NCBI GenBank assembly: GCA_016192135.1
Contig: JACPUR010000013.1
Span: 213,175-277,174, forward strand
Direction of reading: 5' to 3'
Length of the DNA: 64,000 nucleotides
From: Candidatus Tectomicrobia bacterium
Lineage (GTDB): Bacteria; UBA8248
The notes under the pieces are model-generated. The model was not told the origin of the DNA, searched no databases, and worked only from the letters and a program-made list of their open reading frames with translations. This document shows, piece after piece, positions 1-64,000 of this stretch (its first letter is position 1; each line of letters opens with the position of its first letter). A program made the translations under genes and the position numbers.

Positions 1-277
1 GGCAGGTACCGACGGAGATGAGCAATGTGTTGGCGAAGGCCATCAGAAGGCGGGGCTCGATGGCCTTGCGGTAATGCTGGAGAGTGAACCCGATCGCCTC
101 TCCCCAATCGTCCGTCCGTTGGAAACTCCCGAGGAGCAGGGTGTAGAGCGGGTAAAGGATGAGGAAGGCGGCCAGCAGGGCGGCCAGCCCCATTCCCAGG
201 TGGGCGAGAGACCAATCCTGCCGCCTCGGCACGAATTGGCGGAGTTCAATCACTTTCGCTGCCCAGGCCAATGCCAC
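1..277 (-). CDS. ABC transporter permease, N-terminal part (runs off window)
   Basis: The minus-strand frame gives a 92-codon N-terminal piece cut by the window edge. It has a short basic N-terminus containing FVPRRQDW, a hydrophobic segment at about residues 29-49 (GLAALLAAFLILYPLYTLLL), and then a periplasmic-looking stretch with FTLQHYRKAI. This layout matches permeases of Fe3+/spermidine/thiamine-type ABC importers, in which FT-x-xN/H-Y is usual before the second helix. I chose GTG at 277 because a stop lies three codons upstream in frame; a second GTG at residue 9 is possible and the ribosome binding site is weak. It lies 98 bp downstream of the binding-protein gene on the same strand, so the two are probably co-transcribed. 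Confidence 0.7.
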   Translation of the reverse strand, partial: MALAWAAKVIELRQFVPRRQDWSLAHLGMGLAALLAAFLILYPLYTLLLGSFQRTDDWGEAIGFTLQHYRKAIEPRLLMAFANTLLISVGTC

Positions 278-375
278 CCCCGCTCAAAGCGGCCTGAGGG
301 ATGCCCTCGCGCCCATCCACGTCCCCGGCCCGTCCGGGAAGCCCTTGCGGGCCAAGGATGAACCTCCGCTGGCCA

Positions 376-1500
376 CTACTTGGTGTAAAAAATCTGCCGG
401 TATTCTTCTTTCCAGTTATTCATTTCCTTGCCGATCCTCTCCCACTCCATCGGGACGATTTTGAGTCTCTCCAGGGGAGGGCTGAAGGCGGTAATGTCGG
501 AGGGAAGCTGAATGCCCCTCATGCCGGTGGAAGCGGCCTTGAGCATCATCCATTTCAGATGGCCCCGCTTGCCGTGCAGATAGTCGATAAAGAGCTTGGC
601 GGTGTTGGGGTTGGGGGCCTTGGCCAGGATGCCGAACGGGTAACCCAAGGCGACGGTCCTGCCCTCGGGGAACACCACCTTGAGAGGGGCCCCTCGCTTC
701 CAATCGGGGTAGGCCAGGCCGGATGTGATGGGAAGAGCGATCCACTTCTCTCCGGTCGCCACCTTCTGAACGCTCTCGCGCTGGGCCAAGATGAAGATGG
801 GATCCATTTTGGCGAGCTTCTCGAAGTATGAACGGGGAAGAATCTGCCGCATCCCCACATACACGTATGAGATGGTCCCCGACTTGGTGATTTCCGAGAC
901 GATGATTTTCCCGTTGAACTGGGGATCGAGGACATCGTCCCAAGTCTTGATTTCCTTTTTGACGTATTTGGTATTGTAGAGGATGGAGGAAATGTTCACC
1001 TGGCCCGAGATGTAGTACCCAACCGCTCCGTCGGCGCCTTTCTTCTCTCCGGTTACCTCGGGGATGAAATTGTTGTATGCGAGAGAGCCGTACTTCATCA
1101 GGGCCTTTCGCTGGAGAAGCTGATGGAAAAAGTCCGGCGAGCCGACCTGAAGGAGGTCAAAGCTGTGCCGGCCCGCGCTGATGTCGTTGCGAAGGGTGGA
1201 GATGACCCCGCCGGAGCGCTTCATCGTGTGGCGCATCCGGATGTGCCCGAGTCCGTAATATTCCTGGAAGTCCTTGTACAAGGCCTGGGCGAAGGGAGGA
1301 TCGAGGGAATTCGTGATGATCACGAGCTCATTTTCTTTCTGGGCGCCGGCCAGCAGCTTTGCCGTATGCGCTCTCTCAGCCCCCGAAAGTTCCCGAAGGA
1401 CCGGCGGCTCGGCCGCAAGAGCCGGTCCTGGGCTCATCCAAAAAATCACGCTCAGCGCGAGCCATGCCATCTGTGTCGGGAACGTCGTCTTTGGCACCAT
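376..1500 (-). CDS. Extracellular solute-binding protein, Fe3+/spermidine-type ABC importer
   Basis: This 374-residue protein begins with a Sec signal peptide (MVPKTTFPTQMAWLALSVIF, cleavage near ALAAEP). It continues with a GAQKENELVIITNS strand typical of family-1 periplasmic binding proteins, followed by KTWDDVLDPQFNGKI, the 'W-D-L-lobe' signature of the iron/putrescine-type group. The start at 1500 is set by AAAGGAGG five bases upstream; a longer reading to 1566 would place 22 non-signal residues in front. It would capture a solute in the periplasm and deliver it to the permease encoded next (partial, 1-277). The substrate cannot be read from the sequence; this family also binds organic anions, thiamine and phosphonates. 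Confidence 0.85.
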   Translation of the reverse strand: MVPKTTFPTQMAWLALSVIFWMSPGPALAAEPPVLRELSGAERAHTAKLLAGAQKENELVIITNSLDPPFAQALYKDFQEYYGLGHIRMRHTMKRSGGVISTLRNDISAGRHSFDLLQVGSPDFFHQLLQRKALMKYGSLAYNNFIPEVTGEKKGADGAVGYYISGQVNISSILYNTKYVKKEIKTWDDVLDPQFNGKIIVSEITKSGTISYVYVGMRQILPRSYFEKLAKMDPIFILAQRESVQKVATGEKWIALPITSGLAYPDWKRGAPLKVVFPEGRTVALGYPFGILAKAPNPNTAKLFIDYLHGKRGHLKWMMLKAASTGMRGIQLPSDITAFSPPLERLKIVPMEWERIGKEMNNWKEEYRQIFYTK

Positions 1501-1606
1501 GGGCGCCTCCTTTGCGGCGACGGGTCGCAAGGCTTCCCATCGCATCGGGACAAGGGTCGGCTGCAAGTTAACGTAAATAAAGACCTGAATTTCGGCTATT
1601 AACTCA

Positions 1607-1634
1607 AATATGTTGCCTGGTTGGGCAATGTCAA
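1607..1634 (-). promoter_or_regulatory. Sigma70-type promoter for the binding-protein gene, inverted repeat in spacer
   Basis: Read on the minus strand there is a consensus -35 (TTGACA, 1629-1634), a 16-base spacer and a -10 of CATATT (1607-1612). The leader would be about 100 bases. The spacer is itself an inverted repeat, TTGCC-N6-GGCAA (1613-1628), well placed for a repressor. Confidence 0.5.
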
Positions 1635-1828
1635 TGGCGCTTGAACATAAAATTCGCCGGCTGGAAATCGGACCTGGCTGCCATCGATGCGTGGGACGCT
1701 ACGGCTCCCCTCGGATTGAAGAAGAACTTGGTCGGGAAGCCAGAAGATCGAAGCAGGGAAAACAAACAATTATCAGCGAAATCTGCTTTCCCTTTGGGAT
1801 GGACAGGATGCCGTCTCCCTTTTTTCCC

Positions 1829-1850
1829 CGCCTCCCGCGAGGCGATTTTT
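1829..1850 (+). terminator. Orphan intrinsic terminator
   Basis: The stem CGCCTC/GAGGCG (1829-1834 with 1839-1844) has a four-base CCGC loop and is followed by ATTTTT, the classic layout for plus-strand termination. No plus-strand gene precedes it, so it may end a small RNA or act as an attenuator in a long leader of the liv operon. Confidence 0.5.
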
Positions 1851-1885
1851 GCCTGCCCATGGTTCTTTGAACGCCTTCTCTTCAT

Positions 1886-1891
1886 TATAAT
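1886..1891 (+). promoter_or_regulatory. Candidate -10 element for the liv operon
   Basis: A perfect TATAAT lies 143 bases before the livK start. The -35 region is weak (TTCTTT at 17-base spacing, or TTGAAC at 13), so an activator may be needed or this may be chance. Confidence 0.35.
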
Positions 1892-2034
1892 GGCCCTATA
1901 TCCATCGGACTGAAGGGCACATGTTCGCCGGTAGGTAGAGTGGCGTGAGGCCGCCTTCGGGTCATCCGGCGAACCGTGGTATCGAGGCTGTTGGCGATGG
2001 ATGAGGGGGCGGGGCCTCAATGGGAGGGGGTGCC

Positions 2035-3291
2035 ATGACAGAAAGCCGCAAGCTCAACCGCAGGACGTTCATCGGCGCGATGGCGGCAGGAGGAGGGTTG
2101 CTGGCCGCGGGGATCGCCCGCCCGGGCACGGCCCGCGCGGCCAAGCCCAGCGGCAAGCCGGTCAAGATCGGCCACATGTGCGTCCTCTCGGGCGTCCTCG
2201 GCGGCTACGGGCAGTTCATGCAGATGGGCGCCACCCTCGCGGCCGAGGAGATCAACGCCGCCGGCGGCATCCTGGGCCGTCCGCTGGAGTTCCAGTTCCG
2301 CGACACCCAGGTCAAGCCCGACGTCGGCGTCAAGAACGCCCGCTACTTCGTGGACGAGTGGGAGGCGGACTTCGTGGCGGGAATCGACTCCAGCGGGGTG
2401 GCGCTCGCCGTGGGCAAGATCATGCCCCAGCTCAACAAGGTGTTGATGATCACCCACGGCGCCACCGAGAAGGTCAACGAGCAGCTCGTCTACAAGGAGG
2501 GAATCAAGCAGATCTTCCGGATATCCGTGCCGGTCTACCAGGACGGCATCGCCTCGGCCATGATCGCCAAGGACTTCCCGATCAAGCGGTGGGCGACCAT
2601 CTCTCCCAAGTACGAGTACGGCTACACCTCCTGGGAGATGTTCAAGAAGACGCTGAAGCAGTTCCGGCCCGACGTCCAATTCGTGGAGGAGTCGTGGGCC
2701 CCCTTCGGGACGCAGGACTTCGGCCCCCACATCTCCAAGGTCATGTCCGCCAACCCGGAGGGCATCTTCACCACCGAGTGGGCCGGCGAGGCGGTCTCGC
2801 TGGTGAAGCAGGCGAAGCTGTTCGGAGTCTTCGGCAAGATCAAGGAGTGGGTCAACCCGATGGGCGGGGCCATGGACGTGCTCGAGGGGCTGGGGAAGGA
2901 TTACCCCGAGGGACTGTGGGTGAGCAGCCGCTATTGGTTCCTTTACCCGCCCACGGGCGTCAACGAGAGCTTCGTGCAGCGCTTCCACAAGCGCTGGAAC
3001 CGGTATCCCCATTACTCCTCCGAAACCTCCTACTCCGCCTATTGGGCGATCAAGCAGGCCTGCGAGCGGGCGGGGAGCACCGAGACGGACAAGGTCATCA
3101 AGGCTCTTGAGGACATGACCATGATCAGCCCCGGGGGGCGGCGCTGGTTCCGCAAGGAGGACCACCAGGCCGTCTACGAGGTGCCCTGGGGGCGGACCAA
3201 GGCCGATCCCAAGTATCCCTTCCGCATCCTGGGGGACATCAGGACGGTCCCGGCCGAGATGTACTACCGGCACCCCCCGTTCACTTCCTAA
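2035..3291 (+). CDS. livK: Branched-chain amino acid/amide ABC importer, substrate-binding protein
   Basis: This 418-residue periplasmic binding protein carries a twin-arginine-type leader (LNRRTFIGAMAAGGGLLAAG, RR at residues 9-10). The mature part is a type-I binding fold: VKIGHMCVLSGVLGGYGQFM, then AAEEINAAGGILGRPLEF, the hallmark of LivK/AmiC/UrtA proteins. The start at 2035 is preferred over the in-frame ATG at 2020 because GGGAGGGGG sits just upstream of it. It heads a five-gene operon with two permeases and two ATPases. Substrates of this family include leucine-type amino acids, short amides, urea and aromatic acids; which one applies is not evident, but the amide- and peptide-cleaving genes nearby fit an amide or amino acid. 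Confidence 0.9.
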   Translation: MTESRKLNRRTFIGAMAAGGGLLAAGIARPGTARAAKPSGKPVKIGHMCVLSGVLGGYGQFMQMGATLAAEEINAAGGILGRPLEFQFRDTQVKPDVGVKNARYFVDEWEADFVAGIDSSGVALAVGKIMPQLNKVLMITHGATEKVNEQLVYKEGIKQIFRISVPVYQDGIASAMIAKDFPIKRWATISPKYEYGYTSWEMFKKTLKQFRPDVQFVEESWAPFGTQDFGPHISKVMSANPEGIFTTEWAGEAVSLVKQAKLFGVFGKIKEWVNPMGGAMDVLEGLGKDYPEGLWVSSRYWFLYPPTGVNESFVQRFHKRWNRYPHYSSETSYSAYWAIKQACERAGSTETDKVIKALEDMTMISPGGRRWFRKEDHQAVYEVPWGRTKADPKYPFRILGDIRTVPAEMYYRHPPFTS

Positions 3292-3311
3292 GCACTTTCC
3301 GGCGACCCGGT

Positions 3312-3345
3312 CGCGGGCCTCTTCCAAGGAAGGAAGAGGCCCGCG
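3312..3345 (+). promoter_or_regulatory. 14-bp perfect stem-loop between livK and livH
   Basis: CGCGGGCCTCTTCC (3312-3325) pairs perfectly with 3332-3345 across a six-base loop, AAGGAA. No T-run follows, so it is more likely an mRNA-stabilising or partial-termination hairpin. Such hairpins are common after binding-protein genes and let the binding protein be made in excess over the permeases. Confidence 0.6.
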
Positions 3346-3371
3346 CTCCCCCGTGCGAGGAGGCCAGGAAG

Positions 3372-4235
3372 TTGCTTGAGCAGCTGCTCTACCAGGGCAT
3401 GATCGGGCTGAGCCTGGCCATGTTCCTGTGGCTCGTCGCCGCGGGCCTCACCCTCATCTTCGGCGTGCTCGGGGTGCTGAATTTCGCCCACGGGAGCCTC
3501 TACATGCTGGGGGCTTACCTCAGTTACAGCGCCGTGCGCATCCTGGGGATGGACTTCTGGGTGGGGCTGGCCGTGGGTCCGCTCCTGGTGGCCCTCGTGG
3601 GCGGCCTGATGGAGCGCTTGTTCATCCGGCGCGTGTACCACATCGACGAGGCCTACCAGCTCCTCCTCACCTTCGCGTTCATCCTGATCTTCGCCGACCT
3701 GGTGAAGTGGGGCTGGGGACCCGTCTACCAGTCGGCCCCGGTTCCCGGATTTCTCGCGGGGGCGATCTCCATCCTCGGGCGGCCCTTCCCCGTCTACAAC
3801 CTCTTCGTCATCGCGCTGGGGCCGCTGGTGGGCCTGGGGCTGTGGCTCCTGCTGGAGAAAAGCTGGTGGGGACGCACCATCCGGGCCGCCGCCGCCGACC
3901 GCGAGATGGCGGCCGCCATCGGAGTGAATGTCCCGGGGCTGTTCACCGGGGTGTTCATGTTCGGCTCTTGGCTGGGGGGCGTGGGGGGGGCGCTGGGAAT
4001 CCCCATCCGCACGGTGTCGCCGGGAATGGCGGAGGACTACATCATTCAGGCGTTCGCCGTGGCCGTCATTGGGGGGCTGGGCAATTTGAAAGGGGCCTTC
4101 TTCGGGTCCATCCTCATCGGGCTCGTGAATGCCTACGGGCACCTCTACGCCCCGGTCTTCGAGCTGGCCTTCATGTACATCCTGATGGCGGCCATTCTGC
4201 TCGTCCGCCCTCAGGGCCTCTTCGGGGCTTCCTAG
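3372..4235 (+). CDS. livH: Branched-chain amino acid/amide ABC importer, permease LivH
   Basis: This 287-residue inner-membrane permease has about eight hydrophobic helices and the LivH signature GVLGVLNFAHGSLYMLGAY near residue 30. A TTG start at 3372 is chosen because AGGAGG lies eight bases upstream and the translation starts at once with a LivH-like N-terminus (LEQLLYQGMIGLSLAMF). Near the C-terminus AVAVIGGLGNLKGAFFGSIL is the ATPase-contacting loop. It would form the membrane channel with LivM. Confidence 0.9.
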   Translation: MLEQLLYQGMIGLSLAMFLWLVAAGLTLIFGVLGVLNFAHGSLYMLGAYLSYSAVRILGMDFWVGLAVGPLLVALVGGLMERLFIRRVYHIDEAYQLLLTFAFILIFADLVKWGWGPVYQSAPVPGFLAGAISILGRPFPVYNLFVIALGPLVGLGLWLLLEKSWWGRTIRAAAADREMAAAIGVNVPGLFTGVFMFGSWLGGVGGALGIPIRTVSPGMAEDYIIQAFAVAVIGGLGNLKGAFFGSILIGLVNAYGHLYAPVFELAFMYILMAAILLVRPQGLFGAS

Positions 4236-4262
4236 GCCCGAGACAGGGAGGGAAGGGAATCC

Positions 4263-5225
4263 ATGCGCGCCTTGCGTTGGACCTTTTGTCTGGCGGCCGC
4301 GATTCTCCTGCTGTGCATCCCTCTCACCGGCGAGCGATTCTACATGTATCTCACCATCCAGGTCCTCATCCTCGCCCTCTTCGCCATGGGCTTCAACCTC
4401 CTGTTCGGCTACACGGGGCTCCTCTCATTCGGCCACGCGGGCTTCTACGCGGCGGGCGCCTATGCGACGGGCCTCCTGCTCATGCGAACGCCCTTGTCTC
4501 TCCTGCCGAGCATCCTCGGCGGGGCGCTCGTCGCCGGCGGGCTGGGGGTCGTGATTGGATTCTTCTGCGTCCGCCACACGCGCATCTACTTCGCCATGCT
4601 CACCCTGGCATTCGGGATGATGGTGTACGCGCTCGCCTTCGACTGGAAGTCCGTGACGGGCGGGGACGACGGGCTGATCGGCATCCCTCGGGGATCCCTC
4701 TGGATTCCGGGCATGGGCGCCGTGAAGATGAACGCGCTGTGGACCTACTACTACCTCGTCCTGGCGATCACCGCGGCCGGCGTGGGGATGATCCACCGCG
4801 TGGTCCACTCCCCCTTCGGCCTCGTCCTCCAGGGCATCCGGGAGAACGAAAACCGGGCGGCCTTCGCAGGCGTCCCGGTAAGACGCTACCGCTTGGCGGC
4901 GTTCGCCCTCTCCTCGTTCATCAGCGGCCTGGCAGGCGCCATGGTGGCTCCCCTCGAGAACACCGTCGCTCCTACCGCGGCCCATTGGACCAAGTCGGCC
5001 GCGCCCGTGCTGGCCACCCTCCTGGGCGGCATCCATACCTTCGCCGGCCCCATGGTGGGGGCTTTCCTCTTCTACGTGATCCAGGAGTTCATCGAGCGGA
5101 TGACGGAATTTTGGCTCCTCGGCTTCGGCCTGGTGCTGCTTGTCCTCGTTCTGGGATTTCGGGGAGGCGTGGTCGGATACTACGAGGCGCACATCCGGCC
5201 GGCGCTCTGTAGGCGGCTCGGTTGA
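4263..5225 (+). CDS. livM: Branched-chain amino acid/amide ABC importer, permease LivM
   Basis: This 320-residue membrane protein has the LivM motif GYTGLLSFGHAGFYAAGAYA (about residues 50-69), TGGDDGLIGIP in a periplasmic loop, and a coupling segment with RENENRAAFAGV. The start follows GAGGGAAGGG. Its stop overlaps the TTG start of the next gene by three bases (TTGA), showing translational coupling. It pairs with LivH to form the transport path. Confidence 0.9.
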   Translation: MRALRWTFCLAAAILLLCIPLTGERFYMYLTIQVLILALFAMGFNLLFGYTGLLSFGHAGFYAAGAYATGLLLMRTPLSLLPSILGGALVAGGLGVVIGFFCVRHTRIYFAMLTLAFGMMVYALAFDWKSVTGGDDGLIGIPRGSLWIPGMGAVKMNALWTYYYLVLAITAAGVGMIHRVVHSPFGLVLQGIRENENRAAFAGVPVRRYRLAAFALSSFISGLAGAMVAPLENTVAPTAAHWTKSAAPVLATLLGGIHTFAGPMVGAFLFYVIQEFIERMTEFWLLGFGLVLLVLVLGFRGGVVGYYEAHIRPALCRRLG

Positions 5226-5992
5226 CGGGCCCCGCTCGTCCCGAACTTCTCCGGACGGAGAAGTTGCATAAATCCTTCGGCGAGGTGCGCGCCGTCGACG
5301 GCGTCGACTTGGAGCTGAAGGAGGGCGTGCTGACAGCCATCATCGGGCCAAACGGCGCCGGGAAGACCACGTTCATCAACCTGCTCTCCGGAAACTTTCT
5401 CCCCGACGCGGGCCGGATATTCTTCCAGGGCGAGGAGATCACCCGGCTCCCCGTTCATCAGCGCGTGCGCCGCGGCCTGGGACGATCCTTTCAGATCACG
5501 AACGTCTTCCCCCAGCTCGCCGTCCATCAGAACGTCCAGATCCCCCTCTTGAGCCATCTCGGCACCGCCTGGCGTTTCTGGCGCGCGGTGGACGTGAATG
5601 GGGAAATCCGCCGGAGAACGGAGATGATCCTGGCCGAAACCGGCCTGGAAGAGAAGGCGAATCTTCCGGCCGCCACCCTTTCACACGGCGACCAGAGGCT
5701 GCTGGAGGTGGGCATCGCGTTGGCCGCCGAGCCGCGCTTGATCCTCCTGGACGAGCCCACCGCGGGGATGAACCCCGCCGAGCGCGCCCGCATCCTGAAG
5801 CTGATCTCGGACCTCAGCGCGGCGGGGCGGACCACCTTCGTGCTCGTCGAGCACGACATGGACGTGGTCTTTTCACTGGCGCACGAGATAGTGGTGCTCC
5901 ACCAGGGCCGGATTCTCGCCCGCGGAACCCCTTCCGCCATCCGGGGGGATGCGCGGGTGCGCGAGATTTACCTCGGAGGGGAGGTCGCATGA
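5222..5992 (+). CDS. livG: Branched-chain amino acid/amide ABC importer, ATPase LivG
   Basis: This 256-residue ATPase has Walker A GPNGAGKTT (residues 42-50), an ABC signature in the LivG-type form LSHGDQRLLEVGIAL, Walker B LILLDEPTAGM and the H-loop LVEHDMDVV. TAGMNP is diagnostic for the LivG side of the pair. The TTG start overlaps the livM stop, and its end overlaps livF by four bases (ATGA). It powers uptake through LivHM. Confidence 0.92.
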   Translation: MTGPARPELLRTEKLHKSFGEVRAVDGVDLELKEGVLTAIIGPNGAGKTTFINLLSGNFLPDAGRIFFQGEEITRLPVHQRVRRGLGRSFQITNVFPQLAVHQNVQIPLLSHLGTAWRFWRAVDVNGEIRRRTEMILAETGLEEKANLPAATLSHGDQRLLEVGIALAAEPRLILLDEPTAGMNPAERARILKLISDLSAAGRTTFVLVEHDMDVVFSLAHEIVVLHQGRILARGTPSAIRGDARVREIYLGGEVA

Positions 5993-6693
5993 TCCTCCGG
6001 GTGGAGAATATCAATACCTTTTACGGCGCCAGCCACATCCTCCAGGATGTCAGCCTGGCGGTCGAGCGGGGCGAAGTGGTGTGTCTCCTGGGCCGGAACG
6101 GCGTCGGCAAGACCACCACGCTGCGCAGCGTCATCGGGCTGGCGCCTCCGCGGAGCGGCCGAGTCGTATTCATGGAGCGGGACATCGCCGGCCTGGCGCC
6201 CTACCACATCGCGCGCCGCGGGGTGGGCTATGTCCCGGACGATCGCCGCGTCTTCGCCGAGCTAAGCGCGGAAGAGAATCTTGAGCTGGCACGCCGTTCC
6301 GCGGGCAGCCGGGAGGGTGCGTGGACGCTCGAGAAGGTTCTCGACCTCCTGCCGGCCCTGAGGCCCCTGATTTCCCGGCGCGGGAGCCATCTCAGCGGCG
6401 GCGAGCAGAAGATGCTCTCCATCGGGCGCGCGCTGATGACCAATCCCTCGCTCCTCCTCCTCGATGAACCCTCCGAGGGGCTCAGTCCCATCGTGGTACG
6501 GAGCCTCGTCGAGATCATCCGCACCATACGGGAAGAGAAGGTGACCATCCTGATGGCGGACCAAAACCTCAGGTTCTCCCGCTTGGTGGCAAGCCGGGCC
6601 TATATCCTGGAGAAAGGGGCCGTCCAGCACGCGGGGACGCTGGAGGAGATCTACGCCGACGAGCAGGTCGTGCGGCGCTACCTGGCAATTTGA
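5989..6693 (+). CDS. livF: Branched-chain amino acid/amide ABC importer, ATPase LivF
   Basis: This 234-residue ATPase has Walker A GRNGVGKTT (residues 35-43), signature LSGGEQKMLSIGRAL, and Walker B LLLLDEPSEGLSP, the SEGL-P wording being typical of LivF. NTFYGASHILQDVSL near the N-terminus matches the family. The ATGA overlap with livG indicates coupled translation. It ends the operon; the next gene is convergent after 27 bases, with no visible hairpin between. Confidence 0.92.
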   Translation: MILRVENINTFYGASHILQDVSLAVERGEVVCLLGRNGVGKTTTLRSVIGLAPPRSGRVVFMERDIAGLAPYHIARRGVGYVPDDRRVFAELSAEENLELARRSAGSREGAWTLEKVLDLLPALRPLISRRGSHLSGGEQKMLSIGRALMTNPSLLLLDEPSEGLSPIVVRSLVEIIRTIREEKVTILMADQNLRFSRLVASRAYILEKGAVQHAGTLEEIYADEQVVRRYLAI

Positions 6694-6720
6694 TCGGTGC
6701 CGGAGCCGAAGCGCTCTCTT

Positions 6721-8079
6721 CTAAATATCGGCCAGATCGCGGATGACCTTGACCGAGGTCTTGATCCCCTTGCGGAAAAATTCGAGATCCAGGTTCTCGT
6801 TCGGGGCGTGGTTCGCCTCGTCGTAGTTGCCGTAGGGCACCTTCACCATCGGGATCCCCAGGAGCTCGTTGAAGATATAGCTGGGGTTGGAGCCCCCGGT
6901 GACCGGGTAAAGCAGGGGCTCCTTGCCGAAGATCTCGCGCACGGCCGCGACGACGGCCACGCTCATCGGGTGGTCGAGCGGGGTCTTGGAGGGGTGATAG
7001 GTGAGGAGCTGGATTACCTCCAGGTCGCCAAAGCCATGCCGGCGGGCGTGGGCCTTGAACTTCTCGAAGATCTCGGGCGGGGTCTGGTTCTTCACCAGCC
7101 GCATGTCGATCTTGGCCGAGGCCGTGGAGGGGATGACGGTCTTGGTGCCGGGGCCGCCGTAGCCCGAGGTGAGCCCGCAGATATTGAGGGTGGGCTGGAA
7201 CATGATCTTCTCGAAATAGCCCATGCCCGAGGGACCCGCCTCCTCGGCCACGCCGACCTCCCGCTTCCAGGCCTCCTTGTTGAAGGGGATGGCCGCCAGG
7301 GCACGGCGGTCCGCCTCGGTGGGGGGAATGACGCTATCAAAAAAGCCTGCGACGGCGGGCCGGCCGTCAGGGTCCCGGAGGGTCTGGAGGAATTCCACGA
7401 GCCGCCAGGCGGCGTTCGGCATGGGCCCCCCGAATTGGCCTGAGTGGACGTCACGGCGCGCGGTGCGGACCCTCACCTCCACATAGCAGGAGCCCCGGTT
7501 CCCGAAGGAGAGGAGGGGCACGTTCCCCTCGGCGGCGATCCCGTCGGCGTTGTAGCCGAAGTCCGCGCGGAAGAGATCGGCGTGGGAGGTCACGAACGCC
7601 TCCAGCATGGGGCTCCCGATCTCCTCCTGGGGATCGAGGAGGATGCGGAGGTTGAGGGGCACGCCGCGCCCGCTCCGCTGGAGGGCCTCGACGGCCTTGA
7701 GGTGGGCGAGGAACTGGCCCTTGTTGTCCCCCGTGCCCCGGCCGTACATGCGGCCGCCCTTGATCGCGGGCTCGAAGGGCGGGGTGTCCCAGGCGTCGAG
7801 GGGCTCGGGCGGCTGGACGTCGAAGTGCCCGTAGATGAAGAGGGTGCGCCGGGCGCCCGGGGCGTCGAGGCGCCCGTAGACGAGGGGCGGGTTGTCCGGC
7901 CCTCCCATGGTCATCACCCGGGCGTCGATTCCAATCTCTTTCATCCCGCTTACGATATGACGCGCGCAGTCCTCCAGGCCCTTTTTCTGGGCGCTCACGC
8001 TGGGGATGCGGCAGAGGGCGGCCAGCTCCTCGACGAAACGGTCGAAGTTCCGGTCGATGTAGGCGAATGCTTTTTCCAC
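6721..8079 (-). CDS. M20-family metallopeptidase (dipeptidase/deacylase)
   Basis: This 452-residue protein has the M20 metal ligands in order: GHFDVQP, GRGTGDNKGQ, DPQEEIGSP (catalytic Glu pair), and HAPNENL near the C-terminus. The DAWDTPPFEP stretch resembles the carnosinase/CNDP-like branch, which hydrolyses dipeptides. The GTG start at 8079 follows GGGGAGGGG; a longer in-frame reading upstream only translates the neighbouring gene out of frame. It is the last gene of a peptide-import operon, 26 bases after a second M20 gene, and probably acts in the cytoplasm on imported peptides or N-acyl amino acids. Confidence 0.85.
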   Translation of the reverse strand: MEKAFAYIDRNFDRFVEELAALCRIPSVSAQKKGLEDCARHIVSGMKEIGIDARVMTMGGPDNPPLVYGRLDAPGARRTLFIYGHFDVQPPEPLDAWDTPPFEPAIKGGRMYGRGTGDNKGQFLAHLKAVEALQRSGRGVPLNLRILLDPQEEIGSPMLEAFVTSHADLFRADFGYNADGIAAEGNVPLLSFGNRGSCYVEVRVRTARRDVHSGQFGGPMPNAAWRLVEFLQTLRDPDGRPAVAGFFDSVIPPTEADRRALAAIPFNKEAWKREVGVAEEAGPSGMGYFEKIMFQPTLNICGLTSGYGGPGTKTVIPSTASAKIDMRLVKNQTPPEIFEKFKAHARRHGFGDLEVIQLLTYHPSKTPLDHPMSVAVVAAVREIFGKEPLLYPVTGGSNPSYIFNELLGIPMVKVPYGNYDEANHAPNENLDLEFFRKGIKTSVKVIRDLADI

Positions 8080-8105
8080 GTTCCCCTCCCCTCTGCGCGG
8101 CCGGC

Positions 8106-9458
8106 TCAGCCCGCCAGGGACGCGAGCGCCGCGGCGCCCATCTTGATCCCCATCATGAAGTGATCGATGCGGATGCTCTCGTTCGGGCCGTGCTGGCCGC
8201 TGTTCGGCTGGGAGTAGTTCGTGGTGATGACGGGCAGGCCCAGGTACTGGTTGAACACCTGGGTCGATGCGTTGCTCCCCCCCGAGATGGGCATGACGAG
8301 GGGGGAGGCGTCGAGCACCCCCTCCCGGTGCATCCGCCGGAAAGCCTCCAGGACGGGGCGCACCATGGGGTGGTCCAGGGGCGTCTTGTTGGGCAGGCTC
8401 CCCCTCGTCAGGCTGAGGGTGGCGCCGGGGATGCCCTGGGCCTCGACGTGGCGCTTGATCTTCTCGAAGGTGCCCTCGGGGGTCATGTTCTTCACCAGGC
8501 GCGACTCGAGGTAGCACATGGCCTGGCCGGGGATGATGGTGGACTCCATCCCGCACTCGAAGCCCTCGATGGTGAGGGTGGGCCGGAAGAAGAGCTTCTC
8601 GCTCACGCTGTACCGGGGAGAACCGTAGATCTTGGAGATGCCCAGCGCGCGGCACACCTCGGCCTCGTCGTCGGGGATGTCCGCGAGGGCTTGGCGCTCC
8701 AGCTCACTCGGAGGAGCCACCTCGTCGTAGAAGCCCGGGATCAGGACCTCCCCCTCGGGATCCTTCATCGTGTGGAGGATGTGGACGAGGTCCCAGGCCG
8801 GGTTGCGGACGAGTTCCCCGAAGTTCCCCGAGTGGACGTGCTTCCCGATCTCGTTCCGGACCACCAGCCGCATGCAGAGGTTGCCGCGGTTCCCGAGGCG
8901 GACGGTGGGCCGGCCGCTGGTGTGCCGGGGGCCGTCCGAGGCGTAGTAGAGGTCGGCCCGGAGCTCCTCTCGGTGGGCCTCCGCGAAGCCCTGGAAGCTC
9001 TTGCAGCCGATCTCCTCCTCCCCCTCGAAGACGAAGATGACGGCCACCGGGAGCCGCCCCATCTCCTTCAGGAGGCGGACGGCAATGGCGTTGGCGAGGA
9101 GCTGGCCCTTGTCGTCCGCCGCGCCGCGGGCGTAGATGGCGCCGCCGCGCTCGGTGGGCTCGAACGGAGGCGACTCCCACTCCGAGAGATCGCCCACCTG
9201 CTTGACGTCGTAGTGGCCGTAGACGATGACCCGCCGTCTGGCCCCCGGCGGCTCCACCTTGCCGAGAACGACCGGATGGCCCTTCGTGGGCACCACCCGG
9301 GCCTCGGCCCCCCAGCCCTGGAGCCAGCGGCACAGGTGCGCCGCGCACTCCGAAATGCCCTCCCCCGTGTAGCTTACGCTGGGCAGCCGGAGGAGGTCAT
9401 TGAGCTCCGCGATGAACTTCTCTTGTCCCCGGTCGATGGCTTCGTAGACGTCCTTCAT
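8106..9458 (-). CDS. M20-family metallopeptidase (dipeptidase/deacylase), second copy
   Basis: This 450-residue M20 enzyme has [31 protein letters not shown] and [12 protein letters not shown] as metal and catalytic motifs. It resembles the downstream M20 protein in order and length but is clearly diverged, so it is an old paralogue. The start at 9458 follows AAGGGAGCGCC. Together with the peptide-type permeases upstream it suggests import of short peptides followed by cytoplasmic hydrolysis. Other M20 activities such as N-acyl amino acid deacylation cannot be excluded. Confidence 0.85.
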
Positions 9459-9484
9459 GGCGCTCCCTTGTCCGAAGAAAAAAA

Positions 9485-10402
9485 CTAGGCCGCCTGGTGC
9501 GGGTCGAGAAAATCGCGCAGGGCGTCGCCCAGCAGGTTGATGCCCAGCGTGGTGGCGAAGATCGCGATGCCCGGGAAGGCCGCCAGCCACCAGAGGTTCA
9601 GCATGTAGGTCCGCCCCTCGCTCAGCATGCCCCCCCAGGAGGGGATGGGCGGCTGGACCCCCAGCCCCAGGAAGCTCAGGAAGGCCTCTCGGAGGATGTT
9701 GTGGGCCACCTCGAGGGTGCTCACGACGAGGATGGTGCTGATCAGGTTGGGGAAAATGTGCCGCAGGATGATCCGGCCCTGGGTGCCCCCGATCCCTCGG
9801 GCGGCCAGGGTGAATTCCTGCTCCCGGTAGCTCATCACTTCGGCGCGGACCACCCGCGTGTAGAGCGGCCAGCTCGTAATCCCCAGGACCACGATGAGGT
9901 TAAAGAAGCTCGGCCCCAGCACCGAGATGACGGCCAGGGCCAGGAGCACGCCCGGGAAGGCGAGCATCACGTTCACCGCGAACGAGACAAAGTTGTCCCA
10001 CCTCCCCCCGAAGTAGCCCGCCGTCACGCCCAGCGGGATCCCGATCAGGGCGGCGAACAGGGTGGACAGGAAGCCCGCAGCGAGCGAGATGCGCGAGCCG
10101 AAGATGAGGCGGGAGAGGTAGTCGCGCCCCACTTGGTCCGTGCCCAGGAGGTGGAGCGTCGAGCCCTTGGCCTCCCAGGCCGGGGGGATGAGCCGCTGGC
10201 TCACGATTCCCCTATAGGGATCATGCGGCGCCACCCAGGGAGCCAGGAAGGAGCCAGCGAGGATGACGAGGACGGCGAAGGCGCCGATCAGGCCGTAGCG
10301 CACCCGCCAGAGCCGGTGGCGCAGGGGGACGCTCCCGCGGACATCCAAGGGCGCCTCGCGCCAGGCTGCGGCCGCCTCTGCCATCCGGGTCTCGGTCGCC
10401 AT
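9485..10402 (-). CDS. Peptide/nickel-type ABC importer, permease (DppC-like)
   Basis: This 305-residue inner-membrane permease has the N-terminal anchor helix [19 protein letters not shown] followed by PWVAPHDPY, typical of DppC/Opp[21 protein letters not shown] is the family signature, and [19 protein letters not shown] lies near the C-terminus. RBS GGAGATAGG precedes the ATG. It forms the channel with the DppB-like protein encoded just upstream (three bases between them). No ATPase gene is present in the operon, so the importer must borrow ATPases encoded elsewhere. Confidence 0.9.
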
Positions 10403-10405
10403 GGC

Positions 10406-11323
10406 CTATCTCCTCGAGATTCGCGGGTCCAGCCAAGCCACGACGATGTCGGCGACCGTGTTCGCGGCGACGATGAAAATCGCCAAGTAGAACGTCGCGG
10501 CCTGGACCACGGGAAAATCCGCGTTGTAGATGGAGGAAACCACCAGGGTGGCCACCCCCGGCCAGGCGAAGACTGTCTCCGTCACCACCGCCCCTCCCAT
10601 CAGGCGGCCGAACTGGAGGCCGATGATCGTCACAACGGAGATGGCCGCGTTCCGCAAGGCGTGCCGGAAGAGCACCCCGCGCTCCAGGACGCCCTTGGAC
10701 CGAGCCGTTCGGATGTAGTCCTGGTTGAGCACGTCCAGCATCCGCGAGCGGGTAAGCCGCATGATGATGGGCGCCAGGTTGAGCGACAGGGTGACGGCGG
10801 GAAGGATGAGGTGGAGGTAGGTGCCGCTTCCCGACACGGGCAGCACCTTGAGCTGCACCGCAAAGATGATGATGAGCATGATGCCGAACCAAAAGATGGG
10901 CATGGCCTGGCCGCTCACGGCGAAGCTGGTGCAGAAGGTGTCGATCAGGGTATTCCGGCGGAAGGCCGCGAAGACACCCAGGGGGATGGCCACCGCGAGC
11001 GCGATGGCCATGCCCGCGAGGCTGAGCTCGAGGGTGGCCGGCATGCGCTCCCAGATGAGCTGAGAAGCCGGCTGGGCCATCACGAAGGAGTCGCCGAAAT
11101 CCCCCTGGAGGAGCCTTCCCATGAAAAAGGCGAACTGGACGGGTAGCGGCTGGTCGAATCCCATGGCCTTGCGGAGGGTTTCGATCTCCTCCTTGGTGGA
11201 TTCCGGCGGGAGCAGAACGTAGACGGGGTCGTGCGCGATCCGAAGAAGAAGGAAGGTGACCACCGCTACGCCGAGGCAGACCAGGACGGACTGCCCGATC
11301 CGGCGGATGATGAACGCCCGCAT
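10406..11323 (-). CDS. Peptide/nickel-type ABC importer, permease (DppB-like)
   Basis: This 305-residue protein begins MRAFIIRRIGQSVLVCLGV and continues with VVTFLLLRIAHDP, the usual DppB/OppB start (RRL-x-x-V-x-T/V helix, then PGDP-like). LRKAMGFDQPLPVQFAFFMG and GDFGDSFVMAQP follow, as in the family. RBS GGGGAGG lies six bases upstream. Six hydrophobic helices are expected. It is encoded between the binding protein and the DppC-like permease. Confidence 0.9.
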   Translation of the reverse strand: MRAFIIRRIGQSVLVCLGVAVVTFLLLRIAHDPVYVLLPPESTKEEIETLRKAMGFDQPLPVQFAFFMGRLLQGDFGDSFVMAQPASQLIWERMPATLELSLAGMAIALAVAIPLGVFAAFRRNTLIDTFCTSFAVSGQAMPIFWFGIMLIIIFAVQLKVLPVSGSGTYLHLILPAVTLSLNLAPIIMRLTRSRMLDVLNQDYIRTARSKGVLERGVLFRHALRNAAISVVTIIGLQFGRLMGGAVVTETVFAWPGVATLVVSSIYNADFPVVQAATFYLAIFIVAANTVADIVVAWLDPRISRR

Positions 11324-11360
11324 GAGCGCCTCCCCGGCCTTACGGCCCCGCCGATGGAGA

Positions 11361-11380
11361 GCTCCGCCGGACGCCGGAGC
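11361..11380. repeat. Small inverted repeat between binding-protein and permease genes
   Basis: GCTCCG (11361-11366) pairs with CGGAGC (11375-11380) across eight bases in the 96-bp gap after the peptide-binding-protein gene. It may form a hairpin that trims expression of the permeases relative to the binding protein. There is no T-run. Confidence 0.3.
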
Positions 11381-11419
11381 GCGCCCGACGGGGATATGAT
11401 CGGCCCAGCCGCGAACCGG

Positions 11420-12967
11420 CTACTTTTTCCACTTGGCCTCGTAGAGGCGCAGGATCTCGTCCCCCGCGGGCTCGAACTCCAGGTCCTTGTTCACACCCAC
11501 GATTTCGTGCTGGCCGTACATGGGCACCGCCAGCATCTCGTCCAGGATGATCTTCTGGGCGCGCGCGTAGATCTGCTTCCGCCGCTCGGCGTCGACCGTG
11601 GAAACTCCGGCGTCGATCTCCTTGTCAAGCGCGGGCACCTTGGCGTAGCTCAAGGGGTCCTTCGAATGAAAGATGGGAAGAAGTATCTGATGGGCGTCGA
11701 AGATCGATCGGCTGCCCCAACTGGCGAGCGTGAGGTCCCCGCGCTTCCCGCCCGTTCCCATCTTGGTATAGACCCCGACGTTGTCGAAGTGGAATATCTT
11801 GGTCTCAATGCCGACCTGCTTCAGGTCCGCCAGGATCGCCTCGGCCACCTGCCGCTCCGCCATGACAGAGCCGCTGTAGGTGTGCAGGGTGACAGAAAAA
11901 CCGTTGGGGTAGCCCGCCTCGGCGAGGAGTTTCTTGGCCAGGGCGGGGTCGTGCTTGGGCGGTTTCGCCGAGTCGTCGTAACCGAAGGCCAGTGGGCTGA
12001 TCCCCGTGGCGCTGCGCATGGCCCGGCCCTGGAGGATGTGCTTGATGATGGCGTCCACGTTCACGGCGTGGGCGATGGCCCGGCGGACCCGCAGGTCCCG
12101 CAGCGCCTTGTGCGATCGGGAGTCCCGGCCCGCCTGATCGATCTGGAGATAGACCACCCGGAGGACGGGCGCCGACTTCACCACGGCCGTCCCCGACTTG
12201 TTGATGAACTCCGCCTGGTCGGGGGGGACCTGCCGGATGACGTGGACGCCTCCCCTAAGGAGCTCGGCTATCTGGGTGGCGGATTCCTTGATGGGCCGGA
12301 TCACCAGGTTCTTGATCGCCGGCTTCTCGCCCCAATAGTCGTCGTTGCGGACCAGGACGAGGCTCACCCCCTTCTTCCAGCTGACGAACTTGTAGGGGCC
12401 CGTCCCGATGGCCCGGGCGGCCATCCCCGACTTGCCCGCCTTCTTCGCGTGTTCGGGAGGAACGGGCAGGATGGCGGTCAGCAATTCTTCGACGAGAGGG
12501 AAAGGCTTTTTCGTGAGGATGTGGACCGTGTAGGGCTCCTTGACGACCACTTCCGAGACCCAGGTGGCATTCCCGCGATTGAGGAATTTGTTCGCGGGGT
12601 CTTTCATGGAGTCAATGGTGTATTTGACGGCCTCGGCGTTGAAGGGCTCGCCGTTGTGGAACTTCACGCCCCGGCGGAGCTTGACCTCCCAAGTAAGCTC
12701 GTCCACGGGCTTCACCGAGAGGGCCAGGGCCGGCTTCACCTTCCCCGTCCTCGAGTCGCGCCGCAGGATGGGATCATAGACGTGCCAGTCCTTGATGATG
12801 CCCACGCGGGCCCGGTGGTCGCGCGGATCCATCGTGGGCTGCGGCGAGCCCAGCGCCATGACGACGGTGTCGTCGCTCTTGGCCGCCTGGGAGGCCCCGG
12901 GCCAGCCGGCAAGCAAGAGAGCGAGCGCCGCGAGGGCCGGCGCGCATCCTGCCGCAAATCGTCTCAT
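11420..12967 (-). CDS. Peptide/nickel-type ABC importer, substrate-binding protein (SBP family 5)
   Basis: This 515-residue periplasmic protein has a signal peptide (MRRFAAGCAPALAALALLLA, cleavage near SQAAK). It then shows family-5 features: TWEVKLRRGVKFHNGEPFNA, RAIGTGPYKFVSWKKG, and AVNVDAIIKHILQGRA followed later by LLAEAGYPNGF. The start at 12967 has GGGGAGA upstream; the frame stays open to 13225 but that part is not signal-like. It would bind an oligopeptide or related ligand and hand it to the two permeases downstream. Confidence 0.9.
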   Translation of the reverse strand: MRRFAAGCAPALAALALLLAGWPGASQAAKSDDTVVMALGSPQPTMDPRDHRARVGIIKDWHVYDPILRRDSRTGKVKPALALSVKPVDELTWEVKLRRGVKFHNGEPFNAEAVKYTIDSMKDPANKFLNRGNATWVSEVVVKEPYTVHILTKKPFPLVEELLTAILPVPPEHAKKAGKSGMAARAIGTGPYKFVSWKKGVSLVLVRNDDYWGEKPAIKNLVIRPIKESATQIAELLRGGVHVIRQVPPDQAEFINKSGTAVVKSAPVLRVVYLQIDQAGRDSRSHKALRDLRVRRAIAHAVNVDAIIKHILQGRAMRSATGISPLAFGYDDSAKPPKHDPALAKKLLAEAGYPNGFSVTLHTYSGSVMAERQVAEAILADLKQVGIETKIFHFDNVGVYTKMGTGGKRGDLTLASWGSRSIFDAHQILLPIFHSKDPLSYAKVPALDKEIDAGVSTVDAERRKQIYARAQKIILDEMLAVPMYGQHEIVGVNKDLEFEPAGDEILRLYEAKWKK

Positions 12968-13066
12968 GTCGGATTCTCCCCTGATGAGGCTCGTGGATGG
13001 GTCCGGGGCTCCCTTGCCGCTCTCCGCGCAAGGGGCAATCTCATTTTTTCGAGGATTCAAGAGAAT

Positions 13067-13072
13067 TGTATA
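13067..13072 (-). promoter_or_regulatory. Extended -10 promoter for the peptide-import operon
   Basis: On the minus strand TGG-TATACA forms an extended -10 about 100 bases before the binding-protein start. No -35 match is visible at 16-18 bases. Confidence 0.4.
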
Positions 13073-13344
13073 CCAAGCGGAGCGAAAAAGCGTGTCCCCT
13101 AAAAGCGGCGGCCCGCCTGGCCGGCCAAAAGAAAACAGGTCGCGGCCACATCTGCAATTCTTTGATTTCGCTTCGTAAAGGACCTTGCTCAGCCAGCGGT
13201 ACCTGCGCCGGGCTCCTTCCCGCAACCGCCGCCGGCAGGAGATTCATGCAGGGACCCCGCTTCGTCAGCCTTTATCTGGCAGAGAACAATCTTTCCGGAA
13301 GGACGGCGCATGCGGTTCCAGTGACCGCGCGAAACGGAAACAGT

Positions 13345-13382
13345 CCGGCCGCCGCCTCGCTTCAAGGGGAGGCGGCGGCCGG
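13345..13382. repeat. 14-bp perfect inverted repeat
   Basis: CCGGCCGCCGCCTC (13345-13358) pairs with 13369-13382 across a ten-base loop (GCTTCAAGGG). It lacks a T-run on either side, so it is a weak terminator at best; it could still halt or protect the TRAP-operon transcript on the minus strand. Confidence 0.5.
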
Positions 13383-13541
13383 CGGAAAGGCGCTGCCGGA
13401 TAGCTGGTGGCTCAAACGGGCATCCGCCTCACAGCTTTGAAACCCCAGCATGCATTGCGGCGGGACGCCCGGGCCGTCCAGAACACGGGCGACATCCATC
13501 AGCGAGATGTCGCGGGCGGAACACGCCAAGGCGAACCTCTG
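13362..13541 (-). pseudogene. Rrf2-family regulator, C-terminal fragment
   Basis: A 60-codon minus-strand frame reads RFALACSARDISLMDVARVL followed by DGPGVPPQCMLGFQSCEA. This matches the 'GYALARP-x-x-ISL-x-DV-x-x-A-x-x-GP' and 'CLLG-x-x-C' portions of Rrf2 transcription regulators (IscR/NsrR/CymR type), including the cysteine pair that can bind a cofactor. The winged-helix N-terminus is absent and the frame ends soon after, so it looks like a decayed fragment. It may once have controlled the adjacent operons. Confidence 0.45.
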
Positions 13542-13593
13542 CCATAAGAGGGAATCAGACCGGGGGAAATTGCACGGCCCCAGATAAGGGACT

Positions 13594-14445
13594 CTAGGAG
13601 GAAAGCAACTCCCTCGCGTTCTTATACATGGCGTAATCGACCAGCTTGCCTTCAAAGGAAATGGCGGCCAAGCCTCTCGACTCGGCTTCCTCGAAGGCCG
13701 CGACAAGCCTTCTGCTGTATTCGAGTTCCTCGGGCTTGGGCGCATAAATCCCGCGGGCGATGGAGATGTGACGGGGGTGAATGAGAGGACGGCCATCGTA
13801 GCCGAGGCGCCTGGAGAGGATGCAATCGGCCTTCAGGGCCTCGTCATTTTGGATATCGCTGAAAACCCCGTCCAGCACATACTTGACCCCGGCGGCCCTG
13901 GCCTCAAGAACCACCTTGGAGCGCGCATAGAGCATCTCCGTCCCTTCAAGGGACCAGGCGCATTTGAGACTGCGCTGCAAATCGGCCCCCTCGGCGCCTC
14001 CGAAGACGACGCTCTCGACCCGCTTCGCCGCGGTTGCCACCTCAAAGCACCGCAGAACGGAGAGCGCCGTCTCCATCAGGAGCATCAGCTTTACGGAATT
14101 GGGCTCGAGATTCCTCTCCCGTTCGAGGCTTCCGATAATGCCGTCGGCCTTCTTTACCAAGTCCACGCTGTCCGGCTTGGGAAGCGTGATGCCGCATATA
14201 TGCCTGGAAACAACCGCCTTGAGATCATCCTCCAGGAATTCGGGCTCGCCGTTCACCCTTACGAAGGATTGTACATTCAGGGCGGGGATGAGCTTTGCCA
14301 CCTCGTGCCGGGTCTTTTCTTTCAGATGGACGGGCACGGCGTCCTCTAGGTCGATGATGATGGCGTCGGGATCATACTTGTATGCCTTTTCGACAAGGTC
14401 CGGTCTGTTGCCGGGCGTGTAGAGGGTTACGAGCGGCTTTCTCAT
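13594..14445 (-). CDS. HpcH/HpaI aldolase / citrate lyase beta-like (CitE-like) protein
   Basis: This 283-residue TIM-barrel protein starts with RKPLVTLYTPGNRPDLVEKA and DAIIIDLEDAVP, the CitE signature with the metal-binding Glu/Asp. Further on are RVNG, GITLPKPDS, LMLLMETALSVL, and FGGAEGADLQ in place of the usual FG-x-x-DL. Such proteins cleave acyl-CoA esters like citramalyl-CoA, malyl-CoA or HMG-CoA, or act as malyl-CoA thioesterases. RBS GGGGAGG is just upstream. It ends an eight-gene operon containing a CoA-transferase, so a CoA-thioester substrate is likely. Confidence 0.8.
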   Translation of the reverse strand: MRKPLVTLYTPGNRPDLVEKAYKYDPDAIIIDLEDAVPVHLKEKTRHEVAKLIPALNVQSFVRVNGEPEFLEDDLKAVVSRHICGITLPKPDSVDLVKKADGIIGSLERERNLEPNSVKLMLLMETALSVLRCFEVATAAKRVESVVFGGAEGADLQRSLKCAWSLEGTEMLYARSKVVLEARAAGVKYVLDGVFSDIQNDEALKADCILSRRLGYDGRPLIHPRHISIARGIYAPKPEELEYSRRLVAAFEEAESRGLAAISFEGKLVDYAMYKNARELLSS

Positions 14446-14503
14446 TTCCTCCCCCCGCAGAATCCGATTGTCGGAATTCCGGGCATCCAGGCGGTCCTTC
14501 CTT

Positions 14504-16369
14504 TCAGGAACTCTTCACCTCCAGGCTGGGCCTCTGCGCCAATCGTATCCGCCACTCAAAGCCCACCGCGAGGACAAAAAACGCCATCCCGACGAGACGG
14601 ATCCCCGTCGCCGGAAATATCAGAAGCGCGGCTAACACCACGCAAAATGCCCTTTCCCACGGCTGGAGCGGCCGGTGCGTGTGCCCCTCCGCCGCCGCCG
14701 CAAAGGCATACAGGCTGCAGGCAATGGCCAGGCCGGCGAAGAGGATCTCGGTGAGGGTCCCATTGATGATCGTTCCATACGCCATCAGAACCGGTATCAC
14801 ATAGAGCCCGATACCAAGCCTCACCGCATACCATCCGATTCGGCTGGCGCTCGCGCCGGCGATACCGCTCGCCACGAATGCGCCGACGGCGACCGGCGGG
14901 GTCCAGAGAGCGGCCAAGCTGTACCACATGATGATCAGATGCGCATTGAAGAGAGGAAGCCCAAGCTCGACCAGCCCTGGCACCGCGATAACCGCCAGGA
15001 TGATGTATGCCGCAATCATGGGGATACCCATGCCGAAGACATATGAGGTGATGATCATCAAGAAGAGCATCGCCAGGAGATTCCCCTGGGAGAGCATCAC
15101 CGCGAAGGAGGCCACCTTGAGGGGGAGGCCGGGCAATACCAGCATGGACACGATGACTCCGATGGCCCCCGCGCTGGCCCCGACCGAAAGCTGTAGCTTG
15201 GCGCCATCGCCGAAGGTGAGAAAGGTCTCGGTCAGATTCATCCTGTCCGTGCCATAGGGCCGGATGAAATGCAGGAGGATGGTGGCGGCGATGGCCCAGA
15301 GCGCAGCCCTGTAGGGGCTCAGCCCCCCGAAGATCAGGATGAAGACCAGAGCGATGGGGATCAGCATGTGCCATCCCTTTCGCATGACCTCTGCCATCGG
15401 CGCCGCGTCCCTCACTTCGGGGATTCCCAGCTTGTGCGAGAGGAAATGAACCTGAATATAGATGCCCCAGTAGAAAAGCAGGGCGGGCAGGAAGGAATAG
15501 AGGGCGACCTTGCCATAGGGTATTTCGGTGAAGGAGGCCAGCACGAAGGCGGCCGACCCCATGATGGGCGGCATGAGCACGCCGCCCGCCGATGCCACGG
15601 TCTCAATCGCCCCCGCCACATGGGCGGGATATCCCACCTTCTTCATCACGGGTATCGTGAAGGAGCCGGTTACGGCGACGTTGGCCGCCCCGCTTCCCAT
15701 GATCATCCCCACCGCTCCGCTCGAAACCACAGCGGTCTTGGCGGCTCCCCCCTTGAGACGGCCGACAAGCGTGTTGGACAGTTCAAGGAGAAAGGCGCTC
15801 ATGCCGCAGGCTTGAATGACCGCTCCGAATATCACAAAAAGCATTACATAGGTGGCGTAGACGCCGGTGATGCTCCCATAAATCCCGTCGAAGCTGAAGA
15901 TCTGGCCGATGGCGCGGGCATAAGTGAACCCGCGGTGCCCGAGCGCCCCCGGGATCACGAACCCCCAAAGCACATATGCCAATCCCGCGACCGACAGGAT
16001 AGGGAGCGATAGGCCCAACACCCGGCGGCACGCCTCGATGCTCAGGACGAGGGCGACCGTGCCCATCACCATATCCTTCGGCCGCATCAGTCCCGGCTTC
16101 TCGATGTAGTATTCATATTCCATGAAAAAGAATACGGTCATGACAAGAGTCAGCGCGCCGAGAAAAACGTCGACGGCCGAAATCCGGCTCCTAGGGGAGG
16201 TCGCCGAGGCGGGGTAAAGGGAGAACACGAGGATATAGCAGAGGCAGATGTAAATCGGGCGCGTGACATAGAAAGGAAGAGTGACCGCGGTCGCGTACAC
16301 GAAAAAGAGCGCGAATCCCGCCGCGGTCAGATTAACAAAAGAACGCTCAAAGCCTTGAAGTTGCCGCAT
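14504..16369 (-). CDS. TRAP transporter fused permease (DctQ-DctM fusion, TAXI type), copy 1
   Basis: This 621-residue membrane protein has many hydrophobic helices. An N-terminal portion of about 110 residues carries the small-permease function, and a large DctM-like portion follows. GSGAANVAVTGSFTIPVMKK and SAGGVLMPPIMGSAAFVLAS are the TRAP-large-subunit signatures, repeated in weaker form as VFGMGIPMIAAYIIL. It uses an ion gradient rather than ATP. RBS AAGGAGGG is upstream. It works with the TAXI binding protein encoded 89 bases upstream. Confidence 0.9.
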   Translation of the reverse strand: MRQLQGFERSFVNLTAAGFALFFVYATAVTLPFYVTRPIYICLCYILVFSLYPASATSPRSRISAVDVFLGALTLVMTVFFFMEYEYYIEKPGLMRPKDMVMGTVALVLSIEACRRVLGLSLPILSVAGLAYVLWGFVIPGALGHRGFTYARAIGQIFSFDGIYGSITGVYATYVMLFVIFGAVIQACGMSAFLLELSNTLVGRLKGGAAKTAVVSSGAVGMIMGSGAANVAVTGSFTIPVMKKVGYPAHVAGAIETVASAGGVLMPPIMGSAAFVLASFTEIPYGKVALYSFLPALLFYWGIYIQVHFLSHKLGIPEVRDAAPMAEVMRKGWHMLIPIALVFILIFGGLSPYRAALWAIAATILLHFIRPYGTDRMNLTETFLTFGDGAKLQLSVGASAGAIGVIVSMLVLPGLPLKVASFAVMLSQGNLLAMLFLMIITSYVFGMGIPMIAAYIILAVIAVPGLVELGLPLFNAHLIIMWYSLAALWTPPVAVGAFVASGIAGASASRIGWYAVRLGIGLYVIPVLMAYGTIINGTLTEILFAGLAIACSLYAFAAAAEGHTHRPLQPWERAFCVVLAALLIFPATGIRLVGMAFFVLAVGFEWRIRLAQRPSLEVKSS

Positions 16370-16458
16370 CCCCTATGGCCCGCCCTCCTTCGGCGGCGTA
16401 CCCCGCGAACGAAATCCGCTGACATTCCGTCAGTCCAGCCTTGCATCCTTTTTCGCGT

Positions 16459-17445
16459 TCAGGGCAATAGCGCAGAAGGGATACTCACCCCCTTCTCCTT
16501 CCAGTACCTCACGGCCCCGGGGTGCAGCTTCAGGCCTTCGAGGGCGAAGGCCCCTTTTTCCTCGATGTAGGTCTTGGTGTTCCACATGTTCCAAAGCCTG
16601 TGATTCCGCTTGAGATATGTGACCCCTTCGGGGCTCAGGTTGACCTTCAGCAGCTCGTGGACCGCCTCCTCCGGCACTCCCTTGTGGGCGACGATGTAGC
16701 CCAGGTAGCCGAGCACCGGCACGTCTTTCTTGAGCCAATCGTAGGCGCCGGCGGGAATCGTATCGAGGAAAACGGGGGCCAATTTCTGGATTTTCTTGAG
16801 ACGTTCCATGTCGAGAGGAAGGATGTTGATTTTCTTCTGGGCGCCGGCCTGCATGACCGCGGGGTAGGGCGCCGGGCCTCCCATGAATGCATCAACCTGG
16901 CCGTCGACGAACGCCCGGCTGCTCTCCTCGTAGGAGAGACGGAGGATCTTGACCTTGCTCCTGACTTCGTAGGCGTCCAGGATGAGCAGCCCCAGGTCGG
17001 CAATCGCGCTGCCCGGAGGCCCAATGCTCACCGTCTTCCCCGCCAGTTCGGGGACAGAGTTGATCCCCTCTCTCGCGTTCCAGCTCACGTTCGTGCCATG
17101 GGTCACGGCCACTCCGCGCAGGTCCTTGTAAGGAGACTCGCCTTTGTAGGGCCCCAGGCCGCGGAAGGCCTGGAAGATCTGTATTCCGCCCGTGAACGCA
17201 AGATGGCTCTCGCCGCGCCCGACGAGCCTGATGTTCTCGACAAATCCGGCCGAGGTTTCGGCGGTGATCCGCAGCAGCTTCGTCTTGGTATTCGTATTCT
17301 CGGCAACGCCCGCCGCCAGCGTATAGGCAAGCGAGGCGGGGCCCGCGCCTGCCAGCCCGATTTCGAATTTCGCCGCGAAGGCGATTGTGGCCGCGGTCAA
17401 CAGCATGACGGAAAAAATAACGGTTCCGATTCCCACTCTCTTCAT
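16459..17445 (-). CDS. TAXI-family TRAP solute-binding protein, copy 1
   Basis: This 328-residue periplasmic protein has a signal peptide (MKRVGIGTVIFSVMLLTAAT, cleavage after AFA). TAXI-family features follow: FEIGLAGAGPASLAYTLAAG (normally 'G-x-x-GGTYY-x-x-A'), ITAETSAGFVENIRLVGRGE and LAFTGGIQIFQAF. It feeds the fused permease 1. Typical TAXI ligands are glutamate, dicarboxylates and other small acids; the ligand here is not known. RBS AAGGAGAAG precedes the ATG. Confidence 0.85.
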   Translation of the reverse strand: MKRVGIGTVIFSVMLLTAATIAFAAKFEIGLAGAGPASLAYTLAAGVAENTNTKTKLLRITAETSAGFVENIRLVGRGESHLAFTGGIQIFQAFRGLGPYKGESPYKDLRGVAVTHGTNVSWNAREGINSVPELAGKTVSIGPPGSAIADLGLLILDAYEVRSKVKILRLSYEESSRAFVDGQVDAFMGGPAPYPAVMQAGAQKKINILPLDMERLKKIQKLAPVFLDTIPAGAYDWLKKDVPVLGYLGYIVAHKGVPEEAVHELLKVNLSPEGVTYLKRNHRLWNMWNTKTYIEEKGAFALEGLKLHPGAVRYWKEKGVSIPSALLP

Positions 17446-17503
17446 TTCGGCTTCTCCTTCCCGGATGCGGTGGCTGTCCGTTGCGAAGACGGGCCCGGCC
17501 GAG

Positions 17504-18718
17504 TCAAATGATCCCTTCTGCCGCCAAATCGGTCATGTCGAGCTCGGAAAGGCCCAAATGCTTCTTGAAAATTTCATCGTTGTCGGCACCCATGCGTTTT
17601 CCCGCATGGCTCACGGATCCGGGAGTGAGCGTCATCTTGGGAAAGACGCCTTCCATCATCAGCGATTCCTTGTCTTCGTCCGGAACATGAATCACCATCT
17701 CCCTGGCCTTCGCATGGGGGTCTTTGATGATGTCGCGGATGTCATAGATCGGCGCCACGGGGATCTCGCTCTTCCTAAGCAGTCCGACGGTCTGATCCAG
17801 CGTATGCTCCGCCATCCATTTCCCGACGATCGCGTCGAGCGCGTCGACGTTCTTCACCCTGTTCATGTTCGTACTGAAGCGATGATCCCGGATGAGCTCC
17901 GGCTGGCCCATAACGGCGAAAAATTTTGTGGCCATCGTCTGGGTCGAGGCCGCGAGAGCCACCCAGCGTCCGTCCTTCGTCCTGTAGGTGTTCCTCGGGG
18001 CGCTCGCGGCCCTGTTGCCGATGCGCTTCGGGGGCTCCCCGGTGAGTTCATACGCGAGCGCATTTGGCCCCACCATCGCGTAAAGGCTCTCCCAGATGCT
18101 CACATCGATGACCTGGCCCACCCCGGTGCCGACGACGTCGCGGTAATGGACGGCGAACATCGCCGCCAGGGCGCCATGGAACGCGGCAAAGCTGTCGGCG
18201 AGGGCGAATTGAGGAAGGACGGGAGGGCCATCCGGCTCTCCCGTCATCGCGGCGAAGCCGCTCATCGCCTCCATGAGGGTGCCGAAGCCGGGGAAGCTGC
18301 TGTAGGGACCGTACTGGCCGTAGCCCGTCACCCGCACCATGATGAGACGGGGATTGATCCGGGAGAGGTCCTCGTAGCGTATGCCCCATTCCTCGAGCCG
18401 GCCCGGCCTGAAATTCTCGATGAAGATGTCCGCGTCCCGGAGCAGGCGGACGAGAAGCTCGCGCCCTTTCGGCTTGGAGATGTCGAGGGTGATGAACTTC
18501 TTGTTCCGATCGTAGCATTTCCAGAAGGGATTGATCCCATCGACGGAGAAGCCGAACTGCCTCAGGTGGTCGCCCGTCTTTGGGTGTTCCACGTGGATGA
18601 CTTCCGCGCCGAAGTCGGCCATGAGCCGGCCGCACAGGGGCGCGGCTATGACCGTCGCGCATTCCACCACCTTCAGGCCCTGAAGGGCGTTGGGCTTCAC
18701 ACCATTGTCCGGGATCAT
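17504..18718 (-). CDS. CaiB/BaiF family CoA-transferase (class III)
   Basis: This 404-residue enzyme begins with LQGLKVVECATVIAAPLCGR and LMADFGAEVIHVEHPKTGD, the class-III CoA-transferase signature. NKKFITLDISKPKGRELLVR and ENFRPGRLEEWG follow. An aspartate in GVGQVIDVSIWESL is at the position of the catalytic Asp that forms the aspartyl-CoA thioester. The start at 18718 follows GAGAGG. It would load CoA onto an imported carboxylic acid, feeding the acyl-CoA dehydrogenase and CitE-like lyase of the same operon. Confidence 0.88.
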   Translation of the reverse strand: MIPDNGVKPNALQGLKVVECATVIAAPLCGRLMADFGAEVIHVEHPKTGDHLRQFGFSVDGINPFWKCYDRNKKFITLDISKPKGRELLVRLLRDADIFIENFRPGRLEEWGIRYEDLSRINPRLIMVRVTGYGQYGPYSSFPGFGTLMEAMSGFAAMTGEPDGPPVLPQFALADSFAAFHGALAAMFAVHYRDVVGTGVGQVIDVSIWESLYAMVGPNALAYELTGEPPKRIGNRAASAPRNTYRTKDGRWVALAASTQTMATKFFAVMGQPELIRDHRFSTNMNRVKNVDALDAIVGKWMAEHTLDQTVGLLRKSEIPVAPIYDIRDIIKDPHAKAREMVIHVPDEDKESLMMEGVFPKMTLTPGSVSHAGKRMGADNDEIFKKHLGLSELDMTDLAAEGII

Positions 18719-18781
18719 CCGCGCCTCTCGCCGTGAGTGCCAAAACCGCCGATTGCCGGCGCCATCGCCCGAGCCCACGCC

Positions 18782-19981
18782 TCAACGGACGACGCATATC
18801 TCCGCAAGCGGGTACCTGTGCAGGTTTTCAATGCCGCTGTCGCTGACGACGGATGTGTCGCCGATCCAGATCCCCGCCGTCTCCGCCTCGTTCACCGGCC
18901 ATGCGACCACATTCACGCAGTGGTTTCTCTCGAAGACGAAGTCGGGGTCGGTGACGGTGTCGCCGGACGCGCGGATGTCCGGAGGAGAGTTGTAGTTCGA
19001 CCATCCGAAGATGCACGTCTTCGGCGTGTAGCCGCCTTTCCGGATGGCGTCGATGCACGGCCGCGCGAGATCACTCCCCTTGATGCCCGGCTTAATCGCG
19101 GAGTGGAGATCCGCGTGCGTCTTCTGGCCCAACCGGAACATCGCCGCGTACTGGGGCGTCGGCTCTCCCACGAAATACGTGCCCCAGATTTTCCCGAAAT
19201 ATCCCCCCCACCCGACCGCGATCTCGGTCATGATGACATCGCCCATCTGGATGGGGGTGGTCAGGGCGAGCTGATGGGCATAGATCATGTCCGGATTGCT
19301 CATGGGGGTCCGTCCCACATGGCCGAAAGGAATCTTCCCATCCATGTCGTGAGCGGCGCGCAGCACGATGTTGTACAGGTCGCAGGGCCGCACCCCCGGG
19401 CGCGTGGCCCGGACCATGAGATCGTAGGCGGCGTCCGTCATGGCCGCCGCCCTGCGCATGTAAGCCATCTCTTCATCGCTCTTGACCAGCCTCAGCCGCT
19501 CGAACCATTCGGTCACTATCTCGAAGTCCGCCTTGGGCAGCGCTCGGGTGATCGCGATGTGATGGTCGTAGGGAAGATTGATGTTGGCCCAGTGCATCGC
19601 TCCGACGATCCCGATGCGCTTCTCGTCGAGGCCTAGCTCCTTGAGCCGATCCGCCACCCGCAGGGGAGTCTGCGCCATGCCTCCGGCGCGCACGTCCTTC
19701 AGGTGGGTGGTCTGCTTCACGTTCTTGAGGTGATTTCCCCACGTCGTGAAGACGGTCGGCTCTCCTTCGAGCGGGAACACGACGTAGGTCTGGACGAATC
19801 CGGCGAAGCTGGCGATGTAGACCACGTTCGGCTGGCCGGGGTCCGTCCCCAGGTAGCCCCCGATCCCATAGACGATGAGGCCATCGAGGCTCTTCGCCCG
19901 CATGGCGGTCCGGATACGCTCATACCTGGCCGCGTATTCCTCCTTTGAGAACCAAGGCCAAAAGTTGTTTTGGCACTTCAT
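18782..19981 (-). CDS. M24 (creatinase/Xaa-Pro aminopeptidase) fold protein with altered metal site
   Basis: This 399-residue protein has the creatinase-like N-terminal domain (YAARYERIRTAMRAKSLDGL) and a pita-bread C-terminal domain (FERLRLVKSDEEMAYMRRAA, LYNIVLRAAHDMDG). The segment that normally reads D-x-G...D-ITRT is GDVIMTEIAVGWGGYFGKIW, so the two metal-binding aspartates are not evident, and the usual His and Glu ligands near the end are also hard to place. It may be a non-peptidase member such as a creatinase- or DMSP-lyase-like enzyme. The start at 19981 is set by GAGGAAGG; residues upstream are unlikely. Confidence 0.75.
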   Translation of the reverse strand: MKCQNNFWPWFSKEEYAARYERIRTAMRAKSLDGLIVYGIGGYLGTDPGQPNVVYIASFAGFVQTYVVFPLEGEPTVFTTWGNHLKNVKQTTHLKDVRAGGMAQTPLRVADRLKELGLDEKRIGIVGAMHWANINLPYDHHIAITRALPKADFEIVTEWFERLRLVKSDEEMAYMRRAAAMTDAAYDLMVRATRPGVRPCDLYNIVLRAAHDMDGKIPFGHVGRTPMSNPDMIYAHQLALTTPIQMGDVIMTEIAVGWGGYFGKIWGTYFVGEPTPQYAAMFRLGQKTHADLHSAIKPGIKGSDLARPCIDAIRKGGYTPKTCIFGWSNYNSPPDIRASGDTVTDPDFVFERNHCVNVVAWPVNEAETAGIWIGDTSVVSDSGIENLHRYPLAEICVVR

Positions 19982-20036
19982 GACGCCTTCCTCTCGGCAA
20001 TAAAGCGCCTGATGGCGCACGGGCCGATCAGCCGGA

Positions 20037-21221
20037 CTACAGGCCCGCGGCCACCTTGAGCCGTTTGATGTAGTTTCCGCCGTCGAGATGCTTGATGGAA
20101 AACGAGTCCCGCAGGAGCTTCTCGAAAGGGGCTTCCTTCATCACGCCCATGCCGCCCGCCAGCTCCGCAGCCTTGTGGGCGATTTCAAAGGAATGGTTGG
20201 TGCAGAAGCACATCACGGCGGGCACGCGCTTGGGATCCGGCGTCCCATGATCCGTGGACCATGCCACGTTCCACACGAGGGACCGCATCGCCTGGAGCGA
20301 GGCGTACATGTCGGCGAGCTCGCAGGCGATGGCCTGATGCTCGATGATGGGCTTGCCGCCCTGGACGCGGTTCTTGCAGAATTCGACGATTTCCTCGAAG
20401 GCCGCCCGGGCGACTCCAATGGACCGTGCGGCGTTCAGGATGCCGTCGTTCGCCAGCGACGCGCGGATGGAGACGATCCCGCGGCCTTCCGGCCCCAGCA
20501 TCCATTCCTTGGGGACGCGGCAGTTTTCGAAGATGATCTCGGCGTTCCTCAGGAGCCGGAAACCCATCTTGTCGTGCACCCGGCCGTATCTCATCCCAGG
20601 ATGGCCGTCCGGGATGAGGAAGCAGGTGCAACCGTCCAGCATGCCTTTGCTCGGGTCCGTCCTCGTGAAGACATAGTAGAGCTTGGCGATTCCGCCATGT
20701 CCGATGAACTGCTTCATCCCGTTGATCACGAAATGATCGCCATCCTTCACGGCCGTCGTCCGCACCCCCGCGCCGGGGGCGTTGTAGGGAAGGATGTTGT
20801 CGCCTCCGGAATCCGGTTCGGTCATCCCGACCGCCACGAGAAAGGTGGGGTCCGCGCAGAAATCCCTGAGCCACTTGTCGCGCACGTCCTCGGTCGTCAC
20901 GCGGCGGTCGCTCAGCATGTGATAGAGCTTGCGGCCGTTGATCGGCAGGCTGCCGAGCGACACATCGCCCACGCCTAGCTCTTCGCACACGATAACCACC
21001 GTCACGGTGTCTTCGACGCCCCCGCCGCCGTACTGCTCCGGAACCGCGAGAGTCCGAAAGCCCAACTCGGAGCACCGCTTGATGAGATCCATGCTCACGC
21101 AGTCATCGGGCGTCTGGCCCTTATCGAGCTCCTTGACGAGGGGTTTCGCCTCGTTCTTGACGAAGTCTCGTGCCAGTTTTTGCAGCGCGACCTGCTCTTC
21201 GGATAATGCAAAATCGACCAT
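20037..21221 (-). CDS. Acyl-CoA dehydrogenase
   Basis: This 394-residue flavoprotein shows the acyl-CoA dehydrogenase order: helical N-terminus (FALSEEQVALQKLARDFVKN), substrate/FAD loop VAVGMTEPDSGGDN, KDGDHFVINGMKQFIGHGG, and the C-terminal helical domain with GGMGVMKEAPFEKLLRDSFS. At the place of the catalytic Glu (usually IYEGT) it reads HLDGGNYIKR, so an Asp appears to replace it. It would oxidise an acyl-CoA formed by the CoA-transferase of the same operon. RBS GGGAGGAAA lies upstream. Confidence 0.88.
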   Translation of the reverse strand: MVDFALSEEQVALQKLARDFVKNEAKPLVKELDKGQTPDDCVSMDLIKRCSELGFRTLAVPEQYGGGGVEDTVTVVIVCEELGVGDVSLGSLPINGRKLYHMLSDRRVTTEDVRDKWLRDFCADPTFLVAVGMTEPDSGGDNILPYNAPGAGVRTTAVKDGDHFVINGMKQFIGHGGIAKLYYVFTRTDPSKGMLDGCTCFLIPDGHPGMRYGRVHDKMGFRLLRNAEIIFENCRVPKEWMLGPEGRGIVSIRASLANDGILNAARSIGVARAAFEEIVEFCKNRVQGGKPIIEHQAIACELADMYASLQAMRSLVWNVAWSTDHGTPDPKRVPAVMCFCTNHSFEIAHKAAELAGGMGVMKEAPFEKLLRDSFSIKHLDGGNYIKRLKVAAGL

Positions 21222-21244
21222 GGAACCATTTCCTCCCGGAACGA

Positions 21245-23284
21245 TCAGCGGTATTGCAACGGGACGGTTGAGGGCTCCGCATCGCGGAGGATGCGCAAAC
21301 GGCTTCTGCGCATAAATTGCATGGCCAATGCGGCGGCCGCCATGCCGAAGCCGGCCATGTCGGTATAGAAGCCGGGGAAGATCAGCAAGAAAGACGCCGC
21401 CAAGAACAAGAGCCTATCGGCGGTGTTCGTCTTGACCACCAAGTATCCTTGGACCCCCGCGGCGAGGAACGCCGTTCCGACGCAGGCGGTGGCCGCCGCC
21501 ATGAATATCTGCCATGGGGTCCCGACCATCAGAAGAGACGGCGCATATACGAACATGTACGGGACGATGAAGGCGGCGATGCCAATCCGCATTCCGGTGA
21601 AGGCGACGCTTATCGGATTGGCCTTAGCGATTCCGGCCGCTGCGTAAGCCGCCAAGGCAACGGGAGGAGTCGTCCCCGACACGATAGAGAAGTGGAACGC
21701 GAACATGTGAGCGGCGAGGGGCGGCACACCCATGTTGATGAGGGCCGGCGCCGCCACGGCTGCCGTGACAATGTATGCCGCCGTCGCCGGAAGGCCCATG
21801 CCGAGGATAATGCAGATGATCATCGTCAGGACGAGGGCCGGGAACAAATGGCCCCCCGAAAGATCCATGAGCAGGGCCGCGAACTTGAGGCCGATTCCCG
21901 TAAGCGAGATGATGCCAACGATGATTCCCGCCGTTGCGCAGGAGACGGCGACTTCCATCATCCCTTTCGGGCCTTCTTCAAGGGCCCGCATCATTCCCGG
22001 CACGCCCATCGCGCTGCGCCGGTCCACGAAGTAGCCGGCCCCCGCCTTGAGCATGGAAAGCGGGCTGAAGGCGGAAAAGCCTCCTCGGCGGACATAATCT
22101 GCCGCCGACTTCACCCACACAATCCCGACGGCCGCGGACAGCGACAGAAGAGATGCGCGTATGGGACTCGAAAATTCCACGACCAGCGAATAGATCAGCA
22201 CCCCGAGAGGAAGAAGGAGATAACCGCCCGTCATCAGGACTTTGCGGATACTCGGAAGCTCTTCCTTCGAGAGGCCCCGAAGCCCTTCCTTCGCCGCCTC
22301 GAAATCCACCATCCAGAAGAGAGCTGCATAATAGATGAGCGCCGGAATCGCGGCGGCCAGCACCACGTCGTAATAGGGGATGTTCAGCAGCTCGGCCATG
22401 ATGAAGGCCGCGGAACCCATGATCGGGGGCGTAATCATCCCTCCGCTCGATGCGATGGATTCCACTGCCCCGGCGAAGTGAGGTTTGTAGCCCGTTTTCT
22501 TCATCAGCGGGATCGTCAGCGTTCCCGTGGTGACCACGTTGGCGATCCCGCTCCCCGAGATGGTCCCGAACAGCGCGCTGGAGAAAATGGCGACCTTGGC
22601 GGGCCCTCCGCGCGTGCGCCCGGCGATGGCAAAGGCCACGTCCATGAAGACGGAGCTGACGCCCGTGGCGCGGAGAAAACCCCCAAATAGGACAAAAAGG
22701 AAGGCGTAGGCGGCCGAGGCGTGCAGGGGAACCCCGAGAAGGCCGCTGTCGCTGAGGAGGTAGCCGAAGATGCGGCTGAGGCTTTTTTCTCCGTGCTTGA
22801 GCATCCCCGGGAAATAGGGGCCGTAATAGGCATAAATCAGCGCGACCAGCGCAATGAGCACCAGCGGCAGACCCACCAGTCTCCGCGTCGCTTCAAGGAC
22901 AAGAACCACAAGGGTGATGCCGGTTGCGACCATCCATATATCGGGGGCCGAAGCCGCGCTGAATTGGATGTCCTCCGCATGCAGGATGACGTAATACACC
23001 CCAAGGGCCCCAAGAGCGATCGCGGCCCAGTCAAGGCTTGAAAGCCGGCGGTCGGGGCTATTGGCCCTGCCTTTCAAGAGGGCAAAGACGAGAACCAGCG
23101 GGATCAGCAGATGCACCGAGCGGAGAATGAGCGGGTCGAGGGGATAGAATCCAAGCCCGACGATATGGAATATGGAGATGGCGACGCCGAACGCGAAGAG
23201 GCCCGCGGCTACCGCGCCGCCGACCCTCCGCGTGGCTCTTCCACCGCCGTCCTCCTGCCCCTCGGGTCCAGCTTGCTCAACCAT
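21245..23284 (-). CDS. TRAP transporter fused permease (TAXI type), copy 2
   Basis: This 679-residue membrane protein is a second DctQ-DctM fusion. It has FGTISGSGIANVVTTGTLTI, ASSGGMITPPIMGSAAFIMA and ILGMGLPATAAYIVTAAVAA, the same signatures as copy 1, but is longer at the N-terminus and diverged throughout. RBS GGAGA lies nine bases before the ATG. It is encoded between the acyl-CoA dehydrogenase gene and TAXI protein 2. Confidence 0.9.
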   Translation of the reverse strand: MVEQAGPEGQEDGGGRATRRVGGAVAAGLFAFGVAISIFHIVGLGFYPLDPLILRSVHLLIPLVLVFALLKGRANSPDRRLSSLDWAAIALGALGVYYVILHAEDIQFSAASAPDIWMVATGITLVVLVLEATRRLVGLPLVLIALVALIYAYYGPYFPGMLKHGEKSLSRIFGYLLSDSGLLGVPLHASAAYAFLFVLFGGFLRATGVSSVFMDVAFAIAGRTRGGPAKVAIFSSALFGTISGSGIANVVTTGTLTIPLMKKTGYKPHFAGAVESIASSGGMITPPIMGSAAFIMAELLNIPYYDVVLAAAIPALIYYAALFWMVDFEAAKEGLRGLSKEELPSIRKVLMTGGYLLLPLGVLIYSLVVEFSSPIRASLLSLSAAVGIVWVKSAADYVRRGGFSAFSPLSMLKAGAGYFVDRRSAMGVPGMMRALEEGPKGMMEVAVSCATAGIIVGIISLTGIGLKFAALLMDLSGGHLFPALVLTMIICIILGMGLPATAAYIVTAAVAAPALINMGVPPLAAHMFAFHFSIVSGTTPPVALAAYAAAGIAKANPISVAFTGMRIGIAAFIVPYMFVYAPSLLMVGTPWQIFMAAATACVGTAFLAAGVQGYLVVKTNTADRLLFLAASFLLIFPGFYTDMAGFGMAAAALAMQFMRRSRLRILRDAEPSTVPLQYR

Positions 23285-23344
23285 CAGATCGGTCTCCGGC
23301 GCGGCACGTGAGGCCCTTCCTCACTTGCATCTTTTGAGCTCTTG

Positions 23345-24322
23345 TCAATCGATCGGCTTGGGGAGCGGTACGTTTTGCTCCTTGAAATAGCGCGCGGCGC
23401 CGGGATGGAACGGCACGATGTTGGCGAATTTGACGTTCTCCAGGCTGAGCTGGCGGCCGAATTCGCCCATGGTCTTGGCCAGCTCGTCTTTCTTGTCGAA
23501 CGTCGTCTTCACCAGACGGTAGGCGACATCGGCGTCGAGCTTGGGATTGCAGATAAGGGACGCCAGCCAGGCCAGGGATTCTCCATCCTTATCGAGGTAC
23601 TTATAGGCGCCCTTCTTGACCGTCCCGATCGAGTACTGGGGGTTCTTCTTGACGAGCCGCTCCAGGTCCGCGCGGTCGAGATAGAAGTAGTTGACCTTGT
23701 GGGTCAATTCCTGGTTCCTGAGCGCCCCAAAAGGAGAAATCGTGGAGATGAGGCCCACGTCGATCAGGCCATCGGCCATCTGGCCGAGGGCATCCCCCCA
23801 GCTCACGTTCACAATCCGCTTGGGCCTGAGGCCGAATTCCGCGACGATGAGGCGCAGGATGAAGTTGGCGGGCCCGGCGGCCGGGCCGGGCGTGATCACC
23901 TTGCCGTTCAGGTCCGACAGCTTGGTGATCTTCTTGCCCCCCAGGCTCCAGATGTCCGACAAGCCCACATACCAGGGGATGCAGGTATTGGTGTTGGTCA
24001 TCTTTTTGCCCTTGGCCCAGGCGAGTCCCTTTTTCCCTTCGTACAAGGTTGTGGTTACTGAAAAGCCGATGTCGGCCGCGCCCGAATCGACGAGCCGGTA
24101 GTTGTCGAGATTTCCCCCCGTGGCCTCCACGTTCACGTTCAAGTCCGGGTTATGCTTCATGATGAAGGCCGCCCAGGCGCTCGACGCCAATTGGAGCGAC
24201 CCTCCGACGGAGGCCGATCCCATCGTGATGATCTTCTTTTCCGCCGCCGAGGCCTTGCCCGCGCCCAGACCAGCGGCGAACATGACAGACCCGGCGAAAA
24301 TGACAAGCGATCTCATCCTCAT
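23345..24322 (-). CDS. TAXI-family TRAP solute-binding protein, copy 2
   Basis: This binding protein of 325 residues (from 24322) has a signal peptide ending near GKASAAEKK and then IITMGSASVGGSLQLASSAW, ATGGNLDNYRLVDSGAADIG and FSVTTTLYEGKKG, typical of TAXI proteins. Three ATGs are possible (24343, 24328, 24322); 24322 is preferred because GGGAGGGG lies at the best distance. It is first in the eight-gene minus-strand operon and pairs with fused permease 2. Confidence 0.85.
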   Translation of the reverse strand: MRMRSLVIFAGSVMFAAGLGAGKASAAEKKIITMGSASVGGSLQLASSAWAAFIMKHNPDLNVNVEATGGNLDNYRLVDSGAADIGFSVTTTLYEGKKGLAWAKGKKMTNTNTCIPWYVGLSDIWSLGGKKITKLSDLNGKVITPGPAAGPANFILRLIVAEFGLRPKRIVNVSWGDALGQMADGLIDVGLISTISPFGALRNQELTHKVNYFYLDRADLERLVKKNPQYSIGTVKKGAYKYLDKDGESLAWLASLICNPKLDADVAYRLVKTTFDKKDELAKTMGEFGRQLSLENVKFANIVPFHPGAARYFKEQNVPLPKPID

Positions 24323-24339
24323 TCCCATGCCCCTCCCGT

Positions 24340-24474
24340 TCATGAAGCCAACGTTCCCGCCCCATCAGGGCCGATGAAAAGCGGCGCCGAGCCACGCTTT
24401 CCGTAGAATGCCGACCCGATCAGTCCCTTGGCCGCGGGGGTTTCGGTTTCGTCGCAATAGGGAATTCTTGGCAT
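24340..24474 (-). CDS. Possible 44-residue leader ORF or gene remnant
   Basis: A short minus-strand frame begins MPRIPYCDETETPAAKGLIG behind GAGGTG and ends just at the TAXI protein start. MPRIPY resembles the opening of carboxymuconolactone-decarboxylase-like proteins, so it may be a truncated remnant; it could equally be a leader peptide, or chance. I do not assign a function. Confidence 0.25.
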   Translation of the reverse strand: MPRIPYCDETETPAAKGLIGSAFYGKRGSAPLFIGPDGAGTLAS

Positions 24475-24575
24475 CGGGCATAACACCTCAGAAGGGGGAC
24501 ACGCCGCCTGGGCCTCCGACCCTTCAGGCGCACCCACCTGCGGGAGAGTTGCGAATTTCTGTAGAATCTAAGAAA

Positions 24576-24604
24576 AATATATCTGTAAATCTGTATTATG
24601 ACAA
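24576..24604 (-). promoter_or_regulatory. Sigma70-type promoter for the TRAP-TAXI operon
   Basis: On the minus strand TTGTCA (24599-24604), a 17-base spacer and TATATT (24576-24581) match the sigma70 consensus at five of six positions each. The leader to the TAXI protein start would be about 245 bases. Confidence 0.55.
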
Positions 24605-24654
24605 CCGCAATCCCTGCCGCGTGAGAGGGGCGAAGACCGGGGTGAGAATCTAAT

Positions 24655-25638
24655 GTGATTGATTCAATTGGTGTTATCGGTGGAGGCTACGTGGGTCACG
24701 GCGTGGCCCAGATGTTCGCCCAGGCTGGCCTCTCCGTCGTCCTATTCAATCGCACCCGGGCAAGCTCCAGCCGGGCGATGGAAAATATCCGGAAGGGATT
24801 GGATCTGTTCGTGGCGGCGGATTTCTTGCCTCCCGCCGCAGCCGAGGCCGCCCTCAAGCGCGTCGAGCCGACGACCGATTTCTCCGCCGCTGTCCTCGCA
24901 TCCGATTTCATCGTCGAAGCCGTCGCGGATGAACTGCCTCTCAAGCAGAAACTATTCAAAGAAATGGACGCCCTGGCGCCCCCTCACATCATCCTAGCCA
25001 GCGAGACATCGGGGCTCCACATCACGGATATCGCGCGAGATACCGTTCATCCGGAACGCTGCATCACGGCGCACAACTACACTCCCCCTCCCCTGATGCC
25101 GGTGGTCGAAGTGGTGCCGGGAGAGAAGACCTCGGCCGAGACGGTTCAGCTCACCTGCGCTCTTCTTCGGCGAATCGGGAAAGATACGGTCATCTGCAAG
25201 GAGGTTTCCGGTCATATCGGATCGAGATTCACCAATGCCCTCCGCCGGGAAGCCTTCCATCTCATCGAACAAGGACTCGCCACGCCGGAAGCAATCGATA
25301 CCGTGATGCGGTCGGTGGGGCGCCTGTTCCCCGTCATGGGAATATTGCTGCTCACGGATTTTTCAGGGGTCGACATGGCCCGGAACAGCCAGCGGAACAT
25401 CCTTCCGCGCCTGAGCCACGATTCCAAGCCGTCCGCGCTGATAGAGAAGATGACGGAAGCGGGAAAGCTGGGGATCAAGTCGGGAGAGGGATTCTACCAG
25501 TGGAATCCCGAGCGCATTCAGGAAATCGTGGAGGCCAGGGGACGGGAGCTTATCCGGTGGATGCGGGCGGCCCCTCTCCCCCCTCTGCCGCCACGCGCCG
25601 GTTTCCAAACGTCATCGACCACACGAAACGAGAGGTAA
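24655..25638 (+). CDS. 3-hydroxyacyl-CoA dehydrogenase family protein
   Basis: This 327-residue protein has an N-terminal NAD fold (SIGVIGGGYVGHGVAQMFAQ, a G-x-G-x-x-G variant) and SDFIVEAVADELPLKQKLFK. The catalytic-His region CITAHNYTPPPLMPVVEVVP matches the HFFNP-x-x-MKLVE motif. A helical C-terminal domain contains GHIGSRFTNALRREAFHLIE. It should oxidise a 3-hydroxyacyl-CoA or related hydroxy-acid with NAD+. The GTG start at 24655 follows GGGGTGAGAA. It leads a three-gene operon with an alpha/beta-hydrolase-like protein and an MDR reductase. Confidence 0.85.
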   Translation: MIDSIGVIGGGYVGHGVAQMFAQAGLSVVLFNRTRASSSRAMENIRKGLDLFVAADFLPPAAAEAALKRVEPTTDFSAAVLASDFIVEAVADELPLKQKLFKEMDALAPPHIILASETSGLHITDIARDTVHPERCITAHNYTPPPLMPVVEVVPGEKTSAETVQLTCALLRRIGKDTVICKEVSGHIGSRFTNALRREAFHLIEQGLATPEAIDTVMRSVGRLFPVMGILLLTDFSGVDMARNSQRNILPRLSHDSKPSALIEKMTEAGKLGIKSGEGFYQWNPERIQEIVEARGRELIRWMRAAPLPPLPPRAGFQTSSTTRNER

Positions 25639-25642
25639 GCCC

Positions 25643-26647
25643 ATGAGCGGCCGGCGCGAGCGGAAGGGGAGCATCCAACGGGGGGATCATTTCATCGAGG
25701 CTTGCACGCCGGGCCTCCGCCTTCACCTGCTCGAGAAGAGCCCGAAGCCCAGTGGTACCCGGACTGGCCGTCCCGCCCTGCTCATGGTCCATGGCCAGAG
25801 CCTGCCCTCGCCGGTGTGCTTCGACTTCCCCGTCCCCGGCTATTCGTGGATGGACCACATCGCCGCCCGGGGCTACGACGCGTTCGCCCTCACGCTCCGG
25901 GGCTACGGCTTGTCCAGCCGGCCCCTCGAGATGGCGCACGATCCCGCGTCCGCGCCTCCCGCCGTCCGGGCGGAGACGGCTTTGCGCGATGTCGAGGCGG
26001 CCGTCCGCTTCATCCGGGAGAAGCGAGACGGGAAATCCCTCAGCCTCCTGGGCTGGGCCCAGGGCACCATGCTGGCGGCCGCCTTCGCCGCGGCCCATCC
26101 CGCGCAAGTGGATAAGATCGTCCTCTTCTCGCCTCTCTACCTCAACGACCCCTCGGCCGCATCCTTGTTCGAGGATCCGGAGCGGCCCGGCCAGCTCAAA
26201 CCGGAGTTCCGCGGGGCATGGCGCTGGGTGAACGAGGAAGGCCAGCAGCGGAACTGGAGCCGGCTGTTCCCGCGCGGAAAGAGCCGACTCTGGCGGGAAG
26301 CGCGCGCCGCGCGGGCCTATTGGGATGAACAATTGAAATACGACCGCACGGGGATGCGGCGCCGGCCCCCCGGCGTCCGAATCCCGAACGGCCTCATGGC
26401 GGACCACTTCGACCGCACGCGCGGGCGGTCGATCTATGATCCCGCCAAGGTGAAATGCCCGGTTCTCCTGATCCGGGGAGAGCACGACCTCGTCTCCGAG
26501 GACAAGGAGGCCCAGAGGCTTTTCCGGGCCCTCACCCGGACGTCCGGGAAGCGGTACGCAATCATCGGGGACGCGACGCACTTCGTTCAGTTCGAGAAGC
26601 GGAGGAATGAACTCTTCTCCGAAGTGCATGGTTTTCTGGAAGCCTGA
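25643..26647 (+). CDS. Alpha/beta-hydrolase-fold protein lacking the serine nucleophile
   Basis: This 334-residue protein has the alpha/beta-hydrolase order: ALLMVHGQSLPSPVCFDFPV (oxyanion region), AARGYDAFALTLRGYGLSSR, the elbow LLGWAQGTMLAAAFAAAHP, then LLIRGEHDLVSEDKEAQ (acid) and GDATHFVQFE (His). The elbow G-x-S-x-G reads GWAQG, so the catalytic Ser is Ala, while Asp and His remain. It may be a cofactor-independent lyase-like member, a binding protein or an inactive enzyme. It starts four bases after the preceding stop, behind GAGAGG. Confidence 0.8.
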   Translation: MSGRRERKGSIQRGDHFIEACTPGLRLHLLEKSPKPSGTRTGRPALLMVHGQSLPSPVCFDFPVPGYSWMDHIAARGYDAFALTLRGYGLSSRPLEMAHDPASAPPAVRAETALRDVEAAVRFIREKRDGKSLSLLGWAQGTMLAAAFAAAHPAQVDKIVLFSPLYLNDPSAASLFEDPERPGQLKPEFRGAWRWVNEEGQQRNWSRLFPRGKSRLWREARAARAYWDEQLKYDRTGMRRRPPGVRIPNGLMADHFDRTRGRSIYDPAKVKCPVLLIRGEHDLVSEDKEAQRLFRALTRTSGKRYAIIGDATHFVQFEKRRNELFSEVHGFLEA

Positions 26648-26677
26648 CCGGAATTTCGCAGGACCCGGGAGGAAGCG

Positions 26678-27652
26678 ATGAAGGCGATGCGCGTCCACGA
26701 ATTTGGCCTTGAGCATCCGATGCGGCTGGACGAAGTGGAGGATCCTCGACCTCAGGAAAACGAGATTCTCGTGCGAAGCCTCGCCGCCGGGGCGCATCCG
26801 GTCGATGTCGTCATCCGCGCCGCGAAGCATCCCTTCCACAAAAATTTCACGCTCCCCTATATCCCCGGCCCCGAAGCGGCCGGGGACGTCATCGCGGTAG
26901 GCGCCGGCGTGAAGAACTTCCGCGTGGGCCAGCGGGTCTGCGGCCGCTGCACCGGCGGCTCATACGCCGAGAAAGTCCGCATGAGCATTTCGTGGGCGAC
27001 GGAGCTGCCGGAGAGCTACAGTTACGCCGAGGGCGCGGGCATTGTGGTCCAGTTCGCCACGGCCTGGAACGCCCTTGTCATCCAGGCCCAAGCGGGCCCC
27101 GGCGAGACGGTGCTCATCCACGGGGGCGCGGGCGGAGTCGGTATGGCGGCGCTCCAGCTCGCCAAGACCATGGGTTGCCGGGTGATCGCCACGGCCGGAA
27201 CCCGGAAGAAATGCGGCCTGTGCGTGGACCTGGGGGCGGATCGGGCCATCAATTACCGCGAGGAGAATTTCGCGGAAGGCGCCCTCAAGCTGACGGAAGG
27301 GCGGGGAGTCGACGTCGTCGTCGATTGTGCCGCCGACGCGAATCTGATGAACGACGTGGACGCGATCCGCCCGGGCGGGCGGATCGTCGTGCTCGGCACG
27401 GCCAAGGCACTGGACGAAAAGGCCGCCTTCGGGGTCCAGCGGGCGCTGGTCAAGGACGCCCGGATTCTCTGCATGTCGATGCCGAATCTGACGCCCCACC
27501 TGCCCGGCCTGATGCGGCGCCTTTCCTCTCTTGTTTCGGAAATTCATTTCAAGATCCCCATCTACCGGGAGATGAAACTCGCGGAGGCCAACGCGGCGCA
27601 TGAAATCCTCTGGAGCGGCGAGCATCATGGAAAAATTGTTCTTGCCCCTTAG
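26678..27652 (+). CDS. MDR-family NAD(P)-dependent quinone oxidoreductase-like protein
   Basis: This 324-residue protein has the MDR N-terminal domain (MKAMRVHEFGLEHPMRLDEV, GPEAAGDVIAVGAGVKNFRV) and the quinone-reductase signature VLIHGGAGGVGMAALQLAKT, which contains the dinucleotide fold. RAINYREENFAE and RPGGRIVVLG follow. The zinc-binding cysteines of alcohol dehydrogenases are absent, supporting a quinone or enoyl reductase. GGGAGGAAG lies just before the ATG. It closes the plus-strand operon and would recycle NAD(P)H with a quinone or enone from the pathway. Confidence 0.85.
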   Translation: MKAMRVHEFGLEHPMRLDEVEDPRPQENEILVRSLAAGAHPVDVVIRAAKHPFHKNFTLPYIPGPEAAGDVIAVGAGVKNFRVGQRVCGRCTGGSYAEKVRMSISWATELPESYSYAEGAGIVVQFATAWNALVIQAQAGPGETVLIHGGAGGVGMAALQLAKTMGCRVIATAGTRKKCGLCVDLGADRAINYREENFAEGALKLTEGRGVDVVVDCAADANLMNDVDAIRPGGRIVVLGTAKALDEKAAFGVQRALVKDARILCMSMPNLTPHLPGLMRRLSSLVSEIHFKIPIYREMKLAEANAAHEILWSGEHHGKIVLAP

Positions 27653-27986
27653 CCCGCCGCCGTTCATGGGAGTTCTTTGAAGGGCCGCTCTCGCGTCATC
27701 CCGGGCGATGCATCCTAAACGCGCGTACTCATGCTCCATCGCATTGTGCTGCCCCCGCAAATCCTCCGAAGAAATACGCTCCATGCTCCAAGGCAAAGGC
27801 GGCCGACACGGCGACAAGGCCATCACACGCCCAAATAGCTCCCGCGCAGGGCAGGCATGGAATCCGAATAGGGAAAACGGGGGATTGCTGGGGAATAGGC
27901 TTCTCGCGTCGATTCCATCACGACTCGGGGGCGCTCTGCGATGAACGGTCTGGACCGTTGAGCTGCCTCTCCCGCCGGCCGCCTGG
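27653..27986. other. Convergent intergenic region, 334 bp
   Basis: Two operons face each other here. The one clear element is an inverted repeat near the minus-strand side (27944-27959). I see no gene, promoter or T-rich terminator in the rest. Confidence 0.5.
27944..27959. repeat. Inverted repeat at convergent gene ends
   Basis: AACGGTC (27944-27950) and GACCGTT (27953-27959) form a perfect 7-bp inverted repeat separated by TG, 27 bases beyond the aminotransferase stop. With a two-base centre it reads better as a protein-binding palindrome than a hairpin; no T-run follows. Confidence 0.4.
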
Positions 27987-28868
27987 TCAGGCTATCGGTT
28001 CTCCCTCGGTCCGCTCCAGTTCGAGAATCTCCCGCCGCAGTTGCGCGGTGACGGGCCCCGGCGCGGGGATGGGACGCCCGTCCACCTCGGCCACCGCATG
28101 GACCCGGCTGAACGAAGAGGTGAGGAAGGCTTCGTCCGCCGTGTAGAGGTCGTAGAGCGTGAGGTCCGTCTCCTGGGCGGGGATGCCCGCCCGGGAGGCG
28201 ATTCCGAGCACCGTCCGCCGCGTGATGCCATCCAATGCCTGATGGGCCCGCGGGGTTTTCAGCACCCCCTCCTTCACGATGAAGATATTCTCCCCCGCCG
28301 CCTCCGCCACGAAGCCCCTGAGATCCAGCAGCACGGCCTCGTCGCACCCCGCCTCGATGGCCTCGATGCGGGCGAGGACGTGGTTGAGGTAGTTCAGGGA
28401 CTTCACGCGGGGCTCGAGACATTCGGGCGGCGTCTTGCGCACCCCCGCCGTCTTGAGCCGCAGGCCCCCGCCCTTGGCCTTATAGGTGGACGCCGTGGCG
28501 GCGGGAGGGCTCGGCTCGTGGAGGAGGACGGCCAGGGTGGGCACGGGCGCAGTGCGGGGGTCGAGCAGGGGATACCCCTCCCCCCGGGAGACGATGACGC
28601 GGATGTAGACGTCCGCCGCCTCCGAGCGCCGGATCGCCTCCTTCACGATCTGGGCGATGCGCTCCTTCGTCTCGGGGAGCGCGAGCCGGAGCGCCCGGGC
28701 CGAGCGCTCGAGGCGGTCCAGGTGCTCCCTGAGCCTGAAGATGCGGCCTCCGCTGGCGGTCAGGCTCTCGAAGATGCCGTCGCCGTAGAGGAAGCCGTGG
28801 TCGAAGGCCGAGACCTTCGCTTCCTTGGCCTCGATGAACTCCCCGTTCACGTAGCAGATGAGGGGCAT
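27987..28868 (-). CDS. Class-IV aminotransferase (branched-chain / D-amino acid type)
   Basis: This 293-residue PLP enzyme begins ICYVNGEFIEAKEAKVSAFD with GFLYGDGIFESL, the fold-type IV opening. The PLP lysine lies in RVKSLNYLNHVLARIEA, and GFVAEAAGENIFIVKEG is the class-IV cofactor loop. It could be a branched-chain aminotransferase, a D-amino acid aminotransferase or an aminodeoxychorismate lyase. The start at 28868 is the ATG just after the SDR stop. With the hydantoinase-type genes upstream, transamination of a released amino acid is a reasonable inference. Confidence 0.85.
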   Translation of the reverse strand: MPLICYVNGEFIEAKEAKVSAFDHGFLYGDGIFESLTASGGRIFRLREHLDRLERSARALRLALPETKERIAQIVKEAIRRSEAADVYIRVIVSRGEGYPLLDPRTAPVPTLAVLLHEPSPPAATASTYKAKGGGLRLKTAGVRKTPPECLEPRVKSLNYLNHVLARIEAIEAGCDEAVLLDLRGFVAEAAGENIFIVKEGVLKTPRAHQALDGITRRTVLGIASRAGIPAQETDLTLYDLYTADEAFLTSSFSRVHAVAEVDGRPIPAPGPVTAQLRREILELERTEGEPIA

Positions 28869-28875
28869 GGCAGAT

Positions 28876-29631
28876 CTACATGGCGCACCAGCCGTCGTCC
28901 ACGACGAGGTCGTGGCCATGAACGGCGCTGGCGTCGTCGGAGGCCAGGAAGACGGCGGCTCCCGCCATCTCGGCGGTTGAGATATAGGCGCGCCCCGTCG
29001 GGGTGTAGCTGGCCATGAGCTTCACGAACTCCGGGTCGTCCTGGAGGTGCCGGTTGAGGGGGGTGGCCGTGTTCCCGGGGGAAATAGAGTTCACGTTGAT
29101 GCCGAACTTCGCGATCTCGGCCGCGAGGGCCCGGGTGAGCATATGGACGCCTCCCTTGCTGGCGCAGTAGGGCAGTGCGTTCGGGAAAGCGTGGGTGCCC
29201 GCGATGGAGGAGATGAAGATGATCTTCCCGGACCTGTGCTTCTTCATGCGAGGCACCACCGCCTGAGCGAGCAGGAAGTTGCCCTTCAGGTTCACGGAGA
29301 GGGTGAGGTCCCAATCCTTCTCCGAGTAATCCTCCATCGGCTTGTTGATCATGACGCCCGCGTTACCCACCACAATATCCACCGGGCCCAGGTCCTTGGT
29401 CACCTTCTGGACGAGGTCCCGGACGTGGGCCTTCTTGGAGACGTCGCAGCGGTAGGCGCGCGCCCGGCCTCCATCCTCCGCGATGGACTTGGCCACCGCC
29501 TGGCCGCGCTTGGGATTGCGGGCGTTCACCACGGCCACCTTGGCCCCCTCCTTGGCGAAGCGACGGCAGATGGCCTCCCCGATGCCCTGCGAGCCTCCGG
29601 TCACGATGGCCACCTTGTCCTTGAGCTTCAT
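28876..29631 (-). CDS. Short-chain dehydrogenase/reductase
   Basis: This 251-residue classical SDR has TGGSQGIGEAICRRFAKEG (cofactor loop), NAGVMINKPMED, the catalytic Ser in IIFISSIAGTHAF, and YCASKGG carrying Tyr and Lys. SPGNTATPL follows the active site. An Asn-Ala-Arg at the end of strand 2 (VVNARNPKRG) suggests NADP rather than NAD. It sits seven bases ahead of the aminotransferase and 33 bases behind hyuB. Confidence 0.9.
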   Translation of the reverse strand: MKLKDKVAIVTGGSQGIGEAICRRFAKEGAKVAVVNARNPKRGQAVAKSIAEDGGRARAYRCDVSKKAHVRDLVQKVTKDLGPVDIVVGNAGVMINKPMEDYSEKDWDLTLSVNLKGNFLLAQAVVPRMKKHRSGKIIFISSIAGTHAFPNALPYCASKGGVHMLTRALAAEIAKFGINVNSISPGNTATPLNRHLQDDPEFVKLMASYTPTGRAYISTAEMAGAAVFLASDDASAVHGHDLVVDDGWCAM

Positions 29632-29664
29632 GGCGCGGCTCCCCTCATATCGCGTTTTCCGGCT

Positions 29665-31509
29665 TCAAGACGCGGCCATGGCGCGGCGCCTGGCCGCGGT
29701 AGCCTCTCGATCCACCTGGCCGGTCCCGTCCAGGATCACCCCATACACCTCCGCCGCCCGTCCGCGCGAGACCCAGCGTTCCTCCACGTCATAGCGGACC
29801 TTCTCGGCCGGACGCTCCCAGGGCGGGCCGTACCCTCCGCCGCCCGTGCAGTAGGAGGCCACCGTCTCGCCCGGCTCCAGGATGATGTCGGCGCAGGCAG
29901 GCAGCTCCACCAGTTCTCCGCTCCTTTTCCGGCGGTAGTTCCGGGAGGGGACGCCGTCCAGCCCCCCCCGCGTCCCCTGGGCCGGGTGGATGGCGCCGTC
30001 CGAGACGTACGCCACCTCGAGCTTCCCGCCCCCCACGGGGCCGTACTCGGCGAAGCCCGAAGGCGCCCCAACCGTGCGGCCCGCGCCCTCGGTGTCGATC
30101 AGGAGGCGGCGCGTCTTGATCAGGATGGGAAAGTGGAGCTCGTCCAGCTCCACGCTGTCCACGAAGCACATCCCCGAGTTGCCGGCGTGGAGGATGGTCA
30201 GCCAGGCGTCGGTCTTGCCCGCCCCCGCGCCCCCCGTGACCATCAGGAAGAGGTGGTTCACGAAGGGCTCGTTGTTGTTGCGGGGATCGAAGCCCGACAC
30301 GACCCCCATCGAGGCGGGGAAAATGGCCCCGCACTCGGCCAGGCCGATCCCGTCCTGGATCTGGGAGAAAGCGCGCTGGACGGGATTCGTCACCCGGTCG
30401 GCCAGGTTCGTCGTGGCCACGGACATGCTGGTGGGGTGCCTCCCGCCCCCGGCGATCGAGCCTTCCCGGATGTGGACCCGGATGCGCCGGAAGCTCCCCG
30501 AGTTCGTGGGCACGATGTCGTCGATGCTGTTGAAGATGCCGATCATGGCCCCGGTCCGGGCGCAGGCCTCGGAGAGATTCAGGCCGCAGGGCATGGCGTC
30601 CGGGTTGTCGCGCAGGTCCACCTCGATCATGGCCTTCTCGCTGTCCACGCGCACCTTCACCTTGATCGGGACGCCCTCGGGCGGGGTGCCCGGCACCGCG
30701 TCGTGGATGCTCACCGCTTCGGAGTAGCCTGTGGGGAGCTTCCGGATCGCGGAAATCATGATCTTCTCGCTGTAGTCAAACCACTCCTGGGTGAAGGCGT
30801 GCAGCATCTCCCAGCCGTACTCCCGGCCCATCGCCAGCACCTCGCGCTCCCCGATGCGCGCCGCGCCGATCATGGCGAGGTAGTCGCCGTGCCACTGATT
30901 GGGGACGCGGATGCGCATCCGGCAAAGGCGGACGATGTCTTCGATGTCGCGGTAGTCCTCCTGCACCTTGGTGGGAGGAAAGATGAGGGCGCCTTCCTCG
31001 TAAACGTCCCGCGCGTGGCCCATGTAGGTGGTCGGCTGGCCGTTGCCGCAGTCGGCCTGGTGGGCCTTCACCCACACCGTGAAGTGATGGGCGCCGCGTT
31101 CGTCGATGACGGGGACCAAGATGGTGTGGTCCGCCGGATGGGAGCAGCCGTGATAGGGAGAGTTATGCAGGAAGGCGTCTCCCCGCTTGAGGTTCGGGTG
31201 GAGCTCCATCATCGAGCGGGCCATGAGGTCCGCCCCGCTCAAGTGGTGGATGGGGAGCGACTCGGCCCCGGTCAAAAGCTCGCAATCCCGGGTGACGACG
31301 CTGGTCGAAAAGTCCCGCGCCAGGTTCAGCACCCCGGAGCGGCCCGTGCGCAGGAGGGTGTTGGCCATCTTGGTGGTGACGGCCTCGAAGCGCTTGCTCA
31401 GGACGGCCAGGGTGACGGGGTCGAGCCGGGCCTGCTTTTTTCCCCGGGGCGGCGCCTTTCTCGGGGAGCCCGGCCCAGTCCCCCGGCTTCTCCCTGCGGC
31501 TCTGGCCAT
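29665..31509 (-). CDS. hyuB: Hydantoinase B/oxoprolinase family protein
   Basis: This 614-residue protein has the HyuB/N-methylhydantoinase-B pattern: VLSKRFEAVTTKMANTLLRT, HLSGADLMARSMMEL, GDAFLHNSPYHGCSHPADH and later GGGGYGPPWERPAEKV. It acts with HyuA in ATP-dependent opening of a five-membered imide or lactam ring such as hydantoin or 5-oxoproline, or in acetone-type carboxylation. The start at 31509 has AAAGGAGGAAG in front; the frame runs on to 31830 but that part looks non-coding. It has its own extended -10 promoter about 75 bases upstream. Confidence 0.88.
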   Translation of the reverse strand: MARAAGRSRGTGPGSPRKAPPRGKKQARLDPVTLAVLSKRFEAVTTKMANTLLRTGRSGVLNLARDFSTSVVTRDCELLTGAESLPIHHLSGADLMARSMMELHPNLKRGDAFLHNSPYHGCSHPADHTILVPVIDERGAHHFTVWVKAHQADCGNGQPTTYMGHARDVYEEGALIFPPTKVQEDYRDIEDIVRLCRMRIRVPNQWHGDYLAMIGAARIGEREVLAMGREYGWEMLHAFTQEWFDYSEKIMISAIRKLPTGYSEAVSIHDAVPGTPPEGVPIKVKVRVDSEKAMIEVDLRDNPDAMPCGLNLSEACARTGAMIGIFNSIDDIVPTNSGSFRRIRVHIREGSIAGGGRHPTSMSVATTNLADRVTNPVQRAFSQIQDGIGLAECGAIFPASMGVVSGFDPRNNNEPFVNHLFLMVTGGAGAGKTDAWLTILHAGNSGMCFVDSVELDELHFPILIKTRRLLIDTEGAGRTVGAPSGFAEYGPVGGGKLEVAYVSDGAIHPAQGTRGGLDGVPSRNYRRKRSGELVELPACADIILEPGETVASYCTGGGGYGPPWERPAEKVRYDVEERWVSRGRAAEVYGVILDGTGQVDREATAARRRAMAAS

Positions 31510-31848
31510 CCTCTTCCTCCTTTGAGGCTCGGCGCCCTCATCCCAGGGGCCGCCGACGGAACCGAGGTGAAATTTTTTTTGCCTATAACACCGGTGAATA
31601 TCGGTGAAAATCCTTTGAAAATGGACCCTATTTGCCCTCTCAGGCTCCTCCAGGCCAGCCGAAATATCGTGAAATATCCCGGAATTTACCGAACAATCCT
31701 TCCTCGCATCCCGGGCGGCGGCCCTGTTCCTCTGGGCCAGAAGCGGCGGCGCCGGCAGCCGCTCCCATCGGGAAAGATACGCCCTACCCGCCCCCGGCCA
31801 CCTACCGCAATTTCGCCCACCTTCCGGCACGGGCCGCTTTTTCGCTCC
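31510..31848. other. 339-bp spacer between hyuA and hyuB
   Basis: An unusually long gap for a hyuA-hyuB pair. It includes an AT-rich, repeat-bearing segment (31571-31695) that contains a candidate promoter and the palindrome CACCGGTG (31589-31596). TTCACC occurs twice as a direct repeat on the minus strand. No gene is seen. Confidence 0.5.
31582..31610 (-). promoter_or_regulatory. Extended -10 promoter upstream of hyuB
   Basis: On the minus strand TGT-TATAGG (the -10 hexamer at 31582-31587) forms an extended -10, with TTTTCA (31605-31610) 17 bases away as a weak -35. The spacer contains the palindrome CACCGGTG, which could be an operator. Confidence 0.4.
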
Positions 31849-33912
31849 CTAGGGGCGGATCACCAAGTTCCCCGCCCGATTCCGGTGGGCCGACGCCCCC
31901 GGTTCGATGACCACTGTGGTGAAGGGGGACTCGATGACGGCGGGCCCCCGCACCGGGGCGTCCACCTTCAGGCTCCCGAAGAGCGCCACGCGGGTCTTCT
32001 GGCGGCGGCCGTCGAAGTAGGCCATCCGCGAGGGGGCGAGCTCCTTCTCGTAGAGCCCCTCGCGGGCGAGGCGGCCGAGCTGGCCCTTGCGGAGCCGGCA
32101 CCGGGCTGCCGCGCGCCAGCCCACGAACTCCACCTCGGACCCGGGGTCCCGGAAGGCGAAGATCTCCTCATGGATGCCGTCGAAGGCCTCGCGCGCCCGC
32201 TGGATGTCCTTCGGCGACTTGAACCGCCCTTTCTCCAGCGGGACATCAATCTCCCAGATCTGGTGCCGGTAGCGGGCCTCGGCGTAGAAATCGATCGCGT
32301 GATCCACCGCGCCCCGGCCGGGGCCCTTGATGAACGCCCGGCACTTTTCCTCCAGGGAGCGCAGCGCCGCGTTCACGCCCTCGAAGTCGAACTTGCCGGT
32401 GACCGTATAGAACAAGGAGCGGTAATCCGCCTGCAGGTCGGACATGAGGGCGCCCGCGGCCGATAGCGCGGCCCCGAGGTGAGGGATGATCACCTGCCTG
32501 CAGCCCAGGCGCCGGGCGATGGCCACGGAATTGAGCCCGGCGGCGCCGCCCCCTCCTATCAGGACCGCCTCCCGGGGATCGATCCCCTGGTGGATGGTGA
32601 TCTGCTCGATGGCCCCGACCATGTTCTCGGTGGCGAGCCGCAGGATGGCGTCCGCCGCCTTCTCCAGCGAGAGCCTGAGCGGCCGGGCCACGTGCGCCTC
32701 GATGGCCCTGGCCGCGAGCCCCGCATCGAGCTGCATCGTCCCGCCCAGGAAGAAGAAGGGATCGATGTGGCCCAGGACGAGCGAGGCGTCCGTCACCGTG
32801 GGCAGCTCTCCCCCCTTCCCGTAGCAGGCCGGCCCCGGCACCGCCCCGGCGCTCTGGGGGCCGACATGGAGGAGCCCGCCCTCGTCCACCCAAGCGATGC
32901 TCCCTCCTCCCGCCCCAATGCTCTTCACGTCCACCGAGGGGAAGCCCAGGATGTGGCCCCGGTAGCGCTGGCCCAGCCAGGTCTCGGGCGTCATGGGGAT
33001 CACCCCCCGCCTCACCAGGCTCACGTCGTAGGTGGTGCCGCCGGTATCCGCCACGATGGCCGTCTCGGCCCGGGCGTCGAGCCGCGCGAAATGGCGCCCG
33101 GCGATGGGGGCCATCGAGGGGCCCGAACCCACGGAGTGGATGGGCGCCTTGGCCAGCTCGCCGGCGTCCATCACGCCGCCCTTGGAGGTCAGCATGAGGA
33201 GGCGGCCGCGGAAGCCCTTTTCCCGGAGCCTCTCCTCGAGGCCGCCGATGTAGCGGGACATGAGAGGCTTCAGGGAGGCGTCGATGCAGGCGGAGGAAGC
33301 CCGCCGGTACTCCCGGAGCATGGGGTTGAGCGCATGGGAGAGGGTGTGGGGGACTTCCGGAAGACGCTCGCCCAGGAGTTCCCCTATCCGGACCTCGTGC
33401 GCCGGATTGACGGTGGACCAGAGCAGGCACACCGCCACCGCTTCCACCTCGATCTCCCGCAGCCGGGAGATGATGGAAACCACCTCCTTCTCGTCCAGAG
33501 GCTCGTGCACCGTTCCATCCGCCCCGATGCGCTCGGGCACCTCGAAGGTGAGGGCGCGGGGGATGTAGGGCTTCGGGAATGGAACGAGGAAGTTGAAAGG
33601 CTCGAGCCTGCCCCCCTCCCGGAGCACCAGGATATCGGGGTGTCCCTTCGTGGTGAGGAAGGCCGTCTTTGCGGTGCTTCCGGTGACGATGGCGTTCGTG
33701 GCGTGGGTGGTGCCGTGGATGAACAGCTCGCCGGCGTCGAGAAGCTCCTCGACGGTCGTGGAGAAGGACTCGGCGGCAGCGGCCACGGCGGCCAGGATGC
33801 CCTCTGCCGGCTGGTGGGGGGTCGTCGGGGCCTTGAACATGTGGAGGGCGCCCGCGTCGTCTTCGAGCACCAGGTCGGTGAAGGTGCCGCCGGTGTCCAC
33901 GGCAAACCGCAT
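31849..33912 (-). CDS. hyuA: Hydantoinase/oxoprolinase family protein A
   Basis: This 687-residue ATP-binding protein opens with MRFAVDTGGTFTDLVLED, the actin-like phosphate-1 motif of HyuA. GTTHATNAIVTGSTAKTAFL follows, then ADTGGTTYDVSLVRRG (second phosphate motif) and VDVKSIGAGGGSIAWVDEGG. Length is normal for the family. RBS GGAGGGAGAGGG lies just upstream. Its partner HyuB is encoded downstream on the same strand. The pair probably cleaves a cyclic imide or lactam with ATP; the exact substrate cannot be read. Confidence 0.9.
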   Translation of the reverse strand: MRFAVDTGGTFTDLVLEDDAGALHMFKAPTTPHQPAEGILAAVAAAAESFSTTVEELLDAGELFIHGTTHATNAIVTGSTAKTAFLTTKGHPDILVLREGGRLEPFNFLVPFPKPYIPRALTFEVPERIGADGTVHEPLDEKEVVSIISRLREIEVEAVAVCLLWSTVNPAHEVRIGELLGERLPEVPHTLSHALNPMLREYRRASSACIDASLKPLMSRYIGGLEERLREKGFRGRLLMLTSKGGVMDAGELAKAPIHSVGSGPSMAPIAGRHFARLDARAETAIVADTGGTTYDVSLVRRGVIPMTPETWLGQRYRGHILGFPSVDVKSIGAGGGSIAWVDEGGLLHVGPQSAGAVPGPACYGKGGELPTVTDASLVLGHIDPFFFLGGTMQLDAGLAARAIEAHVARPLRLSLEKAADAILRLATENMVGAIEQITIHQGIDPREAVLIGGGGAAGLNSVAIARRLGCRQVIIPHLGAALSAAGALMSDLQADYRSLFYTVTGKFDFEGVNAALRSLEEKCRAFIKGPGRGAVDHAIDFYAEARYRHQIWEIDVPLEKGRFKSPKDIQRAREAFDGIHEEIFAFRDPGSEVEFVGWRAAARCRLRKGQLGRLAREGLYEKELAPSRMAYFDGRRQKTRVALFGSLKVDAPVRGPAVIESPFTTVVIEPGASAHRNRAGNLVIRP

Positions 33913-34415
33913 CGGGTCCCTCTCCCTCCAATTGGCCGCGACTCAAGGATGAATGTGAATGGCATCTTACCCGCAAACGCGGGAAAGATCACCATTCCCG
34001 GCCCCCAAACCCCAAGCCGGCCGCCGGCTCTCTTCTTCGCCTCATTCGGCGGATGCCGCCTGAAGGAGGCAACGGCCGGGGTATCGCCCTGCGACGGAGC
34101 ATCCGGCGGAAGAAATCCGGACAGCCGGTCCCGTTGAACTTCCCGGACGGCAAGCTGCCCCGCCATCACCTGACGCAGCCGGCGCTCAGCATCGCAACCG
34201 GATGGACCGCCGCATCCCAGTGGGGAATCCGGCGCGATTCACTTGAACCTTCCACCCGGCCGCCAATGGGACAATCAGGCGAAGACGTTCATTTCACATG
34301 AGGGCGAATTCTCACAGAGCACAGGGGCGGGCCTGCGGCGATTCCCCGCCCGATTCCAAAAAAATCCGGGCGACATGCGCTTGAGGCAAGATACGTCACG
34401 CGCATCACCGCCATT
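33913..34415. other. Intergenic region, 503 bp, no gene recognised
   Basis: This gap lies between the end of the hydro-lyase operon and hyuA, both on the minus strand. It should hold the hyuA promoter, but I find only weak matches (TAAGAT near 33964). A small hairpin CCCGC-AAAC-GCGGG is at 33970-33983. The rest has no motif I recognise. Confidence 0.4.
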
Positions 34416-34919
34416 TCAATTTCTCGCCATCTGCTGAAGAACATAGGGGATGAGCCCCCCGGACGCCAGCAGCTCCTGCATGAATGCGGGGATGGGCATG
34501 GCCTCGAAGACTTCCCCCGTGGCTTCGTTTTCGACCCGGCCGCCGTCCAGGTCTACCCTTAGGCGGCTGCCCGTGCGTATCGACCCGGCAGGATAGTCAG
34601 ACTCCAGGAGAGGAAGGCCCCGGTTGAAGGCATTGCGGTAGAATATCTGGCCGAAAGAGCGCGCAATCACGCAACTCACGCCCAGGGCCTTGATGGCGAT
34701 GGGGGCATGCTCGCGGGAGCTGCCGCAGCCGAAGTTGTGACCCGCCACGATGATGTCGCCCGGCTGAATCTTCGAGGCGAGGGATGGGTCCAGGCCCTCG
34801 AAGCAATAGGGAGCCAAGCGGTGGGGGTCGAAGGTAATCAGATATTTGGCGGGGATGATCACATCCGTGTCGATATGCTCTCCGAGCACCCAGGCGCGCC
34901 CCGTCAGAACATTCGCCAC
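34416..34919 (-). CDS. Aconitase/isopropylmalate isomerase-type small subunit (LeuD-like), copy 1
   Basis: This 167-residue swivel-domain protein begins with LTGRAWVLGEHIDTDVIIPA and contains GDIIVAGHNFGCGSSREHAP, the LeuD/HacB motif with the conserved GSSREHAP loop. GLPLLESD follows. It pairs with the large subunit encoded 11 bases upstream to make a [4Fe-4S] hydro-lyase. A GTG start at 34919 follows GAGGGGC. The IDTDVI segment is typical of 3-isopropylmalate, homoaconitate or 2,3-dimethylmalate dehydratases; the true substrate is unknown. Confidence 0.88.
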   Translation of the reverse strand: MANVLTGRAWVLGEHIDTDVIIPAKYLITFDPHRLAPYCFEGLDPSLASKIQPGDIIVAGHNFGCGSSREHAPIAIKALGVSCVIARSFGQIFYRNAFNRGLPLLESDYPAGSIRTGSRLRVDLDGGRVENEATGEVFEAMPIPAFMQELLASGGLIPYVLQQMARN

Positions 34920-34930
34920 GCCCGCGCCCC

Positions 34931-36190
34931 TCACAGCTCGTCCGGCGAGCCGAGCCGACCCAGCACCGCGGTCGCGGCGGCGACGGAAGGATTCACGAGA
35001 TAGATCTCGGCCTTCGCCGAACCCTGGCGGCCGACAAAGTTCCGGTTTGAGGTGGAAACCGAACGCATCCCGTCGGCCAGTACCCCCATATGCGCTCCGA
35101 TGCAGGGGCCGCAAGTGGGGGGGCTGAAGATTCCTCCCGCGTCCAGGATGATTTCGGCAATCCCTTCCCGCAGGCACTGGCGGTAAATCTGGGTGGTGCT
35201 GGGAATGACGATCAGCCGCACCCGCTTGGCGACCTTCCGGCCCTTCAGGATCTCCGCCGCGGCCCGCATGTCCGTCATCCAGCCGTTCGTGCAGGAGCCG
35301 ATGTAGACCTGATCCACGGCGACCCCGCCCACTTCCGACAGGAACTTCGTGTTGCTGGGAAGGTGCGGCATGGCGACCACAGGCTCAAGGCCGGAGACGT
35401 CCAGCTCATGGAGGGCGGCGTAGTCGGCATCCGGGTCCCCGTAAACGGGAGTGAATGGGCGCCGGGCGCGGGGCCGGACGTATTCCAATGTCTTCTCGTC
35501 CGGCTCGATGATGCCGTTCGCCGCTCCCGCCTCGACCGCCATGTTCGGAAGGGCGAACCGCTCCTCCATGGGAAGCCGGGCGATCGCTTCTCCAGCGAAT
35601 TCCATGGCTTTCCCCTGGGCGCCGTCCACGCCGAATTTCCCGATCGTAAAGAGGATGAGGTCCTTGCCGGTCACCCACCGGGGAAGTTCGCCCTTGTAAA
35701 TGTAGCGGATGGTTTCGGGCACGCGGAGCCACGTGCGGCCCGTGATGAGAATGGCCGCAATGTCCGTGCTGCCCATGCCGGTGGCGAAAGCGCCGACGCC
35801 GCCCCCCGTGCAGGCGTGGGAGTTGCCCCCGGCGAGAAGCTCGCCGGGAAGCACCAGACCCTCTTCCACGGCCAGGCAATTGTGGATGCCGGCGTTTCCC
35901 CCCTCGTAGAAGCGCTCGACCCCCATGCGCTCGCAGAACTCGCGCATCTTGCCGATGGTGTTGGCCACCTCGATGCTCTTGCTCGGCGCGTTCACCATCG
36001 CCGAGACGAAGAAGCGGTCCGGGTCGAATATCCTCCGGACGCCGTGCTCCTCCAGGATCTGAAAGGTGATGGGCCCTCCCAGATCGTCCGCGTAAGTCTG
36101 GTCGACGCGGACGGAAAGCGTCTCCATGGGGCGTACCCGGTCGCGGTCCGCGCGGCCGGCCAGGATCTTCTCCGTGAGGGTCATGCCCAT
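34931..36190 (-). CDS. Aconitase/isopropylmalate isomerase-type large subunit (LeuC-like), copy 1
   Basis: This 419-residue protein starts MGMTLTEKILAGRADRDRVR and carries the iron-sulfur ligands in YIGSCTNGWMTDM and FSPPTCGPCIGAHMG. GELLAGGNSHACTGGGVGAF corresponds to the GDSHT region, with Asp changed to Asn. It dehydrates and rehydrates a hydroxy-acid such as isopropylmalate, homocitrate or dimethylmalate. Start 36190 is chosen over 36211 because GGTGGAG is in place and the same MGMTLTEKI opening is found in copy 2. It is followed directly by its small subunit. Confidence 0.88.
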   Translation of the reverse strand: MGMTLTEKILAGRADRDRVRPMETLSVRVDQTYADDLGGPITFQILEEHGVRRIFDPDRFFVSAMVNAPSKSIEVANTIGKMREFCERMGVERFYEGGNAGIHNCLAVEEGLVLPGELLAGGNSHACTGGGVGAFATGMGSTDIAAILITGRTWLRVPETIRYIYKGELPRWVTGKDLILFTIGKFGVDGAQGKAMEFAGEAIARLPMEERFALPNMAVEAGAANGIIEPDEKTLEYVRPRARRPFTPVYGDPDADYAALHELDVSGLEPVVAMPHLPSNTKFLSEVGGVAVDQVYIGSCTNGWMTDMRAAAEILKGRKVAKRVRLIVIPSTTQIYRQCLREGIAEIILDAGGIFSPPTCGPCIGAHMGVLADGMRSVSTSNRNFVGRQGSAKAEIYLVNPSVAAATAVLGRLGSPDEL

Positions 36191-36235
36191 CGGCGACTCC
36201 ACCCGCCGCATCCGCGGCGAGGATGCGGCCCCCGG

Positions 36236-37339
36236 CTACGCGGGGCCGTTTTCCTGAAGCAAGCTCACCCGCTCAGGAGGCACAAAGAGACTCACTGTGC
36301 TTTCAGGCTGATACCTGAGCCAGGAGCCGTTTTCGATTACGGTGAGGGTTTCCTCCCCCATCTTGACGCGGTAGACGCTATGCGTGCCGAGGAAGTCCGC
36401 CTTGACCACCTCAGCGGGCCACACGTTTCGCCGCCCCCCCGCGGAGTTTCCGGCCGGCTCCAAAAAGATATTCTCGGGCCGCAGGCTGAGCTCCACTTCG
36501 CTCCCCGGCGCCGGCGCGCCCGGCGCGGCGCAACGCAACTCCATGCCTTCCGCCAGGCGGACCACTCCCTCGCCGTCTTTCACCCATTCGAGGCGGCCCC
36601 GAAGAAAATTCGTGGCGCCGGTGAACTCCGCCACGAAGCGGTTGGACGGCCGGTTGTAGAGGGAAACCGGGTCGGCCAGCTGCATGATGCGGCCGGCGTT
36701 CATGACCGCGATGCGGTCGCCCAGCACCACGGCCTCGGCCTGATCGTGCGTCACATAGAGGGCCGTGACGCCCGTCTTCCGCTGTATCTCCTTGAGCTCG
36801 AACCGAAGACTCGCCCGGAGCTTGGCGTCGAGATTGGAGAGAGGCTCGTCCAGAAGAAGGATCCCCGGCTCGTTCGCCAGGCTCCGGGCAAGGGCCACCC
36901 GCTGCATCTGCCCGCCGCTCAGGGCCGTCGCCGGGCGCTCTTCCATGCCGGAGAGACCCACGAGAGCCAGCTTCTCCTTCACCTTCCGGCGGATCCCCTC
37001 CCGGGGATGGCGCTTCACGACGAGGCCGTAGGCCACGTTCTCGAAAACCGTCATGTGGGGCCAGATGGCATAAGACTGGAAGACCATCCCCAGGTTCCGC
37101 CGCTCGGGCGGGACCATGATGCCTTGCGCCGCATCCGTCATGGGAGCGCCGCCGATCAGGATGCGGCCCGCATCGGGTTCCTCGAACCCCGCCACGCAGC
37201 GAAGGGTCGTGGTCTTGCCGCAGCCGCTCGGGCCGAGCAGGACGAGGAATTCCCCTTGGGAGACCCTGAAGCTCACGCCGTCAACGGCGAGGACGGCCTC
37301 GCCGAAACGCTTTCTCAGCCCTTCGATGGCAAGTTCCAT
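36236..37339 (-). CDS. Fe3+/spermidine-type ABC importer, ATPase (PotA/FbpC-like)
   Basis: This 367-residue ATPase has Walker A LLGPSGCGKTTTLRCVAGFE, signature LSGGQMQRVALARSL, Walker B GILLLDEPLSNLDAKLR and H-loop YVTHDQAEAV. After about residue 240 there is a TOBE regulatory domain (ELSLRPENIFLEPAG). GMVFQSYAIWPHMTVFENV is the Q-loop. It energises the permease encoded two genes upstream and lies between the binding protein and LeuC-like copy 1. Confidence 0.92.
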   Translation of the reverse strand: MELAIEGLRKRFGEAVLAVDGVSFRVSQGEFLVLLGPSGCGKTTTLRCVAGFEEPDAGRILIGGAPMTDAAQGIMVPPERRNLGMVFQSYAIWPHMTVFENVAYGLVVKRHPREGIRRKVKEKLALVGLSGMEERPATALSGGQMQRVALARSLANEPGILLLDEPLSNLDAKLRASLRFELKEIQRKTGVTALYVTHDQAEAVVLGDRIAVMNAGRIMQLADPVSLYNRPSNRFVAEFTGATNFLRGRLEWVKDGEGVVRLAEGMELRCAAPGAPAPGSEVELSLRPENIFLEPAGNSAGGRRNVWPAEVVKADFLGTHSVYRVKMGEETLTVIENGSWLRYQPESTVSLFVPPERVSLLQENGPA

Positions 37340-37369
37340 GTCAGGCGGGCCGCCTCATTCGCTTCGCTC

Positions 37370-38413
37370 CTACGGCTTGTAGCCGAAGATTTGGTTCCAG
37401 CGCTTGGTATAGGGAGCGCGCAGCTTGACGTAGTCGTCCTCCTTGGCCGACCAAATCTTCACCTTCTTCGGCGCCGTCGCGGGCGGGTCGATGTCGGTGC
37501 GGGCGGAGAGGCCTCCGACCTGCTTCGTCCAGACCTCCTGTCCCTCGCGCGAGAGGGTCCAGTTCTGCCAAAGCTTCGCGCCGTTGGGATTCTTGCCCAC
37601 GGTGGTGATGCCATTGTTGAAGAGGATCATGACCACGCCCTCTTCGGGATAAACGAACTTTACGGGGGCGCCCTTCTTGATGTCGGCCACGGAGACCACG
37701 TCCAGGGCCACGGCCGCGGGCGTCTCGCCGTTGATGAGGGTCTTGCCGATGCCGCCGGCGCTCGTGAAGAAGCGCGGCTTCTGCGCGGCGAGCTTTTGCC
37801 AGTAGCTGTCGCTGTTGTTGCCGAGGACCTGGTACTGGAACAGCGCCGTCATCCAAGGGGTGCCGCCCAATTCCGCCGGAACGAGCCCCAGCTGCCCCTT
37901 GAAGCGCGGATGGACCAAATCCATCCAGTTCTTGGGCGGATCCTTCACCAGGACGGGATTGTAGGCGATGAGATAGAGATAGGGATAAGTGGGGTAGACC
38001 TCGCCGGCGATCTTGGTGTCCGCGGGATATTTGGCGTCCGTGGGCGGGGTGTGCTTGCCGATGATCCCCGCCTTCATCTCCGCGCGCATGAGCCCGCGGT
38101 CGGACATCTCGATCACGTCGGCCACGAGTTTTCCGGCCGAGTGCTCGGTCAAGATCTTCCGGTGGAGCGCGCCTCCGCCCAGCCGGACGACGTCCACCCT
38201 GACTCCGGGAAACCGCTTGCCGAAATTCGTCTCCATGATCTTGGTGAGGGAAAGGATGTTCGCGGTGTAGACCACGACCTTGCCCTCTTTCTTGGCGTCG
38301 CGGATGAGCGCCTCCCCGCCGAATTCCTCAACCGGCGAAGCGGCGAATGCCGGGCCGCCCATGAACGCCGCGATCACTCCCAGAACGACAAGCCATCCAT
38401 TCATCCGGGTCAT
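37370..38413 (-). CDS. Fe3+/spermidine-type ABC importer, substrate-binding protein
   Basis: This 347-residue protein has a signal peptide (MTRMNGWLVVLGVIAAFMGG, cleavage near AFAASP), then EALIRDAKKEGKVVVYTANI and LVHPRFKGQLGLVPAELGGT, as in family-1 iron/organic-ligand binding proteins. Start 38413 is set by GGAGG eight bases upstream. The conserved tyrosine pair of ferric-binding proteins is not evident, so an organic anion is a fair guess given the hydro-lyase genes on both sides. Confidence 0.87.
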   Translation of the reverse strand: MTRMNGWLVVLGVIAAFMGGPAFAASPVEEFGGEALIRDAKKEGKVVVYTANILSLTKIMETNFGKRFPGVRVDVVRLGGGALHRKILTEHSAGKLVADVIEMSDRGLMRAEMKAGIIGKHTPPTDAKYPADTKIAGEVYPTYPYLYLIAYNPVLVKDPPKNWMDLVHPRFKGQLGLVPAELGGTPWMTALFQYQVLGNNSDSYWQKLAAQKPRFFTSAGGIGKTLINGETPAAVALDVVSVADIKKGAPVKFVYPEEGVVMILFNNGITTVGKNPNGAKLWQNWTLSREGQEVWTKQVGGLSARTDIDPPATAPKKVKIWSAKEDDYVKLRAPYTKRWNQIFGYKP

Positions 38414-38458
38414 TTTTGTGCCCTCCTTCACCTTTGGACGAGCCTTCCTCTGCGCCGG

Positions 38459-40204
38459 TCAAGCCGCCGCCTCGGAGCGCATCACGTAGCGGCGCGCGGC
38501 GATCACCACCACGACGAGAATCACCGTTTGAATAAGGCTCAAGACCGCGGTCGCTCCGTACTCGGCCGACTCCCACTGATTGTAAATCTGGACGGAGAGA
38601 ACAATGCTGTCGGTCGTGTACAGGAATATGGAGGAGCCCAGCTCGCGCACCGCCAGGATAAAGAGCAGGATCACGCTGGAGAGGATGCCGGGCCGGGCGA
38701 GAGGGATGATCACCCGGCGGAGAGTCTGCCAGAAGCCCCCTCCGTGGATGCGGCTGGATTCTTCGAGCTCCTTGTGGATCTGAAGGAGGTTCACCCCCGC
38801 CGCGCGCACGCCATCGGGGATGAAGCGTGCGACATAGGCCAAGGCGAGAATCCAAATGGTCCCATAAATCGGCACCGGAAAGGATATCCACGCCCACAGA
38901 TACGCCACGCCGATCACCAAGCCGGGCACCGCGATCGGAATCATGCTCAGGTAATCCAGGCTCTTCCTTCCCGGGAGATCGGTTCTATGGACGCAGTAGG
39001 CCGTGAGGAAGCACAAGATGGAACCCACGATGGCCGCCAAGGCGCCCATCTGAAGGCTGTTCCAAATCGACGCGAAAGCCTGCTCGTGGGTCCAGAGGAA
39101 GCGGAAATGCTGCAGGGTGAGCACATTGAAATCGAACACCGACCAGAAGCTGGGAAAGAACATGAAGCTCCTGAGGCTCAGAAGAAGCAGCGCGAAGTAG
39201 GGAAGCACGACCGTGACCACGAGATAGATTGCGATCAAGGCGACGACGGCGGGCTTCCATCTCCGCAGCCTGAACATCCGCGGCTGGCTCGCCTTTCCGG
39301 TCACCGTGATGAAGCTCCTCCGGCCGATGACCTGTCTCTGAAGAAAAACACCCACGAGGGTGAGCGCGATCAGCAGGACGCTCACGGAGGCGGCCTTCTC
39401 GTAGGCCGGGGGATTCCCCGTGACCAGGTTGAAAAGGTAGGTCGTCAGAAAGTGGATGTTGGCGGGCACCGCTATCGTCGCCGGAACGGCGAACAGGCCC
39501 AGCGTGATCACGAAGACCAAGAGCGCCGCCGAGAGGATGGGATGAATGATGAGCGGAAACGTCACCCGCCGCACCGTCTCCCACGCGTTCGCCCCGCTGA
39601 TCGCGGAGGCCTCCTCCAGAACCGGATCCATCCGCCTGAGGGCGGGCGTCAGGAACATGTAGGTATAGGGGGCGTAATAGACGCCGAGGACGAACCAGAT
39701 GCCGGTGAAAGAGTAGATGTTGAGGCGGAAGTCCAGCCCCAGGTCCTTGAAGATGAGGTTCAGGATCCCCGCCCGGTCGCTGGCCAGGGTGGCCCAAGCC
39801 ATGGAGGCGATCAGGGGCGAGACGAACAGCGGCATGATGGCGATGATCTCGATCAACCCCTTGCGTCTGATGTCGGTCCGGGCGACCACCCAGGCGAAGA
39901 AAAGGCCTATCAGCATGGCCAAAACCGCTCCCCCGGCGCATCCCACAAGGCTGTTGTATGTCGCCTTGTAGAGCGAAGCCGTCCCGTACATCTCAATGTA
40001 GTTGCCAAAAGTCAGATGGCTGAAGGCCTGCCCCAAACGGGTAGGCTCGACCGTCGAGAGAGAGCCCAGCAGCAGGATGCCGATGGGGTAGGGAATGAAG
40101 AAGAAAAGGAGGAGGAATATCGGCGCCACGGCCGCCAAGGCGAAGAGGCGGCGGCGCGTTCGATGTGAGGTGACGCCCGCCTGCTGGGGAATGGTCGATT
40201 CCAT
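38459..40204 (-). CDS. Fe3+/spermidine-type ABC importer, fused two-domain permease
   Basis: This 581-residue membrane protein holds two permease halves, as in FbpB/ThiP. The first half has VGCAGGAVLAMLIGLFFAWV and EEASAISGANAWETVRRVTF (EAA coupling loop). The second has GALAAIVGSILCFLTAYCVH and EESSRIHGGGFWQTLRRVII (second EAA loop). About twelve hydrophobic helices are expected. It is encoded between LeuD-like copy 2 and its binding protein with 15- and 45-base gaps, firmly within the operon. Confidence 0.92.
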   Translation of the reverse strand: MESTIPQQAGVTSHRTRRRLFALAAVAPIFLLLFFFIPYPIGILLLGSLSTVEPTRLGQAFSHLTFGNYIEMYGTASLYKATYNSLVGCAGGAVLAMLIGLFFAWVVARTDIRRKGLIEIIAIMPLFVSPLIASMAWATLASDRAGILNLIFKDLGLDFRLNIYSFTGIWFVLGVYYAPYTYMFLTPALRRMDPVLEEASAISGANAWETVRRVTFPLIIHPILSAALLVFVITLGLFAVPATIAVPANIHFLTTYLFNLVTGNPPAYEKAASVSVLLIALTLVGVFLQRQVIGRRSFITVTGKASQPRMFRLRRWKPAVVALIAIYLVVTVVLPYFALLLLSLRSFMFFPSFWSVFDFNVLTLQHFRFLWTHEQAFASIWNSLQMGALAAIVGSILCFLTAYCVHRTDLPGRKSLDYLSMIPIAVPGLVIGVAYLWAWISFPVPIYGTIWILALAYVARFIPDGVRAAGVNLLQIHKELEESSRIHGGGFWQTLRRVIIPLARPGILSSVILLFILAVRELGSSIFLYTTDSIVLSVQIYNQWESAEYGATAVLSLIQTVILVVVVIAARRYVMRSEAAA

Positions 40205-40219
40205 CGTCCCCGTTCCTCT

Positions 40220-40750
40220 TCAGGAAGCCTGCATCTTCTCCAGGCGCTTCTTCAGGGCGGGAAGGCTCCCTCCCAGCGCGATGATCTCCCGGAGCTCGGC
40301 GGGCAGCGGCTCCGCTTCGTGGACGAGGCCCTGGGTGAGGTTTTCGATCTTGCCCCTTTCAAAATCCACCCTAATCCGGTCACCGTCCGCCACCTTCCCG
40401 CCGATGCCGGCACAGAAGGGGAGCGAGGGAAGGCCCGCCGCGACGAGCATCCGGTAGGTGAAGTGGGGCACGCTCTCCGCAATCAGCCCCAATCCCAGGC
40501 CCGTCATGCCCAAGAGCCCATAGATATGAGGGTTGCCCTGCCCGAACCGCTTCCCGGCCACCACGATGTCGCCCGGCTTCGCGCGCTGCGGAAAGTCCGG
40601 GATGAGGTTCGTGAACACATGCTGCTTGAGGTATTCGGGGTCCGACACGCGCACGCCCTGCACGAACACCTTGGCGAACTCGATGATGTCGTCGTCCAGG
40701 GAAAGATTGTCCCCGAGCTTCCAGCAGCGGCCTTCCAGCACCCAGTTCAC
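40220..40750 (-). CDS. Aconitase-type small subunit (LeuD-like), copy 2, divergent
   Basis: This 176-residue protein shows the swivel-domain pattern in altered form: WKLGDNLSLDDDIIEFAKVF for the N-terminal DTD region, then KPGDIVVAGKRFGQGNPHIY, where G-x-G-x-SSREH is replaced by GQGNPHIY. GLPSLPFCAG follows. The loss of the Ser-Arg-Glu loop is striking, since in LeuD that Arg binds the substrate carboxylate and the Ser is catalytic. The GTG start at 40750 follows GAGGGAGAGG. It sits ten bases after LeuC-like copy 2. Confidence 0.8.
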   Translation of the reverse strand: MNWVLEGRCWKLGDNLSLDDDIIEFAKVFVQGVRVSDPEYLKQHVFTNLIPDFPQRAKPGDIVVAGKRFGQGNPHIYGLLGMTGLGLGLIAESVPHFTYRMLVAAGLPSLPFCAGIGGKVADGDRIRVDFERGKIENLTQGLVHEAEPLPAELREIIALGGSLPALKKRLEKMQAS

Positions 40751-40760
40751 GGCCTCTCCC

Positions 40761-42020
40761 TCAGCCCAGGAACTCGCGCGGATCCGTGATTTTTCCCGTC
40801 ACCGCGGAGGCGGCCACCGTCGCCGCGCTCGAGAGGTAAATCTCCGCCTTGCGGCTGCCCATCCGGCCCACGTCGTTGCGGGTGACGGTGGCGATGCAGG
40901 TCTCGCCGTCCGCCAGAGGCCCTCCCTTGCCGATGGCGCATGGGCCGCATCCGGGCGGGCCGACCAGCGCACCCGCTTCCACGAAAATCTGCATGAGCCC
41001 TTCCCGGATGCAGCGGTCGGCGACCTCGCGGCTGCCCGGCGTCACGATCATCCGGACTCCCGGGGCGACCCGGCGGCCCTTGAGGATGGCGGCGGCCTCC
41101 GCCATGTCCTCGTACTGGTCCGCCGCGCATGAGCCCAGATAGGCCGCGTGGACCGGGATTCCGAGCGTCTCCCGCAGGGGAACCACCTGCTCCGGCCGCG
41201 GGGGAATGGCCACCATCGGCTCAAGCCGGGAAAGGTCGAATCGATGAACGGCCGCGTATTCGGCGTCCAGGTCGCTGGCGAGAGGCTCATGCACCCCCAA
41301 GCCGCGCTCCTCCATCCAGGCGGAGGCCTTGGAATCGAAGGGAACGATAGCGCTCTTGGCGCCCACCTCGATCGGCAGGTTGCAGAGCTTCACCCGGGCG
41401 TCCACGCCGAGGTCCCCGATGGCGCTCCCCCCGTACTCGAACATCCGGTAGTCGGCCTCGTCGGGCCCGATCTCCTTGATGATGAGCGCCGCCGCATCGC
41501 GGACGGTCACCCCGGGCGGGAATTTCCCTTCGAGCTCGACCCGGATCGTTTCCGGCACGCGGAACCAGTGGCTCCCCGTGGCGAGCACGGCGGGGAACTC
41601 GAACACCAGGGAGAGGCCGAGGCACCCGAGCGCGCCGTAATTCGTCACGTGGATGTCGTAGGCCAGGACGAGCATGCCCGGCTTCACGAGCCCCAGCTCC
41701 ATCGGGAAGACGTGGCCCTGGCCCCGCCCCACATCGAAGAAGTGGCGGACGCCCCAGCGCTTCACGATGTCGCGGATGTTCTTCGCCCGGTTGGCGATGG
41801 CGACGGTCTGAGGGATGGTATCGTGGTCGAAGCACACCAGTACGCGGCCGGGGTCCCAAGGGCGCTCGACGCCCACTTGCAGAAGCTGCCGATCGGCTTC
41901 GACCACGTAAAGATCGTGGATGGTGGCCAGATCGGGCTCGGGATAGACGATGTCGCCCGGCTTCACGACGGAAAGGCCGGAGGCCCGCGCCATGATCTTC
42001 TCGGTGAGGGTCATGCCCAT
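40761..42020 (-). CDS. Aconitase-type large subunit (LeuC-like), copy 2, divergent
   Basis: This 419-residue protein, the same length as copy 1, starts MGMTLTEKIMARASGLSVVK and keeps the cluster cysteines in YLGSCAADQYEDM and VGPPGCGPCAIGKGG. The GDSHT-x-x-xG region reads LAYDIHVTNYGALGCLGLSL, so the Ser/Thr are absent. ADGETCIATVTRNDVGRMGS resembles the ER-NF-GR-G block near the end. The enzyme probably acts on a different hydroxy-acid from copy 1. It is first in the seven-gene operon, and its promoter region is unusually rich in palindromes. Confidence 0.82.
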   Translation of the reverse strand: MGMTLTEKIMARASGLSVVKPGDIVYPEPDLATIHDLYVVEADRQLLQVGVERPWDPGRVLVCFDHDTIPQTVAIANRAKNIRDIVKRWGVRHFFDVGRGQGHVFPMELGLVKPGMLVLAYDIHVTNYGALGCLGLSLVFEFPAVLATGSHWFRVPETIRVELEGKFPPGVTVRDAAALIIKEIGPDEADYRMFEYGGSAIGDLGVDARVKLCNLPIEVGAKSAIVPFDSKASAWMEERGLGVHEPLASDLDAEYAAVHRFDLSRLEPMVAIPPRPEQVVPLRETLGIPVHAAYLGSCAADQYEDMAEAAAILKGRRVAPGVRMIVTPGSREVADRCIREGLMQIFVEAGALVGPPGCGPCAIGKGGPLADGETCIATVTRNDVGRMGSRKAEIYLSSAATVAASAVTGKITDPREFLG

Positions 42021-42109
42021 CGGCGGTGCCCTTGGAATAAGGCTGGAAGCGGCCGTTCCCGGTAGCTATCGAAACACGGCGGCGCCCGAATAATTCCTCG
42101 CTAAGCTTT

Positions 42110-42122
42110 CTTGATTTTCAAG
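42110..42122. promoter_or_regulatory. Palindrome at the minus-strand transcription start
   Basis: CTTGA and TCAAG flank TTT. Its position directly after the extended -10 would let a bound repressor block the seven-gene operon. Confidence 0.4.
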
Positions 42123-42146
42123 ACCATAGCATTACCCCAAGCCGCG

Positions 42147-42158
42147 CGCAAATTTGCG
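42147..42158. promoter_or_regulatory. 12-bp perfect palindrome CGCAAATTTGCG
   Basis: A fully symmetrical site centred about 27 bases upstream of the extended -10 hexamer, where a -35 would be expected. It could be an activator or repressor site. Confidence 0.4.
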
Positions 42159-42234
42159 GAAAATAGGCGCGTCATTCATCCGGCGTATGCAGGCGGAGGG
42201 CGGGGGGCGTTTGCCGCGCCACGCTTGGACTGAT

Positions 42235-42251
42235 ACCGTTCGCTGAACGGT
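42235..42251. promoter_or_regulatory. Inverted repeat upstream of the DinB-like gene
   Basis: ACCGTTC and GAACGGT are separated by GCT, about 32 bases before the ATG at 42283. This is the typical size and place for a dimeric repressor. Confidence 0.4.
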
Positions 42252-42282
42252 TAACGGCACATGTCTGGGGGCGGGGCCAAAT

Positions 42283-42960
42283 ATGCACCCGAGCGAAATC
42301 GCGCGCCTCCGCGCCGAGCTGAAATCCTACCCGGATATTGTCCGGGGCGAGATCGACGGCCTGACCTGGGAGCAGATGTGCTACGCCGCCCAGGAGCCCG
42401 CCTGGGCGCGCTGGTGCATCGATCTCCAGATCCGCCACATCGCTCTGGTCACCCCCGTATGGCTCTCCCTCCGCGCGGAGGAGGTGCTCCGCCGGGAGGG
42501 ATACCGCTTCCCCGAGACGGCGGCGGCCATCAAGGGGCTCATCGCCTCGGGGCAGCGCCACGTGCCGCCCGAGATCGCGCCCGCCCGCGCGGGCGTCATC
42601 GCGTTCATGCGGCCCTGGGCGGACCTTTGCTGCGAGATCATCGATCGCGAGGGGGCGGAGGGGCTGGAGAAGCGCACCTTCACCTTCTACACCGACCCGG
42701 ATTGGGTGCGCCCGGGCGACCCGAAGAAGCCGGTGGAGTATCACCGCATCGCCGCGCGGCTCCACCCGGACGGTTTTCGGGAGGACGCGGAGAAGCCGGG
42801 CCTGTTCCACTTCCACATCGGGGCCATCCTGCGCCACATCTGGTGGAATGTGCTGGCCCATCTACGCACCGCCCAGCGGCTCAAGATGCTGCAGGGGCTG
42901 CCCGTCGTCCATGACTTGCCGCGGGAAGGCTATCTCACGCTGCCGGAGTTTTACGCCTGA
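42283..42960 (+). CDS. DinB-like helical-bundle protein, function unknown
   Basis: This 225-residue protein has four or more predicted helices, with EPAWARWCIDLQIRHIALVT in the first half and FHFHIGAILRHIWWNVLAHL in the last. The spaced histidines resemble the metal-binding pattern of the DinB/YfiT superfamily (thiol-dependent transferases or isomerases). Tryptophans are abundant. It is alone on the plus strand between two minus-strand operons, with an operator-like repeat before it. It could be a detoxification protein, but the superfamily is broad and I assign no reaction. Confidence 0.6.
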   Translation: MHPSEIARLRAELKSYPDIVRGEIDGLTWEQMCYAAQEPAWARWCIDLQIRHIALVTPVWLSLRAEEVLRREGYRFPETAAAIKGLIASGQRHVPPEIAPARAGVIAFMRPWADLCCEIIDREGAEGLEKRTFTFYTDPDWVRPGDPKKPVEYHRIAARLHPDGFREDAEKPGLFHFHIGAILRHIWWNVLAHLRTAQRLKMLQGLPVVHDLPREGYLTLPEFYA

Positions 42961-42962
42961 CG

Positions 42963-42984
42963 GCCGGAAGAATCGCCCTCCGGC
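42963..42984. terminator. Small hairpin between convergent genes
   Basis: GCCGGA (42963-42968) pairs with TCCGGC (42979-42984) across ten bases, filling the short gap between the DinB-like stop and the RraA-like stop. It might end both transcripts, but it lacks a T-run. Confidence 0.3.
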
Positions 42985-43641
42985 TCAATCCGTCGTGAAC
43001 TTCTTCGCGAGCAGCGGGAAAAGGCCGGCCATCGCCTCCCCTTTCGCCGCGCGCTCTTTCACCTCCTTCTCGATGGCCCGGATCCGCTCGACTTGGCGCT
43101 TCACCTCGGCGAGCCGGGTCAGCGGAACGGCCGCCACCCCATCGATGTCGGCGACGATGATGTCGCCCGGCTCCACGCGCACCCCGCAGCAGGTGACGGG
43201 AGTGTCCATGGCCACCACCTCCAGGCGCCGCGGGAAGGCCAGGCTCCAAACCGACTTGCAGAACACCGGGAACTTCAGGTCGCGGATGTCCTCCACGTCC
43301 CGCGTCGCCCCGTCGATCACGGCGCCCACCGCCCCGCGCCGGGAGCACACCCCGCTGGAACCTCCCCCCCAGGCGGCGAGCGGGGAGCCTGCCGCGTCCA
43401 CGACCATGACGGCCCCTTTGGGGATGACGTCCACCACGTCGTAGAGGCTGTAGGGAGCCTTCACCCCTGGGGTGCGGACGGGCGCGAAGACCATTGTGGC
43501 CGCCGGGCCCGCGAACCGCGGATATGTCTCCGGCACGACGGGGCGGGGCCCTTCCATGATGAGGTTCAGCCCGAGCGCCGTCGCGGCGTCCGCCAGCGTG
43601 GCCGTGGCGACGCCCGAAAAGAAATCCGCATCCACGCTCAT
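42985..43641 (-). CDS. RraA-like / HMG aldolase family protein
   Basis: This 218-residue protein has the RraA/4-hydroxy-4-methyl-2-oxoglutarate aldolase pattern: TATLADAATALG, YDVVDVIPKGAVMVVDAAG, GVCSRRGAVGAVIDGATRDV (the G-x-x-GVV-DG-x-RD motif carrying the catalytic Arg-Asp) and VEPGDIIVADIDGVAAVP. This family cleaves 2-oxo-4-hydroxy acids to pyruvate, or decarboxylates oxaloacetate. It is last in an operon with M20, DUF4387, AtuA and amidase genes, where it may handle a keto-acid product. Confidence 0.85.
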   Translation of the reverse strand: MSVDADFFSGVATATLADAATALGLNLIMEGPRPVVPETYPRFAGPAATMVFAPVRTPGVKAPYSLYDVVDVIPKGAVMVVDAAGSPLAAWGGGSSGVCSRRGAVGAVIDGATRDVEDIRDLKFPVFCKSVWSLAFPRRLEVVAMDTPVTCCGVRVEPGDIIVADIDGVAAVPLTRLAEVKRQVERIRAIEKEVKERAAKGEAMAGLFPLLAKKFTTD

Positions 43642-43711
43642 CGGAGCCTCCTCCCGCCTTGGCGCACCCCGCCCCTGGATGCCGCCCCCGTTTGTCCTTC
43701 CTGCACGGCGA

Positions 43712-45097
43712 TCAGTAGGTCAATCCGCCGAATCCCTCGAAGAAGCGCGCGAGGAACTTCTCCGATCGCAGCAGGCCCTCCACCTGGCAGTACTCATTCG
43801 CCGCGTGCTTGCGCATGGCATTGCAGGGAAGCCCCCCGATCCAGGGGATGCCCAATTCTTCGGTCCAGAGCGCAACCGGCATCCCCGCGGGATGGACGGG
43901 CCAGACCTCGGGGTCCGCCCCCATCTCCTTGTGGGCCCGAAGGAAGCACGCGATGAGAGGGTGTTCCGGCGAGGTGGCGCCGCCGGCATAGTGGTTGTTC
44001 ACGACGAACTCGATGTCCCCGAAACCGCCCTCCTCGAGAATCCGGCGCACGTTCTCGATGCGCTCGTCCGGGTCCTCGCCCGGCAGAAAGCGCATGTTCA
44101 CCACCGCCTGGGCCTCGGAGGGGATGCTCACCTTGACGGATTTCCCCTCCCCGATGAACCCCGCCTGGAGGCCGATCAGGGTGAACTCGGGGCGGAAGAG
44201 GTGCGCGCGCACCGCCGCATGGAAGTCGTCCTGACGAAACCGCTTCACCCCCAGGCTCCGCCTCAGCCGTTCGGGATCCATGCGCTCGGAGAGCCGGCGG
44301 CAGAGCCTCTCTTGGACCGGGCTCGGCATCCAGCCCTCTCCGCGCTCGTAGATCTCCTCGAGGCGCTTTTCAAGATAGGCGACCGCCTCGACCAAGCGGT
44401 CGGCGGGGTTTCCGATCCAGTTGCTGTTCAGGGCGTGGATCTCGTTGCCGATGGGGCCGCCCCACTCGCCCGGCCGGCAGAAGAGCCTTCCCATGAGGTT
44501 GCCCTTCAGGCCGAGAGGGACGATGGGGGTGCCGTCGGTCTGGGCCATCGGGCAGAGCCAGTAGGCGGCGTTCGCCCGTTTCATCTTTTCCTTGTAGCGC
44601 GGAAAGAAGTCCTTGAGCCCGCCGCTTCCCAGCTCCGAGGCCTCGTGGACGAACATGAGATTGAGCGGGAGCTTTTGGCCCGCGGCGCGGGCGGCGTACA
44701 CGGTGTTCATGACGCCGGCGATGCCCGTCTTCATGTCCTCTGCGCCCCGGCCGACGATGCAGCGGCCCAGGCCGTCGAGCTGGTGTATCCGCGGCTCGAA
44801 GGGCGGGTTCAGCCAGCCCGGCTCCTCCGCCGGGGTCACGTCGTAGAGGCCGTGGCAGAGCAGCGTCCGCGGCGCGCCTTCGTCAATCAGGCCGAAGACG
44901 ACGGGGAACTCGGCGGTCTCGACCACCTCGGCCGTCCCCCCCACCTCGCGGATTTCCCCGGCGAGCATCTCCGCCATCTCGCGGTTGCCCCAGTCCAGGG
45001 CCGACACGCTCGGCTGCCGGATGTAGTCCAGAAGGCGGCGGACGTGGCTGTCTTCGAAATCCCTTTCGATTTGAGCGACTACGCGATCGACTTTCAT
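43712..45097 (-). CDS. M20-family deacylase/peptidase (ArgE/DapE-like)
   Basis: This 461-residue protein has the M20 motif set: LLCHGLYDVTPAEEPGWLNP, GRGAEDMKTGIAGVM, VHEASELGSGGLKD (acidic pair) and a C-terminal RKHAANEYCQVEG with the last ligand. It resembles ArgE/DapE-type deacylases. Start 45097 is set by GAGGGAGGAG. It begins 12 bases after the DUF4387 gene stop. It would cleave an N-acyl bond in a pathway that starts with the amidase or AtuA-type proteins. Confidence 0.85.
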   Translation of the reverse strand: MKVDRVVAQIERDFEDSHVRRLLDYIRQPSVSALDWGNREMAEMLAGEIREVGGTAEVVETAEFPVVFGLIDEGAPRTLLCHGLYDVTPAEEPGWLNPPFEPRIHQLDGLGRCIVGRGAEDMKTGIAGVMNTVYAARAAGQKLPLNLMFVHEASELGSGGLKDFFPRYKEKMKRANAAYWLCPMAQTDGTPIVPLGLKGNLMGRLFCRPGEWGGPIGNEIHALNSNWIGNPADRLVEAVAYLEKRLEEIYERGEGWMPSPVQERLCRRLSERMDPERLRRSLGVKRFRQDDFHAAVRAHLFRPEFTLIGLQAGFIGEGKSVKVSIPSEAQAVVNMRFLPGEDPDERIENVRRILEEGGFGDIEFVVNNHYAGGATSPEHPLIACFLRAHKEMGADPEVWPVHPAGMPVALWTEELGIPWIGGLPCNAMRKHAANEYCQVEGLLRSEKFLARFFEGFGGLTY

Positions 45098-45108
45098 CCG
45101 CTCCTCCC

Positions 45109-45420
45109 TCAAGGGATCATCAAGCCGAGCAGCGGGCCGTGCTGCTGGGCGCCGTAGACATCGCGGTCGCCCGGCGCGCCCGAGGTGGGCCCGGTTCGCG
45201 GTATGGTGATCTTGATGGCGCGGGCCGCGTCGAACTGGATGATCCGGACCTCCTCGGCCTCGACGCCATAGAGCGCGGCCACGGCGCCGGGCGTCAGGGC
45301 CTCGCTGCCGGCCACCCGCCTGTAGGTCCCCTCATCGGCGAAGAGCAGATCCAGGGTTATATAGAGGGGCCCCGCGTTCTTGCTCCGCAGGACTTCCGCC
45401 AGGTCGTAGAGGCGATCCAA
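45109..45420 (-). CDS. DUF4387 (AtuA-associated) protein
   Basis: This 103-residue protein reads DRLYDLAEVLRSKNAGPLYI, then TLDLLFADEGTYRRVAGSEA and AIKITIPRTGPTSGAPGDRD, the pattern of DUF4387 proteins that almost always follow AtuA-family genes. A TTG start at 45420 is assumed, nine bases after the AtuA stop with a G-rich upstream stretch; a GTG overlapping the upstream gene is possible. AtuA and this protein are thought to form two parts of one enzyme or a complex, sometimes fused in other genomes. The reaction is not established. Confidence 0.8.
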   Translation of the reverse strand: MDRLYDLAEVLRSKNAGPLYITLDLLFADEGTYRRVAGSEALTPGAVAALYGVEAEEVRIIQFDAARAIKITIPRTGPTSGAPGDRDVYGAQQHGPLLGLMIP

Positions 45421-45428
45421 GCCCCCCC

Positions 45429-46793
45429 CTAACCCACCCGCTCGAACTCGACCGCGAAGGGAGCGCCCGCGTCCTCGAGCTCGATGAGATGGTAGATGTG
45501 GAACTCGTAGACCGGGCCGCCCCGGAAATCCGAGGGCGAAAAGGGAAAGGCCAGGTTGCCGGCCGTCGCCTTGCGCCCTTCGAAGCCGCAATGAAGGTAG
45601 GTGCTGCGCGTGAGGGACAGAACGGCGTCGGCCGTGGCTTGGTCTTTGGCGATGGCCTCCATCACGAGCCCCACCTCATGCGCCGTCCTCGGACCCTCGG
45701 GGCCCGGGCGGCCGAGCACGCCGTCGCGGCCGTAGTAGACGAAGCGCAGCTCATAGTCCTCGGGCGCGAGGCTGCCGCGCAGCATGTCCGCCACGGTTTC
45801 CCGCACCCGCTCCTCCACCTCGTCGAGCCGCCGCAGCAGGCTCGGGTCGGTCATCCCCGCCACCGCGATGGTGCGCCAGCCGCGCAAGCGGACGCCCTCG
45901 AGTTTGATCGTGGGCCGCTGAGCGGCGACGAAGCGGCCGCCGCTCACCCGCACCCGCCGGTCGTCGAGCTGTTCGAACTCGGTCGCCTTCAGGTCCACCA
46001 TGCCCTCAGGCTCGTAGAAGAGGTAGGGATCGGGCTGCTCGTACATCATGTGCGCGGCCACGGAGTTGGGCGTCAGCCGCTTGCCCATGTTCATGGGTTC
46101 GAGCTCGAAGTGGTCCTTCCGGAGCGTGCCCAGAATGCAATCGTTCGCCCCGATGGGAAGGGCGCATTGCGCGCCGCACTCGATGATCTTCGACATGTGG
46201 AAGGCGAGCCCCAGGTCGTAACCCCGCATGGCGGCGAACGCGGTGTAGATCGCCGTGTCGCAGGAGCGGCCCGCCAGGACGACGTCCGCCCCGCCCTCCA
46301 ATGCGCGGATATACGGCGTCAGGCCCATCTGGCCCACGATGCGCACGCTCTCATCCACGGCCTCTTCGGTGAGAGCCGGGAGCTTGCCCAGAGAGCGCGT
46401 GCGGCCCTCCCGGATGGCCTTCTTCACGAACTCCTTGTCCATCTCCGAGCGGATGATGGCGAGCCTGAACTTGAGGCCGTCGCGCCTGGCGAGCTGGTGC
46501 ATGACGCCGAGGACGGCATCCACGTGAGGATTGCCTCCCGCCGTTCCCGCCGAGCCGATGAGGTAGGGGATGCCCTTCCGGCGGGCGGCGCGGAGGGAGA
46601 GGCCCAGGTCGCGGACGATCTGCTCGCGCCGGGTGAGCTGCTCGCCGCTGCCCAGATAATAGGGCCCCGCGTCCGTGGAGCCGTTGTCGGCCCCCATGTA
46701 ATGAGGATCGCGCGCGATCCCGTTCTCAAGCGAAGAAACCGGGAACCCATAGCCCAGGTTCCCGCAGACCGAGAGGACACGCAGCTCGTCCAT
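45429..46793 (-). CDS. AtuA-family (DUF1446) protein
   Basis: This 454-residue protein begins LRVLSVCGNLGYGFPVSSLE with IARDPHYMGADNGSTDAGPY and LIGSAGTAGGNPHVDAVLGV, the AtuA/DUF1446 signature. DVVLAGRSCDTAIYTAFAAM and KIIECGAQCALPIGANDCIL follow. AtuA is required for acyclic terpene use in Pseudomonas, but relatives are found beside amidases and hydrolases in many pathways, and the reaction is not known. It is followed by its usual partner DUF4387 and preceded by the amidase gene. Confidence 0.85.
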   Translation of the reverse strand: MDELRVLSVCGNLGYGFPVSSLENGIARDPHYMGADNGSTDAGPYYLGSGEQLTRREQIVRDLGLSLRAARRKGIPYLIGSAGTAGGNPHVDAVLGVMHQLARRDGLKFRLAIIRSEMDKEFVKKAIREGRTRSLGKLPALTEEAVDESVRIVGQMGLTPYIRALEGGADVVLAGRSCDTAIYTAFAAMRGYDLGLAFHMSKIIECGAQCALPIGANDCILGTLRKDHFELEPMNMGKRLTPNSVAAHMMYEQPDPYLFYEPEGMVDLKATEFEQLDDRRVRVSGGRFVAAQRPTIKLEGVRLRGWRTIAVAGMTDPSLLRRLDEVEERVRETVADMLRGSLAPEDYELRFVYYGRDGVLGRPGPEGPRTAHEVGLVMEAIAKDQATADAVLSLTRSTYLHCGFEGRKATAGNLAFPFSPSDFRGGPVYEFHIYHLIELEDAGAPFAVEFERVG

Positions 46794-46949
46794 CGGGCGC
46801 TCTCCATCAAAGCATCCGGTGAGATGAAAGAGACTATCAGATCCCCGGCACGCGGCAAAACAGGGAAATTCGCGCGCAATTGCCCTCGCCGGCTCCGGCT
46901 CGGGCCTTACGTCCGATGCCGGCCGGTGGGCCCGCGGCGCCGGGGGAAG

Positions 46950-48314
46950 TCACGCCTGTCCCCCGGGCTCGGCAATCCCGGCGCGCCAGCCCAGCTCTTC
47001 TTCGCACCAGCGGGCCGCCGCCAGGAGGCCCGCCTCGCCGAACCTCCGCGCGCCAAGCTGGATGCCGAAGGGCAGGCCCTCCCCGCCCCGCCCCAGGGGG
47101 AGGGTGACGGCGGGCTGCCCCGACAGCGAGAAGGGCTCGCAGAAGAGGCCGCTCCCCGTCGAAACCTCCCAGGGAGGCGACAGCTGATCGAACGTGGGGA
47201 GCACGATCAGTTCATAATGCCCGTGGAGCCGGTCCACCGCCCGGATGAACCGCGACCGCAAGCGCATGGCGTTGACATAGTGAACGGCGGGCACCATGAA
47301 CCCCGCCGTCACGGTCCGCCGGGTCGAGGGGGGGTAGGCGTCCATGTTCTCCCGGAACATCTCGCCGTGATAGCAAGCGGCATCCACGGCGCGGATCATC
47401 GCGTGGACCGAATGAATCAGTTCGCGGTCCATCGGGAGCCTTCCCTCCTCCACCTTCACGCCTTTCTCCCGCAGAAGAGAAACCGCCCTCAGCGTCCAAT
47501 CCGCCACCTCTGCATTCGCCAAGGGCAGATAGTCTTCCTTCAACAACAGCGCCCGCCCCGGACGCCGGGGGGCGGAAGCGGCGGCGAAGTCTTGCGCGGG
47601 GATATCCGGGGCCCCATCGTCTCCCGGCGCCGGCCCGGACATCACCGTGAGGAGGTGCGCCAGGTCTTCCACCGACCGGGCGATGAGGCCCACGTGGTCG
47701 AACGTCCACGACACCTTGACGATCCCGGTCCGGGGTATCCGCCCGTACGTGGGCTTCAGGGCGCACACGCCGCAGAAGGCCGCGGGGCGTAGGGTGGAGC
47801 CCGTGGTCTGGGAGCCCAAGGCGACGGGCACCATCCCGGCCGCGACCGCCGCCGCCGAGCCGCTGCTCGATCCCCCGGGGCTGCGGGCGAGGTCCCACGG
47901 GTTCCGGGTGACGGAAGGGTCGGAGTTGGCGAAGGGGGTGGTCACCGTCTTCCCGATGGCGACCGCCCCGGCCGCCCGGAGGCGGGCGATGGAAACCGCG
48001 TCGGCATCGGGAACGTGGCCCCGGTAAAGGGGGGTCCCCGCCTCTCGCCGGAGGCCCTTGATGTCGAAGATGTCCTTGGCGCCGAAGGGCGCGCCCGCAA
48101 GCGGGCCTAAGGGGCGGCCCTCCGCCCGGCTCCGATCCGCCGCCCGGGCCGCCTCCAGAGCGCCCTCCCGGTCCACCTGCGCCCAGGCCTTCAACCGGTC
48201 TTCGCATTGGCCGATACGGGATAAGATGGCGCCCACCCACTCCGCCGCCGATAGGGTGCCCTCGGCCATGCGGCGGAGCCCTTCGCTCAGGGTGAATTTC
48301 CAGGACTCGGTCAT
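46950..48314 (-). CDS. Amidase-signature family amidase
   Basis: This 454-residue enzyme has the amidase-signature triad in context: Lys in APFGAKDIFDIKG, the Ser-rich loop SPGGSSSGSAAAVAAGMVPV (cis-Ser), and the nucleophile in GSQTTGSTLRPAAFCGVCAL, followed by KPTYGRIPRTG. It hydrolyses an amide to acid plus ammonia in the cytoplasm. Start 48314 follows GGAGG. It is first in a five-gene operon, 156 bases ahead of the AtuA gene, behind an extended -10. In this genome it could act on amides produced by the nitrile hydratase, but that link is inference. Confidence 0.88.
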   Translation of the reverse strand: MTESWKFTLSEGLRRMAEGTLSAAEWVGAILSRIGQCEDRLKAWAQVDREGALEAARAADRSRAEGRPLGPLAGAPFGAKDIFDIKGLRREAGTPLYRGHVPDADAVSIARLRAAGAVAIGKTVTTPFANSDPSVTRNPWDLARSPGGSSSGSAAAVAAGMVPVALGSQTTGSTLRPAAFCGVCALKPTYGRIPRTGIVKVSWTFDHVGLIARSVEDLAHLLTVMSGPAPGDDGAPDIPAQDFAAASAPRRPGRALLLKEDYLPLANAEVADWTLRAVSLLREKGVKVEEGRLPMDRELIHSVHAMIRAVDAACYHGEMFRENMDAYPPSTRRTVTAGFMVPAVHYVNAMRLRSRFIRAVDRLHGHYELIVLPTFDQLSPPWEVSTGSGLFCEPFSLSGQPAVTLPLGRGGEGLPFGIQLGARRFGEAGLLAAARWCEEELGWRAGIAEPGGQA

Positions 48315-48420
48315 CGAGGTCCTCCATTCCCCGCCGCGGCAATTCGCACCGGCTCCCGCCTTCGCGCGGCAAACCGCGGCGGCTCGCCCGTCCTGAACAT
48401 GGCACGGCTTTCGTCGGGAA

Positions 48421-48433
48421 TGATATTCTAGCA
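48421..48433. promoter_or_regulatory. Overlapping divergent extended -10 promoters
   Basis: On the minus strand TGC-TAGAAT (hexamer 48425-48430) lies about 110 bases before the amidase start. On the plus strand TGA-TATTCT (48421-48429) lies about 90 bases before the lyase start. The two overlap almost fully, so only one can be occupied at a time. Neither has a clear -35. Confidence 0.4.
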
Positions 48434-48520
48434 TCATTCATTTTTCACGGCGCCGTCGGCGGATTCCGGATGGCCTGGGCGGGAAACCCTCAGGAGTTCT
48501 CTTGGGTGAAGGAGCCGAAA

Positions 48521-49408
48521 ATGAACGAGCGGAGACGTCGTCTTCGGGCCTTGCTAGAAAGCGGGGATCCGCTGCTCGCCCCCGCCTGCATCGATGCGTT
48601 CAGCGCGCGCATGGTGGAGCAGGCGGGCTTTCATGTGAATTACCTGACGGGGAACGGGGCATCGGCGGCCCTGCTCGGCCGGCCGGACGTGGGCCTCATG
48701 ACGTTGCGGGAGGTGGCCGACGTGTGCCGGAACATCAGCCTCGCCACCGCCATTCCGCTCATCGCGGACGCCGACACGGGATATGGAAACGCCATCAACG
48801 TGATTCGAACGGTCCGGGAACTCGAGCTGGCGGGGGCCGCCTGCCTTCAGCTCGAGGATCAGGTTACGCCGAAGCGATGCGGGCACCTCCCCGGCTCGAA
48901 GCCGGTGGTTTCGCTTGGCGAGCAAGTGGGGAAGCTCAAGGCCGCCCTGGACGCGCGCCAGGATCCCGATCTGCTGATCCTGGCACGGACGGACGCGGCG
49001 GCCGATCACGGGTTGGACGAGGCAATCCGGCGGGCGCATGCCTTCAAGGAGGCGGGAGCGGATCTGATTTTCATCGAAGTGGATGGAACGAGAGAGGAGC
49101 TTGTCCGGATCGGAAAGGAGGTCCCCGGGCCGCTGGCCGTCACGGTGGACGAGTCCCGGCGGGACGCACCGTTTTCTCCACAGGAGCTGGCCGCGCTCGG
49201 CTTCCGGCTGATCATATATCCCGGGATCATCCGCTGCACATATTTAAAGGCGGTCACGGATGCTCTGAGGATATTGAAGAAGGAAAGCTCGACCCTGGCG
49301 GCCAAGGATCGACTCGCCTCTTTCCGGGATTACAACCAAGCGCTAGGCATCGAGGAGATCAACGCCTGGGAAGAGAAGTATCTCTCATCCATCCGAAATC
49401 CGGCGTGA
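48521..49408 (+). CDS. Isocitrate lyase/PEP mutase superfamily lyase
   Basis: This 295-residue TIM-barrel enzyme has PACIDAFSARMVEQAGFHVN, LIADADTGYGNAINVIRTVR (metal-binding Asp pair) and LEDQVTPKRCGHLPG, the KK/R-CGH motif with the catalytic Cys that marks lyases rather than mutases. It probably cleaves a 2-methylisocitrate-, dimethylmalate- or oxaloacetate-like acid. Start 48521 has AAGGAG before it; 17 further in-frame residues upstream are unlikely. It is monocistronic, with a strong terminator after it. 2,3-dimethylmalate lyase would fit the dimethylmalate-type hydro-lyases nearby, as a suggestion only. Confidence 0.85.
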   Translation: MNERRRRLRALLESGDPLLAPACIDAFSARMVEQAGFHVNYLTGNGASAALLGRPDVGLMTLREVADVCRNISLATAIPLIADADTGYGNAINVIRTVRELELAGAACLQLEDQVTPKRCGHLPGSKPVVSLGEQVGKLKAALDARQDPDLLILARTDAAADHGLDEAIRRAHAFKEAGADLIFIEVDGTREELVRIGKEVPGPLAVTVDESRRDAPFSPQELAALGFRLIIYPGIIRCTYLKAVTDALRILKKESSTLAAKDRLASFRDYNQALGIEEINAWEEKYLSSIRNPA

Positions 49409-49430
49409 TCTCGAAAGGACATCCTGGAGG

Positions 49431-49483
49431 GCGGGATCCGGCGGCCCGGCTGTTTCATCGCCGGGCCTGATCCCGCGCCTTTT
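49431..49483 (+). terminator. Intrinsic terminator of the lyase gene
   Basis: GCGGGATC (49431-49438) pairs with 49469-49476 and GGCCCGGC (49443-49450) with 49460-49467, leaving a nine-base loop and a small internal bulge. TTTT follows at 49480-49483. It ends the plus-strand transcript before the convergent SDR gene. Confidence 0.7.
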
Positions 49484-49529
49484 CAAATGAACCAGCCAAC
49501 CAGATGCCCAATCCGTCCCTGAGACAAGG

Positions 49530-50282
49530 CTAGGCCAGTGCGCCTCCGTCCACCGGAAGGACCGTCCCGGTGACCATCGAGGAGGCTTCGCTCGCCAGAA
49601 ACACCGCCGCCCCCGCGCAATCTTCCGCCTCCAGCAGGCGGGGGATCGGCTGGAGGGAGAGAACGCGCTGGAGTTTTTCTTCATTTTGCCAGGTGGCAGC
49701 CGAAAAATCCGTGCGGGTGAGTATGGGGGCGATGGCATTCACCGTAATTCCATAGCGGCCGAGCTCGGAGGCGAACTGGCGCGTCATCATGATCTGGGCG
49801 GCCTTGCTGATGCTGTAGTCGCCGTAGCCGGCCCGCGCCTTGAGGCCGGTGGAGGAGACGACATTGATCACCCTTCCCCACCCGCGCCCGGCCATGGGCC
49901 GGGCGAGCATCTGGATCATCTGGAGGTAGCCGCTCACGTTCGCGCGCATGGTGGCTTGCCAGCTTTCGAGAGGGCAATCCAGCAGGGGGCCGAGGGTGCC
50001 CCGGGCGGCGGCGTTGTTCACCAGGATGTCAATTCTTCCAAAGGCTGGCTCGGCCTTCCGGCAAAGGTCGAGGATTCCTTCCTCCCTGGACAGGTCCGAC
50101 TCGGCCAAGGCGATCCTGCCTCCACCCGGGGGAATGCTTTCGGCCGCCCTCTTCAGCCGGACGCCATCCCGGCCATGCAGCACCACGTCCGCTCCGGCGG
50201 CCGCGAAGGCGCGGGCGATCGCGTGCCCGATGCCCCGGGCGCTGCCCGTGACCAAGGCGGTCTTCCCCCTCAGCGAGAACAT
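49530..50282 (-). CDS. Short-chain dehydrogenase/reductase (module 2)
   Basis: This 250-residue SDR has TGSARGIGHAIARAFAAAG, NNAAARGTLGPLLDCPLE, the Ser in INVVSSTGLKARAGYGDYSI and the Tyr/Lys in YSISKAA. Its active-site block (STGLKAR-x-GYGDY, then TRQFASELGRYGITVNAIAP and LTRTDFS) is nearly the same as that of the SDR at 51390-52160, so the two are recent paralogues. It follows the enolase-superfamily gene by 10 bases. It probably oxidises or reduces a sugar-acid intermediate. Confidence 0.9.
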   Translation of the reverse strand: MFSLRGKTALVTGSARGIGHAIARAFAAAGADVVLHGRDGVRLKRAAESIPPGGGRIALAESDLSREEGILDLCRKAEPAFGRIDILVNNAAARGTLGPLLDCPLESWQATMRANVSGYLQMIQMLARPMAGRGWGRVINVVSSTGLKARAGYGDYSISKAAQIMMTRQFASELGRYGITVNAIAPILTRTDFSAATWQNEEKLQRVLSLQPIPRLLEAEDCAGAAVFLASEASSMVTGTVLPVDGGALA

Positions 50283-50292
50283 GGCCTCTCCA

Positions 50293-51393
50293 TCAATCCA
50301 GCAGGACGGAACGGATGTAATCCTCGTTCCAGGCGAGGCCCAGGCCGGGCTTTTCCGAAAGGACGAGGGCGCCGTCCTGGAAATCGAAACCCTCTTGGAA
50401 CAGCGGCTGCCACCAGGGCTGGTAGGTCTGCCAGATCGCCCCTGGCGTGGCCGCCTGAAGGTGAGCGCTCACCTCCATGAACATGTGGGGGGTGATCGGG
50501 ACGTTATAGGCGTGGCACAGGGCGGCGGACTGGCGCCAGCCGGTCACCCCGCCGATCCGCATGAGGTCCACCATCAGGTAGTCCGCCGCCCGCCGGCGCA
50601 GGAAAGGCAGGAGGCCCTGGGTGCCGAAATTCGTCTCCCCCGCGCAGACGGGGCAGTCGAGCGCCTGGCTGACCCGCGCGCACCCCTCGATGTCCTCGTG
50701 CGGAACCGGCTCTTCGAGCCAGTAGGGGCGGAGCGGCTCCATCGCCTTGCCCGCCTGAATCGCGGCCGGCGCATCCCATCCCTGGTTCACATCCACCATG
50801 ATCTCGATCTCGGGCCCCAGCGCCTCGCGGACGATGCAGCAGCGTTCCACATCATCCCGCCAGTCCTTCTTGCCCACCCGGAATTTAACCGCCCGGAAAC
50901 CCCGCTCCTTCAGCTCGGCGGCCTCCTCGGCGAGTTGCTCCCGCGAGGCGTGGAGCCAGAGCGCCTCTCCGGCGTAGACCTCGGCCCGGTTCTTGAAGCC
51001 CCCGAGGATGCGGAAGAGCGGCAGCCCGGCGGTACGGGCCAGAGCGTCCCAGCATGCGGTGTCGATGGCCGCCATCGCGATCAGGGCGGAACCCGCATGG
51101 CCGATGAACGTGGTGGCGCTGTACAGCTTCCACCAGAGGGCCTCGGGAAGAAGGGCGCTCTCGCCGATGGCCGCCGCCGCGAGATCGCCGGTCAGGGCCG
51201 CGATGGCGGCGATGCGTTTTTTCCCGAAGCAGAACGACCAGCCCATCCCCTGCACGCCGTCCCGGGTTCGCACGGTGACGAGGACGCTCTCGACGGTGTC
51301 GCTCCGGAAGGTGGCCGTGATCACCGGCCGGGCGATGGGCACCGAAACCGTCCTCACCTGAATCGACTCGATGAGGCCGCCCGGGACGCTCAT
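50293..51393 (-). CDS. Enolase-superfamily (mandelate racemase type) enzyme, module 2
   Basis: This 366-residue protein has the mandelate-racemase-group residues: AVKFRVGKKDW (K-x-R base motif), IMVDVNQGWDAPAAIQAG (first metal Asp), YWLEEPVPHEDI (Glu), CAGETNFGT (Glu), DLMRIGGVTGW (Asp of the His-Asp dyad) and PITPHMFMEVSAHL (His base). Enzymes of this group dehydrate or epimerise acid sugars or related hydroxy-acids. Its start overlaps the upstream SDR stop as ATGA. Confidence 0.88.
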   Translation of the reverse strand: MSVPGGLIESIQVRTVSVPIARPVITATFRSDTVESVLVTVRTRDGVQGMGWSFCFGKKRIAAIAALTGDLAAAAIGESALLPEALWWKLYSATTFIGHAGSALIAMAAIDTACWDALARTAGLPLFRILGGFKNRAEVYAGEALWLHASREQLAEEAAELKERGFRAVKFRVGKKDWRDDVERCCIVREALGPEIEIMVDVNQGWDAPAAIQAGKAMEPLRPYWLEEPVPHEDIEGCARVSQALDCPVCAGETNFGTQGLLPFLRRRAADYLMVDLMRIGGVTGWRQSAALCHAYNVPITPHMFMEVSAHLQAATPGAIWQTYQPWWQPLFQEGFDFQDGALVLSEKPGLGLAWNEDYIRSVLLD

Positions 51394-52160
51394 GCCAGCG
51401 CCCCTCCATCCACGGGAATGACCGTCCCCGTGATCATTCCCGCCTCATCCGATGCCAGGAAGGCGGCGAGCGCCGCGACATCGTCCGGCTCGGCCAGCCG
51501 CTTGATGGAAAGCATGCGCATGACTTTTTCCTTTTCCTCCTCATCCTCCCACTGCCACTGCGAGAAATCCGTGCGCGTGAGCGTGGGGGCGATGGCGTTC
51601 ACCGTGATACCGTACTGGCCCACTTCCACCGACAGTTGCCGCGTCAGCATGACCTCCGTGGCCTTCGTTATCGCATAGTCCCCCATGCCGGGCCGGGCCT
51701 TGAGGCCGGTCGAGGAGGTGACGTTCAGGATGCGGCCCCAACCGCGCCGGCGCATGTCCCGGGCCGCCGCCTGGCAGAGGATGAAATAGGCGGTCACGTT
51801 CACGGCGAACAGCCGCTCGAATGACTCCAGGGGAACTTCCATGATGGGCTTCCGGGAGGGCTTGGCAGCGGCGTTGTTCACCAGGATGTCGATCCGCCCG
51901 AAACGCTCCATGTGGCGGTCCAGAACCCATTGGCAGCTCTCCGGGTCGGCCAGGTCGGCGGGAAGACCATGCGCGTCGACATGTAAGGCCTTCAGGGACG
52001 CGGCCGCCTCATCCAGCGTCTTCTCGTCCCTGCCCACGATGGAAACCCCCGCCCCTGTCCGGGCGAAACGCCGGGCGATGGCGAGGCCGATGCCCCGCGA
52101 GCCGCCCGTGACCATCGCCGCCTTGCCCGCGAGGGTGCCGCCCGCTCCCGGATGGTTCAT
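51390..52160 (-). CDS. Short-chain dehydrogenase/reductase (module 1)
   Basis: This 256-residue SDR has TGGSRGIGLAIARRFARTG, NNAAAKPSRKPIMEVPLESF, the Ser in NVTSSTGLKARPGMGDYAIT and YAITKAT with Tyr and Lys. It is the paralogue of the SDR at 49530. It lies four bases after the enolase-superfamily enzyme of module 1 and overlaps the next one. The dinucleotide-binding residues IVGRDEKTL suggest NADP use. Confidence 0.9.
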   Translation of the reverse strand: MNHPGAGGTLAGKAAMVTGGSRGIGLAIARRFARTGAGVSIVGRDEKTLDEAAASLKALHVDAHGLPADLADPESCQWVLDRHMERFGRIDILVNNAAAKPSRKPIMEVPLESFERLFAVNVTAYFILCQAAARDMRRRGWGRILNVTSSTGLKARPGMGDYAITKATEVMLTRQLSVEVGQYGITVNAIAPTLTRTDFSQWQWEDEEEKEKVMRMLSIKRLAEPDDVAALAAFLASDEAGMITGTVIPVDGGALA

Positions 52161-52164
52161 GCCC

Positions 52165-53277
52165 TCATTTCACCTCGTATTTGGCGACCGCTTTCTCGTC
52201 CCATTCGAAGCCCGCCCCCGGGATAGGCTTCAGATGGATCAGCCCCTCCCGGAAATCCACGGGCTCTCTCAGCACCGGCTCCCACCACGGCTGGTATTCC
52301 TGCCAGATGGCATTCGGACTGGCCGAGAACAGATGGGAGCTGAATTCCATGAAAAGATGGGGGGTGACGGGCAAGTGGAACGCCTGCGCCACGCGGGCGG
52401 CCTTCATCCATTCCGTGACGCCGCCCATCCGCATGAGGTCGGGCATGAGAATGTCCGCGGTTCCGAGTTCGCACATCCGCCGGAAATCCTGGGAGGTGTA
52501 GTTCGTCTCGCCCGTGCAGACGGGGGTATCCAACGCCCGGGATACCTGGGCGCAGCCCTCCAGGTCCTCGTAGGGGAGAGGCTCCTCGATCCACGCCACG
52601 TCGAACTCTTCCAGGCGGCGGCCCATCTGAATCGCGGTCGGCGCGTCCCAGACCTGGTTCACGTCCACCATGAGCTTCGTCCCGGGCCCGACCGCCTCGC
52701 GCACCGCCCGGACGCGGGCGATGTCCTCCTCCCTGTCCGGCTTGCCGACCCGCATTTTGACCCCCTTGAAGCCGCGCGCGGCGAATGAGGCCGCCTCCTC
52801 CTGGAGCTCGTCCACGGTCTGGTGGAGCCAGAGCCCCTGGCTGGCGTACGCCTCGACGGATTCGCGAGCGCCGCCCAGCAGCTTGTAGAGCGGCAGGCCC
52901 GCCACCTTGGCCGCGATGTCCCACAACGCGGTGTCGATGGGTGACATGGCTATGACCGCCGCCCCGCTGTGGCCGATGAAGGTGACGGCGTTCCACATCC
53001 GACGCCAGCAGCGCTCGATTGCCAGGGCGTCCTCCCCTTCGAGCATCTCGCCCAGGTCGTCGATCATGAGCTGGATGCCGCGCACCTTTTTCCGGCCGAA
53101 GGCGAATATCCAGCCGATGCCGCTCACCCCCGCGTCGGTGTCCACGTCAACAAGAACCGAATCGATCCCGTTGATAGGGAAACTGGCCGTGAGGAGCGGC
53201 CGCTCCAGGGGAATGGAGACGAAGCGGGTGCGGACCTTCTTGATGCGGACCGGCTTGCCTGCATATCCGGAGGCCAT
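52165..53277 (-). CDS. Enolase-superfamily (mandelate racemase type) enzyme, module 1
   Basis: This 370-residue protein carries GVKMRVGKPDREED (K-x-R), LMVDVNQVWDAPTAIQMG (Asp), AWIEEPLPYEDL (Glu), CTGETNYTSQ (Glu), DLMRMGGVTEW (Asp) and PVTPHLFMEFSSHL (His base). It is a paralogue of the enzyme at 50293 with all catalytic positions kept. Its ATG shares a base with the cupin stop (TGATG). Start 53277 was chosen over the longer frame, which overlaps the cupin gene. Confidence 0.88.
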   Translation of the reverse strand: MASGYAGKPVRIKKVRTRFVSIPLERPLLTASFPINGIDSVLVDVDTDAGVSGIGWIFAFGRKKVRGIQLMIDDLGEMLEGEDALAIERCWRRMWNAVTFIGHSGAAVIAMSPIDTALWDIAAKVAGLPLYKLLGGARESVEAYASQGLWLHQTVDELQEEAASFAARGFKGVKMRVGKPDREEDIARVRAVREAVGPGTKLMVDVNQVWDAPTAIQMGRRLEEFDVAWIEEPLPYEDLEGCAQVSRALDTPVCTGETNYTSQDFRRMCELGTADILMPDLMRMGGVTEWMKAARVAQAFHLPVTPHLFMEFSSHLFSASPNAIWQEYQPWWEPVLREPVDFREGLIHLKPIPGAGFEWDEKAVAKYEVK

Positions 53278-53600
53278 CAGCCCACCACGTCCTTGCAGCT
53301 GATGAACTCGACCTCCTCGTCGACCGCCCAATTGGAGTGCTCCGCATTGGCGGGGATATAGACGGCTTCGCCGGGTCCCAGTATCTTCTCCTCATCGCGG
53401 ACCCTGGAGCGGATGCGCCCCTTGAGGACCGTGATGATCTGCTCCTCGGGATGGGCATGAGTCTTCGCTCCGGTTCCCGCGGAGTAGCGGTAGTAGCCCA
53501 CTTCGACCTTCTTGCCCTTGATGGTCGGACCTTCGGCGGTGGAATATTCGGGCCTGATCACGCTCCGGCTGATGTCGGCAAGCCTGAAGAAAGTTTCCAT
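53277..53600 (-). CDS. Small cupin-domain protein
   Basis: This 107-residue single-domain cupin has GTGAKTHAHPEEQIITVLKG (first cupin motif, H-x-H-x4-E) and GEAVYIPANAEHSNWAVDEE (second motif with His). A divalent metal is likely bound. Start 53600 has CAGGAGG in front. It is first in a five-gene operon and could be an isomerase, lyase or sensor for the acid-sugar pathway that follows. Confidence 0.85.
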   Translation of the reverse strand: METFFRLADISRSVIRPEYSTAEGPTIKGKKVEVGYYRYSAGTGAKTHAHPEEQIITVLKGRIRSRVRDEEKILGPGEAVYIPANAEHSNWAVDEEVEFISCKDVVG

Positions 53601-53671
53601 GTGTCCTCCTGGGATGGCCATGGGAGGCGACGATGAGGTTCAAATGCGAGAGGGTTCAGCGCCGATGGGCA

Positions 53672-53677
53672 ATTGTA
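53672..53677 (-). promoter_or_regulatory. Candidate -10 for the cupin operon
   Basis: TACAAT on the minus strand lies about 70 bases before the cupin start. No good -35 is seen. Confidence 0.3.
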
Positions 53678-53808
53678 TCCGCTCTACCGTCGAATCTCCA
53701 GCGCCCCGCCGAATCCCCTGCCAATTCAACAAGAACACAGGAGAGAGGCAAGAAATCCGGACAGGGAACGCTCCCTTTGTTTTGGCGAACTGAAAAACAC
53801 GGTAAGAT

Positions 53809-53836
53809 TTGGATGAAATTCCGCCCATACCATAAA
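53809..53836 (+). promoter_or_regulatory. Candidate promoter for the class-III aminotransferase
   Basis: TTGGAT (53809-53814), a 16-base spacer and CATAAA (53831-53836) lie in an AT-rich stretch about 45 bases before the start. The match is partial. Confidence 0.3.
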
Positions 53837-53883
53837 GATTTTGATCTCCATCGGGCTTTTATCCTGAGGCAAAGGGATACTCC

Positions 53884-55218
53884 ATGACCGAAGCTTTCGA
53901 GCGGAAGCGGTTGGCCTCCAAAGCCCTTTTTGAGCGCGCCAAGGGAACAATCGCGGGCGGCATCACCAGCGAATTGCGCGCGGCCGAGCCCTTCCCCATC
54001 TTCATCGAGAGGGCCGAGGGCTCCCGCAAGTGGGACGTCGACGGGAACGAGTACGTCGACTACTGCATGGGCAGCGCCGCCCTTCTGCTCGGCCACGCGC
54101 ATCCGGCCGTCGTGAAGGCCGTGTCGGACCAGGCGGCCAAGGGCACCCTCTACTCCGCCTTGACGGAGCTGGAGCTCCGCTGGGCCGACTTGGTGCGGGA
54201 GCTTTACCCCAGCGCCGAGCGGGTGCGGTTCGTCGGGACGGGGACCGAGGCGAACATCCTGGCCCTCCGGCTCGCCCGGGCCTTCGCGGGAAAACCCAAG
54301 GTCCTGCGCTTCGAGGGGCATTTCCACGGATGGGGCGACGACACGGCAGTCGGCGTCAAGATTCCCTGGAACGAGCCCCCCACTCACGGGCTTCCGCCCG
54401 GGGTGCGGGAAGCCACCGTCGTCTGCCCGGCCGAGAGCGGGGCCGCCGCCCGCGCTCTGGAGCAGGATTCCGCCATCGGGGCCATCATTCTCGAGCCTTC
54501 GGGGGCTTCCTGGGGGACCGTGCCCCTGCCGGCGGGCTTCCTCAAGGACCTGCGCGCCCTGGCGGACAAGCACCGGGTGCCCCTCATCTTCGACGAGGTG
54601 ATCACGGGCTTCCGGTGGAGCCCCGGTGGCGCCCAGGCGTCCGAGGGGGTCAAGCCCGACCTCACCACCTTGGCCAAGAACCTCACGGGCGGCCTGCCAG
54701 GGGGGGCGGTGGCCGGCCGGGAGGAAATCCTCTCCCTTCTCGACACATCGAGGGAGTACAAGGGCAAGAAGGCGGGCGTGTTCCACCGGGGGACATTCAA
54801 CGCCAACCCAATCTCGGCCGCGGCGGGGGTCGCGGCGTTGGAGATCTTCCGGACGGGCGAGCCCCAGCGCCACGCGGACCGCCTGGCGGCCCGGCTCCGC
54901 GAGGGGATGCAGCGGATCCTGCGGAAGAGCGAGGTCGCCGGGGCGGTCTATGGCGACTCCTCCACCTTCCACATCTTCCTGGGAAAGGGAGCCCGGGGGA
55001 CCATCGAGGGGCTCTCCCCGGTGGACCTCAAGGGGATACCGCCCAGGACGGTAAACGCCCTCCAGCGCGCCCTCCGGCAGCGGGGGGTGGACCTTCTCTC
55101 CTACACGGGCGGGGTCACGTCCTCCGCTCACACCGACAAGGACATCGAGATCACCCTCTGCGCCTTCGACGAGACCGTCCAGGAGCTGGCGGAGGGCAGA
55201 GCCATCGAGCGGCTCTAG
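53884..55218 (+). CDS. Class-III aminotransferase, glutamate-1-semialdehyde aminomutase-like
   Basis: This 444-residue PLP enzyme has GGITSELRAAEPFPIFIERA, WDVDGNEYVDYCMGSAALLL, VRFVGTGTEANILALRLARA, LIFDEVITGFRWSPGG and the PLP Lys in LTTLAKNLTGGLPGGAVAG. The order and length match GSA-aminomutase-like proteins. Since no haem genes are nearby and it neighbours hydrolases, it may act on another amino-acid or amine substrate. RBS AAAGGG precedes the ATG. Its stop overlaps the stop of the opposing oxoprolinase gene (CTAG). Confidence 0.87.
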   Translation: MTEAFERKRLASKALFERAKGTIAGGITSELRAAEPFPIFIERAEGSRKWDVDGNEYVDYCMGSAALLLGHAHPAVVKAVSDQAAKGTLYSALTELELRWADLVRELYPSAERVRFVGTGTEANILALRLARAFAGKPKVLRFEGHFHGWGDDTAVGVKIPWNEPPTHGLPPGVREATVVCPAESGAAARALEQDSAIGAIILEPSGASWGTVPLPAGFLKDLRALADKHRVPLIFDEVITGFRWSPGGAQASEGVKPDLTTLAKNLTGGLPGGAVAGREEILSLLDTSREYKGKKAGVFHRGTFNANPISAAAGVAALEIFRTGEPQRHADRLAARLREGMQRILRKSEVAGAVYGDSSTFHIFLGKGARGTIEGLSPVDLKGIPPRTVNALQRALRQRGVDLLSYTGGVTSSAHTDKDIEITLCAFDETVQELAEGRAIERL

Positions 55219-58200
55219 GGCCTTCCTCTCAGGCGCGCCGTCTCCCCGGCGTCCAGAAGGGCGCCGGGGCGGACCGCCACGCCGTAGTCCGCGCGGGCCG
55301 CTTCGGCCGAGACGACCCCATCCCGCACGTCGCGGAGCACCTCCTCGGCCGGCCGCTCGAAGGGATCGCCGAAGCCGCCGCCCCCGCCCGCCTCGATGAG
55401 CAGCCTCCCCGGCGCGAGGTCCACATTGGCGTACTGGGGCAATTCCGCCGGTTCTCCGCCCTCCGGGGCGAAACACACGCGCGAGATCGCGCCGGGCTTT
55501 CCCCCCAGCAGACCGAAGGAGGTGACCGTCCGGCACGATTCGCCGCGCGCCGAACAGGAGACCGGGGTAAGGAGATCCGCCTCGTAAATCACGCCCATCC
55601 CTCCCCGCCAGCGCCCCGCCCCGCCGCCGTCGGTGCGGATCTCCTGGCGCAGGAACCGGATGGGATAGACCTGCTCGTAATGCTCCAGGTTCGGCACGGT
55701 GAGGGCGCCGAGGGTGGGCATGTTGCCGCTCAGGTCCAGGCCGTCGCGCCCCTGCACCGCTCCCGTGCCCGGCCCGCCCCCCCCGTGGTAGGTCACGAAA
55801 AACTCTTTCCTCTGATCGAAGCCCGCCGTGACGGGATAGGCCGTCTTCGCCCAGGCGGCCGAGACGCGGTCCGGCACCGCCCCGGCCAGGGCCTTCCACA
55901 CGCACTGGACGATCTCGTGCGCCGGAAACACGGTGCAGAGGGTGACGGGGGCGGGGAAGCTCGCGTTCACCACCGTCCCGGACGGCGCGATGATGCGCAC
56001 GGGGCGGTAGGTCCCCTCGTTGTGGGGGATCCGGGGGTCCACCAGGGAAGACAGCCCGACGTACAGCGCCGAGCAGGTGTTGGCGATGGGGGAATTCTTG
56101 TAGCCTTTGATCTGGGGGGAGGTCCCCGTGAAGTCGGCGGTCAGATCCGTGCCCTTCTTCGTCAGGGTCAGGCGGATCGGGACGTCCACCGGGGAGAAGC
56201 AATCGGTGTTCATCACCTCCTCCGCCTTGTAGACTCCGTCCGGGATCCGGGCCAGCTCGGCGCGCATGAGGGCCTCCGCGTGAGCGAGAATCCCCCGGAA
56301 GCCCGCCAGCAAGGCGCCCGCCCCCATCTCCCCCGCGATCTCCTCCAGCCTCTGGCTGCCGATCCGGGTGCTGCCGATCATGGCCGAGAAGTCGTGGGCG
56401 ATGACCTCGGGGGCGCGGGTGTTCGCCAGGATAAGGCGGATCACGTCCTCCCGCCGCTCGCCCCGCCGCTCGATCCGGATGGGGGTGATGCGGAAGCCCT
56501 CGTGAAAGATTTCGGTGGCCTCGGAGTTGTAGGTGCCGATGACGCCGCCGCCCACATCCACCTGATGCGCGCGGTTGCATACGAAACCGCACAGCTCGCC
56601 GCCGTGGTACACGGGCGCAATCACCGTCCAGTCGGGGAGATGGTTGCCGCCTCCGATGTAGGGGTCGTTCAGCAGGTACAGATCGCCCGGCGCCATGGTG
56701 TCCCGGAAGGCATTCAGAATGCCCCGCACGGCGAAGCCCCCGCTCCCGGTGTGGATGGGCAGGCCGTCGGCCTGGGAGACGAGCTGGCCCTCCGGGTCCG
56801 TGATGAAACAGGAGAAGTCGTGGGCCTCGCTGAAGATGGTCGATCGCGCCGTGCGCTGCATGATGATGCCCATCTCCCGCGCCACCACGTCCAGGCGCTG
56901 CTGGAGGATGGCCACCGAGACCGCCTCCGGCCCGCCCGCGGGAGAGGCGCTCCCCCCGGCAGGCACACCGCCCTCCAGGCTGCCCAGCCGGATGACGAAG
57001 GCGCTGCCTCCGCCGAGCGTCAGGACGTCGCCGGGCTCGACCAGGATGGTGGTGGTAGGCTCCTCCACGACCGCCGGCCCCGTGATCTCGGCCGAGCCCT
57101 TGATGTCCTCTCCGCGGAAGACCGGGACGTCCTCCCATGCGCCGGCCGATTCAAGAAATACCCTCCTCCATCCGGACGGGCAGGGCCCGGCGGCGGCCGG
57201 CGCCGGCTCCCCTAGGCGCAGGGGATCCGCCGGCTCCTCGGCCCGGACGCGGAAGCCCATGATCTCGACCGGCTCGCCGGGCCGGTGATGGCCGTACGCG
57301 GCCTCATGAAGGGCGTGGAAGCGCTCCGCGAGACGCTCGGGCCCCTCGCCCGCGGACCCGTCCGCCTCCACCGTCAGATGCCAGGACTGGCCCGGGTAGC
57401 GCATGTCCACGGAAGTGATGAAAGAGAACTTCTCCGGGTCCTCTCCGCCCCGGAGGATTTCCGCCCGCAGCTCGGTGGCCAGGGCGTCCAGCTCCTGGCG
57501 GAGGAGCCCGCCGCTCACCTCCCCGGCCCGGAGGCGGCGGCTCCGGAGCCGGTCGTAGCGCACCGCGCCGCCCACCATTCCCACGGCGCAGCAGGCTGCC
57601 GCCTCCCGGGGAACGATCACCCGGGGCATCCCGCAGATGCGGGCCACGGCGGAGGCAGAGAGGCCCCCGGCCCCGCCCCCGGCCACCAGCGCCATCCGCC
57701 GGGGATCGGAGCCGTGGCGGGCGCAGATCGTCTGGACCGCGCCCGCCATCTGGCGGCTGGCCAGCCGGATGGCCCCCACCGCAGCTTCCTCCGGACTGAG
57801 GCCGAGGGATTCGCCCACCCGCTGGAAGGCTGCGCGGGCGCTCTCAACAAGGAGCGGTATCTCCCCGTCCAGCAGGCCGCGAGGGTCGAGGCGCCCGAGG
57901 AGGAGGTGCGCGTCCGTGACGGTGGGCTGATCGCCCCCCTTGCCGTAGCTCGCCGGGCCCGGCTCCGCCCCCGCGCTCATGGGGCCCACCCTCAGCCCTC
58001 CGCCCGCGTCCATCCAGGCGACGGTCCCCCCTCCGGTGCCGATGGTGTGAACCTCCACGGCCGGAAGGGCCACGTGGTATCCGCCCACCGCGGACTGATC
58101 CACCATGCCCGGCTGGCCTCTTTGGAGCACGGTGACGTCGCAGCTCGTCCCCCCCATGTCGAAGAAGACGGCGTCCTCCGCCCCGCACAACCCGCCGTAG

Positions 58201-59036
58201 ATCCGGCCCGCCGTCACCCCCGCGGCCGGCCCGGAGAGCACCAGGGCCGCGGGCAGAAAGCGGCTGTGCGCCACGGTCGCCATCCCACCGTTGCTCTGCA
58301 CGAGCAGCAGGGGGCCCCCGTAGCCCTGCCCGCGCAGGGCGCTCTCCAGGCGCGCCAGATATTCGGTGAGGACGGGCCCGAGGCAGGCATTCACGGCCGC
58401 GGTGGAAGTGCGCTCGTATTCGCCCATGATGGGCGCCACGCGCGAGGAGAGCACCACGTGGACGCCGGGGAGAAAGCGCTCCAGCAGCGCGGCGGCCTGC
58501 TCCTCATGCCCGCCATTGAGATAGGCGTTGAAGAAGCAGACGGCGACGGCCTCCACCCCTTCGCGGGCAAAGATCTCCGCGGCTTTCCGGACGTCCTCCG
58601 CCACGAGCGGGGCTGTCTCCCGGCCGTCCCGGTCGATGCGCCCGCCGACCGGGAGGCGCAGATACCGGGGGACCAGGACGGGAGGATTGGGGGCCCGGTG
58701 GTCCCAGACGTTCTCGCGGAACCCGCGGCGGAATGAGAGAGAGTCACGGAACCCCGAGGTGGCCAGCAGGCCGACCCGTGCCCCATGGCGGGTGAGAAGG
58801 GCATTGGTCGCGACGGTGGTGCCGTGGACGAAGCGGGTGCAGTCGCCTAGCAAATCCGGCACCCGCACGCCCAGCTGGCCCGCGGCGCGTTCGAGGGCGG
58901 CCAGAACCCCCCGCTCAGGGTCGCGGGGCCGGGAGGGCGCCTTGGCCAAGCACAGCAATCTTCCCCGCCCGTCGGCCACGATCAGGTCGGTGAAGGTGCC
59001 TCCGACATCCACTCCGATGCGGCAAGCGTCGCCCAT
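55215..59036 (-). CDS. Fused hydantoinase/oxoprolinase (HyuA-HyuB single chain)
   Basis: This 1273-residue protein joins both partners in one chain. Residues 1 to about 690 are HyuA-like (ACRIGVDVGGTFTDLIVADG, FVHGTTVATNALLTRHGARV, VFFDMGGTSCDVTVLQRG). From about 705 it is HyuB-like (VSVAILQQRLDVVAREMGII, LNDPYIGGGNHLPDW, EAGGGGGFGDPFERPAEEVL). A Pro/Gly/Ser-rich linker lies between. The architecture equals eukaryotic 5-oxoprolinase and some bacterial homologues, which use ATP to open 5-oxoproline to glutamate. RBS GGGAGAG precedes the start. An SDR gene lies 18 bases upstream. Confidence 0.9.
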   Translation of the reverse strand: MGDACRIGVDVGGTFTDLIVADGRGRLLCLAKAPSRPRDPERGVLAALERAAGQLGVRVPDLLGDCTRFVHGTTVATNALLTRHGARVGLLATSGFRDSLSFRRGFRENVWDHRAPNPPVLVPRYLRLPVGGRIDRDGRETAPLVAEDVRKAAEIFAREGVEAVAVCFFNAYLNGGHEEQAAALLERFLPGVHVVLSSRVAPIMGEYERTSTAAVNACLGPVLTEYLARLESALRGQGYGGPLLLVQSNGGMATVAHSRFLPAALVLSGPAAGVTAGRIYGGLCGAEDAVFFDMGGTSCDVTVLQRGQPGMVDQSAVGGYHVALPAVEVHTIGTGGGTVAWMDAGGGLRVGPMSAGAEPGPASYGKGGDQPTVTDAHLLLGRLDPRGLLDGEIPLLVESARAAFQRVGESLGLSPEEAAVGAIRLASRQMAGAVQTICARHGSDPRRMALVAGGGAGGLSASAVARICGMPRVIVPREAAACCAVGMVGGAVRYDRLRSRRLRAGEVSGGLLRQELDALATELRAEILRGGEDPEKFSFITSVDMRYPGQSWHLTVEADGSAGEGPERLAERFHALHEAAYGHHRPGEPVEIMGFRVRAEEPADPLRLGEPAPAAAGPCPSGWRRVFLESAGAWEDVPVFRGEDIKGSAEITGPAVVEEPTTTILVEPGDVLTLGGGSAFVIRLGSLEGGVPAGGSASPAGGPEAVSVAILQQRLDVVAREMGIIMQRTARSTIFSEAHDFSCFITDPEGQLVSQADGLPIHTGSGGFAVRGILNAFRDTMAPGDLYLLNDPYIGGGNHLPDWTVIAPVYHGGELCGFVCNRAHQVDVGGGVIGTYNSEATEIFHEGFRITPIRIERRGERREDVIRLILANTRAPEVIAHDFSAMIGSTRIGSQRLEEIAGEMGAGALLAGFRGILAHAEALMRAELARIPDGVYKAEEVMNTDCFSPVDVPIRLTLTKKGTDLTADFTGTSPQIKGYKNSPIANTCSALYVGLSSLVDPRIPHNEGTYRPVRIIAPSGTVVNASFPAPVTLCTVFPAHEIVQCVWKALAGAVPDRVSAAWAKTAYPVTAGFDQRKEFFVTYHGGGGPGTGAVQGRDGLDLSGNMPTLGALTVPNLEHYEQVYPIRFLRQEIRTDGGGAGRWRGGMGVIYEADLLTPVSCSARGESCRTVTSFGLLGGKPGAISRVCFAPEGGEPAELPQYANVDLAPGRLLIEAGGGGGFGDPFERPAEEVLRDVRDGVVSAEAARADYGVAVRPGALLDAGETARLRGRP

Positions 59037-59054
59037 GCACTCTCCCGGGAATCT

Positions 59055-59828
59055 TTATTGAAGCGTCAGGCCGCCATCGGCGACAACGAGCGAGCCGGTC
59101 ATGTATGAGGAAGCCGGGGAGCACAGAAAGACAACCAGGGGCGCAAGCTCCCCCGGCTGGCCCACGCGCCCGGCGGGGATTCGCTTTACGTAAGCGCTCA
59201 GCGCCTCCGGATCGTTCAGCAGGGGGGCCCCCATGTCCGTGTCGAACTGCCCCGGGATGACGGCGTTCACCCGGATGCCATACCGCGCCCAGTCCACCGC
59301 GAGCGACTGGGTGAGGCTGTGGACGGCCGCCTTGGAGGCCGCGTAGGCGAGGACGTTCGGGCGGGCGCGCAGGCCCGCCACCGAGCCGAAGTTGACGATG
59401 CTCCCTCCTCCGGCGCTCCGGACCTTTTCTTCGCTCAGGTGGGGAAAGGCCGCGGTGCATAGGTGAAAGGCGCCGCCGGCGTTGACGGCCAGCGTGCGGT
59501 GGAATTCACCGGGCGAGGTTTCCATCGGGGAAAGGCGGGGACATACGCCCGCGGCGTTGATCAGGAAATCCAGGCGCCCCAGTTCCCGGACGGATTCCTC
59601 CACCACCCGCCGAGAGGCGGCGGCATCGGTCACGTCCAGGGGGAATACGGCCGCGCGACGGCCATGCCTCTCGATGGCGGCGGCGGTCTCCCTCAACGCC
59701 GGCTCGTTTGTCGCGGCGACGGCCACGTCCGCCCCCGCTTTCGCGAGCGCGAGGGCACAGGCCCTGCCCAGCCCCCGGCTCCCGCCGGTCACCAAGGCGG
59801 CCCGGCCGGTCAGGTCAAATGATTCCAT
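59055..59828 (-). CDS. Short-chain dehydrogenase/reductase
   Basis: This 257-residue SDR has [38 protein letters not shown], the Ser in [17 protein letters not shown] and [15 protein letters not shown]. The catalytic set is complete. The AT-N at the end of strand 2 ([11 protein letters not shown]) gives no strong coenzyme hint. Start 59828 is the ATG after a G-rich stretch (AGGGGGGGTGG); the frame extends to 59990 without a better site. It is encoded ahead of the fused oxoprolinase in the same operon. Confidence 0.88.
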
Positions 59829-59961
59829 TGGGCCACCCCCCCTCTTCCGCACCAGCCCGGAACTGGAATTCTCTCTGCGATGGCGCCCGACCCGCACCCC
59901 TCCCATTGGATACGCCGGGCGGGTGGCGGGAGGCTCGTCCATTGCGCCCTTGCGGGGCGGG

Positions 59962-59990
59962 ATTGTCGAGTCCCTCCTGAAGATTGACAA
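59962..59990 (-). promoter_or_regulatory. Promoter for the SDR-oxoprolinase operon
   Basis: On the minus strand TTGTCA (59985-59990), 17 bases and GACAAT (59962-59967). Its -35 overlaps the TTGACA (59984-59989) of the opposite promoter, so the two compete. Confidence 0.45.
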
Positions 59991-60012
59991 GGAATGGATA
60001 TTACGATGCCAT
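59984..60012 (+). promoter_or_regulatory. Promoter for the DapB-like gene
   Basis: A perfect -35 TTGACA (59984-59989) is followed after 17 bases by a poor -10 TGCCAT (60007-60012). Weakness at -10 suggests an activator. Confidence 0.4.
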
Positions 60013-60017
60013 AGTCT

Positions 60018-60034
60018 TTGAATTCAATTCGAAT
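60018..60034. promoter_or_regulatory. Two overlapping palindromes before the DapB-like gene
   Basis: TTGAATTCAA (60018-60027) and ATTCGAAT (60027-60034) are both perfect palindromes and share one base. They lie between the promoter and the ribosome binding site, a good operator position. Confidence 0.45.
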
Positions 60035-60050
60035 GAGACTGGAGGCATGA

Positions 60051-61049
60051 ATGGAGCGGATCCGGGTTTGCCAGATTGGCCTGGGGGCCATCGGCTTGGC
60101 CTGCGCGGCCGAGGCCAGGCGGCGCCCGGGGCTCGAACTGCTTGGCGGCGTCGACATCGACCCGGGTCTGGAGGGGAAAGACCTCGGCCTTCTGGCGGAA
60201 GGAACCCGCTGGAGCCTGCCGGTGCGGAGGGATCTCGAATCCGCGCTCAGGGAATGGCGGCCCCGCGCGGCCCTGCTGACCACCGTCTCCCAGGTGGAGC
60301 GCCTGGCGCCCGTCCTGGAGACGCTCATCCGGGCGGGGGTGAATGTGGTTTCCTCCTCGGAGGAGCTTCTGGTCCCAAGACACCGCGCCCCCGAAGCCTC
60401 CGCAGCGCTCGATGCCCTCGCCAGGTCGGCCGGCGTTACGGTCATGGCGGCCGGCGTGAACCCCGGGTTCACCATGGACCTTTTCCCCCTGTTCCTGTCC
60501 TCCATGTCCAGGCGGGTGGAGAAGGTGGAGGTACGCCGATGCCTGGACGCGGCGGCCCGGCGGGAAAGCCTGCAGCGAAAGGTAGGAGCCGGGCTCTCGC
60601 TCGATGCGTTTCATGCCGGCCAGCGAGAGGGATGGATCGGCCACAAAGGGCTCATGGAGAGCCTCGTCCTGATCTGCGAGGGGCTCGGCTGGCGGCCCGA
60701 CCGGTCGGAGGAAACCATGGAGCCCATGATCGCCAGCCGCGGCCTGAGGACGGATTTCCTCGAGGTCGCCCCGGGCCAGGTGGCCGGCGTCCACCACACC
60801 GCGCGCGCATGGCGCGGGGAGAGGTTGCTCGTGGAGCTGGACCTGAAGATGTACGTCGGGGCGAAGAATTCCTACGACAACGTCCGCATCCTTGGAGAGC
60901 CGCCCCTCGATGTGACGGTCCAGGGGGGAATCGCGGGCGACGCGGCCACGGTGGCTGGCTTATTGAATGCCGTTCCGCTCGCTGTCTCGGCATCCCCCGG
61001 CCTGCTGTCTCCTTTGGCATCACCTCTGCCCCGTGGTTTCGGAGCATAA
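60051..61049 (+). CDS. DapB-like NAD(P)-binding dehydrogenase
   Basis: This 332-residue protein has an N-terminal dinucleotide fold (RIRVCQIGLGAIGLACAAEA), GVNVVSSSEELLVPRH and VTVMAAGVNPGFTMDLFPLF, matching dihydrodipicolinate-reductase-like proteins such as 2,4-diaminopentanoate dehydrogenase. That relative deaminates an amino-acid-derived amine oxidatively. The substrate here is unknown. The start follows GGAGG by five bases. It is the only gene on its transcript and runs into a decayed transposase. Confidence 0.75.
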   Translation: MERIRVCQIGLGAIGLACAAEARRRPGLELLGGVDIDPGLEGKDLGLLAEGTRWSLPVRRDLESALREWRPRAALLTTVSQVERLAPVLETLIRAGVNVVSSSEELLVPRHRAPEASAALDALARSAGVTVMAAGVNPGFTMDLFPLFLSSMSRRVEKVEVRRCLDAAARRESLQRKVGAGLSLDAFHAGQREGWIGHKGLMESLVLICEGLGWRPDRSEETMEPMIASRGLRTDFLEVAPGQVAGVHHTARAWRGERLLVELDLKMYVGAKNSYDNVRILGEPPLDVTVQGGIAGDAATVAGLLNAVPLAVSASPGLLSPLASPLPRGFGA

Positions 61050-61322
61050 ACGCGCCCCATCGCCACAACGCCAGAAGGTCCAGAACCCCGGCGACGTCGG
61101 AATGACAGTGAGGTCCACGTGCCAGGCGTGGTTCGGATGCGCGGCCGTTACGGTACGGCCGGGGGGTTCGTCGTCAGATCCAGGATCGGGGAGTCTTTCC
61201 TCCTGGAGGATCCGGCCGGTGGCCGTCGCACCGAGGTGCAGCCCCGCCCGGCAGAGAGTATCCGCGATGCGGACCTTGCCCGCGGTGGGACATAAAGTCT
61301 TGAGGCGCCGATCGCGGCCAAA
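61020..61322 (-). pseudogene. Integrase-core (rve) transposase remnant
   Basis: A minus-strand frame without a start reads KVRIADTLCRAGLHLGATAT, then GRTVTAAHPNHAWHVDLTVI and PTSPGFWTFW. NH-x-WHVDLT-V-PT-x-GFW is the opening of the DDE integrase core of a common transposase type, including its first catalytic Asp. The N-terminal region and everything after the first Asp are missing; the frame then degenerates and overlaps the 3' end of the DapB-like gene. It marks a past insertion just downstream of the nitrile hydratase operon. Confidence 0.7.
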
Positions 61323-61408
61323 TCATGAATAGCGGAAAGAGGCTCAGCATCGGTTTTCCAGCCAGCCGTGCCGGGCCGCTGCCTCGCCGGCGCCGCCTGC
61401 AGCTGGTT
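61050..61408. other. 359-bp gap filled mostly by the transposase remnant
   Basis: Beyond the integrase-core fragment (to 61322), the last 86 bases before the 80-residue gene contain no recognised element. I see no terminal inverted repeats or intrinsic terminator for the nitrile hydratase operon. Confidence 0.5.
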
Positions 61409-61651
61409 TCATTCCCGCGCAAAATCTCCGGCCTTTTTCCCCATCTGCCGCATCATCGAGCCTGCGATCATTGTCTCGTCTAGATCCGCGGTTTCTCCTT
61501 TCGGAACGTCAAAATGAAGCCTTTCAGTGTACGGCGCCGGCCGGTTCATCATGAAGGCGCTCGCGGTTTCGGCATAGAACGTCCGCGCCTCCTCGACATT
61601 CCTTTTGCCGGCCACGATGTCGTGCGCAAGGTTCAGGGCCAGGAGGTTCAT
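61409..61651 (-). CDS. 80-residue protein of unknown function, nitrile hydratase operon
   Basis: A short protein starting MNLLALNLAHDIVAGKRNVE and containing FYAETASAFMMNRPAPYTER and an acidic/methionine-rich end (DLDETMIAGSMMRQMG). I do not recognise a family. Start 61651 is supported by AAGGAGGAGG; the longer frame to 61729 is unlikely. It is the last gene of the nitrile hydratase operon, 74 bases after the accessory gene. The several Met residues could suit a metal-handling helper, but this is only a thought. Confidence 0.6.
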   Translation of the reverse strand: MNLLALNLAHDIVAGKRNVEEARTFYAETASAFMMNRPAPYTERLHFDVPKGETADLDETMIAGSMMRQMGKKAGDFARE

Positions 61652-61725
61652 TTCCTCCTCCTTGTGGCAGCAAAATGGCGGCAAATCAGAAGGGGCCGAT
61701 TTCTGTGGAACACAGGGTCCTGCCG

Positions 61726-62088
61726 TCAATTTTCATGCTTAAGCATGATGGGCTGGCCGTGAGGGGTCGCGCGGGCGGCGGCATCCCACTCCCCCTTTCG
61801 GCGGAGGAGATTATCGGACGCCACGAGACCCTTCCTGGCGACTATTTTCTCGAGGGCGGCCAGCCAATGCAGGTAGTAAGTATCGCCTAAGTCGGGTTCT
61901 CCCCGCTTTTGGGCCGCTGCAATCTCCGCACCCAAACATTCCGTCCATTCTTTCCAGGTGAAGTGACCTCGCTGGTGGAGCATCAAGGTCATGGAGAAAG
62001 CCTGCGCCTCCCAAGGCTCACGGAAGACAGGTCCCTCTTCATCCCGCGGCAAGGAGGGAATCGCATCCAGGTTCTTTAAGTCGTCCAT
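61726..62088 (-). CDS. Nitrile hydratase accessory (activator) protein
   Basis: This 120-residue protein has FREPWEAQAFSMTLMLHQRG, HFTWKEWTECLGAEIAAAQK and YYLHWLAALEKIVARKGLV, the pattern of the beta-N-like accessory proteins that accompany nitrile hydratase and thiocyanate hydrolase. These deliver metal or assist cysteine oxidation in the alpha subunit. It is 34 bases downstream of the beta-C gene. It resembles the separate beta-N subunit (WE-RRIFAL / [17 protein letters not shown]), as expected since the families are homologous. Confidence 0.82.
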   Translation of the reverse strand: MDDLKNLDAIPSLPRDEEGPVFREPWEAQAFSMTLMLHQRGHFTWKEWTECLGAEIAAAQKRGEPDLGDTYYLHWLAALEKIVARKGLVASDNLLRRKGEWDAAARATPHGQPIMLKHEN

Positions 62089-62122
62089 CGTCTAATCTCA
62101 TTCTTAGGCCAGGCGTAAGGGC

Positions 62123-62473
62123 TCAAGCATTGTCCAGATAGTCGTCCCACATGTCGAGATAAACAGAATCCCGGGCCCCCGCCCCGGGACCCCAGAGGTC
62201 GCGGGACATGAAGCGGACATTGTAGAGGTGCTGGGGCTTCTTCCCCTCGCCCCGGGCATTGGTATCGGGGAAGATGAAAACGCCATAGTCTCGCTCGATC
62301 ACCCCTTGCCTGCCGCGGGCGTAGCGCGGAAGGCGGGTATGACCTGTCGGATTGATGTCGCGGGCCCGAACGCGATCGCCGGGCGCGAACCTGGGCGGAA
62401 TGTCTTCGTCCACTTGAAAACTGCCTCCCAGGCGCAGGATGTTCGGCACCATGTCCTTGGTGAGCAAAGGCAT
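62123..62473 (-). CDS. Nitrile hydratase beta subunit, C-terminal domain as a separate gene
   Basis: This 116-residue protein has the SH3-like beta-barrel of nitrile hydratase beta: PPRFAPGDRVRARDINPTGH, TRLPRYARGRQGVIERDYGV, and LYNVRFMSRDLWGPGAGARD followed by VYLDMWDDYL. The LPRY-x-RG arginine is one of the residues that contact the alpha active-site claw. It has its own start, sharing one base with the beta-N stop. As in thiocyanate hydrolase and toyocamycin nitrile hydratase, the beta chain is encoded in two pieces. Confidence 0.88.
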   Translation of the reverse strand: MPLLTKDMVPNILRLGGSFQVDEDIPPRFAPGDRVRARDINPTGHTRLPRYARGRQGVIERDYGVFIFPDTNARGEGKKPQHLYNVRFMSRDLWGPGAGARDSVYLDMWDDYLDNA

Positions 62474-62784
62474 CAGGCCTCCTCCCTTGCGAGCTCGGCC
62501 ACGCGCTCTTCGATTTCCTCCCGCGTCAAGAACCCCTTTTCCACCAACAGGGTTTCGAGGCTATATAAAAATCGCTCATAATAACTCGACCCCAGGTAGC
62601 GGGCGGGCGGAATGCGCTCGCGCGCGTGGCGGGACATATCAATGTTCCACCGCTCCCATACGCTCATGGCGCGCATGAGGGCGAATATGCGCCGCTCCCA
62701 CTCGGCGTGGAAAACGGGCTCGTCCTCCTCGAGGACGATGGGACCCATCCCGTGCATGCCACCCATATCGTGCACGCCGTTCAC
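62473..62784 (-). CDS. Nitrile hydratase beta subunit, N-terminal domain as a separate gene
   Basis: This 103-residue protein begins [20 protein letters not shown], the exact type of opening seen in nitrile hydratase beta chains, followed by [20 protein letters not shown] and [20 protein letters not shown]. It ends at residue 103 with its own stop, before the SH3 part. It overlaps the alpha gene by four bases (ATGA) and the beta-C gene by one, so expression is tightly coupled. Confidence 0.88.
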
Positions 62785-63407
62785 GCCGATTCTCCTTTTG
62801 CGCTCGGGGCCTGGACCTTGGCCGTCCCTATCAGGGAGTTGCGGTTGACAATCTCGGCCAGCTCATCTTCGCTCATGCCCTCGGTTCCGGCCGGACGTTC
62901 GGGCAAGACGATGAACCGCACCTCCGAGGTGCTGTCCCACACGCGGACCTCGACGTCTTCGTCGAGCTCGAGGCCGAACTCCTTTAAAACACCGCGGGGA
63001 TCGATCACCGCGCGGGAGCGGTAGGGGAACGATTTATACCAGACGGGAGGAAGGCCCAGCACCGGCCACGGATAGCACGAGCAAAGGGTGCATACCACCA
63101 TGTTGTGAATCTTGGGCGTGTTCTCCAGCACCACCATGGTTTCGCCTTGCCGCCCTTCGTAGCCCATCTCGGCGAGGGCCGCATTTGCATCCTCGAGCAG
63201 CCGTTTCTTGAAGCCGGGGTCCGTCCATGCGCGGGCGACCACTTTCGACCCGTTGCGGGGGCCGATCTTTTTTTCGTAAGTGTCGATGAGTTCATTGAGG
63301 GCGTCCGGCTCCACCAGACCTTTCTCAGTGAGTAAGGACTCGAGTGCCCGCACCCGAAGTTCGATATCCGAAAGCTCGGTGCCCCCATCATGGGTGTGCC
63401 CGCTCAT
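62781..63407 (-). CDS. nthA: Nitrile hydratase alpha subunit, cobalt type
   Basis: This 208-residue subunit carries the metal claw [20 protein letters not shown], with Cys 106, 109 and 111. A Thr after the first Cys and Tyr after the last mark the cobalt-type enzymes (iron types have CSLCSCT). [20 protein letters not shown] and [20 protein letters not shown] are other family blocks. Two of the cysteines are expected to be oxidised after translation. It hydrates a nitrile to an amide, or possibly hydrolyses thiocyanate, in the cytoplasm. RBS AAGGAGG; first gene of the operon. Confidence 0.92.
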
Positions 63408-63476
63408 AAGGGCCTCCTTATTGATTATTCGGGGTGCATTTCACCGACATTTCCCATATCCCCCTTGGATGGCGGC

Positions 63477-63482
63477 AGTATA
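63477..63482 (-). promoter_or_regulatory. Extended -10 promoter of the nitrile hydratase operon
   Basis: On the minus strand TGC-TATACT is a near-consensus extended -10. It would start transcription about 65 bases before the alpha gene. No -35 is evident, which extended -10 promoters do not need. Confidence 0.5.
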
Positions 63483-63877
63483 GCAATAAAGCTCAGAATC
63501 CGGGTTTGGGATGGTGCCTCGACCACCGGAACCGCTCCCGCTGTGCTGGTCCACTGATTTTCGCGGTCTGGCTCGTCTGAGTGAAAAACCCTTGAAAGAT
63601 TAAATATGTGGTTATCTCCAGGGTCCGGCAATCAGGATTCTCCCAGGGGCCATCATGCGGGCAAGAGGTCCGACCCTGCATAGATATGTCGCCAAGGTGC
63701 CATCTCTGGCTCAAGGCCCCCCTCTCCAAATCCCGCTGGGTGTGGGGGCTGAGCAAGAGGAGAGAGCCCGGAAGCTCGGGGTGGACCCGAACTTCCGGAC
63801 GAGGCGAGAGGGAAGGGGCGTAACCAAGGAACGAAGGCTGGCGGCGGGCGCAGTCCGCCGCGAACCCTTCTCCGCCC

Positions 63878-63912
63878 AAATTCCCGTTAAACGGAAAATA
63901 CAGGGAATTTCC
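63878..63912. repeat. Nested inverted repeats, possible repeat element
   Basis: AAATTCCC (63878-63885) pairs with GGGAATTT (63903-63910), enclosing CCGTT-A-AACGG (63884-63894) that overlaps the left arm. GGAA-T-TTCC (63904-63912) overlaps the right arm. Confidence 0.35.
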
Positions 63913-64000
63913 GGAAGTTGAAACGCCCCTTGGGAAGAGAATCCCCAGCCGCCCGGAAACCGAACGGAGAATTTAACCGACTTATCGGATTATTTCAAAA

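Follow-up and report, generated by a model that had tools for sequence, protein, structure and literature searches.

Two altered LeuCD-type enzyme pairs around one ABC importer in a conserved gene run of a Tectomicrobia bacterium: a candidate operon for branched-acid catabolism

We analyzed a 64-kb stretch of DNA (the window) from a host assigned to the Nitrospinota/Tectomicrobia group. An ORF check of the window confirmed seven ORFs on the minus strand between positions 42020 and 34416, in the order leuC1-leuD1-permease-binding protein-ATPase-leuC2-leuD2. Two hydro-lyase pairs flank one importer, and every ORF lies where the earlier, sequence-only reading had placed it:

40761..42020, minus strand: leuC1, large subunit, aconitase family
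40220..40750, minus strand: leuD1, small subunit lacking SSR (sequence GQGNPHIYG)
38459..40204, minus strand: fused permease of 581 aa, from an ABC importer of the iron/phosphonate/sugar-phosphate type
37370..38413, minus strand: periplasmic binding protein, matching SBP_bac_6/8
36236..37339, minus strand: importer ATPase, with ABC_tran and TOBE_2
34931..36211, minus strand: leuC2, large subunit with the cluster cysteines kept
34416..34919, minus strand: leuD2, small subunit with an intact SSREHA motif; a GTG start at 34919 is assumed

The intergenic gaps in this run are 10, 15, 45, 30, 48 and 11 bases, values that vary with the choice of start codon; they are short, as had been claimed. The next gene, hyuA, lies 503 bases from leuD2. 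A genome-context search for the layout, which had been proposed as a check, recovered all seven genes in unchanged order in another genome of the same genus (G002), where the proteins are about 73-82% identical to those of the window and the flanks of the run are rearranged. Because the order is kept despite the rearranged flanks, the seven-gene block appears to reflect more than chance. A promoter and terminator scan returned 0 promoters and 11 terminator-like sites against 5.8 expected, and gave nothing usable. On the basis of the short gaps and the conserved order, we predict that the seven genes form a single operon.

The span considered earlier, 34416-42020, contains the seven genes but omits those encoding RraA, AtuA and DUF4387 (42985-46793), which are the most informative on chemistry. 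The neighbouring genes are as follows:

42985..43641, minus strand: RraA-like aldolase/decarboxylase
43712..45112, minus strand: M20-family amidohydrolase
45109..45540, minus strand: DUF4387, related to chain B of 9erq (citramalate lyase subunit B); its exact start is not settled
45429..46793, minus strand: AtuA, related to chain A of 9erq (citramalate lyase subunit A)
46950..48437, minus strand: amidase, linked to leuC2D2 in genomes that carry it
29665..33912, minus strand: hyuA-hyuB pair, downstream of leuD2

The closest solved relatives of AtuA and DUF4387, adjacent genes in the window, are both chains of CmlAB (PDB 9erq/9evf). AtuA matched chain A at E 1.2e-111 and DUF4387 matched chain B at E 7.1e-25, both near full length; the citramalate-lyase identity of 9erq is taken from its PDB title. 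Here the accompanying hydro-lyase is an altered LeuCD pair, whereas in the methylaspartate clusters of clostridia and enterobacteria the mesaconase is of the class I fumarase type (PMC4682846). In the mesaconase cluster of E. coli O157:H7, a DUF1446 gene adjoins methylaspartate ammonia-lyase (PMC4682846).

Both large subunits matched the Pfam family Aconitase (PF00330) and are 38% identical to each other; two different aconitase-family pairs accompany one importer, as had been claimed. LeuD2 matched Aconitase_C, and no Pfam family was matched by LeuD1, which resembles the LeuD/DmdB model at E 1.4e-23, below the cut-off of that model, and PDB 3vba at E 1.5e-34. The subfamily cut-offs were passed by LeuC1, LeuC2 and LeuD2, but not by LeuD1. 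Neither pair reached the NCBI equivalog cut-offs for LeuCD (TIGR02083, TIGR02084 and NF040615), and the same genome carries a separate LeuC-LeuD on contig C3 and an aconitase on contig C14; on these grounds a leucine or citrate-cycle role was ruled out. Given these additional genes, LeuC1D1 and LeuC2D2 are probably catabolic, in agreement with the sequence-only reading.

Residue alignment showed that the three 4Fe-4S cluster cysteines are present in both large subunits and in all relatives. LeuC1 retains, besides these cysteines, Asp100, His101, His147, Asp165 and His167, and has lost Ser166, Thr359, Asn360 and Asn446. In LeuD1, the SSR motif is replaced by NPH, so that the general-base Ser642 becomes Asn and the substrate-binding Arg644 becomes His; these changes are uniform in 21/21 relatives, drawn from Nitrospinota/Tectomicrobia and Proteobacteria, which rules out sequencing error. 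The second pair is altered elsewhere: LeuC2 carries Asp100 to Met, His101 to Val, His147 to Asn and Asp165 to Asn substitutions in both complete copies, a partial copy in G014 has the same motifs by eye, and LeuD2 retains SSR, including Ser642 and Arg644. Sequencing error was ruled out here as well, as the changes recur in independent assemblies. The survey of the phylum for LeuC2 covered 18 genomes, a sample on which its apparent rarity is tentative. Because each pair is missing a different part of the catalytic site, the probable role of both enzymes is the breakdown of an unusual branched acid, and not leucine synthesis or the citrate cycle, although the losses in both pairs could also mean that the enzymes are impaired.

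The isopropylmalate/citramalate isomerase and homoaconitase of Methanocaldococcus (PDB 4nqy, 4kp2, 3vba and 2pkp) share with these pairs the two-subunit aconitase-family fold, the three cluster cysteines and a similar length, and share the SSR motif with LeuD2. Unlike them, LeuC1D1 lacks Ser642, Ser643, Arg644, Ser166, Thr359 and Asn446, LeuC2 lacks Asp100, His101, His147 and Asp165, and the gene context here is catabolic. Throughout the aconitase superfamily, except in Aconitase X (AcnX), most active-site residues are described as common and the serine as the general base (PMC8184944). AcnX, which comprises cis-3-hydroxyproline and phosphomevalonate dehydratases (PMC8184944, PMC5144071), is a precedent for a superfamily dehydratase with a changed site and lacks a homologue of His101; it differs in having the serine base and other cluster ligands. 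The AcnX Pfam families were matched by neither LeuC1 nor LeuC2, and PF00330 and PF00694 were the only families found at E <= 0.001.

All serine-less LeuDs sampled, among them proteins of cultured Azospirillum and Roseomonas, have LeuC partners that group together on one side of a supported branch, apparently an undescribed subfamily of the aconitase superfamily. Members of this group carry the annotation 'isopropylmalate dehydratase' or 'hypothetical protein'. A plasmid cluster of Azospirillum ramasamyi, which combines aconitase-family, LeuD-like and isocitrate lyase/PEP mutase genes with an ABC importer, resembles the window in joining a serine-less LeuD (GHPH) to an importer and a C-C lyase, but its importer is of the branched-chain amino-acid type and the stretch read holds no second LeuCD pair. 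The sequence-only reading knew of no described pathway with the layout found here. A search of the available literature yielded no matching paper on the layout, on dimethylmaleate hydratase, CmlA or DUF4387, or on HyuAB combined with LeuCD. A LeuCD pair beside transporter genes is not unique, since other such pairs are annotated on Azospirillum and Roseomonas plasmids.

An Mg-citrate binder, MctA (PDB 7f6e series; Z 33.7, 19% identity), has the fold closest to the predicted structure of the binding protein (pLDDT 86); sugar-phosphate binders (31.6) and ferric binders (<=30.6) follow. No tyrosine is present in the stretch that corresponds approximately to the region where ferric-binding proteins such as FbpA carry paired tyrosine iron ligands. 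These features of the model fit the earlier proposal of an imported hydroxy-acid. Among the MctA ligand residues S26, D28, S79, S164, T199 and Y221, S79 alone is kept in a pairwise alignment, in which a numbering offset of 2 was inferred and the ligand-site role was deduced from mutants in PDB titles. With one of six residues kept, the ligand need not be citrate-like.

The two pairs keep different company in other genomes. LeuC2D2 is linked to RraA-AtuA-DUF4387-M20-amidase in 4/4 genomes that contain it (the window, G002, G014 and G001, the last represented by a leuD2 stub at a contig end), and its position beside the importer was seen in the window's genus only. The AtuA-DUF4387-M20 genes do not depend on LeuC2D2, as they occur in several genomes without it nearby. 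Among proteobacterial leuC1D1 loci, RraA lies directly upstream in 9/12, HyuAB within 10 kb in 10/12 and importer genes in 10/12, against about 0.04-0.13 hyuA expected by chance per 20 kb (8-34 copies per genome); LeuC2D2 was not found near these loci. The RraA there is a 33-38% relative of the window RraA, and the HyuAB proteins are not close orthologues of the window hyuA-hyuB products. Nitrospinota loci with enough flank have a second AtuA-DUF4387 pair about 4 kb from leuC1D1, and HyuAB and RraA were not found near leuC1D1 in the Nitrospinota loci of the other genus.

Building on the observed gene content, order, conservation, residue losses, partner genes and 9erq homology, we infer, at a probability of roughly 0.45, a merged catabolic operon in which two modules around one importer cut a branched C5-C6 di- or tricarboxylate to pyruvate and a short acid; its substrates, direction, step order and co-transcription are our proposals. 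The imported solute would be a small organic anion; the most likely candidates are branched di/tricarboxylates of C5-C6 size, hydroxylated or unsaturated, and their amide-type conjugates. Where the acid arrives as an amide or lactam, M20, the amidase and possibly HyuAB would release it. LeuC2D2, as an Fe-S hydro-lyase whose site is altered on the hydroxyl side but keeps its serine base, may make or rearrange a citramalate-like 2-hydroxy acid. AtuA-DUF4387, acting as a citramalate-lyase-type enzyme, would cleave this product, yielding pyruvate together with acetate or another related acid. LeuC1D1, as an Fe-S hydro-lyase without the serine base and substrate arginine, may act on a related acid that feeds an RraA-type aldolase or decarboxylase. 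A 2,3-dimethylmalate pathway, combining LeuCD with the isocitrate-lyase-family gene at 48470, is only a lead, because that gene was not seen beside the cluster in G002 or G014.

Two independent pathways might instead share one transcript without joint function, LeuC1D1 and the importer acting on one compound and LeuC2D2 with AtuA-DUF4387 on another. The separation of the modules in G014, where the two pairs are on different contigs, and in the other genus fits this idea, as does the restriction of the LeuC2D2-importer adjacency to one genus; we nevertheless consider it unlikely, since the importer and both pairs are contiguous in G002 and both kinds of pair repeatedly have RraA or AtuA-DUF4387 types nearby. 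The original proposal, of two ordinary isopropylmalate-isomerase-like enzymes that act one after the other, by hydration/dehydration, on a single imported hydroxy-acid, draws on the tight run of two pairs and one importer and on the large-subunit models NF001614 and TIGR01343, which both LeuC1 and LeuC2 passed, but it has become improbable, as each pair has lost different catalytic residues and the pairs are separable, with different partners. The complementary losses in LeuC2 and LeuD1 would also allow LeuC1 and LeuD2 to form a normal site, with the other two subunits regulatory; this is very improbable given that proteobacterial LeuC1D1 exists without nearby LeuC2D2, that Ser166, Thr359 and Asn446 are lost in LeuC1 too and that each leuC gene stays next to its own leuD. 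Least credible is the reading of the ABC system as an iron importer transcribed together with iron-sulfur enzymes: although the importer fold group includes ferric-binding proteins, these rank below the Mg-citrate and sugar-phosphate binders, and the stretch roughly corresponding to the metal-tyrosine region holds no tyrosine.

Beyond the merged operon, LeuC1D1 may be part of a so far undescribed aconitase-superfamily branch that carries out Fe-S chemistry without a serine base (with NPH, HPH, HNH, PKM or SVH instead) in degradation pathways beside importers and C-C lyases across phyla, LeuC2D2 being a separate case that has lost the opposite, hydroxyl-side half; we hold this tentatively, at somewhat less than even odds. 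Such a serine-less clade, spanning cultured Azospirillum and Roseomonas and uncultured lineages, would add a new catalytic variant and would correct leucine-biosynthesis annotations, and the link between an altered LeuCD and AtuA-DUF4387 provides a testable metabolic setting for those families.

The predicted operon consists of seven genes on one strand, with intergenic gaps of 10-48 bases:

42020 to 34416, minus strand: leuC1, leuD1, fused permease, binding protein, ATPase, leuC2 and leuD2, in that order

The next gene downstream, hyuA, lies 503 bases away. The assembly (3.92 Mb) has 'Candidatus Tectomicrobia' and Nitrospinota assemblies as its nearest named relatives, and G002, a second genome of the genus, carries the seven genes in identical order (proteins ~73-82% identical) within rearranged flanks; in another genome, G001, the leuC1-leuD1-permease portion is visible before the contig ends. 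Because the order recurs despite the rearranged flanks, the layout around one importer described in the sequence-only reading is real and conserved, although we only infer co-transcription. A 225-aa protein (42283-42960, plus strand) without a Pfam match is encoded divergently next to leuC1 in the window, in G001, in G002 and in a further genome, G014 (~70% identical); it is possibly a partner or regulator.

A role in leucine synthesis or the citrate cycle, which that reading had already set aside, was rejected: elsewhere in the genome, contig C3 encodes a further LeuC-LeuD pair and contig C14 a long aconitase, and none of the four subunits reached an NCBI equivalog cut-off. LeuC1, LeuC2 and LeuD2 passed subfamily cut-offs; LeuD1 fell below every NCBI cut-off and had no Pfam match, but is clearly related to the small subunit 3vba (E 1.5e-34).

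In mitochondrial aconitase the general base is the Ser642 alkoxide, and the leaving hydroxyl receives its proton from His101; all superfamily members except AcnX share most of 20 active-site residues (PMC8184944). Our alignment to the Methanocaldococcus enzymes covered 58 large and 47 small subunits of the collected loci. Asn, Pro and His replace Ser642, Ser643 and Arg644 in LeuD1 and its relatives (21/21), and the Ser-Ser-Arg (SSR) motif is intact in all 26 other small subunits. LeuC1 retains the three cysteines, Asp100, His101, His147, Asp165 and His167, and lacks Ser166, Thr359, Asn360 and Asn446. LeuC2 shows the opposite pattern (Asp100 to Met, His101 to Val, His147 and Asp165 to Asn), retaining the cysteines, Ser166, Thr359 and Asn446, with SSR kept in LeuD2; an incomplete LeuC2 in G014 has the same motifs. 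Since residue roles were transferred from aconitase by alignment, we infer the mechanistic meaning of these losses.

A LeuD1 alignment searched against GTDB genomes identified 21 loci, of which nine are of Nitrospinota/Tectomicrobia type and twelve come from Alphaproteobacteria, other proteobacteria or unnamed bacteria; the LeuC1 relatives form a single, fully supported clade. Among the twelve, nine have RraA immediately upstream of leuC1, ten have HyuA/HyuB no more than 10 kb from leuC1D1, and ten have importer genes nearby (SBP_bac_8/6 type where typed). Five of these genomes contain 8-34 HyuA copies, so that ~0.04-0.13 copies would be expected per 20 kb. The window's genome has seven HyuA-family matches, two being fragments that may be one gene, and a fused HyuA-HyuB (1273 aa) lies at 55215-59036, minus strand. 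The clade is rare, with strong matches (E 1e-49 or better) in 3 of 385 alphaproteobacterial genomes, including the query's source, and weaker matches in four more. Nitrospinota relatives of another genus have neither importer nor LeuC2D2 beside leuC1D1, and carry a second AtuA-DUF4387 pair ~4 kb away. In one such locus (L040, 11118-18634) this pair adjoins an arylmalonate-decarboxylase-family gene, and an acyl-CoA-synthetase-like gene adjoins leuC1.

LeuC2 forms a long branch nested within the SSR-type large subunits, and the only close LeuC2D2 relatives found were those of G002 and G014, with a leuD2 stub in G001; the survey of the phylum for LeuC2 covered 18 genomes. In all four genomes, the window's included, LeuC2D2 is linked with RraA, AtuA, DUF4387, M20 and amidase; in G014 the importer is absent beside it within the stretch read. 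AtuA (one copy in the window's genome; its domain was formerly named DUF1446) matches chain A, and DUF4387 chain B, of 9erq/9evf, citramalate lyase by title. In an E. coli O157:H7 cluster, a DUF1446 gene adjoins methylaspartate ammonia-lyase, and the fate of citramalate was reported as unclear (PMC4682846). The neighbourhood also contains a third C-C lyase, an isocitrate-lyase/PEP-mutase-family protein (48470-49408, plus strand), whose closest solved relatives are petal death protein and methylisocitrate lyase.

The predicted binding-protein model (pLDDT 86, 18-row alignment) is nearest in fold to MctA with Mg-citrate (Z 33.7), followed by sugar-phosphate and then ferric binders. Five of the six MctA ligand residues are not conserved, and the segment aligned with the metal-tyrosine region has no tyrosine. 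A small organic anion is a likelier ligand than iron.

Most likely, the operon serves the uptake and breakdown of a branched C5-C6 acid, the LeuC2D2 branch leading to a citramalate-lyase-type cleavage and the LeuC1D1 branch to an RraA-type step. LeuC1D1 and LeuC2D2 each have a history and partners of their own, and are joined in the window's genus; they may or may not act in sequence on one compound.

Additional serine-less LeuD types occur in alphaproteobacterial genomes. Others are encoded on plasmids of cultured bacteria, beside an aconitase-family partner, and carry the annotation 3-isopropylmalate dehydratase or hypothetical protein:

L153, 6709-8537; L149, 7527-9525; L150, 7691-9513: serine-less LeuD-like protein and partner, Azospirillum/Roseomonas plasmids

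The Azospirillum ramasamyi protein (GHPH) has an ABC importer and a gene of the isocitrate-lyase/PEP-mutase family as neighbours; those of two Roseomonas species (HHNH) adjoin a tricarboxylate-transporter binding protein. Genomes of the same family also encode a different LeuC/LeuD type (L087, L090, L092, L094, L031; GGDSHVCTYG, and VSSRADAA or similar in LeuD), which forms a separate clade. When 46 large subunits were placed in a tree, the 18 with a serine-less small-subunit partner all fell on one side of a branch (support 99/96), a grouping limited by long branches and by a sample collected by LeuD1 similarity. This serine-less aconitase-like group is the part most worth following.
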